Assembly: GCA_023663685.1 (NCBI GenBank)
Contig: JAMPHB010000002.1
Location: 128,709-161,172, forward strand
DNA from: Blautia sp.
GTDB taxonomy: Bacteria; Bacillota; Clostridia; Lachnospirales; Lachnospiraceae
Reading direction: 5' to 3'
Length of the DNA stretch: 32,464 bases
The notes under the pieces were generated by a model. It searched no databases. It worked only from the letters and a program-made list of their open reading frames with translations, and was not told the origin of the DNA. The first letter of the stretch is position 1, and every line of letters starts with the position of its first letter. Shown here one piece after another: positions 1 to 32,464 of the stretch. Both the position numbers and the translations under genes were made by a program.

Positions 1-90
1 CATCTCTCCGGTGCTCTCCAGCAGCTCTTCCAGCTCCTTTAAAAGCGTGCTCTGCCGCTCGCTAAACCCTGCCATCTGCTTTTCTTCCAT
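1..90 (-). CDS. 5' end of an unrecognised gene (cut by window edge)
   Basis: The first 30 residues of a minus-strand gene run off the left edge of the window. They begin MEEKQMAGFSERQSTLL and continue as a charged, probably helical stretch rich in Glu and Leu. An in-frame stop codon (TAG) lies 21 nt upstream, so translation begins here or at the internal Met at residue 6. A good sigma-A promoter lies just upstream. No family can be assigned from 30 residues. It is the next gene downstream of the Spo0A-like response regulator but has its own promoter and a tandem repeat in front of that promoter, so it is probably regulated separately. Confidence 0.5.
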   Translation of the reverse strand, partial: MEEKQMAGFSERQSTLLKELEELLESTGEM

Positions 91-131
91 CTTCCCGCTG
101 CCTCGTACTTTCTATTGCTTCCTAATAGGTT

Positions 132-160
132 ATTATATACATATTTTTCTTATCTGGCAA
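132..160 (-). promoter_or_regulatory. Sigma-A promoter of the cut-off gene
   Basis: On the minus strand the -35 element TTGCCA (155-160) and a perfect -10 TATAAT (132-137) are separated by 17 bp. The start codon at 90 is about 40 nt downstream. A tandem 12-bp repeat lies immediately upstream of the -35. Confidence 0.7.
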
Positions 161-163
161 GAA

Positions 164-187
164 AATTCCCTGTGCAATTCCCTGCGC
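164..187. repeat. Tandem 12-bp direct repeat next to a -35 element
   Basis: AATTCCCTGTGC (164-175) is followed directly by AATTCCCTGCGC (176-187), with 11 of 12 positions identical. The pair abuts the -35 (155-160) of the promoter of the cut-off gene on its upstream side. This is where a regulator would bind side by side. The regulator is unknown. Confidence 0.6.
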
Positions 188-221
188 ACTACAGAATCTG
201 CCTGCTTTCCATACGCTTATC

Positions 222-998
222 TCAGTTCTGCTTCAACAGATTCGCATAATAGCAGATAAACTCCATCATGGTCGGCACGCCCTTATCTGACCGGATTCTC
301 GCGGTGTAGTGCTCCAGCAGGTCATCCGGGTCGCTGAGCTGCCACGCCCGGTTAATGGCATTTTGCATCGCGCGCTCAATGCTGACGGCGGATTTCCGGT
401 ACATTCCGCTCAGTTTCCGGCACACATTCGGCTGTGGCTCCCTGTATGTAATCAAAATTGCGTCCGTCAGATACTGGAAGCCCTTCGCCTTTGGGCTGAT
501 TCCCACGAAGCCCAGCTCTCTTTGTATGCGCATCACAAGCCTCCGGTTCATCTCCTCTTCGGTCAGCACCTCCGGTTCCCCGGCGCGAAGGCGCGCGCCA
601 AGAATCATATCCTTTAGCATCTGCAGAAATTCCACCACATATTTCGCCGAATAATTCTCCTCATGCTTCGACATAATGAAATCCGCGCCGAGAGTCCTCG
701 CCTGCTCGTAAGTGACGTTGCTGGAATTGTTCGTAGTGACCAGAATATACGGCAGATGGGGCAGCTCCAGCTTCGCCAGCCCCGCCAAAAACAAAAGGCC
801 GTTTCCGCTTCCATGATGCAGCTCCAGATCCAGGATCACCACATCCGGCAGACATGCCTTCGCAAGCACCAGCCCCTGCTCGGAGCTGTTCGTCGAGTCC
901 TGAAACTTGAGTCCCGGAGCCTCGTCTATATAATAGGCAAGCTCCCTGCGCGCCTTTTCATCATCTTCAATGACTAAAACCGTTAGTTCTCGTTCCAT
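222..998 (-). CDS. Response regulator with Spo0A-type DNA-binding domain
   Basis: This 258-residue two-domain regulator has an N-terminal receiver (about 1-125) with the acidic pocket EDD at 11-13, the phospho-acceptor Asp57 in VVILDLEL, Thr88/89 and Lys111. Residues about 150-256 match the Spo0A C-terminal DNA-binding domain. Conserved blocks are KGFQYLTDAI, SIERAMQNAINRAW and a C-terminal PTMMEFI segment. The Glu-Arg of the recognition helix is kept. The receiver is not a close Spo0A match, so I read this as a Spo0A-domain paralogue rather than Spo0A itself. It follows an AgrC-like kinase on the same strand, with 110 bp between them that carry its own promoter. The ribosome site AAAGGA precedes the ATG. 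Matches to the Spo0A box occur upstream of the neighbouring LytTR and XRE genes, so it may control them (inference). Confidence 0.85.
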   Translation of the reverse strand: MERELTVLVIEDDEKARRELAYYIDEAPGLKFQDSTNSSEQGLVLAKACLPDVVILDLELHHGSGNGLLFLAGLAKLELPHLPYILVTTNNSSNVTYEQARTLGADFIMSKHEENYSAKYVVEFLQMLKDMILGARLRAGEPEVLTEEEMNRRLVMRIQRELGFVGISPKAKGFQYLTDAILITYREPQPNVCRKLSGMYRKSAVSIERAMQNAINRAWQLSDPDDLLEHYTARIRSDKGVPTMMEFICYYANLLKQN

Positions 999-1028
999 AT
1001 TTTACCAGTCCTTTGCTATTGTAAATAT

Positions 1029-1057
1029 ATTATATATATCGTTTTTATTCTTTTCAA
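1029..1057 (-). promoter_or_regulatory. Promoter of the Spo0A-like regulator
   Basis: The minus-strand -35 TTGAAA (1052-1057) and -10 TATAAT (1029-1034) are separated by 17 bp, and the start codon is 31 nt further on. Just upstream lies AACTAACA (1062-1069), the same octamer that occurs twice in front of the LytTR regulator gene (3011-3018 and 3021-3028). A common regulator is therefore possible. Confidence 0.7.
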
Positions 1058-1108
1058 CATAAACTAACAGGAACCAATAAAACATAACATGTAGTGCGGT
1101 CTTCTGCG

Positions 1109-2575
1109 CTAATCCGACGGCAGGATATACAAATCGCTTCTCACATTCAGCATCGACAGCTCCGCATTCCGGTAGGAGCGAATCAGAAAGTGCCCTTTTC
1201 CGTCAAATACCAGCGCAAGCTTCTTGGTATAGGGCTTCCCCTCCGGTGAAAATTCATGGATATGCAGTGACGCCCTGTACTTCTTTTTTATCTCCCATAT
1301 GTCCAGAAGCCCGATTCCGCTGCCGCCCTCATGCAGGTGCGTCGAATGCCTCTCCAGCCCGAATTCTTTATACACGGCCGGGTCAAAGGGCGCGCCGCTG
1401 TCGCTGACCTCGATCACCGGAAAATGGGTGAGCACGCCCAGGTGTATGAGAATGGTACGCTTTTCGCTGTCTGCGATGGCGATGATGGCATTCTCAACCA
1501 GATCCGACAAAAGATGGGAGCAGTCTGTCTCCCCGATGCGCGCGGGAACCGCCTCCGAAAAGCCGCTTCCCACCTTTACCTCACAGCAGATCTTCTTCTC
1601 CGCCGCCCGGTCATGCATGTAGGCGAGGACGCCGTCCAGCCCCACATGCCCGGTCTGCGCCACGCTCTCCCGGTTGCTCTCATAGGCCGCCAGTATCCCG
1701 CGCCTGCCCTTTGCAAGCTCCTCCAGCTGTCCCGACAGCGCCCTGCCGTGCGCCTTTACCTCTTCCGGCGGCTCGACCACACTCCGGAGAAAGGCCTGCA
1801 CGGAAGCTTCCATCGCCGGAATCAGCTTGTTGTCCCTGTGAATGATGTGCGCCAGTCCGTCGTTATTTTCCTCCAGCTTTCGTATGTATGCCTCCTTCTC
1901 CGCAAGCTCCTGCCGGAGGGATTCCAGCTCCATGCGCCTTAAACGTTTGCGGTAGTAGCTGGTGATGAGGCTCTGCCAGATGACAAAGAACAGAAAGCCG
2001 AATAGGCAGAGAAGCAATAATACGATTCCTCTTTTCGCATATTGGATAAATCTCCAGTGTGTTCCGGCAAGAATGCACAGATTCAGGAGTATCCCCAATA
2101 CGAGGCAGACGATAAATACCGACCCCTGTGAATCCAGCTTCAGCCCCTTCCGCAGCCGCCTGATCTTAAATATCCCCTCACTCATCGCAATGGATAAAAA
2201 CCCAATGATCAGATAAATGAATACCGGTGTCGAATACTGCACATCTAAACTACAGACAGCCAGACACGTTCCGACAAGCAGGCTTCCCACAGCATACAAG
2301 GCATAACTTATGCCATAGGCCAGCATACCAATCGTAAGCGTCACTTTTACCGGATTATGATAAAAATACAGCAGCAGCAGAAAAAACAACAGCAGGGACA
2401 ATGCGTAGGCTGAAATCCCCGTCAGGAAAAACACAGCACTGCTTACAATCGAAAGAAGCGCAACCGCCATGATCCGGCTCAAAAGAGTTCTCTTTGCACT
2501 GATATTGAGAAAGTGCGTATAGAGGTTTATCGCCATCCAGTATATGCAGACTGTCCGTATCCATGTAAAATCCAT
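1109..2575 (-). CDS. AgrC-like GHKL sensor histidine kinase
   Basis: This is a 488-residue membrane sensor kinase. The first 205 residues hold about six or seven hydrophobic segments, as in peptide-sensing AgrC/ComD-type kinases. A coiled coil (about 208-240) leads into the H-box LAHIIHRDNKLIP, with His243 or His246 as candidate phosphoryl site. The GHKL ATPase follows: N-box LSDLVENAI with Asn362, G1 motif VSDSGAPF with Asp392, and G2 motif GGSGIGL at 418-423. The ribosome site AGGAG lies at 2581-2585. The downstream gene on the same strand encodes the Spo0A-type response regulator, its likely partner. A 17-residue peptide ORF starts divergently about 100 bp upstream, which makes a peptide ligand worth considering, although no AgrB-type processing enzyme is visible in the window. 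Confidence 0.85.
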   Translation of the reverse strand: MDFTWIRTVCIYWMAINLYTHFLNISAKRTLLSRIMAVALLSIVSSAVFFLTGISAYALSLLLFFLLLLYFYHNPVKVTLTIGMLAYGISYALYAVGSLLVGTCLAVCSLDVQYSTPVFIYLIIGFLSIAMSEGIFKIRRLRKGLKLDSQGSVFIVCLVLGILLNLCILAGTHWRFIQYAKRGIVLLLLCLFGFLFFVIWQSLITSYYRKRLRRMELESLRQELAEKEAYIRKLEENNDGLAHIIHRDNKLIPAMEASVQAFLRSVVEPPEEVKAHGRALSGQLEELAKGRRGILAAYESNRESVAQTGHVGLDGVLAYMHDRAAEKKICCEVKVGSGFSEAVPARIGETDCSHLLSDLVENAIIAIADSEKRTILIHLGVLTHFPVIEVSDSGAPFDPAVYKEFGLERHSTHLHEGGSGIGLLDIWEIKKKYRASLHIHEFSPEGKPYTKKLALVFDGKGHFLIRSYRNAELSMLNVRSDLYILPSD

Positions 2576-2680
2576 ATTTTCTCCTCATATTCTTAAAAAT
2601 CCGATGCCATGAAATCCCGCAAATCAAATGTAAAATATGCCACCCAAATCCTATGATAAAGAAAAAAGGAGGTGTTGCAA

Positions 2681-2734
2681 ATGAGCTTTTGGGAACGCGT
2701 TATTAATTTTGCATGGCGTGCTGTCTTTGGCTAA
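2681..2734 (+). CDS. 17-residue peptide ORF with a perfect ribosome site
   Basis: The ORF encodes MSFWERVINFAWRAVFG and stops with TAA. An ideal Shine-Dalgarno, AAGGAGGTG (2667-2674), lies 6 nt upstream of the ATG. A leaderless 17-mer rich in Trp and Phe with only a few charges (Glu, three Arg) would form an amphipathic helix, like a phenol-soluble-modulin-type or unmodified signal peptide. It sits divergently beside the AgrC-like kinase and in front of a 46-bp repeat array. I do not recognise a family. It could instead be a leader peptide for the structured RNA that follows. A weak promoter candidate (TAAAAT at 2631-2636) lies upstream. Confidence 0.5.
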   Translation: MSFWERVINFAWRAVFG

Positions 2735-2744
2735 TCGCTGACCG

Positions 2745-2877
2745 CAACTATGCAACGACCGTGTAGCTGTTCAACAAATTGTTGATTTCAATCATCTGAC
2801 GGATTATATAGTTACATCAACAAAGCGTTGATTCCAACTATACGGCGAATATTATAGTTACATCAGCGAATTGCTCA
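2745..2877 (+). repeat. Degenerate 46-bp tandem repeats with small stem-loops
   Basis: This is the non-coding stretch after the 17-mer ORF. It repeats with a period of 46 bp: TCAACaaattGTTGA at 2771-2785, TCAACaaagcGTTGA at 2817-2831 and a decayed copy TCAGCgaattGCTCA at 2863-2877. Each is followed by a CAACTATACGGCG-like tail; a related tail at 2745 suggests half a unit before the first. The first two units hold a 5-bp stem with a 5-nt loop. Candidates are a small structured RNA or an array of protein-binding sites. No gene lies between 2735 and 3128. Confidence 0.55.
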
Positions 2878-2899
2878 AAGGGCACAAGCAATGCCAGGA

Positions 2900-2932
2900 G
2901 ATGATGTCCCGGGGACACCCCGGGGCATCATC
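2900..2932 (+). other. Strong 15-bp hairpin without a U tract
   Basis: GATGATGTCCCGGGG (2900-2914), loop ACA, and CCCCGGGGCATCATC (2918-2932) pair over 15 bp with a single G-T wobble. On the plus strand it is followed by an A-run, not a T-run, and on the minus strand the T-run comes before the stem. It is therefore not a textbook intrinsic terminator on either strand. It may stabilise or process the repeat-containing transcript, or block transcription in a factor-dependent way. Confidence 0.6.
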
Positions 2933-3010
2933 AAAAAACCCGCCGTGATTTCAAAAAAATTTTATTTCTTTATCCCCAATTATACCCATTTTTCGGGCTT
3001 TTTCAATTCC

Positions 3011-3028
3011 AACTAACAAAAACTAACA
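3011..3028 (+). promoter_or_regulatory. Direct repeats resembling a LytTR-type binding site
   Basis: AACTAACA occurs at 3011-3018 and 3021-3028, spaced by 10 bp (one helical turn). A looser TAACTATATCTAACG follows at 3046-3060. LytTR domains bind pairs of short repeats about one turn apart upstream of their targets. The octamer also occurs upstream of the response-regulator promoter (1062-1069). The assignment to the LytTR protein encoded next is inference. Confidence 0.4.
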
Positions 3029-3062
3029 TATTTTGTGGCAAAGAGTAACTATATCTAACGGA

Positions 3063-3096
3063 TTTTTTCGACAAAACGTTATACTATATTATGGTA
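3063..3096 (+). promoter_or_regulatory. Spo0A-box-like site overlapping the LytTR gene promoter
   Basis: Read on the minus strand, 3063-3076 is TTTTGTCGAAAAAA, a full match to the Spo0A box core TGTCGAA in its usual T/A-rich setting. It overlaps candidate promoter elements for the LytTR gene: -10 TATACT at 3080-3085, or TCGACA (3068-3073) with TATGGT (3090-3095). The Spo0A-domain response regulator of this locus is the obvious candidate to bind it (inference). Confidence 0.5.
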
Positions 3097-3128
3097 AGTA
3101 CAAAGGAACAAGATAGGAGTAGAAAAAT

Positions 3129-3842
3129 ATGTGGAATATTGTTATTTGTGAACCAAATAAGTCCTTTACAGGAAGATTCAGTGACCAGATCCGGAAATTC
3201 TATGAATCTCGGAATTTCGACATCAACATTCAGATCTACCATAATGCCACAGCCCTGACCGCATACTTCGAAAGACCGATCAATCTTATCTTTTTAAATA
3301 CCCGTCCGGATGGGAATTCTGACTATGCCCTTGTAAAGCAGATTGTGGAGCTTCATCCAAAGGCACGGCTTATCTTTTTGAGTGACCACGACGAGGACGT
3401 CTTTGAAGCCATCAATTACCATCCCTACCGCTATATCCGTAAGCAATACTGGGACAAAGAGCTGGGCGAAGCCCTCGACAGTCTCTGGACAGCCGAGCAT
3501 CAGGGACATTTTATCTTAATCAAGCAGAAGCGGGTCACCACCGCGATTCCGATCGACGATATCCTCTATGTGGAGAGCGCCGGCCACTATGTGGTATTCC
3601 ACTGCACTGGCCGGGTTTACCGTACACGGGATAAGCTGGCCACCTTTGAGCCAAGGCTTACCGCCCAGTACTTTATTCATCCCGCCAAAAGCTATCTGAT
3701 TAACTGCGCCGCCATCGAAAGATTCGGTCCGACCATTTTCCTGAAAAACGGAGGCCGGATTTCGTGCAGCAAGCCGCGCTATCAGGATACCATTCTGCTT
3801 TACGAGAAATATGTAAAGGAAATGCATCCGGATTCCCAGTAA
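3129..3842 (+). CDS. LytTR-domain regulator with a degenerate receiver
   Basis: This is a 237-residue DNA-binding regulator. The N-terminal 120 residues fold like a response-regulator receiver, but the phospho-acceptor position is Asn57 (INLIFLNTRPDG) and the acidic pocket is reduced to ICEPN. Phosphorylation in the usual way is therefore unlikely. Residues about 128-230 are a LytTR domain: ILIKQKRVTTAIPIDDILYV, then a histidine-rich strand and FIHPAKSYLINCAAIERF. This domain binds short direct repeats, in the manner of AgrA and ComE. AGGAG (3115-3119) lies 9 nt before the ATG. The upstream region holds a Spo0A-box match and candidate LytTR repeats, so both cross-regulation and self-regulation are possible. 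Confidence 0.85.
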   Translation: MWNIVICEPNKSFTGRFSDQIRKFYESRNFDINIQIYHNATALTAYFERPINLIFLNTRPDGNSDYALVKQIVELHPKARLIFLSDHDEDVFEAINYHPYRYIRKQYWDKELGEALDSLWTAEHQGHFILIKQKRVTTAIPIDDILYVESAGHYVVFHCTGRVYRTRDKLATFEPRLTAQYFIHPAKSYLINCAAIERFGPTIFLKNGGRISCSKPRYQDTILLYEKYVKEMHPDSQ

Positions 3843-3998
3843 GGCGAATCGTTCTTCCCATTTCAGGCAGCTCCCCTTCTGCCCTTTTCCCCTCCCACGT
3901 TCATTTCTGTTTTTTCTACTATCACTTCGTCTTTTCATATATTCTGATTGTTTATATTTTTAATTCGATAGGCTATTTTTATGCACTCATGGAAACAT

Positions 3999-4043
3999 TA
4001 TAATGAAACTGTAAGTTTAAAAAAGTAACCCACAGTTTCATTA
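3999..4043 (+). promoter_or_regulatory. Promoter and 12-bp inverted-repeat operator of the first XRE gene
   Basis: A perfect -10 TATAAT (3999-4004) overlaps the left arm of an exact inverted repeat, TAATGAAACTGT (4001-4012) and ACAGTTTCATTA (4032-4043), with a 19-bp spacer. The -35 is poor (TTTTTA near 3976). Arms covering the -10 and the transcribed start fit a repressor operator, probably self-regulation by the encoded XRE protein. An RNA hairpin in the leader is the alternative. Confidence 0.55.
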
Positions 4044-4061
4044 CCACGATAGAGAGTTATT

Positions 4062-4316
4062 ATGCCAAAATCAAAGCCAAAGAAATTTAAAAATACCGAC
4101 AAATACTATGAGATTTCCACGAATATTATCCACTACCGCAAGCTGGCAGGACTGACGCAGGGACAGCTCGCCGAGCGAATCGACGTGACACAGCCCTACC
4201 TGTCAAAGATTGAATCACTCACCACCTCCACGATGTGTTCTCTGGAGGTGCTGTTTGACATTGCAGAGGCGCTGAACGTTCCTGCCTACAAGCTGTTAAA
4301 GCCCGCAGATGAATAG
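4062..4316 (+). CDS. Small XRE-family transcriptional regulator (first copy)
   Basis: This 84-residue protein is essentially one Cro/C1-type helix-turn-helix domain (residues about 18-75: LAGLTQGQLAERIDVTQPYL then SKIESL). It lacks a separate sensor or oligomerisation domain, similar in size to SinR-like regulators. It is about 70% identical to the next gene, so the pair arose by tandem duplication. The ribosome site (GAGAG) is weak. The upstream inverted repeat at 4001-4043 suggests autoregulation. Confidence 0.8.
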   Translation: MPKSKPKKFKNTDKYYEISTNIIHYRKLAGLTQGQLAERIDVTQPYLSKIESLTTSTMCSLEVLFDIAEALNVPAYKLLKPADE

Positions 4317-4338
4317 AATGCCATATTTTACGCCCTCA

Positions 4339-4411
4339 TTTTGGCAAAAACTGCATCTTTTTGACAAAAATACATATATTTTCCCCATTTGCAGCAATTT
4401 TGTACTATAAT
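4339..4411 (+). promoter_or_regulatory. Paired Spo0A-box-like sites and -10 of the second XRE gene
   Basis: TTTTGGCAAAAA (4339-4350) and TTTTTGACAAAAA (4358-4370) lie 19 bp apart. On the minus strand the second reads TTTTTGTCAAAAA, matching the Spo0A box TGTCRAA; the first differs at one core base. A perfect -10 TATAAT lies at 4406-4411 with no good -35. The boxes are centred about 54 and 74 bp upstream of the expected start, a typical position for activation. Confidence 0.5.
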
Positions 4412-4466
4412 AGACCTATGAAAAAGCAGATAAACGGCAAATACAGTGAATGAGGAAGCGAAATCC

Positions 4467-4727
4467 ATGACAAAAACAAGATCCCCAAAAATCGACAATA
4501 CAGACAAATACTATGATATCTCCGCCAATATCCTCCACTATCGGAGGCTTTCCGGGCTGACGCAGGGACAGCTCGCAGAAAGGGTCGATATCTCCCAGCC
4601 CTATCTCTCCAAGGTTGAATCCCTGCGCAATCCCACCATGTGCTCCTTAGAGGTACTGTTTGACATTGCGGAGGAGCTTCAGATTCCCGTCTACAAGCTG
4701 TTCAAGTCCCCTGACGAGGAGGAATAG
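4467..4727 (+). CDS. Small XRE-family transcriptional regulator (second copy)
   Basis: This is an 86-residue, single-domain Cro/C1-type regulator (LSGLTQGQLAERVDISQPYL then SKVESL) paralogous to the upstream gene. I chose the ATG at 4467 because GAGGAA lies 9 nt upstream. An in-frame GTG at 4446 would add seven residues but has no ribosome site. The C-terminus is acidic (SPDEEE). A shared terminator with the convergent polysaccharide gene follows. Confidence 0.8.
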   Translation: MTKTRSPKIDNTDKYYDISANILHYRRLSGLTQGQLAERVDISQPYLSKVESLRNPTMCSLEVLFDIAEELQIPVYKLFKSPDEEE

Positions 4728-4760
4728 GACTCTTTTGTGTTTTCATTTCCGTGCACGATA

Positions 4761-4795
4761 AAACCGCTATATCCGGTCTCCCGGTATAGCGGTTT
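4761..4795. terminator. Bidirectional hairpin between convergent genes
   Basis: AAACCGCTATA (4761-4771) pairs with TATAGCGGTTT (4785-4795), with an inner CCGG/CCGG stem. On the minus strand TTTT follows the stem; on the plus strand GGTTT closes it. It sits between the second XRE gene (+) and the Wzz-like gene (-). Confidence 0.65.
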
Positions 4796-4813
4796 ACTAC
4801 ATTTCTAATCGCT

Positions 4814-6358
4814 TTACTCCAGCACCACGGCTCCCATCACCGGCACCTGGTACTGCTTACAGATATTCAGCTCTCCCTCCAGATGCGAGTATTTTGACGT
4901 CTCCAGCTGCTCTACCAAAATTACCGCCTCCGCGCTCGTAAGCGCCTCCAGCGACTCTGTATCAAAGATTACGGAGCCTCCGGCTGTCACCTCCACATGC
5001 GCCTGCGAAAGCTTTTTCTGCAGCTTCTCAACCAGAGAACGCGCCTCCGCAGAATCCGCCGCTCCAGTCAGGTGAATCCGTTTCCAGCCGTTCTTCGCGA
5101 TTGCGATCTCCATCTCTGTACAGATCCGTTTTACGTTCTCCGACTCTCCCAGCACGCAGATGTCCTTGCGGAAAATATGCTCCAACAGCTCATCCAGCCC
5201 CCTGCCAAAACGTTTTCCTGCGCCTGTCTCCACCTTCTTATAGGTGCCGAAAACATGCAGCCGGTATCCCAGCAGCAAATCGTTCACCGAACGAAGCCTT
5301 GCGCTTAAGAGATAGATCATCGCATAGTAAACACAGCCTAAAAACAGTCCCATCAGCAGACCCAGCGCTAAATACTTCACATTTACCCATTGAAATTTCA
5401 CCGGGGCAGGCGGTTCCAGAGTCTTTTCTTCCGCCGCCTCTGTGCCCTCTGTCTGCTCCTCAGAATCCGCCGGATCCTGCGCCACTTCAATCCTGCGGCC
5501 GGTCTCCTTCAGCACTCTCTCGGAAAAATATACCTGCTGCTCCGGACTCAGGGAGCTTTTCAGGGTGTCTATCGTATTTTTAAGCCCCTGCAGAGCCGCA
5601 ATCATCCCCTGCTGCGAGGAGCGCAGATCTGCCCGCAGCGCCTCTTTGTAGCTCTCTCTCACCTTCGTAATGTCAAAGTCCCCATAGATTTCCTGCAGAG
5701 CCTCCGTCTCTCCTAAAACGGTCTGCTCAAGCACTTTGCCCAGCGCACGGACGTTCTCCTCACTGCTTCCAACCACAGTGATTCTTATCATGCCCGTGCT
5801 GCTCGTGCTGTCCGTCGAAATACATTCCTCCATGAAGGAAATTCCCTTCTCCCAGCCGATCGCCTCCGCCATGGCCGTATACACCTCGTTCCTGTATAAA
5901 GCCTGCACATAGGAGTCCGTAATATTGCCGATGTTGTTGTATTTTCCCTCCACCGGGTATGTCACTTCATAATGATTGTCTACATAGAACTGTAAGCTGA
6001 GCGTCGGCACACGGTTTGTTTCGACGTGCATCACAATGGAATCGTTGTAATATTCCTCCATGTCGGAATAATTTTTCTGGTATTCCTGATACACCGCAAA
6101 CAGCGCATCCGCCGCCTTAATCTGCTCGTCCGTCAATACCTCCGTCTCTTTTGTGTAATCAAGCTCCTCCGTGCTAAGCTCCTGCTCTATGGCCAGCATC
6201 TGTGCATCATAATCTGCCCGTCCCTGACTGTACAGCTTATAGCCGCCTCCCAAATCCACCAGCACCATCAGCGCCAGCGCCCACACGATGAGCCTCCGCC
6301 ATCTGCGCAGCACATAATACAACAAATCAACCAAGCTAACCTCTAACTCTGCCTCCAT
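4814..6358 (-). CDS. Wzz/CpsC-like polysaccharide co-polymerase with a degenerate kinase-like tail
   Basis: This 514-residue membrane protein has a short cytoplasmic N-terminus (VSLVDLLYYVLRRW), a first membrane segment (about 23-40), a long extracytoplasmic region with coiled-coil character, and a second membrane segment around 330-355 (YLALGLLMGLFLGCVYY). That is the chain-length-determinant topology. The remaining ~150 residues look like the fold of a CpsD/BY-kinase-type ATPase (ICVLGESENVKRI, IHLTGAADSAEA, VIFDTESLEAL). The Walker A GxxxxGK(S/T) loop and the C-terminal tyrosine cluster are missing, so this part should not be an active kinase. It starts 6 nt after the stop of the O-antigen-ligase-like gene, so the two form an operon. 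Likely role: setting the length of, or assembling, a surface polysaccharide. Confidence 0.75.
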   Translation of the reverse strand: MEAELEVSLVDLLYYVLRRWRRLIVWALALMVLVDLGGGYKLYSQGRADYDAQMLAIEQELSTEELDYTKETEVLTDEQIKAADALFAVYQEYQKNYSDMEEYYNDSIVMHVETNRVPTLSLQFYVDNHYEVTYPVEGKYNNIGNITDSYVQALYRNEVYTAMAEAIGWEKGISFMEECISTDSTSSTGMIRITVVGSSEENVRALGKVLEQTVLGETEALQEIYGDFDITKVRESYKEALRADLRSSQQGMIAALQGLKNTIDTLKSSLSPEQQVYFSERVLKETGRRIEVAQDPADSEEQTEGTEAAEEKTLEPPAPVKFQWVNVKYLALGLLMGLFLGCVYYAMIYLLSARLRSVNDLLLGYRLHVFGTYKKVETGAGKRFGRGLDELLEHIFRKDICVLGESENVKRICTEMEIAIAKNGWKRIHLTGAADSAEARSLVEKLQKKLSQAHVEVTAGGSVIFDTESLEALTSAEAVILVEQLETSKYSHLEGELNICKQYQVPVMGAVVLE

Positions 6359-6364
6359 TGCCGT

Positions 6365-8314
6365 CTACCTTTTTCCTCTCTTTTTCTTTTTGCTCTTTTT
6401 CGGTGTATTTACCATAGTTCCCTTGTCTGTCCCGCTCTTTGCCGTCTGCTCCACGCGCTTTTCCGGGACGGGCGCAGGCTTTTCCTCCGCCTGCTTTTCT
6501 TCTGCGGCCTCTTCCGCTTCCTGGAATGTAATTTTCTGCTCCTTTGTCACGATGCGGTTCACTGCCATGCCAAGCCCCAGCAGAATCCAGAATGCCGGAG
6601 CCGTGTTGACATTCGAGTCGTTGAAAAAAGAGACGATCACATAAGTGACGGTTCCCAGCAGGATTCCGAAGCCGACCAGCGTGATGCCCTGCTTCAAATC
6701 CGCTCTCCGGTAGATTTTTACCGACTGTATGAAATACCACAGATAAAAGCCAATCAGACACAACAGCGCAGGCAGGCCGTTCTCCACCCACTGCTGCATC
6801 GGCCAGCAGTGCGCCTTCACATCATAGGTTCCCACGCCCCACCGGTAAACCCGGAAAATGTAATCATTCTGCGGATATGCCAGCATATAATTTCCCGCGC
6901 CGGCTCCAAAAATTAAATAACGTTTAAACAATGGGATTGTTCTGTTCCAAATCGGCCCCCGCCCGGAAAACGCTTCATCATAGAACAGCTCCGCCGACGG
7001 AACGTCCTGCATCTTGACGTATTTTCCCATGGGGTTCACATAATAGTAAGTGCCGTCGATCTGGTTGGTAAAATACCATGTCCGGCCATCAATCGTAACC
7101 CCGATGCCATAGTAATCGCCGAAATTCACTGGCTGCATCGAGCAGTTTCCATAAGAGGTATCGTCCAGAACGCAGGTATAGGTTCCGTCCTCCGTCATCG
7201 TATAGCTCAGCAGATTTCCGCTCTCATCCCGGGCGGCGATTACAATTCCCCCCACCTCGGCGTCCATCTGGTAGGAAACCTCCAGCTTTTTATCCGGCAG
7301 GGTAAATACGACGGATTCATCCAGCGTATCTATATCCTTCAAAAAGAAACTTTCCGCCCAGTGCGACGTCCCAAAATATCTTGCCCGAAGCGCAATTCCC
7401 TTCGGCGTGACAAACAATGCGGCAATGGCTGCAATCAGCACCGCTGCACCGACCGCAAACCCAACCCAAAAAGGCTTCTTCCCCTTCCGGCTCAGTAGAA
7501 TGTAAAAACAAACCACTGCCGCACCAAAAAAGGCGGGATATGCAGACGAAGCGCCCGATCCCACGAGGCAGACCGCAAACATAATAAAGGCCAGCAGATA
7601 GAGAAGCTTCTGCCACCATTTCTTTGCGGCAAAAAACATGGTTATCAAAACCGGAATAAAAATGCCATAGAAAAATGAAAGAAAATCTACATTATAAAGC
7701 GTCGTATACACGGTGCGTTCACCAAAGTGAAACGACACAGTATCCAGCTTGTCCCATGCGGAAGGATTCAAAATCAGTTTCTTACCGATTGTGGTCTTAA
7801 AAAAATCCCGTCCAAAATACTGGAACACTCCAATCAGCGTCACCAGCAGAACGCCTATGCCCGACCAGTTCAGGACAGTAAACACCTGCCCTTCCTTCTG
7901 CACACAGTGACAGGTGTAATAACAGAACATCACATAGGCTAAAACCACCCACACGGACTCAAACATCTCATATCCGCCCCGAAAAGCGTAAGCCCGGTAT
8001 CTTGAAAACAGACCGGACATAAAAACCAGCGCCGCATAGGAAAAAAGCAGATAGAGCATCGGCTCAAAGGACAGCTTTTTTCTTTTGCGGTAGCAATAAG
8101 CCAGAACCAGCAGCATCACTGCGCCCAGCAGCATGATGGCAAAGGATTTGTATGCCAGAAAGAAATCATTGCAGACCTCCGAGGCATTCGGAAACCAGTC
8201 AAACACACTCAGGTGGGTGTGATACTCATACTGGTGCACCAGCAGGGGCACAAACCCAAGCGCCAGAATAATGGGGATAAGCATCTTGTTATTTGTTTTT
8301 GCTGAAGTACTCAA
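6365..8314 (-). CDS. O-antigen ligase/polymerase-like membrane protein
   Basis: This 649-residue polytopic protein has about ten to twelve hydrophobic segments and one large extracytoplasmic loop (about 310-500). The loop contains the pattern seen in WaaL/Wzy-type enzymes: RGPIWNRTIPLFKRYLIFGA, then AHCWPMQQWVENGLP with a candidate catalytic His. After the last membrane segment comes a charged cytoplasmic tail of about 70 residues ending in a lysine-rich cluster. I use the TTG start at 8314 because AGAGAGG lies 9 nt upstream; the next ATG (residue 11) has no ribosome site. Its own promoter is upstream, and the Wzz-like gene follows immediately. It probably polymerises or ligates lipid-linked glycan at the outer face of the membrane. 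Whether it is ligase or polymerase cannot be decided from sequence. Confidence 0.7.
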   Translation of the reverse strand: MSTSAKTNNKMLIPIILALGFVPLLVHQYEYHTHLSVFDWFPNASEVCNDFFLAYKSFAIMLLGAVMLLVLAYCYRKRKKLSFEPMLYLLFSYAALVFMSGLFSRYRAYAFRGGYEMFESVWVVLAYVMFCYYTCHCVQKEGQVFTVLNWSGIGVLLVTLIGVFQYFGRDFFKTTIGKKLILNPSAWDKLDTVSFHFGERTVYTTLYNVDFLSFFYGIFIPVLITMFFAAKKWWQKLLYLLAFIMFAVCLVGSGASSAYPAFFGAAVVCFYILLSRKGKKPFWVGFAVGAAVLIAAIAALFVTPKGIALRARYFGTSHWAESFFLKDIDTLDESVVFTLPDKKLEVSYQMDAEVGGIVIAARDESGNLLSYTMTEDGTYTCVLDDTSYGNCSMQPVNFGDYYGIGVTIDGRTWYFTNQIDGTYYYVNPMGKYVKMQDVPSAELFYDEAFSGRGPIWNRTIPLFKRYLIFGAGAGNYMLAYPQNDYIFRVYRWGVGTYDVKAHCWPMQQWVENGLPALLCLIGFYLWYFIQSVKIYRRADLKQGITLVGFGILLGTVTYVIVSFFNDSNVNTAPAFWILLGLGMAVNRIVTKEQKITFQEAEEAAEEKQAEEKPAPVPEKRVEQTAKSGTDKGTMVNTPKKSKKKKRGKR

Positions 8315-8350
8315 GACCTGTAACCTCTCTTTATCTCATAATCAAAGCCT

Positions 8351-8379
8351 ATCATACCATGTTTCTTATAAAAACACAA
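8351..8379 (-). promoter_or_regulatory. Promoter of the ligase/co-polymerase operon
   Basis: The minus-strand -35 TTGTGT (8374-8379) and -10 TATGAT (8351-8356) have 17-bp spacing and lie in the 84-bp gap after asnA. Confidence 0.5.
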
Positions 8380-8398
8380 ATATAAAATGTGGCATACC

Positions 8399-9409
8399 CT
8401 ACAGCAGCGGAACACCGCGCTCTTCGCACACCTGCACGGTCTCCATGGGCCAGAGGGAGCTCTGCACCTCCCCGATATGTGCCTTACGCAGGAAAAACAT
8501 ACAGATTCTGGACTGCCCGATACCGCCGCCGATGGTATAGGGCAGCTGTTCTTCGAGCACCGCCTTCTGAAATGGCAGCGCCTCCCTCTCCGGGCATCCT
8601 GCCTGCTCCAGCTGGCTGTGCAGGGAGTCTTTATCCACCCGGATACCCATGGAAGACAGCTCCAGCGCAATATCCAGCACGGAATAGTACACAAGAATAT
8701 CGGCATTCAGATTCCAGTCGTCATAGTCCGGGGCACGGCCGTCGTGGGGTTTTCCATCGCCCATTGCTCCTCCGATCTGCATCACGCACACTGCCCCCTT
8801 TTCCTTTGCTATGTAATACTCCCGCTCCTTCGGCGTGCTGTCCGGGTACATCGCCTCCAGCTCCGACGTGGTCACAAAAAAGATTTCTTTTGGCAGGCTG
8901 AGCTCCACATAATCATACTGGATTGCCACATACTGCTCGGTCTTTCTCAGGCATTTGTAAACCGTGCGGACGACCTCCTTCAAATACTCAAGGTTGCGAT
9001 CCTCCTTACAGATAATCTTCTCCCAGTCCCACTGATCCACAAAAATAGAATGAATATTATCCGTGTCCTCGTCGCGCCGGATGGCGTTCATATCCGTATA
9101 CAGCCCCTCCCCCTCGGAAAAGCCGTACTTCTTTAATGCATAGCGCTTCCACTTCGCGAGAGAATGCACCACCTCCGCAGGTCTCTCTCCCTGCTCCCGG
9201 ATGCCGAAGGACACCGGACGTTCGTAACCATTCAGATTGTCGTTCAGCCCTGTTGCCGGATCCACAAAAAGCGGCGCCGAAACACGCTGCAAATGCAGCC
9301 GCTGTGCCAGCATCCCCTGAAAGAAATCCTTGACCAGCTTAATCGCCACCTGCGTATCATGCAGATTCAGCGCGGGTGAATAATCACCGGGAATAAACAA
9401 TTTTTCCAT
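8399..9409 (-). CDS. asnA: Aspartate-ammonia ligase (asparagine synthetase A)
   Basis: This 336-residue protein makes asparagine from aspartate and ammonia with ATP to AMP cleavage (EC 6.3.1.1). It is close to the E. coli AsnA length (330). Class-II aminoacyl-tRNA-synthetase-like motifs are visible: VSAPLFVDPATGLNDNLNG, KWKRYALKKY, LYTDMNAIRRDE, HSIFVDQWDWE, and the C-terminal TIGGGIGQSR. GAGGAG precedes the ATG. It lies 33 bp after the dehydratase gene on the same strand with no terminator between them, so it may be co-transcribed with the glycan genes. No T-box or other asparagine-responsive leader is visible. Confidence 0.95.
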   Translation of the reverse strand: MEKLFIPGDYSPALNLHDTQVAIKLVKDFFQGMLAQRLHLQRVSAPLFVDPATGLNDNLNGYERPVSFGIREQGERPAEVVHSLAKWKRYALKKYGFSEGEGLYTDMNAIRRDEDTDNIHSIFVDQWDWEKIICKEDRNLEYLKEVVRTVYKCLRKTEQYVAIQYDYVELSLPKEIFFVTTSELEAMYPDSTPKEREYYIAKEKGAVCVMQIGGAMGDGKPHDGRAPDYDDWNLNADILVYYSVLDIALELSSMGIRVDKDSLHSQLEQAGCPEREALPFQKAVLEEQLPYTIGGGIGQSRICMFFLRKAHIGEVQSSLWPMETVQVCEERGVPLL

Positions 9410-9442
9410 ATGCTCCTCTTTTCTATAATATGATGCAAATCC

Positions 9443-11341
9443 TTAATATGCTGCCTGATTCTCCGCCGCAGAGGAATTCTGCGCCTGATAGGAAGGCACG
9501 ATCCTCTGCACCGCGCATTTCATATCCGCGTCGTCCGCGTAGGCAAGCTCCTTGAGCCTCGCCAGCTCCGCAAAAAACTCCTCATCGTTGTACTCGATTG
9601 GCTTTCCGATAAAAATTCGGTCATTTGCGGTCTTTAGCAGGCCTTCCTCCTCTTTCAGGCACTCCTCGAACATTTTTTCGCCGGGTCTTAAACCAGTATA
9701 TACAATCGGTATATCCACGTCCGGCTCGTAGCCGGAAAGCTTGATCAGGTTTCTCGCCATATCGTCGATTCTGACCGGCTCGCCCATATCCAGAACAAAT
9801 ATCTCTCCGCCTCTGGCATAAGCGCCTGCCTGCAGAACCAGCGAGACAGCCTCCGGTATGGTCATAAAATAGCGGATGATATTCTTGTCCGTCACTGTCA
9901 CCGGGCCGCCATCCGCAATCTGCTTTTTAAAAAGCGGAATCACCGACCCATTACTGCCGAGCACATTTCCAAACCGTACCGCCACATAGCGGGTGTTCGC
10001 ATACTGTCTGTCCATGCCCTGAATAATCATCTCACAGATCCGCTTCGAAGCTCCCATGATATTTGTGGGATTCACCGCCTTGTCCGTGGAAATCAGAACC
10101 ATGATTGCCGCGCCGTACTCTCCTGCCGCCCTTGCAATATTCATCGTCCCAAACACATTGTTCTTGATTGCCTCGTTCGGGCTGTCCTCCATCAGCGGCA
10201 CATGCTTGTGCGCGGCCGCATGAAACACGATATCCGGCTGATAAGTCTCAAAGATTGAATTCACACGGTGGGTGTTCCGCACGGAGCCAATCAGTACCGC
10301 CAGCTTAAGCTCCGGAAATCCACGCTTAAGCTCCTGCTGCAGATCGTAGGTCGTATTCTCGTAGATATCCAGAATAACCAGCTGCTTTGGCTTATGCTGC
10401 GCGATCTGGCGGCAAAGCTCACTGCCAATCGAACCTCCGCCTCCCGTCACGAGCACAACCTTGTTCGTCAAAAATCCCATGATTTCGTCCAGATTGGTAT
10501 GTACCGGCTCTCTCCCCAGCAGATCCTCGATCTCGACGTCACGGAAATGCGATACCGTCACCTCATCATTGACAATCTGCGTCACACTCGGCAATATGCG
10601 CAGCTTGCAGCCGGTATTTTTACAGATCTCGAGGATTTCCTTTTTCCTTGTGCTGGAAACATTGGGCATCGCGATGAAAATTTCTTGCACATCGTACTTT
10701 CCCACTGCCCAGACGATCTTATTGTCATTCCCGACCACCGGAACGCCCAATATCTGGCTTCCAATCTTACGCGGATCTGCATCGATGACGCATACCGCAC
10801 GGTTACGGATATGGCTGCTGTTTTTCATGTCCTTGATCAAAGATGCCGCTGTGCTTCCGGCGCCAATGACCATCGTGGGAATCAGGCTGCCGCTCTGCCC
10901 CACAAAAATGGAATTCCGCACGACCCGCATCCCTCTGTAAAAAAAGCGGCTCACCGCGACCAGCATCAGCAGGAAAAACCAGTACAGCACATAGTACGAG
11001 CGCGGCATCGCCCAGTTAAACATATGCATCCCCACGCTCTGCGAGGCCGCCGCCAGCGTACACGCAATCACAACGTTCAGCATCTCCTGCACACTGGCAT
11101 ATTTCCAAAGGCTGCTGTACAGCTTCATCACAAAAAAGATGATAACTGTAGCCAGTATATTGATCAGCACATACTTCGATGCTGTGCCTGCATATTTTAC
11201 GTCTACCTTCTGAAAAGAAAACTCAAATCGTGTCCATAAGGCCAAAAATTCTGCCAGACACACGGCCAGAATGTCATAGATTATCAGAAGCGTTACCCGA
11301 ATTCCTTTGCTGCTATAAAATTTATCCTTTGCGCTATCCAT
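9443..11341 (-). CDS. FlaA1/WbpM/PglF-type nucleotide-sugar 4,6-dehydratase (membrane-bound)
   Basis: This 632-residue protein has four N-terminal membrane segments (within 15-140), a first Rossmann motif VIGAGSTA (158-165), and an SDR catalytic domain with the NAD-binding loop TGGGGSIGS (299-307). The active-site block STDKAVNPTNIMGASK contains TDK at 419-421 and Met429-xxx-Lys433. Met in place of the usual SDR tyrosine is characteristic of this 4,6-dehydratase group, which converts UDP-GlcNAc to the 4-keto-6-deoxy sugar. It is the first gene of the minus-strand glycan block. A perfect -10 (TATAAT, 11359-11364) lies upstream without a convincing -35. The product could feed capsule, wall polymer or S-layer glycan; the context does not say which. 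Confidence 0.88.
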   Translation of the reverse strand: MDSAKDKFYSSKGIRVTLLIIYDILAVCLAEFLALWTRFEFSFQKVDVKYAGTASKYVLINILATVIIFFVMKLYSSLWKYASVQEMLNVVIACTLAAASQSVGMHMFNWAMPRSYYVLYWFFLLMLVAVSRFFYRGMRVVRNSIFVGQSGSLIPTMVIGAGSTAASLIKDMKNSSHIRNRAVCVIDADPRKIGSQILGVPVVGNDNKIVWAVGKYDVQEIFIAMPNVSSTRKKEILEICKNTGCKLRILPSVTQIVNDEVTVSHFRDVEIEDLLGREPVHTNLDEIMGFLTNKVVLVTGGGGSIGSELCRQIAQHKPKQLVILDIYENTTYDLQQELKRGFPELKLAVLIGSVRNTHRVNSIFETYQPDIVFHAAAHKHVPLMEDSPNEAIKNNVFGTMNIARAAGEYGAAIMVLISTDKAVNPTNIMGASKRICEMIIQGMDRQYANTRYVAVRFGNVLGSNGSVIPLFKKQIADGGPVTVTDKNIIRYFMTIPEAVSLVLQAGAYARGGEIFVLDMGEPVRIDDMARNLIKLSGYEPDVDIPIVYTGLRPGEKMFEECLKEEEGLLKTANDRIFIGKPIEYNDEEFFAELARLKELAYADDADMKCAVQRIVPSYQAQNSSAAENQAAY

Positions 11342-11575
11342 CCTTCGTTTCTTCCTTCATTATAATTATGGCTTATTCTACACCATTTTGTCTCAATTGT
11401 CCATATCTGCATGTACTGCTTTTTGTTTCCAAGGCTGGAGATATCTTCTTGTTACTTGTGTGTTACTTGTTTTGCGGTAAAAAAGTTCACAAAGTTATCT
11501 CACAATTTTTATTTTTCCAACGTCCGTGCCCGAATATATGCACCCTCCGACGGGCAGCGCTTTTGCCTATTATCT
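11342..11575. other. Intergenic spacer before the first silent cassette
   Basis: No gene is visible here. The left part contains the -10 of the minus-strand dehydratase gene. GTTACTTG repeats occur near 11450-11475 and recur in the conserved flank of the cassettes. From 11576 the sequence becomes about 91% identical to the stretch in front of the second cassette. Confidence 0.5.
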
Positions 11576-11775
11576 GCTGCTTATTTGTATCCTGTGTGTT
11601 ACTTGTCCCCCTGCCTTTCACGAAAAATCCTCCCTCCCGACCCGGGAAAACGCTGAAAATACGGGCTTTCCTGCGCCCTTTGCCCCGTGGAATATCTGTT
11701 CAAGGTAACTGCGAAGAAAAATAACAAGAGTGTAAGCAAGACCCTGACCCTGACTGCAAAGGTTGTGAACGCTTC
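11576..11775 (+). repeat. Silent flank and crossover block of cassette 1
   Basis: Positions 11576-11697 match 18796-18917 at about 91% with no gaps. This silent flank is absent from the expressed gene. Positions 11698-11775 (78 bp, one mismatch) match the expressed gene on the opposite strand at 23204-23281, and match cassette 2 from 18918. The left edge of homology with the expressed gene falls at exactly the same base (the G of GTTCAAGG) in both cassettes. Confidence 0.85.
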
Positions 11776-13930
11776 CCTGAAGGTTACCAACATGCCGGAG
11801 ACCATGATTGTCAACGATGAGGTAACTCTTACAAAGAGCGGCGCTCCTTCTGAGGCAACTGTTGACTATACAAGCGACAATACAGACGTTGTTGCAGTTG
11901 ACGGCAGCAAGATCACCGCAAAGGCAGCCGGTGAGGCAAACATCACCGCTACCAGCAGCTACGGCAAGACTGTAACCTACAAGGTAGCTGTCAAGAATGC
12001 AGAGCTTCAGGAAGTTAAGCAGACAAAGGCAAACACTATCGAGGCAACTGTTAAGGGAGATACCTCCAAGCTTACCAAGGCTGATTTTGCTATTGTAAAT
12101 ACAAAGACAAATGCTGTTGTTGCTGTAAATACGGTAGCAGCTGATGCGGGCAAGGTTACGATCACGACTTTCAACAACATGGCAGACGGAAATGTTTACT
12201 CCGTGACACTGGACGGTATATCCAAGGAGTTTACCGCCACAGACGGAACAGTCGTAGCTATTGAAATCGCCCCGACCACGGTTCCAAGCGGCAGGGCTAC
12301 CAAGATCACTGCCACTGCAAAGGATGCAAACGGAGTAGAAATTGATTCTATTGCATATGGTGCAGGCGTTTCCGGATATACCTTTACCATTACAACAGCA
12401 ACCGGCTACACCACCGGAGACAGCTTATATCTTCCGAATACTGGTGATACCGCGACAGCAAATGTGGTAAAGCACACCTACAAGTATGATACCACCGGCA
12501 AGGAGATTGGAACTATTGAGACCGGCGATGTGACCATCACCGCAATAGATCCTTCCGCAGCAAGTAACTTTAATGTTCGTTTAGCAGATGACAATACTAA
12601 GAAGTACGATGACTTAAAGGACGGCGCTCAGATTTCTGTTGGCGGCACTAAGTACGCAGTATTTAAGATTACAGACGCGAACGCTTCTGAGATTCCGGCT
12701 TCTGAGTATGCAAACTATACAGTAGAGAGCTCTGATGCTACCGTACTCCAGGTTGCAACCACTTCCCTTGCTGGATCTGGAGCTGGCAATGGTGTTGCAG
12801 TTTATGGCCTGAAGGAAGGCACAGCTTATATTCTTGTGAAGAATAACAATACGGTTGTTGCTTCCCTGCCGATTACGGTTATTGCAGCTGCAAAGGCGAC
12901 CACTCTGACACTCGACAAGAACAGCTTTGTGATTTCCAATGAAGCAGTTGGCGAGAAAGTGGAGGTCAACGCGACAGTAAAGGATCAGTTTGGAAACAAC
13001 TTTACAGTTGATAGTGATGTAGATGTTACATGCGAGGCATGTCCGGCGGCTACAACAAAGACAGCTGCCCAGACCATTGGAACAGGCATTGTAAAATCTG
13101 TGGCAAATGGAAAAATTACATTCCAGGGAGAAGACAAGGACGCGGGAACCTATGTATTTAAGGTTACTTATACAAAGAATGGAAATACCACAACTCCGGC
13201 CTATGTATCTGTAGAGGTAAAGGCTGCTACTGGTGCTGTAAATTATCAGCTTGTAATAGAAGACAATGGCGTTGCCACCAGTGGTAACTATGATACAAAG
13301 ATAACCGACAGCAACAATCAGGCTACGAAGGATTTTGACCTTGTCCTTTACAAGACCCAGGGCGGTGTGAAAAAGGATGAAGTAAATTCTGCTATTAAGG
13401 TGAATGGCGTATCTGTCAAGAAAGATGGAAAGGATTGCGCTCTGGTTACTACCGGTGCCGGAATCTACTTTGAGAACGGAATTGCAGGTGCTGATGAGCT
13501 GAAGGTTAGAGCCGTTGCTAATAGCGGTAATGTAATCACCAAGCTTGCTTCCGGCGAATATACCATCCTGGTAGATTATTTAGATGGCAGCAATACGGGT
13601 ACAGCAAGAGCAACCCTGAAGATTACCGACAGCCAGTCTGCACTGACAGTATCTCAGAAGAAGAACACAACTTCTGACAGCAGCATTACGGCTATGTTTG
13701 GTGACGCTGATTCGGATGCATTCTCTGCTTCCAATGCAGATGGAACTGTAGCTGTAACAGATGTAAAGGGTACATGTATTAAACAGAGTGTAACAAATGC
13801 CAGTCTGACGGGTGCTACCTTCGCATCTGGAGATGTTATCACGGTTACCGAGGTTACTGCAACAGTAACGATTGGAAGTGTAACTTATACAATGACCGCA
13901 AATGTTAATTTTGTTGTCACTGTACAGTAA
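11687..13930 (+). CDS. Silent Ig-domain surface-protein cassette 1 (no start, no signal peptide)
   Basis: The reading frame of about 745 residues begins in the conserved block FKVTAKKNNKSVSKTLTLTA and continues as bacterial Ig-like (BIG2-type) repeats. It shows DNA-level homology to the expressed gene at 21142-23580. It lacks a promoter, a ribosome site and a signal peptide: the first possible start, GTG 11687, has no Shine-Dalgarno. It is therefore a storage copy, not an independently expressed gene. Relative to the expressed gene it lies in the opposite orientation and in the matching frame, so inversion across the shared block would fuse it to the signal peptide. Its 3' half uses more AAT, GTA and TTA codons than the expressed copy and encodes several Cys (for example CEACPAA). 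A terminator shared with a convergent fragment follows. Confidence 0.8.
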   Translation: MEYLFKVTAKKNNKSVSKTLTLTAKVVNASLKVTNMPETMIVNDEVTLTKSGAPSEATVDYTSDNTDVVAVDGSKITAKAAGEANITATSSYGKTVTYKVAVKNAELQEVKQTKANTIEATVKGDTSKLTKADFAIVNTKTNAVVAVNTVAADAGKVTITTFNNMADGNVYSVTLDGISKEFTATDGTVVAIEIAPTTVPSGRATKITATAKDANGVEIDSIAYGAGVSGYTFTITTATGYTTGDSLYLPNTGDTATANVVKHTYKYDTTGKEIGTIETGDVTITAIDPSAASNFNVRLADDNTKKYDDLKDGAQISVGGTKYAVFKITDANASEIPASEYANYTVESSDATVLQVATTSLAGSGAGNGVAVYGLKEGTAYILVKNNNTVVASLPITVIAAAKATTLTLDKNSFVISNEAVGEKVEVNATVKDQFGNNFTVDSDVDVTCEACPAATTKTAAQTIGTGIVKSVANGKITFQGEDKDAGTYVFKVTYTKNGNTTTPAYVSVEVKAATGAVNYQLVIEDNGVATSGNYDTKITDSNNQATKDFDLVLYKTQGGVKKDEVNSAIKVNGVSVKKDGKDCALVTTGAGIYFENGIAGADELKVRAVANSGNVITKLASGEYTILVDYLDGSNTGTARATLKITDSQSALTVSQKKNTTSDSSITAMFGDADSDAFSASNADGTVAVTDVKGTCIKQSVTNASLTGATFASGDVITVTEVTATVTIGSVTYTMTANVNFVVTVQ

Positions 13931-13975
13931 TAACAGAATCTGTACTGGTTAGTAAAATAATCGGACTATGATACT

Positions 13976-14006
13976 GGAAAAGACGACCGTGATGGTCGTC
14001 TTTTCC
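13976..14006. terminator. Palindromic bidirectional terminator, locus 1
   Basis: GGAAAAGACGACC (13976-13988), loop GTGAT, and GGTCGTCTTTTCC (13994-14006), followed by TTTT. The same stem with the reverse-complement loop (ATCAC) lies at 21075-21101. The flanks also match in inverted orientation, so the two terminators are mirror copies. Confidence 0.85.
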
Positions 14007-14049
14007 TTTTACAAGATACAGATGTACTTATAGTATTTAATTAGCTGGC

Positions 14050-14460
14050 TTAGTAGGTATGGGTATTAGTGAATGTTCTATTTACATCAACTGCTACCCA
14101 GAAGTAATCGCCGTCATCAATCTGAACCTTTACATATGCCGTTTTTACATGTACATTATTCTTGGTAGTGGTCTTCTGCACATCGCCATCTTTAACAAAT
14201 ATTTCAGAAACACTATAGCTCTTGCTGTCTTGTCCTGGATAGCTGATCTTAAGGCACTCTGCAATTGCCGCTTTTGCTAAGTCCACTTTGTCTGTCAAAG
14301 CAGAGTTGAAATCACTCTTTATGACTTCTGTAATAACAGCCTTCGGTGTGGAATCCTTGATTTCAACATACTGCCTGAAAGTTTTTGCAGCAGAACCCTC
14401 TCCTCTGGTAACCTCAATCTGATAGGTTCCTGCGGAATAGTTCGGCATCCATGCAATATT
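14050..14460 (-). pseudogene. C-terminal fragment of a further Ig-domain cassette
   Basis: About 135 residues starting around AWMPNYSAGTYQIEV and ending FWVAVDVNRTFTNTHTY align with the last part of cassette 2 (AWMPKYSAGTYQIEA to FWVAVDVNRVFTKN). It is convergent with cassette 1 across the mirrored terminator, which is the same geometry as cassette 2 facing the expressed gene. The upstream part of the gene is gone: the frame continues upstream into unrelated coding sequence resembling a conjugation ATPase. This is a remnant, not a functional gene. Confidence 0.8.
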
Positions 14461-14574
14461 ATTGTCATCCGCATCCAGTTCCGTACACTTCGAGCCAAGA
14501 CGGTTGAAATGCCCGATAAGGTCAGCTCCGACACGGGCAAAATAATTCCTCGCTTCCTCGATGTTCTTCTTGCA
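14461..14574 (-). pseudogene. Fragment resembling a conjugative-element VirB4/TraE-type ATPase
   Basis: The stop-to-junction reading frame includes KNIEEARNYFARVGADLIGH and then FNRLGSKCTELDA. This resembles a segment near the N-terminal part of VirB4-like ATPases of Gram-positive integrative conjugative elements. It runs in frame into the Ig-domain fragment (junction about 14465-14485) and is cut at its other end by the terminator of the toxin-antitoxin module. The family call rests on pattern memory only. Confidence 0.45.
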
Positions 14575-14576
14575 TT

Positions 14577-14604
14577 AAAAAAAACGCCACTTGCATAAGT
14601 GACG
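14577..14604 (-). terminator. Intrinsic terminator of the type II toxin-antitoxin operon
   Basis: On the minus strand CGTCACTT, loop ATGC and AAGTGGCG (one wobble) are followed by eight T. It lies 25 nt past the toxin stop codon. Confidence 0.85.
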
Positions 14605-14628
14605 ATTCCTTTTCAAAATATTTTGTTG

Positions 14629-14946
14629 CTAATGGATGAGCCAACTGTAATCCTTACGGCAATCAAGGATATATTCCACATATACCGTACTGTCTTGGAT
14701 TTGGTAGAGGACTATATACCACTTTTCAATAAACATCTTATGATATTTATTGGGTGTGATATATATTTCATCAAAAAACGGAAAACGCTGCGGCATCTGG
14801 GATAACGAACGCATTGCGGTCATGATTTCTTTCTTTTTTGCCGCCGCTGCTTCTTTGTTGACCTGTGCCATAAATCGGATATGCGTTCCCAACATTCTTT
14901 TTGCCCTGTCGGAAACAATTACTTTATACTTTTTGTTTTCTGCCAT
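14629..14946 (-). CDS. ParE/RelE-family toxin
   Basis: This 105-residue basic protein fits the ParE/RelE fold: YKVIVSDRAKRMLGTHIRF at the N-terminus, a helical middle, MFIEKWYIVLYQI, and the C-terminal strand YVEYILDCRKDYSWL. Members either cleave mRNA at the ribosome or poison gyrase; which applies here cannot be read from sequence. The start codon lies 3 nt after the antitoxin stop, as is usual for antitoxin-first operons. The operon is flanked by conjugative-element fragments on the same strand. Confidence 0.85.
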   Translation of the reverse strand: MAENKKYKVIVSDRAKRMLGTHIRFMAQVNKEAAAAKKKEIMTAMRSLSQMPQRFPFFDEIYITPNKYHKMFIEKWYIVLYQIQDSTVYVEYILDCRKDYSWLIH

Positions 14947-14949
14947 ACG

Positions 14950-15216
14950 CTATACCTCTGCAATCACATCATCAAGATATGCATCCAGTTCATCAAGAGT
15001 ACAGCCATTCCTTCCTGCAATCCTGTCTTCCTCAACGGCAAGAAGCTCCTCACGCAGCTTCAGCATTTTTTCCCGTCTGTTATAAGTTTCAATATCCATC
15101 ACCACCAAATCCCCCTCGCCGTTCTTGGTAAGGAAAACTGGCTCTGCGGTCTTTCTGCACTGCTCGGCAATCTCATTGTAATTCTGTCTGATTGCTGCCG
15201 ATGGGCGAATATTCAT
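14950..15216 (-). CDS. Phd/YefM-family antitoxin
   Basis: This 88-residue partner of the ParE/RelE toxin has an N-terminal Phd/YefM DNA-binding part (NIRPSAAIRQNYNEIAEQC, then PVFLTKNGEGDLVVMDIETY) and an acidic C-terminal helix (LDELDAYLDDVIAEV) that should wrap the toxin. I chose the ATG at 15216 because AGGAGGTG lies just upstream. A longer reading would start inside the promoter-proximal leader without a ribosome site. Autorepression is expected for the family. Confidence 0.87.
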   Translation of the reverse strand: MNIRPSAAIRQNYNEIAEQCRKTAEPVFLTKNGEGDLVVMDIETYNRREKMLKLREELLAVEEDRIAGRNGCTLDELDAYLDDVIAEV

Positions 15217-15258
15217 ATCGACACCTCCTCGAATCAACAGTAGTAATATTCTACCCAT

Positions 15259-15287
15259 ATTATACCCGTTTCATGCAATGAAGTCAA
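15259..15287 (-). promoter_or_regulatory. Promoter of the type II toxin-antitoxin operon
   Basis: The minus-strand -35 TTGACT (15282-15287), 17-bp spacer and perfect -10 TATAAT (15259-15264) lie about 40 nt before the antitoxin ATG. Confidence 0.85.
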
Positions 15288-15310
15288 CATGAGCATGACA
15301 TTTCCTCCGC

Positions 15311-15514
15311 CTATCGCTCCATGCCAGGTTTTTTCTTGGGCGGTTTCTTCCGTGACGGGTAGGGGATAAATTCTTCCTCCCCCACAATGATGCTGAACTC
15401 TGACCGAAGTATCGGGTGTGTTTTCTGTTTCTGGTACTCTCGGATAAGCTCAACCGCACTTTCCCTCGCGGCTGTGCTTGCCTGCTGCACACCGTCCTTA
15501 AAAATATAAACATA
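15311..15514 (-). pseudogene. 5'-truncated gene fragment, probably from a conjugative element
   Basis: A 66-residue open frame has protein-like composition, including GVQQASTAARESAVELIREY and FSIIVGEEEFIPYPSRKKPP, and ends MER. It has no start codon. The frame opens at a TAA right beside the border of the small-toxin repeat (15526), so the 5' part was lost there. The Lys/Pro-rich end is like C-termini of accessory proteins in Firmicutes conjugative elements. I cannot name the family. Confidence 0.5.
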
Positions 15515-15525
15515 TTACAGATAGG

Positions 15526-15725
15526 GCAATCGTGTTGCAGGTGGGCCGGCCTCTCATTTTCTACAGAATGGGGGTGATGCCTGTGAAAAATCGTTTTGAT
15601 TTTAAGGATTTAATGACCTTTGGTCTTTTCCTTTTGGCATTGCTTACATTCGTTTTTACGTTTTGTAAGCAGCTGCTCCTTTTGTATTTTTACTATACCA
15701 TATCTGCATATGCTTTGCAAGAAGC
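15526..15725 (+). repeat. Small-toxin repeat, copy 1 (deleted form)
   Basis: This segment of about 200 bp is nearly identical to 18408-18697, except that copy 1 lacks about 90 bp after the codons for FTFCK, which hold the stop codon and the terminator hairpin. Copies are in direct orientation and flank the DUF1703-type gene and the Fst-like locus. Confidence 0.8.
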
Positions 15726-15732
15726 GGATTGA
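15583..15732 (+). CDS. Holin-like small toxin, damaged copy
   Basis: The GTG start (15583) follows the ribosome site GGGGGTGATG. The peptide opens KNRFDFKDLMTFGLFLLALL and then TFVFTFCK, a single membrane helix after a charged N-terminus, like the putative holin-like type I toxins of Firmicutes. In the intact copy (18466-18555) it stops after FTFCK. Here a deletion removed the stop and terminator, so the frame reads on for about 20 residues (QLLLLYFYYT...) through what was the promoter-proximal part of the antisense RNA. It is probably a decayed toxin gene. Confidence 0.55.
   Translation: MKNRFDFKDLMTFGLFLLALLTFVFTFCKQLLLLYFYYTISAYALQEAD
15692..15720 (-). promoter_or_regulatory. Retained antisense promoter in the damaged toxin copy
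   Basis: On the minus strand TTGCAA (15715-15720), a 17-bp spacer and TATAGT (15692-15697) are identical to the antitoxin promoter of copy 2. With the terminator lost, its transcript would run straight across the whole toxin coding region. Confidence 0.65.
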
Positions 15733-15788
15733 TTTTCCGCTTGTGTCAATGTCTAACCAAAAACGGAACCATCTGACGCTGCACTCGA

Positions 15789-15816
15789 TTGCAAAAATTC
15801 AGATTTATGGTAAAAT
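15789..15816 (+). promoter_or_regulatory. Promoter of the DUF1703-type gene
   Basis: TTGCAA (15789-15794), a 16-bp spacer and TAAAAT (15811-15816) lie about 55 nt before the ATG. Confidence 0.5.
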
Positions 15817-15869
15817 ATGCGTAGAACATTGCTTGTAAAATCAGGGAAAAGGAATATGGGAGAAGAAAC

Positions 15870-17573
15870 ATGCCACTGAAAACGTCCATCGGAAAACAGA
15901 GTTTTGCGCGTGTCATTGAGGAGCAGTGTTTTTATGTGGATAAGACGCATTTCATAAAGGAATGGTGGGAATACGGAGATGACGTGACACTGATCACCCG
16001 CCCCCGCCGTTTCGGAAAAACACTGAACATGAGTATGCTGGAGGCCTTCTTTTCCCTTGAGTATGCTGGCAGGAATGATCTTTTTGAGGGACTGTCCATA
16101 TGGGAGGACGCGGAATACCAAAAGCTGCAGGGGACTTACCCTGTGATTGCGCTCTCCTTTGCGGAAATCAAGGAGACTACCTATACTGGTATGTTAAAGC
16201 AGTTTTGGAGAATCATACGGAATCTGTACCGCAAATATGATTTTATTCCAGAAGACAATGCTGTGTCCCTGCTGCGCAAAAAAGAGGAGGTGTGTGCAGG
16301 GACGGCGGAGGAATTTATTCCCCGTCCGGTCGATCTGTCCGGGGCGCTCCATGACCTCTCACTATATATGGAAGAGTATTACGGGAAAAAGGTGATTATC
16401 CTGCTGGACGAGTACGACACTCCCATGCAGGAAGCCTATGTGTCCGGTTACTGGAACGAAATGATAGATTTTATGCGCGGACTGTTTAACTCCACCTTCA
16501 AGACCAATCCGGCGCTCTACAGGGCTGTTATGACCGGAATCACGAGGGTGAGCAGGGAATCCATTTTTTCCGACCTGAATAATCTGGAGGTGGTCACGAC
16601 TACCTCTGCAAAATATGCCGCCGCCTTTGGTTTTACGGAAAAGGAGGTGTTTGACGCGCTGGACATGCAGGGGCTTTCCGATAGAAAAGAGGACGTCAGA
16701 CGCTGGTATGACGGCTTCACCTTCGGGAATGTCCCGGATATCTACAATCCGTGGTCGATTATCAACTACCTGCAGAAATCCGCCTTTTCCCCCTACTGGG
16801 CCAATACCAGCGCCAACAGTCTGGCAGGCACGCTGATCCGCGAGGGGAACCCGGAGGTCAAGATGGCGATGGAAAACCTGCTGTCCGGCGGGACGCTGGT
16901 GGCAGAGCTTGACGAGCAGACCGTGTTTGAACAGTTAAGGAATGACAGGAACGCCATCTGGAGCCTGCTCCTTGCAGAAGGATATCTGACAATCGTAAAT
17001 CTTGAGCAGGATTCGTGGGGAGAGTGGCACTATGAGCTAAAGCTGACAAACCATGAGGTGCAGATCATGTTTTCCAAAATGATTTCCGGGTGGTTCCAGT
17101 CCGGGGCAGGCGGTTATAACCAGTTTCTCCGGGCGCTTCTGGATGGGAATCTGGAGGAAATGAACGCCTATATGAATCAGGTGGCGTTTAGCACGTTTTC
17201 CTATTTTGATACCGGAAGCGGATCCTCCGGTTTCGGGGAGCCGGAACGCTTCTACCACGGCTTTGTGCTCGGACTGATGGTGGAGCTGCGCACTTCCTAC
17301 CGGATCACGTCGAACCGGGAGAGCGGCTTCGGGCGCTATGATATCCTGCTGGAGCCGCTGGAAAAAGACAGGGACGCCATCATTATTGAATTTAAGGTAT
17401 TCAATCCGAAGAAGGAAAGCACCCTTGGGGACACGGTTGAAGCCGCACTCTGTCAGATCAGGGAAAAGAAATATGGCGCAGGGCTTACCGCAAAGGGGAT
17501 AGCGCCGGAACGGATCCGCTGTTATGGCTTTGCTTTTCAGGGAAAGAGTGTACTGATTGGATTTTGTAATTAA
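15870..17573 (+). CDS. AAA-ATPase-like / PD-(D/E)XK nuclease protein (DUF1703 type)
   Basis: This 567-residue protein has a P-loop-like ATPase half and a C-terminal nuclease-like half. The N-terminus (FYVDKTHFIKEW, then TLITRPRRFGKTLNMSMLEA, with the P-loop around 45-51) and Walker B VIILLDEYD (about 175-183) are typical of the AAA-ATPase-like family abundant in gut Firmicutes and Bacteroidetes. The C-terminus holds GRYDILLEP with Asp491 and IIIEFKV with Glu507/Lys509, the PD-(D/E)XK signature. Copies of this family are often numerous and strain-variable; their biological role is not established. It has its own promoter and the ribosome site GGGAG. It lies among toxin-antitoxin modules and element fragments, so recent arrival by transfer is likely. 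Confidence 0.85.
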   Translation: MPLKTSIGKQSFARVIEEQCFYVDKTHFIKEWWEYGDDVTLITRPRRFGKTLNMSMLEAFFSLEYAGRNDLFEGLSIWEDAEYQKLQGTYPVIALSFAEIKETTYTGMLKQFWRIIRNLYRKYDFIPEDNAVSLLRKKEEVCAGTAEEFIPRPVDLSGALHDLSLYMEEYYGKKVIILLDEYDTPMQEAYVSGYWNEMIDFMRGLFNSTFKTNPALYRAVMTGITRVSRESIFSDLNNLEVVTTTSAKYAAAFGFTEKEVFDALDMQGLSDRKEDVRRWYDGFTFGNVPDIYNPWSIINYLQKSAFSPYWANTSANSLAGTLIREGNPEVKMAMENLLSGGTLVAELDEQTVFEQLRNDRNAIWSLLLAEGYLTIVNLEQDSWGEWHYELKLTNHEVQIMFSKMISGWFQSGAGGYNQFLRALLDGNLEEMNAYMNQVAFSTFSYFDTGSGSSGFGEPERFYHGFVLGLMVELRTSYRITSNRESGFGRYDILLEPLEKDRDAIIIEFKVFNPKKESTLGDTVEAALCQIREKKYGAGLTAKGIAPERIRCYGFAFQGKSVLIGFCN

Positions 17574-17592
17574 AATTTGCATATGTTATAAT
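17564..17592 (+). promoter_or_regulatory. Strong extended -10 promoter at the end of the DUF1703-type gene
   Basis: TTGTAA (17564-17569), a 17-bp spacer and TGTTATAAT (17584-17592) overlap the stop codon of the preceding gene. A terminator lies about 360 bp downstream. Confidence 0.6.
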
Positions 17593-17599
17593 TCCATTA

Positions 17600-17955
17600 G
17601 ACAAAAAGTAATGATAAGTTTCTGGAAATCAGTGCAGAAATGGTGAAGTTTGCACAGAAAATCATTAGATATGACAGTAGTGGAAAAGGCAGTGTATTAT
17701 AAAAATTCTGCTAAAGAGGCAGAAAGAGAGTGTGTACGATATTCTTTACGCTTCTACGGATATCTGCACCGTGTCCATTTCAACGCAAAAATCAAAAGGC
17801 TGGGAAAGAACTGCAAAAACTTCTTGAACCATGGCACCGGATATGCTATATTAGAAATAGAAAAGGGAAAGCCATAGAAGCGGCTACCTCTCAACAACAC
17901 AAAACTGTTACTTAAGAACAGCCGCCATTATTGTGAGTAATGGCGGCAATTTCTT
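17600..17955 (+). other. Promoter-to-terminator unit without a convincing gene
   Basis: Between the extended -10 promoter and the hairpin at 17921-17947 there is room for a transcript of about 350 nt. The longest open frame (17650-17877, 75 codons) lacks a good ribosome site and has no recognisable motif. Other frames are broken by stops. It may be a non-coding RNA or the remains of a decayed gene. From 17956 to about 18060 I see nothing. Confidence 0.35.
17921..17953 (+). terminator. Intrinsic terminator
   Basis: GCCGCCATTA (17921-17930), a 7-nt loop and TAATGGCGGC (17938-17947) form a perfect 10-bp stem followed by AATTTCTTTTT. Confidence 0.8.
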
Positions 17956-18060
17956 TTTCCCTTGTTTATCTGATAAATCAAATTAACAAGGGCAACAATA
18001 ATACTCCAGTCTGAATTAAATATGAAACCACAATCCTAAAAACAAACCGCTGAAAAAAAG

Positions 18061-18090
18061 GTGCAAGAATATCGAAGAGTATGTTATAAT
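18061..18090 (+). promoter_or_regulatory. Promoter of the Fst-like toxin
   Basis: The extended -10 TGTTATAAT (18082-18090) has a weak -35 GTGCAA (18061-18066) 18 bp away. The toxin ATG is 46 nt downstream. Confidence 0.6.
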
Positions 18091-18135
18091 CAATGTGTTG
18101 CTCACCGAAACCCGCAACAGGGAGGAGGTGTTCAC

Positions 18136-18234
18136 ATGGAGTTACTTGCATCCTTTTTAATTGCCGTTACGGCTGGTGTGGCTTGCCACTACATCATCAA
18201 ATGGTTAGACGGCAACGATAAGAGCAACAAATAA
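18136..18234 (+). CDS. 32-residue membrane peptide, candidate type I toxin (Fst/par-like)
   Basis: The peptide begins MELLASFLIAVTAGVACHYI and ends IKWLDGNDKSNK: one hydrophobic helix followed by a charged tail. This layout matches Fst-family toxins. GGAGGAGGTG (18121-18130) is an excellent ribosome site. The locus has the organisation of the enterococcal par system: toxin mRNA and a convergent antisense RNA share a bidirectional terminator, and a 13-bp direct repeat (TTGCATCCTTTTT) occurs inside the toxin gene (18146-18158) and near the 5' end of the antisense gene (18331-18343). The sequence itself is not close to Fst of pAD1. Membrane damage is the expected toxic action. Confidence 0.7.
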   Translation: MELLASFLIAVTAGVACHYIIKWLDGNDKSNK

Positions 18235-18261
18235 CCTAGTGGGTGCTTTGCCACTATAAAA

Positions 18262-18347
18262 GAAAAGAAGAATCTCCAGACTGTGCTGGAACACAGTCCG
18301 GGGATTTCATTCTTTGTTCGCATGGAACTTTTGCATCCTTTTTGCCT
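18262..18347 (-). ncRNA. Putative antitoxin RNA of the Fst-like locus
   Basis: It is driven on the minus strand by TTGAAA (18377-18382), a 17-bp spacer and an extended -10 TGCTATAAT (18354-18362), which is close to ideal. The RNA would start near 18347, carry the complement of the TTGCATCCTTTTT repeat at its 5' end and terminate at the shared hairpin. It can pair with the toxin mRNA both at the terminator and at the repeat in the toxin coding region. The ends are estimated. Confidence 0.65.
18266..18316. terminator. Bidirectional terminator of the Fst-like locus
   Basis: AAGAATCTCC(A)GACTGTG (18268-18285), a 6-nt loop and CACAGTC(C)GGGGATT with a short ATTCTTT extension (18292-18315) form a long stem with minor bulges. 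T-rich tails lie on both strands. Confidence 0.7.
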
Positions 18348-18353
18348 AATGGC

Positions 18354-18382
18354 ATTATAGCATATGCAAATTTTAATTTCAA
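18354..18382 (-). promoter_or_regulatory. Antisense promoter of the Fst-like locus
   Basis: TTGAAA (18377-18382), a 17-bp spacer and TATAAT (18354-18359) with an upstream TGC extension. It is the best-scoring promoter by eye in this region, as expected for an antitoxin RNA made in excess. Confidence 0.75.
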
Positions 18383-18465
18383 GATACATTTTGAACGAAA
18401 AAACGGAGCAATCGTGTTGCAGGGTGGGCTGACCTCTCATTTTTTACAGAATGGGGGTGATGCCT

Positions 18466-18555
18466 ATGAAAAATCGTTTTGATTTTAAGGATCTAATGAC
18501 CTTTGGTCTTTTCCTTTTGGCATTGCTTACATTCGTCTTTACGTTCTGTAAGTAG
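18466..18555 (+). CDS. 29-residue holin-like type I toxin
   Basis: The peptide begins MKNRFDFKDLMTFGLFLLAL and ends LTFVFTFCK: a charged N-terminus and one membrane helix. It resembles the putative holin-like toxins of Firmicutes type I systems (Hol_Tox type). GGGGGTGA (18453-18460) lies 5 nt before the chosen ATG; in-frame ATGs at 18451 and 18460 lie within the ribosome site and are less likely. A convergent antisense promoter and a shared terminator lie just downstream. Confidence 0.7.
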   Translation: MKNRFDFKDLMTFGLFLLALLTFVFTFCK

Positions 18556-18559
18556 CCAT

Positions 18560-18657
18560 ACATAGAAAAACCACCCCAAAACTTTGACTGAGTGCGGGGT
18601 AGTTTTTCTATTCATTTACTTGGTCAACCCACCTTGTGGGCGGTTGCTCCTTTTTGT
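18560..18657 (-). ncRNA. Putative antitoxin RNA of the holin-like locus
   Basis: The minus-strand promoter at 18664-18692 would give an RNA of about 100 nt starting near 18657 and ending at the hairpin 18564-18609. It overlaps the 3' end of the toxin mRNA. Its 5' end (GGAGCAACCGCCCAC) can fold with GTGGGTTG. The ends are estimated. Confidence 0.6.
18564..18609. terminator. Bidirectional terminator of the holin-like locus
   Basis: AGAAAAACCACCCC (18564-18577) and GGGGTAGTTTTTCT (18596-18609) pair over 14 bp with one mismatch. T-runs close the stem on both strands. Confidence 0.8.
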
Positions 18658-18663
18658 ATTTTT

Positions 18664-18692
18664 ACTATACCATATCTGCATATGCTTTGCAA
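18664..18692 (-). promoter_or_regulatory. Antisense promoter of the holin-like locus
   Basis: TTGCAA (18687-18692), a 17-bp spacer and TATAGT (18664-18669) on the minus strand, conserved exactly in copy 1 (15692-15720). Confidence 0.75.
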
Positions 18693-18795
18693 GAAGCAAA
18701 TTTACGCTTTCCCGGCTATAAATTTATGCCCCTTCCCCGCCCCGCTTTTCCCTGATTCCCACAGATACGCAGACATGGATTTTTGTTACTTGCCC

Positions 18796-19004
18796 GCTGC
18801 TTATGCGTATATTGTGTGTTACTTGTCCCCCTGCCTTTCACCCAAAATCCTCCCTCCCGACCCTGGAAAATGCTGAAAATACGGGCTTTCCTGAGCCCTC
18901 CGCCCCGTGGAATATCTGTTCAAGGTAACTGCGAAGAAAAATAACAAGAGTGTAAGCAAGACCCTGACACTGACTGCAAAGGTTGTGAACGCTTCTGTCA
19001 AGGC
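18796..19004 (+). repeat. Silent flank and crossover block of cassette 2
   Basis: Positions 18796-18917 are the silent flank shared with cassette 1. Positions 18918-19004 are 87 bp identical to the expressed gene on the opposite strand (23195-23281). High similarity (over 90% by eye) continues to about 19200. Confidence 0.88.
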
Positions 19005-21027
19005 AGACGTGCCGGAGACCATGGTAGTAAACGAGGAGAAGACCCTCACAAAGAGCGGCGCTCCGACCGAGGCTACTGTTACTTACACAAGCGACAAGGC
19101 TGACATCGTTGCTGTTGACGGCAACAAGCTCACCGCAAAGAAGGCCGGAGAGGCAAACATCACTGTGACCAGCAGCTACGGCGCGACCAAGACCTACAAG
19201 GTTGCCGTTAAGCAGGCTGTGCTCCAGAGCGTAAGCCAGAAGAAGGCGGCTGAACTTGAGTTCATCTTTGCCGGTGACACCAAGGACATCAAGACATCTG
19301 ATATCGTAATCACCAACACCTCCACAAAGGTTGTTTTCCCGGTGGCAAGCGTATCTCCTGACAAGAAGGAGCCCACAAAGGTAACCGTGAAGACCTTGTC
19401 CGGAATGACCGACGGCCAGACCTACACCGTTGTTTTTGACGGTGTGACCAAGGAGTTTGTTGCAACCGAGAAGGATGTTGCTGACGTGGCAGTCACTCCG
19501 CTTCAGATTGACGCTGATATGAACGGTACAGAGATCATTGGCCAGACCCTGAGCAAGACCGGCGTTGTCCTTTCAGAGAGCAAGCTACAGAGCGGCGGGG
19601 ATTCCAATGTAGAGTTTACCGTTACCACAACCGACGGCTGGCAGTCAGGCAACAAGCTGGTTCTTCCGAAGGCTGGGGGCAAGGCGACCGCAAAGATCAC
19701 CTACCATACCTACAAGTATGAGAACGGCAGCGAGGTTGGCGCTATCACAAAGAGCTTTGAGATTGTGGCGGCAGACCCGACAGCGGCGACTGTATCCGGC
19801 TTTGCCTACACCATTACGGACAAGGCGCCGACAGACTGGAGCAAGGTAACACCGAACACCCAGATCCCGGCAGGCGGCTCAAACAAGGTATTCTTCCACT
19901 TTACGGATTCCAACGACAAGGACGTAACCGGCGATTATACAGTGGAGTCTGCGGACAGCACCATTTTCCTGCTTGGAAATGAGGTTATTACCAGCGGCGT
20001 GTCTATCGTTGCAATCAAGGAAGGTACCGCATATGTTACAGTAAAGAAGAATGGCACATTTATTACCTCCCTTCCGGTTACTGTGACGGCTTCCACAAAA
20101 CTTGCCAAGATTGAACTCAGTGCAGGAAGCCTCACCGTATCCAAGGATGCTGTTGGGTACAAAACAGTAGAGACCACTGTAAAAGCGAAAGACCAGTATA
20201 ATAATGATTTCTCTATCAATACCGGCAACGTAACGATTGACCGTATCGGAAGTAGCGGAACAGCTCCTGCTGTTGCTCCTGCAAACGATGGCAACAAGGT
20301 AAAACTCACATTTGATGCGGCATTGGCAACAAAAGGCACCTATACCTACAGGGTAACTGTAAAGTCCGGTGACCAGACACAGGCAGCTACTGTCAGTGTC
20401 ACGGTTGTAGAGACGAGCCAGAGCGTAAGCACTGCAACGGACGTCAGAATCGTTGTTGAGGGTGATACGGACATGGCTATCGGCGATTCCGATAACGGTG
20501 AAAAGAAGATGACCGTGAAGCTTGGCGCATACCAGAACGGTGCATTACTCGGATATGTGGATATCACCACGCTGAAATTCAACAACACTGTCATTGCGAC
20601 CACAAACGGAGCGATTGCCCTGACCGAAAATACCAACGGTGCATGGATGCCGAAGTATTCCGCAGGAACCTACCAGATTGAGGCTACCGGAACGGTGAAC
20701 AGCAGTGCCAGAACTTACAGAACCTACGTCGCAATCAAGGATTCCACACAGAAGGCCAGCGTTACCAAGGTTCTGAATGACGCGAAGTTCTCAGGTGCTG
20801 GTGACAATAAGGCTTTAGCCGTGGCTGCAGTCGAAAGTTGCCTGGAGATCAGCTATCTTGGACAGAACAAGCCTCTGGCTGGAAACATAATGATTAAGAA
20901 TGACGGTGATGTAAAGGTAGCGGGTAACAGCGTATATGTTGGAACCGCATATGTGAAGATCACCAACGAAAAGGGTGTAAGCTTCTGGGTAGCAGTTGAT
21001 GTAAACAGGGTATTCACCAAGAACTAA
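18907..21027 (+). CDS. Silent Ig-domain surface-protein cassette 2 (no start, no signal peptide)
   Basis: The open frame of about 700 residues starts in the shared block FKVTAKKNNKSVSKTLTLTA and is made of Ig-like repeats, ending FWVAVDVNRVFTKN. No promoter, ribosome site or signal peptide precedes it; GTG 18907 is only the first start-like codon. Its first 290 bp are nearly identical to the expressed gene and then the two diverge steadily, leaving very different protein bodies. Its C-terminal part matches the fragment at 14050-14460 rather than the expressed gene. It faces the expressed gene across the terminator at 21075-21101. Inversion of 18918-23281 would attach it in frame to the promoter and signal peptide. 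Codon use is strongly biased to AAG, ACC and GGC, as in the expressed gene, which suggests it has been expressed recently. Confidence 0.85.
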   Translation: MEYLFKVTAKKNNKSVSKTLTLTAKVVNASVKADVPETMVVNEEKTLTKSGAPTEATVTYTSDKADIVAVDGNKLTAKKAGEANITVTSSYGATKTYKVAVKQAVLQSVSQKKAAELEFIFAGDTKDIKTSDIVITNTSTKVVFPVASVSPDKKEPTKVTVKTLSGMTDGQTYTVVFDGVTKEFVATEKDVADVAVTPLQIDADMNGTEIIGQTLSKTGVVLSESKLQSGGDSNVEFTVTTTDGWQSGNKLVLPKAGGKATAKITYHTYKYENGSEVGAITKSFEIVAADPTAATVSGFAYTITDKAPTDWSKVTPNTQIPAGGSNKVFFHFTDSNDKDVTGDYTVESADSTIFLLGNEVITSGVSIVAIKEGTAYVTVKKNGTFITSLPVTVTASTKLAKIELSAGSLTVSKDAVGYKTVETTVKAKDQYNNDFSINTGNVTIDRIGSSGTAPAVAPANDGNKVKLTFDAALATKGTYTYRVTVKSGDQTQAATVSVTVVETSQSVSTATDVRIVVEGDTDMAIGDSDNGEKKMTVKLGAYQNGALLGYVDITTLKFNNTVIATTNGAIALTENTNGAWMPKYSAGTYQIEATGTVNSSARTYRTYVAIKDSTQKASVTKVLNDAKFSGAGDNKALAVAAVESCLEISYLGQNKPLAGNIMIKNDGDVKVAGNSVYVGTAYVKITNEKGVSFWVAVDVNRVFTKN

Positions 21028-21074
21028 TCCGCGCAACATCATATACGGCAGATGCATCTGTATCCTGCAAAAGA

Positions 21075-21101
21075 AAAAGACGACCATCACGGTCGTCTTT
21101 T
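21075..21101. terminator. Palindromic bidirectional terminator, locus 2
   Basis: AAAAGACGACC (21075-21085), loop ATCAC and GGTCGTCTTTT (21091-21101). It serves whichever body is expressed. It is the mirror image of the terminator at 13976-14006. Confidence 0.88.
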
Positions 21102-21141
21102 CTTGTATTTCAGAAATGCTAAATGGAATTCATATGAAACA

Positions 21142-23580
21142 TTATCTGGTGAAGGTTGTATTGATAGTTACCGGAACTACATAGGATACATTACCGTTTG
21201 TAACAACCACCTTTACAGTTCCGACATAAACAGCGTTTCCAGCAACCTTTGCGCCGCCAGCGTCGTCTACATCAATCTGGTAATCACCCGTATCCTTATA
21301 CTCCTTGTCACCATAAGAAATTACTACACACTCTTTCAGAATAGCCTCAACCTGATCAGCCGTTGCGCCGATAGTCTGGGTAGTAACCTTCTTGTTAATC
21401 TTTGCAGCTGCAGAAGCCTGCGTATCCTTTACAGTGAAGCTTCCGGAGAAGGTCTTGCCGTTCGCTGTAGCCTTTACAGTATAGGTCTTGCCTGCCTCAA
21501 GGTTCTTAACAGCCACTGCGCTGCCACTGGTAACAGAAACTGCGTTGATTGTCAGCTCACCACCAGCCACATCTGCATAATCCAGAGATCCGGTTGCTGT
21601 TCCGTTCACCTCATATGTGGCACTGCCTACAACACCAACCTGTGCGCCCTTATCATAAGCGACTACCTTTGCGGTAACAGTCTTTCCTGCATTGCCGGTA
21701 GTTGCGTCATCAGCGATGGCCATATCTACTTCATTGGAAGAAAGAACCAGTCTCAGATCCGTAGCATTTGCTGTAGTCTTTTCAGTTGCAACAACGTTTA
21801 CAGACAAGGTACGGGTAACCTTTGCGCCGTTCTTTTCCACTTCAAACTTAAGGACATAGGTTCCTGCTGTCTTGCTTTGCGCATCAACAGTTACATTCTT
21901 AACGTCAGCGGTATTTACTGTCAGATCAGCAGCACCGTTCGGCTTGGTCAGGGAAGTAACAGTTGTCGTAAAGCCTGACATTTCCTCCCCGTACTGGTCA
22001 ACCGCCTTGACTGTTACAGTCTGGGGAAGACTTACAGCGTTGGAAAGTGTAAGGGAAGATACACCAAGTGTCACATTGGTCAGCTTTCTCTCAGCGGTAA
22101 TCACTACCGGAAGGGATGTAACGATCTTTCCATCCTTCTTTACATTGACGTATGCGCTTCCTGCCTTAACTGCTGCAACAGAAATCGCTGTAATCTTGTC
22201 AGTCAGATTCTGCTCCGGAAGAACCAGAACGCTGTCATCGCTGGAAACTACGGAATACTGGCTTGTCACATCCGACTTGTTGGAGTCTGTAAAGAAGAAG
22301 TACGCATTTACAGAATCACTTACGGAGAAGGAGTTCTTAAGGGTATCCTTATCCCAGTTCGGAGCGCTTCCTGCGAAGGTATACTTGAATCCGTCAACGG
22401 TTGCCGGAACAGCCTCAACTGCGGTAATCTCTACCTTCTTGTTGAGTGCGCCGATTTCCTTTGCCTGGTCGTCATACTTGAAGGTATGGTAGGTAACCTC
22501 TGCCGTACCCTTGTTTCCAACGGTCGGGAGAACGAGCTTGTTGCCGTCCACATATCCCTGCGTGGTGGTAAGGCTGAAATCAATCTCTGTGATGCTCGCT
22601 GCATCTGATACGGTGAACTCCTTAAGGATGATACCATTCTTGTCAACGGTCTGACCCTTAATCTCTGTTCCCTCTGTGTTTGCTGCAATCTGGAGCGGTG
22701 CTACATTTAACTCTGCAACCACACCGTCGGTTGCGGTGAACTCTGCTGCTGCGCCGTTATCTACGGATACGGTATACTTTGCACCGTCATTCATGTCACC
22801 AAATGTCTCGATGGTAACCTTTGTTGCGTCTGTTCCGTCAACATTTACTGCCTTAACAGCGAATACGTTGTTGTTTGCGGTGTTTGTAATCTTTACATCT
22901 GCCGGCTTAAGATCCTTGGTCGCACCAAGAATGACAGCCTCGATGGTGTTTGCTTTGGTCTGCTTTACAGACTGGAGCGCATACTTGCCAACGGTAACCT
23001 TATATGTCTTGGTTGCACCGTAGCTGCTGGTCACAGTGATGTTTGCCTCACCGGCTGCCTTTGCGGTGATCTTGTTGCCGTCAACAGCAACGATGTCAGC
23101 CTTGTCGCTTGTGTACTCAACAGTAGCCTCGGTCGGAGCGCCGCTCTTTGTGAGGGTCTTCTCCTCGTTCACTACCATGGTCTCCGGCACATCCGCCTTG
23201 ACAGAAGCGTTCACAACCTTTGCAGTCAGTGTCAGGGTCTTGCTTACACTCTTGTTATTTTTCTTCGCAGTTACCTTGAACTTAACTTTTGTTGTACCCT
23301 TCTTAACAGCGGTAATCTTAATAGTCTTTCCAGAAGCCTTTACAGTGGCGATACCGCCCGGGCTGTTCTTTCCAACCTTTGTTACCTTAACGCTCTTCCA
23401 ATTGGAAGGAGTTGTTACCTTAACAGTCTTTGTCTGGTTCCGTGTAGTACCATGAGCGACAGTAACTGTTGACTTGGATAACTTTGCGGTCGAAGCTGCC
23501 TCAGCGGTAGTAGCAGGAACTGCTGTTACAACCATTGCTAAAGCAAGACCTAAAGCTAACACTTTTTTCATTGCTTTCAT
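21142..23580 (-). CDS. S-layer-like secreted Ig-domain protein (expressed copy)
   Basis: This is an 812-residue secreted surface protein. I chose the ATG at 23580 because AGAGG lies 7 nt upstream. The protein begins MKAMKKVLALGLALAMVVTA and has a classical signal peptide ending TAEAA (cleavage near 28-29). Residues to 99 are a basic, Lys/Thr/Val-rich constant domain. From residue 100 on (FKVTAKKNNKS...) the sequence is shared with the silent cassettes: BIG2-type Ig repeats, alanine, threonine and valine rich, with almost no Cys. There is no LPXTG motif, no SLH repeats and no lipobox, so attachment probably depends on the constant N-terminal domain (inference). A strong promoter, a leader of about 465 nt and highly biased codons (AAG, AAC, GTT, ACC) point to very high expression, as for S-layer proteins. 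It ends ...INTTFTR before the shared terminator. Confidence 0.85.
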   Translation of the reverse strand: MKAMKKVLALGLALAMVVTAVPATTAEAASTAKLSKSTVTVAHGTTRNQTKTVKVTTPSNWKSVKVTKVGKNSPGGIATVKASGKTIKITAVKKGTTKVKFKVTAKKNNKSVSKTLTLTAKVVNASVKADVPETMVVNEEKTLTKSGAPTEATVEYTSDKADIVAVDGNKITAKAAGEANITVTSSYGATKTYKVTVGKYALQSVKQTKANTIEAVILGATKDLKPADVKITNTANNNVFAVKAVNVDGTDATKVTIETFGDMNDGAKYTVSVDNGAAAEFTATDGVVAELNVAPLQIAANTEGTEIKGQTVDKNGIILKEFTVSDAASITEIDFSLTTTQGYVDGNKLVLPTVGNKGTAEVTYHTFKYDDQAKEIGALNKKVEITAVEAVPATVDGFKYTFAGSAPNWDKDTLKNSFSVSDSVNAYFFFTDSNKSDVTSQYSVVSSDDSVLVLPEQNLTDKITAISVAAVKAGSAYVNVKKDGKIVTSLPVVITAERKLTNVTLGVSSLTLSNAVSLPQTVTVKAVDQYGEEMSGFTTTVTSLTKPNGAADLTVNTADVKNVTVDAQSKTAGTYVLKFEVEKNGAKVTRTLSVNVVATEKTTANATDLRLVLSSNEVDMAIADDATTGNAGKTVTAKVVAYDKGAQVGVVGSATYEVNGTATGSLDYADVAGGELTINAVSVTSGSAVAVKNLEAGKTYTVKATANGKTFSGSFTVKDTQASAAAKINKKVTTQTIGATADQVEAILKECVVISYGDKEYKDTGDYQIDVDDAGGAKVAGNAVYVGTVKVVVTNGNVSYVVPVTINTTFTR
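23195..23281 (-). repeat. Crossover block in the expressed surface-protein gene
   Basis: These 87 bp are identical in inverted orientation to 18918-19004; 78 of them match 11698-11775 with one mismatch. The homology stops abruptly at 23281, where the constant region begins, and at the same base in both cassettes. Confidence 0.88.
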
Positions 23581-24046
23581 GTCTTTTCCTCTCTTTCCTT
23601 TTCGGCTAGTCCCCATCAACCACTACTCGTTCAACCTTACACGTTCCGTTCCCCTGCTCTCTGGTCTGAAATTGCTGCGGACAACTCTTTCCTTCGGGCT
23701 GGTTCCTGACTGCCGCCGCCGGGTTCCTCTGGCTCTTGTCGTATGTATGTACACATGACGCGTCACACGCTTTCGCATATGACAGATACCAACCGGCTTT
23801 GTCTACAGACACATAATCAAAATTGATTCGAAGCTTCGATCACCCTTCGCCGTGTAGAGTTGTGAAATCGACGTCGAATGTTCAGCACCAAAATCAACAA
23901 GCTTAAGACTCGAATAGATCTCAGCTTCTGTCGTGCCTGTAATTGTAAGATCCTCCGGAATCTATCTTTTCAATCCCGGTATCCATAGCACTGTGGTTAC
24001 TATCCTTCGTACTTTAATTTAGCAGTACTAGTTTAACTACTCTACG
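23581..24046 (-). promoter_or_regulatory. Long 5' leader of the surface-protein gene
   Basis: About 465 nt separate the predicted start of transcription from the ATG. No gene is visible inside. The leader holds perfect palindromes of 10-12 bp: TGACGCGTCA near 23756-23765, TCGAAGCTTCGA near 23828-23839 and TCGACGTCGA near 23868-23877. Long structured leaders that stabilise the mRNA are known for S-layer genes; a regulatory RNA role is possible. Confidence 0.55.
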
Positions 24047-24052
24047 CAACCT

Positions 24053-24081
24053 ATCATACACCAAGTGTTTTTGCTTTGCAA
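24053..24081 (-). promoter_or_regulatory. Strong promoter of the surface-protein gene
   Basis: On the minus strand TTGCAA (24076-24081), a 17-bp spacer and TATGAT (24053-24058). Upstream is a very A/T-rich tract with a 16-bp palindrome of seven T, GC and seven A (24095-24110), which could act as an UP element. Confidence 0.7.
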
Positions 24082-24141
24082 TAGCAAAATCGCATTTTTT
24101 TGCAAAAAAATTTTAATATTTTATGAAGCTATTAAGACAAT

Positions 24142-27100
24142 TTACACAAAATAGGAAACTCCTGCCTCAAATATCCGCATATCCTGTTCGCCGTAGATAT
24201 TGATTGCCACCGATTCTCCCCGGCGTTCGCTGTGACCCATTTTTCCAAATATCCGTCCATCCTCACTCGTGATTCCCTCGATTGCCATGTAGGAGCCGTT
24301 GATGTTCCACTCCTCATCCATGGTGGGCTGTCCCTTGACGTTCACATACTGGGTGGCCACCTGCCCGTTGGCAAAAAGCTCTTCCAGCCACTCTTTCGGA
24401 GCCACGAAACGACCCTCGCCGTGGGAGGCCGGAATACAGTAGGTCTCGCCGAGCTTCGCCTGCTGCAGCCATGGCGACTTGTTGCTCACGACCTTCGTGT
24501 ACACCATCTTGCTGATGTGGCGGCCGATGGTATTGTAGGTCAGGGTCGGGGAGGTCTCTTCCTGCATCTTAATCTCACCATAAGGCACAAGCCCCAGCTT
24601 CACAAGCGCCTGGAAGCCGTTGCAGATTCCAAGTGCCAGACCGTCCCTCTCTTTCAGCAGACGTGTCACCGCCTCCGCCATCTTTGCATTGCGGAAGGCT
24701 GTCGCAAAGAACTTCGCCGAGCCCTCCGGTTCATCGCCCGCCGAGAAGCCTCCCGGAAACATGATAATCTGCGACTGGTCGATAGCTTTTACAAATTCTT
24801 CCACCGAATCCCGGATATCCGACGCACTCAGATTCTTAAATACCTTTACAATGGTATCGGCTCCCGCCCGCTCAAAGGCTTTCGCACTGTCATACTCGCA
24901 GTTCGTCCCCGGAAATACCGGGATAAATACAGTAGGCTTTGCCACCTTGTTTTTACAGATGTAAATGTTCTTTGCCTTGTAAAGTCCGCTCTCCACAAGA
25001 CTCTTATCCTCATAGGAGCGCGTCGCAAATACCGGCTCTAAGGTCTTCGTCCATGCGCCAATGGCGTCCCCCATGGAAATTTCTGCGCCTCTATATAAGA
25101 AGAAACCGCTCTCATTAACTCTGCCTATCCTATGGCAATTGTCAATTCCTGCCTTTTCCATGGCATCATATATAATAGGAAGAGACTCTGCGGGAACCTC
25201 CGCCACGATGGAGCCAAAGCCGGGGCCAAACATGACAGACTCCTCCACGGACTCGTCAACCGATACGCCCAGCTTGTTGCCGAAGCCCATCTTGCTGACT
25301 GCCGCCGCAAGCCCCTTGCCGTCCAGCGCGTAGGCTGAGACAATGAGCTTTTTACGGATAGCGTCATGGACGGCATCATAGAGCCTCATCACCTGCGCAT
25401 ATTCCGGCAGATCGTATTTATTTTTATCAATAGACAAAAGCACGAGCGCATTGCCCGCCATTTTTAACTCCGGCGTGATAATGTCGCGCTCTCTCGCCAC
25501 ATCTACGGCGAATGCCACCAGTGTGGGCGGCACATCAATCTCATTGAAGGTGCCGGACATGGAATCCTTTCCTCCAATCGAGGGCAGGCCAAAGCCAATC
25601 TGTGCGTCATATGCCCCCAGAAGAGCCGCAAAAGGCTGGCTCCAGCGCTCCGGCTCCCCGCTCATTCTGCGGAAATACTCCTGAAATGTAAAGCGCACCT
25701 TCCGGTAATCTCCGCCCGCCGCGACAATTCTTGACAGTGCCTCCAGCACCGCATAGACCGCGCCGTGATAGGGGCTCCACGAGGACAGGTAGGGGTCAAA
25801 GCCGTAGGACATCATGGTCACTGTGTCTGTTTTCCCTTTTTGCACCGGAAGCTTCGCCACCATACACTGTGTCTCGGTGAGCTGATAACGCCCGCCGTAG
25901 GGCATGAACACGCTTCCCGCGCCGATGGAGCCGTCAAACATCTCCACAAGCCCCTTCTGGGAGCATACATTGAGATCAGACAGCATGGTAAGCCATGCCC
26001 CCCGGTAATCTCCCGCTTCCACGGCCTCCGCCACTTTCGAAGATCCCAGCCTGCGGAAAAAATTATCCTCCGGCCGTGGCAGCACTACTTTCACTGCCGC
26101 CTCCTGATGCGCGCCGTTCGTATCGAGAAATACCCGGGAGATATTGACGATCTCACGGCCTCTCCACACAAGCACAAGTCTCGGTTCCTCCGTGACGACT
26201 GCCACCTCCGTGGCCTCCAGATTTTCTTCTTTCGCATACTGCAAAAAGAGCTCCACATCCTGCGGGGCAACCACCACCGCCATGCGCTCCTGTGACTCGG
26301 AAATGGCAATCTCTGTGCCATCTAAGCCCGCATATTTTTTCGGAACCTTGTCCAGCTCCACCCGAAGGCCGGGCGCAAGCTCCCCGATTGCCACGGACAC
26401 GCCGCCCGCGCCAAAATCGTTGCATTTTTTGATGATGTGGCTGACCTCTTCCCGGCGGAACAGACGCTGCAGCTTGCGCTCGGTGGGGGGATTTCCCTTC
26501 TGCACCTCCGCACCGCAGACCGAAGTGGACTCTGTGTTGTGCGCCTTGGAGGAGCCGGTTGCACCGCCAATGCCGTCGCGTCCGGTACGGCCTCCGAGGA
26601 GAATGATCTTATCTCCCGGGTCGGAATTCAGACGCTGCACTGCCCGCCGGGGCGCAGCCCCCATAACTGCACCGATTTCCATGCGTTTTGCCACATAATC
26701 AGGGTGGTAAACTTCTTTTACATATCCGGTTGACAATCCGATCTGATTGCCGTAAGAGCTATATCCATGGGCGGCGGAGCGCACCAGCTTTTTCTGGGGA
26801 AGCTTGCCCGCCATAGTGTCCTTCACAGAGACGGTAGGGTCTGCGGCTCCGGTGACGCGCATCGCCTGATACACATAGGTACGGCCGGAAAGCGGGTCGC
26901 GGATGGCTCCGCCCAGACAGGTCGCCGCACCTCCAAAAGGCTCAATCTCGGTCGGATGGTTATGTGTCTCGTTTTTGAAGTTGACAAGCCACTCCTCCTG
27001 CACAATCACGGGTCTCCCCTCTTCTCTGTAATCCACTTCCACCGGAACGACGATGGAGCAGGCATTGATCTCGTCGGATTCCTCCTGATCTGCAAGCTTT

Positions 27101-27978
27101 CCCTCCGCCTTGAGGCGTTTCATGGCCAAAAGCGCCAGATCCATCAGGCACACAAACTTATCCCGCCGCCCCGCGTAGAGCTTATAACGGCTGCTCAGAT
27201 AATCCTCATAGGTTTTTTTAATCGGAGCCTGATAGAAGCCCTCCTCAAATTCCACGTCCTTAAGCTCCGTGGAAAATGTGGTATGGCGGCAATGATCGCT
27301 CCAGTAGGTATCCAGCACCCGGATTTCCGTCACGGACGGGTCGCGCTGCTCTTCGTTCTTAAAGTAATTCTGTATATGCAAAAAATCCTTGAAGGTCATT
27401 GCCAGATTCAGGGAATCGTAAAGCCCGCGCAGCGCCTCTTCGCCCATGGCGTTAAAGCCCTCAAAGACAGACACATCGGCCGGCTCCTCGAACTCCTGCA
27501 CCAGCGTGTGCGGCTTCTGTCTCCCCGTCTCTCTGGAATCCACCGGATTGATACAGTGATTTTTTATCGCCTCAAATTCTTCACCGGTCAGCTCCCCGTA
27601 GATTACATAGGTGGTTGCACTGCGAATGATGGGCTCCTCCTCTTCATTCAGAAGCTTTACGCACTGCTCCGCAGAATCCGCCCTCTGGTCAAACTGTCCC
27701 GGCAAAAACTCCACGGAGAAAATCCAGTCGCTCGTCTTTCCGTTTTCCAGTGCTGCCGGAAAGTTCTCCTCGTACACATGATCCACCGGAGGCTCGGAAA
27801 ACACCGTCCCCAGCGCCTTCTGATAGGTCTCCTCCGACACATTCTCCACATCGTAGCGGATCAGTACGCGCACCTCGTCAACCCCGATTCCCAGATAGTG
27901 CCGGATCTCATGCCTCAGCTCTCTCGCCTTAATTGCAAAATCCGGCTTTTTCTCTACATACACACGGCGTATTCCCAC
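24142..27978 (-). CDS. purL: Phosphoribosylformylglycinamidine synthase, single-chain
   Basis: This 1278-residue enzyme of purine synthesis converts FGAR and glutamine to FGAM with ATP (EC 6.3.5.3). It is the fused type: an N-terminal PurS-like part (GIRRVYVEKKPDFAIKAREL), two PurM-like halves with FKNETHNHPTEIEPFGGAAT and IGGKDSMSGTF, and a C-terminal glutaminase (VFPGTNCEYDSAKAFERAGA, IMFPGGFSAGDEPEG, nucleophile Cys in LGICNGFQAL, and a SHGEGRF motif). I chose GTG 27978 because AAGGAGG lies 8 nt upstream. An ATG 11 codons earlier has no such site and would add a non-family extension. It lies 48 bp behind the transpeptidase gene; no purine riboswitch is visible. Confidence 0.97.
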   Translation of the reverse strand: MGIRRVYVEKKPDFAIKARELRHEIRHYLGIGVDEVRVLIRYDVENVSEETYQKALGTVFSEPPVDHVYEENFPAALENGKTSDWIFSVEFLPGQFDQRADSAEQCVKLLNEEEEPIIRSATTYVIYGELTGEEFEAIKNHCINPVDSRETGRQKPHTLVQEFEEPADVSVFEGFNAMGEEALRGLYDSLNLAMTFKDFLHIQNYFKNEEQRDPSVTEIRVLDTYWSDHCRHTTFSTELKDVEFEEGFYQAPIKKTYEDYLSSRYKLYAGRRDKFVCLMDLALLAMKRLKAEGKLADQEESDEINACSIVVPVEVDYREEGRPVIVQEEWLVNFKNETHNHPTEIEPFGGAATCLGGAIRDPLSGRTYVYQAMRVTGAADPTVSVKDTMAGKLPQKKLVRSAAHGYSSYGNQIGLSTGYVKEVYHPDYVAKRMEIGAVMGAAPRRAVQRLNSDPGDKIILLGGRTGRDGIGGATGSSKAHNTESTSVCGAEVQKGNPPTERKLQRLFRREEVSHIIKKCNDFGAGGVSVAIGELAPGLRVELDKVPKKYAGLDGTEIAISESQERMAVVVAPQDVELFLQYAKEENLEATEVAVVTEEPRLVLVWRGREIVNISRVFLDTNGAHQEAAVKVVLPRPEDNFFRRLGSSKVAEAVEAGDYRGAWLTMLSDLNVCSQKGLVEMFDGSIGAGSVFMPYGGRYQLTETQCMVAKLPVQKGKTDTVTMMSYGFDPYLSSWSPYHGAVYAVLEALSRIVAAGGDYRKVRFTFQEYFRRMSGEPERWSQPFAALLGAYDAQIGFGLPSIGGKDSMSGTFNEIDVPPTLVAFAVDVARERDIITPELKMAGNALVLLSIDKNKYDLPEYAQVMRLYDAVHDAIRKKLIVSAYALDGKGLAAAVSKMGFGNKLGVSVDESVEESVMFGPGFGSIVAEVPAESLPIIYDAMEKAGIDNCHRIGRVNESGFFLYRGAEISMGDAIGAWTKTLEPVFATRSYEDKSLVESGLYKAKNIYICKNKVAKPTVFIPVFPGTNCEYDSAKAFERAGADTIVKVFKNLSASDIRDSVEEFVKAIDQSQIIMFPGGFSAGDEPEGSAKFFATAFRNAKMAEAVTRLLKERDGLALGICNGFQALVKLGLVPYGEIKMQEETSPTLTYNTIGRHISKMVYTKVVSNKSPWLQQAKLGETYCIPASHGEGRFVAPKEWLEELFANGQVATQYVNVKGQPTMDEEWNINGSYMAIEGITSEDGRIFGKMGHSERRGESVAINIYGEQDMRIFEAGVSYFV

Positions 27979-28026
27979 TTTTCTTTCCTCCTTCTTATGT
28001 CTGGTTTCCAATGTCTGCCGGGCTTT

Positions 28027-29244
28027 CTATGTCCCGGTATTGTCTGCTGCCCCTGTAACCGGGCTCCCGGTGCTTTCCTCTCCTCCGGTGCTTTCCTCTC
28101 CTCCGGTATCCTCCGTCTCCTCTGCCTCCTCCGTCTCTTCCTCGGCATAGGGATCGACATAATGCACCGTGATGGTCTTTACTTTGGATTTGTTGCCCGA
28201 AGCGTCCTTCGCGTAGACCTTCACCTTGTAATCGCCGTACTCACTGTTCTCCCACGCCTCCCACAGCGTGCCCACAGACATATGGAGGTATTTTGCCGCC
28301 AGGGATTTTCCGTTGTCCTTTGCCGTCACATACTTTTTCAGATAGACGCGGAGCTCGTCTATGTCATAGAAATCCCATTCGTCGTCAGTCAGCTCCACCT
28401 CCTTCTTTTTCAGACTGACCGTGGGCTTCTTCGTGTCCTTCACCGTGATGGTGACGCTCTTTTTCGTACTCTTTCCCCGGGCGTCCACCGCCTTGTAGGT
28501 AATCTTGTATTTACCGACCTTATCCAGATTATATTTGCCGGACACCTCGACCTTTAGGGCATTTCCGGCAAAGTCCTCGGCTTTTACCCCGGAGGTCAGC
28601 TTTTTGACCGAAGAGCACCTCTCAAGCGTCCGGTTTTTTGCCCCGGTAATCTTCGGCGCGGACTTCGGCCACGGATTGTTGGGGTCGGGATCGGTCGGAT
28701 CCCAGCCGCGGTACTGGCTGGATGTGTTGATTCGAATCGGCGTCGGCTTCCCCAGCGGCCCCGGGTCGGAGCTGTCGTAAATCTCCACGGTAGTCCCCGA
28801 GGAGCAATTGTCGTAAATCCACTTGGCGTCCGCCACACACAGACGGACACAGCCGTGTGATGCCGTCGTCCCCAGCCGGTTGTAGGAATTGTAGTACAGT
28901 GTGCTCGGGTCTGTGTCGTGATAAAACACAGAATGGAACAGCACCCGTCCGGTAATCCTCGTACAGTACTGCCCCCACACGTCGCCGTCCAGCAGATGCC
29001 AGCGGTATTTACTCCCTACGCTGAAGCTCCCCGTGGGCGTGGCATTGTTCACACCCACCGAGCAGGCAAACGCCTTCACCGGCACCGTAAACTTTCCCTT
29101 TGCATCTTTTTTGTACACAGTCACACAGTTCTGCTGCCGGTTCACCTTAATATGGTAGGTACTCGCCGCGCGGGCGGGCAGCGGACGCGAGAATACTCCC
29201 AGCAAAAGCACTGCAATCATTAGTAAGCTGCGCAATCTTTTCAT
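28027..29244 (-). CDS. Secreted YkuD-type L,D-transpeptidase
   Basis: This 405-residue exported enzyme has a signal peptide (residues 1-27, KRLRSLLMIAVLLLGVFS, cleavage at ARA-A). The YkuD catalytic domain (about 28-155) has His104 and the motif ASHGCVRL with Cys132 as nucleophile. It should form 3-3 peptidoglycan cross-links or attach proteins to the wall. A linker rich in Pro and Asp follows, then Ig-like modules (about 205-275 and 280-370) and an acidic tail with a DNA-level repeat coding EESTGG twice. GAGGAG lies upstream of the ATG. Its promoter overlaps the end of the helicase gene. Confidence 0.9.
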   Translation of the reverse strand: MKRLRSLLMIAVLLLGVFSRPLPARAASTYHIKVNRQQNCVTVYKKDAKGKFTVPVKAFACSVGVNNATPTGSFSVGSKYRWHLLDGDVWGQYCTRITGRVLFHSVFYHDTDPSTLYYNSYNRLGTTASHGCVRLCVADAKWIYDNCSSGTTVEIYDSSDPGPLGKPTPIRINTSSQYRGWDPTDPDPNNPWPKSAPKITGAKNRTLERCSSVKKLTSGVKAEDFAGNALKVEVSGKYNLDKVGKYKITYKAVDARGKSTKKSVTITVKDTKKPTVSLKKKEVELTDDEWDFYDIDELRVYLKKYVTAKDNGKSLAAKYLHMSVGTLWEAWENSEYGDYKVKVYAKDASGNKSKVKTITVHYVDPYAEEETEEAEETEDTGGEESTGGEESTGSPVTGAADNTGT

Positions 29245-29282
29245 AGCACGCTCCTCATATTTTTATTGAACATTATGCTTGC

Positions 29283-29311
29283 ATTATACCTTGTTCCTCA
29301 CCCATTTTCAA
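29283..29311 (-). promoter_or_regulatory. Promoter of the transpeptidase gene
   Basis: TTGAAA (29306-29311), a 17-bp spacer and TATAAT (29283-29288). The -35 lies within the last codons of the upstream helicase gene. Confidence 0.8.
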
Positions 29312-31697
29312 CCTCTCCATGCCAAAATGAGGAAACCTCCTGCCCGACCTGCCCGACGTCGCAGACAATCCGCCTGCTCCACTCTCTTGGAAAAAGCGGC
29401 GCATAGTCTGCCTGCAGAAAACGCTCATCTAAAAGCAGAAGAATTCCCCTGTCCTCCGCTGTGCGGATCACACGTCCGGCCGCCTGCAGCACCTTGTTCA
29501 TGCCGGGATAGCGAAAAGCGTAGTCAAACCCGGACTGGCCTCTCTGTTCGTAGTAATTTTTCAGAATTTCGCGCTCATAACTGATCTGCGGCAGCCCGGT
29601 TCCGACGATGACTGCACCAATCAGACGGTCTTTTTTCAGGTCTATCCCCTCCCCGAAAATTCCTCCCAGCACGCAGAATGCCACCAGCGTCTCCTCCCTC
29701 TCCTCCTCGAAGGCCGCGAGGAATTCCTCTCTCTCCTCCTCCTTCATGTTCGCCCGCTGGCACAGAATTACAAATTTTTCTCCTGCCTGTGCGCCCTCCT
29801 CAAAGCATGTGCAGACCTCCCGCATCAGGTTGTAGGACGGGAAAAAGACCATGTAATTCCCGCGCCTTCCCCGCACTGCCGCAAGAATATACTCTGCAAT
29901 CTTTTTGTACTCCCCGGGATTTCTCCTTGTGTATTTTGTGCTCACATCTTTTCCAAACATCAGCAGGCGCTGGGAGTCCAAAAAGGTGCTCTCCGCGTAA
30001 ATGGCATAGTCGTCGCTTCTGGTCGAGAGAAGCTTTTTGTAATAGTTCACCGGAAGCAGCGTCGCGGAGAAAAACACGGTCGAGCGCGCTTTATTGACGC
30101 GCTCCTGCAGATTCGCGGAAGGGTCTACACAAAACAGCTTAAGGACAAACTGTCCTTCCCGCATCTGCCCGTAGATGACATAATGGTCGTCCACAAGCTC
30201 ATAGATGCCCAGAAAATTGCGCACTGCAAAATAGAAGTCCAGCACTGTGCTCCTCTCCGGGAAATCCACCGGATTTTCTAAAAATTCCTCCAGCTTTCCC
30301 GCGAGGCGCATCAGCTGGAGCACAAATGCCCCCAGACTCCCGTACACCTGGTAAGTCCCGCACTCCCGCTTCCTTGTAAGAAGCTCCCGGTTGCACTTTT
30401 CCAGCATCCGCCCAATGGATGGACTCTGCGTTTTCATAATGCGCTTCACCGCCAGCACGTCCTCTTTCACCAGCTCGGCGCTGTACATCTCCCGGCTCCG
30501 CTCCACCAGATTGTGGGCCTCGTCCACCAGAAATATATAATCCCCCTTCACGCCCTCCGAAAAGAAACGTTTGAGATACACATTCGGGTCAAACAGATAA
30601 TTGTAGTCACAGAGAATATTGTCCGCCCATGATGCCACGTCCAGCCCCAGCTCGAAGGGACACACCCGCGATTCCTCCGCCTGCGCTAAAATTTCCTCCC
30701 GCGTAATCATATCCGCCTTCTGTAAAAGTGCATAGACGGCGTCGTTTACCCGGTCAAAATGCCCCTTTGCATAGGGGCAGCTCACGGGATTGCACTCCAT
30801 CACCTCATTGGGGCAGAGCTTTTCTTTTGCCGTGAGCTGTATGATTTTTGCCACATAGCCCTGCTTCTGCAAAAGCGAAAAGGTCTCCTTCGCCACTGTC
30901 GCTGTGATGGTCTTGGCCGTGAGATAAAAGATCCGCTCCGCCAGCTCCTCCCCCACTGCTTTCACCGCCGGAAATATGGTGGAGATCGTCTTTCCCACGC
31001 CGGTGGGCGCCTGCAGAAAAAGCGTCTTTTTTCTTTTGATGGAGCGGTAGACGTCCGCCGCAAGCTCGCGCTGCCCCTCCCGGTAGGGGAAAGGAAAGTT
31101 AAGCTTCTGAATGCTTTCCTGCCGTTTTTTCCGCCAGCACACCTGAAAATTGGCCCATTTCCTATACTGGTCAATCAGATTCAAAAACCACAGCGACAGC
31201 TCCTCCCAGCTGTACTCCTGCCAGAACCGGCGTATCTCCTCGGTATCCAGATTACAATAGGTGAGCTGCACGCCGATTCTGTCCAGATTTTTCTGCAGGG
31301 CGTAAATATAGGCATAGCACATCGCCTGCGCCTGATGGACATAGACCGGCGCCTGCAGCGTGGCAAGGCTGCGGTAAACACCCTTGATCTCGTCAATATA
31401 CCATGCGTTTCCCAAAAGTTTTTCCTCTGGTTTTTCCTCTATAAACAGTATGCCGTCGGCGCGCCCCTCCACGGTCAGCGTGTACTCCTCTGCATGAATG
31501 GACACAGACAGCGGTACCTCCGCCTGATAGCCCTCCCCCATGCTCTTCTGCAGCTTGCGGTGGATACGGCTCCCCTCCTGCATCGCATTTGCCGCCAGCT
31601 TTCCCACACGGTTATCAATATCTCCCTCCCGGAAGATAAATTCTACCAGATTGCGCACTGAAATATGAAGTTGCCGGTCTTTCGTTTCATTATCCAT
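29298..31697 (-). CDS. DinG/XPD-type DNA helicase with N-terminal PD-(D/E)XK domain
   Basis: This 799-residue superfamily 2 helicase has Walker A APTGVGKT (230-237), four cysteines for an iron-sulfur cluster (C295, C302, C307, C346), a DEAH box VDEAHN (391-396) and the C-terminal helicase motifs VFFSATLLP and QAAGRVIRT. The first 110 residues look like a RecB/Cas4-type nuclease domain: GSRIHRK with His46, Asp81 in GRADGI and DEIKG with Glu103 and Lys105. This combination occurs in Firmicutes ATP-dependent helicases of DNA repair; the substrate is unknown. GGGGGTG precedes the ATG. It lies just behind the terminator of the HPr-like gene and has no clear promoter of its own, so read-through may drive it. 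Confidence 0.88.
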   Translation of the reverse strand: MDNETKDRQLHISVRNLVEFIFREGDIDNRVGKLAANAMQEGSRIHRKLQKSMGEGYQAEVPLSVSIHAEEYTLTVEGRADGILFIEEKPEEKLLGNAWYIDEIKGVYRSLATLQAPVYVHQAQAMCYAYIYALQKNLDRIGVQLTYCNLDTEEIRRFWQEYSWEELSLWFLNLIDQYRKWANFQVCWRKKRQESIQKLNFPFPYREGQRELAADVYRSIKRKKTLFLQAPTGVGKTISTIFPAVKAVGEELAERIFYLTAKTITATVAKETFSLLQKQGYVAKIIQLTAKEKLCPNEVMECNPVSCPYAKGHFDRVNDAVYALLQKADMITREEILAQAEESRVCPFELGLDVASWADNILCDYNYLFDPNVYLKRFFSEGVKGDYIFLVDEAHNLVERSREMYSAELVKEDVLAVKRIMKTQSPSIGRMLEKCNRELLTRKRECGTYQVYGSLGAFVLQLMRLAGKLEEFLENPVDFPERSTVLDFYFAVRNFLGIYELVDDHYVIYGQMREGQFVLKLFCVDPSANLQERVNKARSTVFFSATLLPVNYYKKLLSTRSDDYAIYAESTFLDSQRLLMFGKDVSTKYTRRNPGEYKKIAEYILAAVRGRRGNYMVFFPSYNLMREVCTCFEEGAQAGEKFVILCQRANMKEEEREEFLAAFEEEREETLVAFCVLGGIFGEGIDLKKDRLIGAVIVGTGLPQISYEREILKNYYEQRGQSGFDYAFRYPGMNKVLQAAGRVIRTAEDRGILLLLDERFLQADYAPLFPREWSRRIVCDVGQVGQEVSSFWHGEVENG

Positions 31698-31716
31698 GTT
31701 TCACCCCCGCAGGGTC

Positions 31717-31750
31717 AAAAAATTCCCGCTCCGGAATACGGAGCGGGAAT
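31717..31750 (-). terminator. Intrinsic terminator of the HPr-like gene
   Basis: ATTCCCGCTCCG and CGGAGCGGGAAT (arms 31739-31750 and 31722-31733) with a 5-nt loop, followed on the minus strand by six T. Confidence 0.88.
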
Positions 31751-31777
31751 GTCCATAAACGCTATATGGCTATTGTA

Positions 31778-32011
31778 TTATGCAACGGCAAATTTATCAA
31801 CAAGGTTTTCAAATTTTTCGTTGTTGCCACCGTAGCATACTTCGATATCCTTCCTGAGACCCAGCCCAATCATGCCAAGCAGGGACTTTGCATCAATAAT
31901 GACTCTGTTATATTTTACGTCAATATCAAAATCGCAGTCGTCGGCCGCTTTTACGAAAGCTTCCAGCTCCCTCAGATTTGTCAATCGAATTACTTTTACT
32001 TTATCGTACAT
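31778..32011 (-). CDS. HPr-like protein lacking the active-site histidine
   Basis: This 77-residue protein has the HPr fold signature around the regulatory serine (IIDAKSLLGMIGLGL). The phosphocarrier loop GxHARPA is absent: the N-terminal half reads VKVIRLTNLRELEAFVKAAD with no His anywhere in the protein. It therefore cannot relay phosphate from enzyme I but could be phosphorylated on serine, as Crh is. Such paralogues are common in Lachnospiraceae. I used the ATG at 32011 with AGGAGGTG just upstream; a GTG three codons earlier overlaps the ribosome site. Confidence 0.8.
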   Translation of the reverse strand: MYDKVKVIRLTNLRELEAFVKAADDCDFDIDVKYNRVIIDAKSLLGMIGLGLRKDIEVCYGGNNEKFENLVDKFAVA

Positions 32012-32056
32012 ACCAATCACCTCCTAATGATCCTGCAAATCATCTACTTTCTAGTA

Positions 32057-32085
32057 CTTATACACCATTTTTTGTATTCTGTCAA
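32057..32085 (-). promoter_or_regulatory. Promoter of the HPr-like gene
   Basis: A perfect -35 TTGACA (32080-32085), a 17-bp spacer and TATAAG (32057-32062) on the minus strand. Confidence 0.85.
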
Positions 32086-32217
32086 AATCTGAGCTTTTGT
32101 GCAATACACTGGCATCTTTTGCATTTTGACGAGAAGTGGCCATGCATTTCACCTGATTCGTCGGCTTTTTGGAATGCTTTCCCTCCTCATCCACCTATTA
32201 GCATATTAAATTTTTAT

Positions 32218-32256
32218 AAAAAAGCACCTGATTTTCGCAAATTTTAGGTGCTTTTT
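32218..32256. terminator. Terminator downstream of tRNA-Trp
   Basis: AAAAAGCACCT (32219-32229) and AGGTGCTTTTT (32246-32256) form an 11-bp stem with T-runs on both strands. It most likely ends the minus-strand tRNA transcript. Between 32086 and 32217 I see nothing. Confidence 0.75.
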
Positions 32257-32324
32257 CATAATTTTTTCTAATATTAAAAAAGCCCTAAACCGGCATTGTC
32301 GTCCAGTCTAAGACTTTTTCCCAG

Positions 32325-32395
32325 CAGGGGATGAGAGAATCGAACTCCCACCAAAGGTTTTGGAGACCCCTATCATACCATTTGACCAATCCCCT
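32325..32395 (-). tRNA. tRNA-Trp (anticodon CCA)
   Basis: A 71-nt cloverleaf on the minus strand: acceptor stem AGGGGAT/ATCCCCT with discriminator G, D arm with TGGTA, anticodon loop CTCCAAA (anticodon CCA) closed by GGGGT/ACCTT with two G-U pairs, and T loop GTTCGATTC. CCA is not encoded at the 3' end. The 5' flank (32396-32464) holds no gene I can recognise; it may be part of a longer stable-RNA transcript. Confidence 0.88.
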
Positions 32396-32464
32396 GTATT
32401 TCAAAATACTGTACCTTCAAAACTTCATACAGACGGCCCCAGCCCTTATCCCGCAAACCTTCCT

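Follow-up and report, generated by a model that had tools for sequence, protein, structure and literature searches.

A probable DNA-inversion switch of a surface protein with a linked tyrosine integrase in Blautia sp.

Organization of the locus

The window, i.e., the whole stretch of DNA analyzed here, comprises 32,464 nucleotides of a Blautia sp. genome (GenBank assembly GCA_023663685.1, contig JAMPHB010000002.1, positions 128,709 to 161,172 of the forward strand). This genome is labelled G000 below, and the window starts at G000 C22:128709. It holds a gene on the minus strand encoding an Ig-like protein and two related bodies on the plus strand, with the following features:

23619-21142, minus strand: expressed gene, 825 aa ORF, Ig-like protein
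23282..23619, minus strand: constant 5' region of the expressed gene (counted from TTG, 112 codons)
21142..23281, minus strand: body presently in the expression slot
11698..13930, plus strand: silent body 1 (ORF 11687-13930), 747 aa, uninterrupted, without signal peptide
18918..21027, plus strand: silent body 2 (ORF 18907-21027), 706 aa, without signal peptide
11698..18917, plus strand: 7.2-kb segment between the two directly repeated cores
14050..14455, minus strand: 3' remnant of a fourth body, opposing silent body 1, recognized by repeat pairs
24053..24081, minus strand: weak promoter-like match (TTGCAA-17-TATGAT, 9/12), about 470 nt upstream of the gene start

The initial annotation had attributed a promoter, a signal peptide and a constant N-terminal region to the expressed gene. 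Its position on the minus strand and the constant region hold; the signal peptide was assigned by eye, and the promoter is weakly supported (such promoter-like matches number 28 in 11300-24200, and shuffled sequences average 17.6). We found that an ATG at 23580 is a likelier start of this gene than the TTG. The protein is presumably displayed on the surface, judging from the signal peptide read by eye and from Big_2 (Ig-like) matches in three related bodies, namely silent bodies from other species. Its earlier description as S-layer-like found no support, as no S-layer or SLH model in Pfam or NCBIfam matched any of the three window proteins at E 0.01, and the S-layer label is thus a guess.

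In line with the initial annotation, a block common to all three genes starts at the same base in inverted orientation (23281, 18918, and 11698). The expressed copy forms an inverted repeat of 330 nt (91%) with silent body 2 (18918-19247/22952-23281) and one of 86 nt (95%) with silent body 1 (11698-11783/23196-23281), while the two silent copies share a direct repeat of 223 nt (90%; 11561-11783/18781-19003) consisting of leader and block. Silent and expressed copies are 18-20% identical in the 60 nt preceding the core and 100% identical in the 40 nt that begin with it. Downstream of the shared block the bodies differ, with 44-70% nucleotide identity among one another, and the silent bodies are paralogs of the expressed gene at protein identities of 39 and 47%. 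When 18918-23281 or 11698-23281 was inverted in silico, the frame was kept and complete fusion genes of 815 and 856 aa resulted (native 825), as had been predicted; their N-terminus was unchanged and the constant 5' part was not moved. The leader common to both silent copies is 137 nt long (11561-11697 and 18781-18917); it was recognized beyond the initial annotation, as was an integrase gene just off the left window edge.

Core sites and the shared boundary

The boundary between the constant and the exchangeable parts coincides with a short site composed of a left arm, a 7-nt core and a right arm, which is found three times in the window:

23266..23289, minus strand: expression-slot core site, AAAGTTAA-GTTCAAG-GTAACTGCG
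11690..11716, plus strand: silent-slot core site 1, GAATATCT-GTTCAAG-GTAACTGCGAAG
18910..18936, plus strand: silent-slot core site 2, GAATATCT-GTTCAAG-GTAACTGCGAAG, identical to site 1

As in shufflon-type systems, inverted copies of a short site with a constant core lie here between constant and variable coding parts. Twelve silent copies were found in seven genomes (G000, 2; G075, 1; G077, 3; G009, 3; G027, 1; G079, 1; G018, 1) by searching the fetched loci with a core pattern allowing the variants, which is not a census and misses other cores. In all 12, similarity to the genome's own expressed copy rises from 0.18-0.38 before the core to 0.95-1.00 after it, with just 16 nt before the core comparable in G009b; the boundary of G077b is off by one base because of an additional base. 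In G079, one contig carries the expressed and the silent copy in facing orientation, which is also the arrangement of the window (G079 cores at 10152+ and 14512-), and the silent body is open for 687 codons.

The core reads GTTCAAG in G000 and G075, GGCCAAG in G009 and GGTTAAG in the remaining four genomes; thus, it varies between species but is identical among all copies found in each genome. Such identity is required by a tyrosine recombinase with a 7-nt overlap (overlap homology), though any recurrent exchange between copies would leave it too. Expressed slots carry GTTA[AC] directly before the core in 7/7 cases (AGTTA[AC] in 6/7), and their left arm and the right arm, GTAACT, form an imperfect inverted repeat flanking the 7 nt; in G077 the right arm is GTATCT in all four copies. 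Silent slots, in turn, carry AT[AT]TC[CT] before the core in 11/12 cases, the exception being G077b. The right arm is unconserved in G010, and the core deviates in G074 (GGTTACA).

The linked tyrosine integrase

A recombinase gene lies close to the window:

G000:C22:127286-128338: tyrosine integrase gene; distance to the left window edge 370 bp, to silent slot 1 about 12 kb

Its product contains the Phage_integrase domain (PF00589, E 2.3e-19), which is present in 12/12 members of integrase alignment A3, i.e., nine of the ten orthologs from the genus (without G033) and the enzymes of G229, G099, and G350. Invariant in all 12 are R210, K235, H299, R302, H325, and Y336, which we take to be the catalytic R-K-H-R-H-Y set of tyrosine recombinases. 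Matches to core-binding and catalytic structures cover residues 73-158 and 174-349, respectively; residues 1-72 lie ahead of them, and no Pfam model matched this N-terminal domain. The orthologs form one clade (support 100/100) adjoining the integrases of G229 and G099, which are 67 and 65% identical to the window-genome enzyme.

As far as the contigs reach, the integrase gene adjoins a silent slot in three of the ten genomes, its end lying 112 nt (G027), 189 nt (G077) or 1180 nt (G018) before a silent core. The G027 gene (PF00589, E 1e-16) has the silent cassette on one side and an O-antigen-ligase-like gene on the other. Neighbors matching genes of the window region include a histidine kinase in G005, G009, G010, and G033, and in G025 the neighbor matches a 1423-aa gene of G000.

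In all ten more distant relatives read (G229, G099, G350, G102, G120, G212, G035, G017, G073, and G084) the integrase gene is located within about 1 kb of the end or a partial copy of a gene that we assume, from its C-terminal sequence, to be rpsI. The three upstream genes scanned at rpsI-inserted relatives all carry HTH_3, and the integrase flanks read in G229 and G099 contain no match to the window's surface proteins. By sequence, the window-genome enzyme is kin to the integrases of these rpsI-inserting elements. Any likeness of the silent core to the rpsI site, judged by eye, was too weak for a claim. The best integrase match in phage records was 61% (MT836114), with Butyrivibrio phages at 35%, and the best one in plasmid records was 36%. 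Viral contigs yielded one integrase relative (59%) and 46 pattern matches, none with a surface-protein relative. Given the relatives in phage records, a mobile origin of the integrase is plausible.

Phased repeats in the silent leaders

The leaders of both silent slots contain GTTACTT repeats in an 11-bp register:

11446..11697, plus strand: leader of silent slot 1, with GTTACTTG at 11451, 11462, and 11598 (left limit arbitrary)
18781..18917, plus strand: leader of silent slot 2, with an 11-bp ladder from 18785 scoring 23/28

The slot 2 ladder is the sole one in the window with a score of at least 20. GTTACTTG occurs seven times in the window against 0.77 expected, a number attained in 0/100 shuffles, and five of the seven occurrences lie inside the two leaders. 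We found the ladder in 11/11 silent leaders tested (0-2 of 300 shuffles match the score) and in 0/8 expression slots (64-286 of 300). Its steps fall at exactly -133, -122, -111, and -100 in four of the 11 leaders, and the first step at -120 to -123 in four more; in these terms, the final repeat of the best ladder is located 87-100 nt before the core in 8/11 leaders. The best ladder is placed further out in slot 1, G075, and G077c (last repeat at -236, -237, and -169), where slot 1 and G075 possess a lone repeat at -100 and -101, respectively. The twelfth leader, G009b, is truncated by a contig end; it was recovered from a different contig and has repeats at -101 and -90.

As the motif was picked from the leaders themselves, this test is partly circular, and the independent check is the rpsI-element comparison (G229 and G099) only. 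In these two rpsI-inserted relatives from outside the genus, the ladder occurs downstream of the integrase gene (19 and 20 of 21; 0/300 shuffles), its final repeat lying 119 and 98 nt before the rpsI site. More distant relatives use a different word, GTTGCAT, in the same register (G350, 21; G035, 20; G017, 16 of 21). Judged by sequence, the ladder repeats near the core appear to be of arm type, as expected of heterobivalent (lambda-Int-like) integrases. Since the GTTACTT ladder is found in silent slots only and is like that beside the rpsI-inserted integrases, the silent leader resembles that half of a mobile element's attachment site which carries the arms.

The arm pair GTYACTTN4GTTACTT was detected in 8/10 integrase genomes against 4/52 others in the genus, at 20 places altogether, and a reversed control pattern at two. 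Some pairs are situated away from cassettes: the one in G005 precedes a regulator-like gene, one in G009 and the one in G010 precede an O-antigen-ligase-like gene, and one in G027 is located upstream of the integrase gene. Around two of the three G074 pairs, the fetched stretch contained no integrase or body match. Pairs also occur in G016 and G014.

Distribution across the genus

With the expressed protein as query, 12/62 genomes of the genus gave a match at E 1e-3. Integrase orthologs of at least 73% identity were found in 10/62 (G000, G005, G009, G010, G018, G025, G027, G033, G075, and G077), and all ten fall within these 12, the surface-protein match being clear in eight of them. That of G025 is weak (E 7.6e-4), although at the DNA level this genome matches the expressed gene's leader as far as the start codon at a contig end. 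The better match of G033 is 28% identical and, by score, rather represents a second, unlinked homolog. We found no silent copy in the loci read in G005, G010, G025, and G033; in G033 a clear copy of the expressed gene was likewise not found. The evidence from core site, ladder, and selection is independent of this co-occurrence count.

Surface-protein matches without a full integrase ortholog are confined to G074 and G079. In G079, a genome 82% complete, we found of the integrase a C-terminal relic of 36 residues before an arm pair and nothing else, and the silent copy is kept. Its silent-to-expressed similarity is about that of G018 (90 nt), even though G018 has the enzyme; owing to this similar repeat decay, the two genomes fail to separate an integrase mechanism from homologous recombination.

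Selection, exchange, and a missing segment in a near relative

We compared G000 with its near relative G075, all omega values being derived by simple counting from this single genome pair. Silent body 2 is under purifying selection (dS 0.174, dN 0.0186, omega 0.107). A body never produced would hardly stay so conserved; thus, we read this value as a sign of use. Stop codons accumulating in cassettes of relatives had been named in the initial annotation as evidence against switching, and the ortholog of silent body 2 in G075 has none, which counts for it. For the expressed gene, omega is 0.163 in the C part and 0.167 in the N part including the constant region, and for the integrase it is 0.076. 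The orientation of the locus in relatives, also proposed there as a check, counts against switching, as the expression slot of G075, the only close relative (n = 1), holds the same body in the same orientation as that of G000, and no assembly shows the inverted arrangement.

Over the initial 150 nt of the block, both G075 copies have the same sequence and differ from the G000 copies at shared positions; beyond it orthologs are alike (mostly at least 90%), whereas paralogs are not. The repeats of G075 are homogenised, as are those of slot 2 and the expressed copy in G000, and this extends beyond the core by about 90 nt to at least 250 nt. Such homogenisation within genomes indicates that exchange continued after the G000 and G075 lineages had split, and since the tract extends beyond the core, cutting at the core alone is insufficient and homologous recombination or gene conversion is also involved.

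In G075, the slot 1 flank is joined to body 2 and the 7.2 kb between the direct sites is absent. A site-specific event and recombination within the 223-nt repeat would appear alike here. The sequences do not fix the junction to the base: in the final 120 nt of the leader, the similarity of G075 is 75-92% to slot 1 and 72-80% to slot 2, against 88-92% between the two slots. An assembly break inside the expressed gene of G075 (55-nt overlap, N gap) was excluded as inversion evidence.

Proposed mechanism and alternatives

We consider it likely that the locus is a surface-protein switch run by the linked tyrosine integrase at the 7-nt core. The initial annotation's picture of one expressed gene with silent bodies that can be flipped in is supported by the linked recombinase, the core site, the homogenised repeats and purifying selection. 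In such a switch, the expression slot would provide the promoter, signal peptide and constant N-terminus, and the silent slots would store alternative bodies behind a non-coding leader. The integrase, presumably the enzyme cutting at the core, would recombine the 7-nt cores of the expression slot and a silent slot; given the inverted position of the slots, this would flip the DNA in between and exchange the bodies in frame. Left arms and leaders would stay with the slot and right arms would move with the body, which would restore the sites and make the switch reversible. The silent leader would be the counterpart of the arm-bearing half of the attachment site of an rpsI element. Between the two silent slots of the same direction, the intervening segment would be lost or regained. 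Inversion probably occurs at present. Most likely, a domesticated integrase inverts the DNA to swap the bodies, and homologous recombination or gene conversion contributes as well.

It seems rather improbable that RecA-dependent homologous recombination across the repeats of 86-330 nt performs the switching and that the integrase is a neighbor with another job. The repeats are sufficiently long for it, homogenisation goes beyond the core, the 223-nt direct repeat could also yield the G075 junction, and G079 retains similar repeats with an integrase relic alone found; moreover, the Campylobacter fetus sap system, with its movable promoter, is RecA-dependent. Yet, such recombination leaves unexplained the ladder confined to silent leaders and its match to that of related rpsI-inserted integrases, as well as the common boundary in seven genomes and the co-occurrence with the integrase. 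Quite unlikely, in our view, is a switch once active and now frozen in this strain. The same body expressed in G000 and G075, the possibility of integrase loss suggested by G079 and the mere remnant opposed to slot 1 would agree with it, but the integrase is intact and constrained, silent body 2 is open and conserved, and the repeats were homogenised after the split from G075. That the silent bodies are ordinary duplicated fragments and the repeats result from recent duplication only is extremely improbable: their paralogy to the expressed gene would fit, but plain duplication was rejected in view of the selection that kept body 2 between G000 and G075 and of a shared boundary that recurs in other species, the bodies having diverged while their first 50-150 nt are near identical.

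As for the origin of an integrase-run switch, we lean slightly towards the capture of a full-length, arm-binding mobile-element integrase as an antigen switch, whereby the attachment-site half with arms gave rise to the silent leaders and the arm-less core came to lie inside the expressed coding region. Pairing of arm-bearing with arm-less sites would steer toward silent-to-expressed exchange. Toxin-antitoxin genes between the direct sites may stabilise the array; in integrons, such genes are said to hold arrays together.

If true, this would explain how gut commensals of this group vary a secreted protein, with the likely enzyme and the exact site named and switching measurable in existing long reads. 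It would also provide a route from a mobile-element integrase and its attachment site to an antigenic-variation system, for which G079 may be a natural case of integrase loss.

Comparison with known systems

Among titles and abstract openings of the open-licence literature, we found no such locus described in Lachnospiraceae. The nearest described parallel to the core site is that of the R64-type shufflon (Rci, sfx), which comprises a variable left arm, a 7-nt core and a conserved right arm (PMC11852207). The shufflon also resembles the window locus in employing a tyrosine recombinase and in placing alternative C-terminal parts on a constant N-terminus (PMC11852207). In contrast to it, the window locus swaps whole bodies of about 700-750 residues, contains two kinds of left half-site with phased arm-like repeats at the silent ones, and shows a deletion-like difference between direct sites in G075.

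The parallel with slpA/slpB of Lactobacillus acidophilus, drawn in the initial annotation, is apt as regards inversion, though a tyrosine-recombinase shufflon is closer. In slpA/slpB, an expressed and a silent gene are interchanged by inversion of the slp segment (PMC6015585; PMC7858073), and the window locus likewise has an expressed gene and silent counterparts, for which exchange by inversion is proposed. Distinctive of the window locus are its second silent body, the linkage to an integrase and the attachment-arm-like leader, and its S-layer identity is unsupported. The sap genes of Campylobacter fetus vary a surface protein through inversion (PMC11852207), whereas the evidence at the window locus favors a site-specific recombinase and a fixed promoter.

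Rin of bifidobacterial phages is described as a tyrosine invertase swapping variable C-termini on a constant N-terminus and as XerD-like in build, without the N-terminal arm-binding domain of canonical integrases (PMC6109161). By comparison, the window-genome enzyme is longer by about 72 residues at its N-terminus, where canonical integrases have that domain, and arm-like repeats accompany its silent sites only. In Clostridioides difficile, a tyrosine recombinase, RecV, acts from afar on the surface-protein gene cwpV, which, unlike the present locus, is an on/off switch with no part of its reading frame inside the inverted region (PMC2784873). The rpsI-element integrases of G229 and G099, which come from the same bacterial family, share the GTTACTT ladder with the window-genome enzyme and differ in their location at rpsI. 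We file the locus under DNA-inversion switching of a surface protein, an already known class.

Gene Context of the Silent Cassettes

The gene neighbors of the plus-strand silent cassettes, together with an unlinked homolog of the surface protein, are as follows:

14629-15258, ParE toxin/Phd antitoxin pair
15540-15730 and 18423-18702, duplicated stretch encoding the small hydrophobic peptide MKNRFDFKDLMTFGLFLLALLTFVFTFCK
15870-17573, AAA-ATPase_like/PDDEXK_9 gene
G000:C30:4209-6470 (same genome, outside the window), second surface-protein homolog, 865 aa

We found that the AAA-ATPase_like/PDDEXK_9 gene lies between the cassettes, as does a family member in the genome G009 (L063:5005-6816). Judged by eye only, further members are located near the cassettes of G077 (L060:8339-10057) and adjoining the integrase relic of G079 (L135). 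PF09820 matches number four in the window's own genome, one of them weak.

The parE/phd pair falls inside the 7.2-kb segment deletable by two direct sites, and in G077 a silent cassette is adjoined by HipA-like genes (L060:4321-5904); possibly, these genes play an array-stabilising role. The duplicated peptide appears, by eye, toxin- or holin-like. Also by eye, a leader copy in G077 (L060:1331-1457) ends at the core boundary and is followed by different DNA, perhaps representing an empty silent slot.

Related Sequences in Other Genomes

Genes scoring similarly to the unlinked homolog were found in G005, G009, G010, G018, G027, G033, G075, and G077. Sequence 92-94% identical to the window occurs in a Muribaculaceae-titled record (L020, L021), probably a mislabelled MAG.

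An O-antigen-ligase-like gene is preceded by the arm pair (GTYACTTN4GTTACTT) in G010 (L133:4465-4482), G009 (L134:668-685), and G027 (C20:6497-6514), in the latter between this gene and the integrase gene. These three arm pairs may mark a place where the integrase gene once lay.
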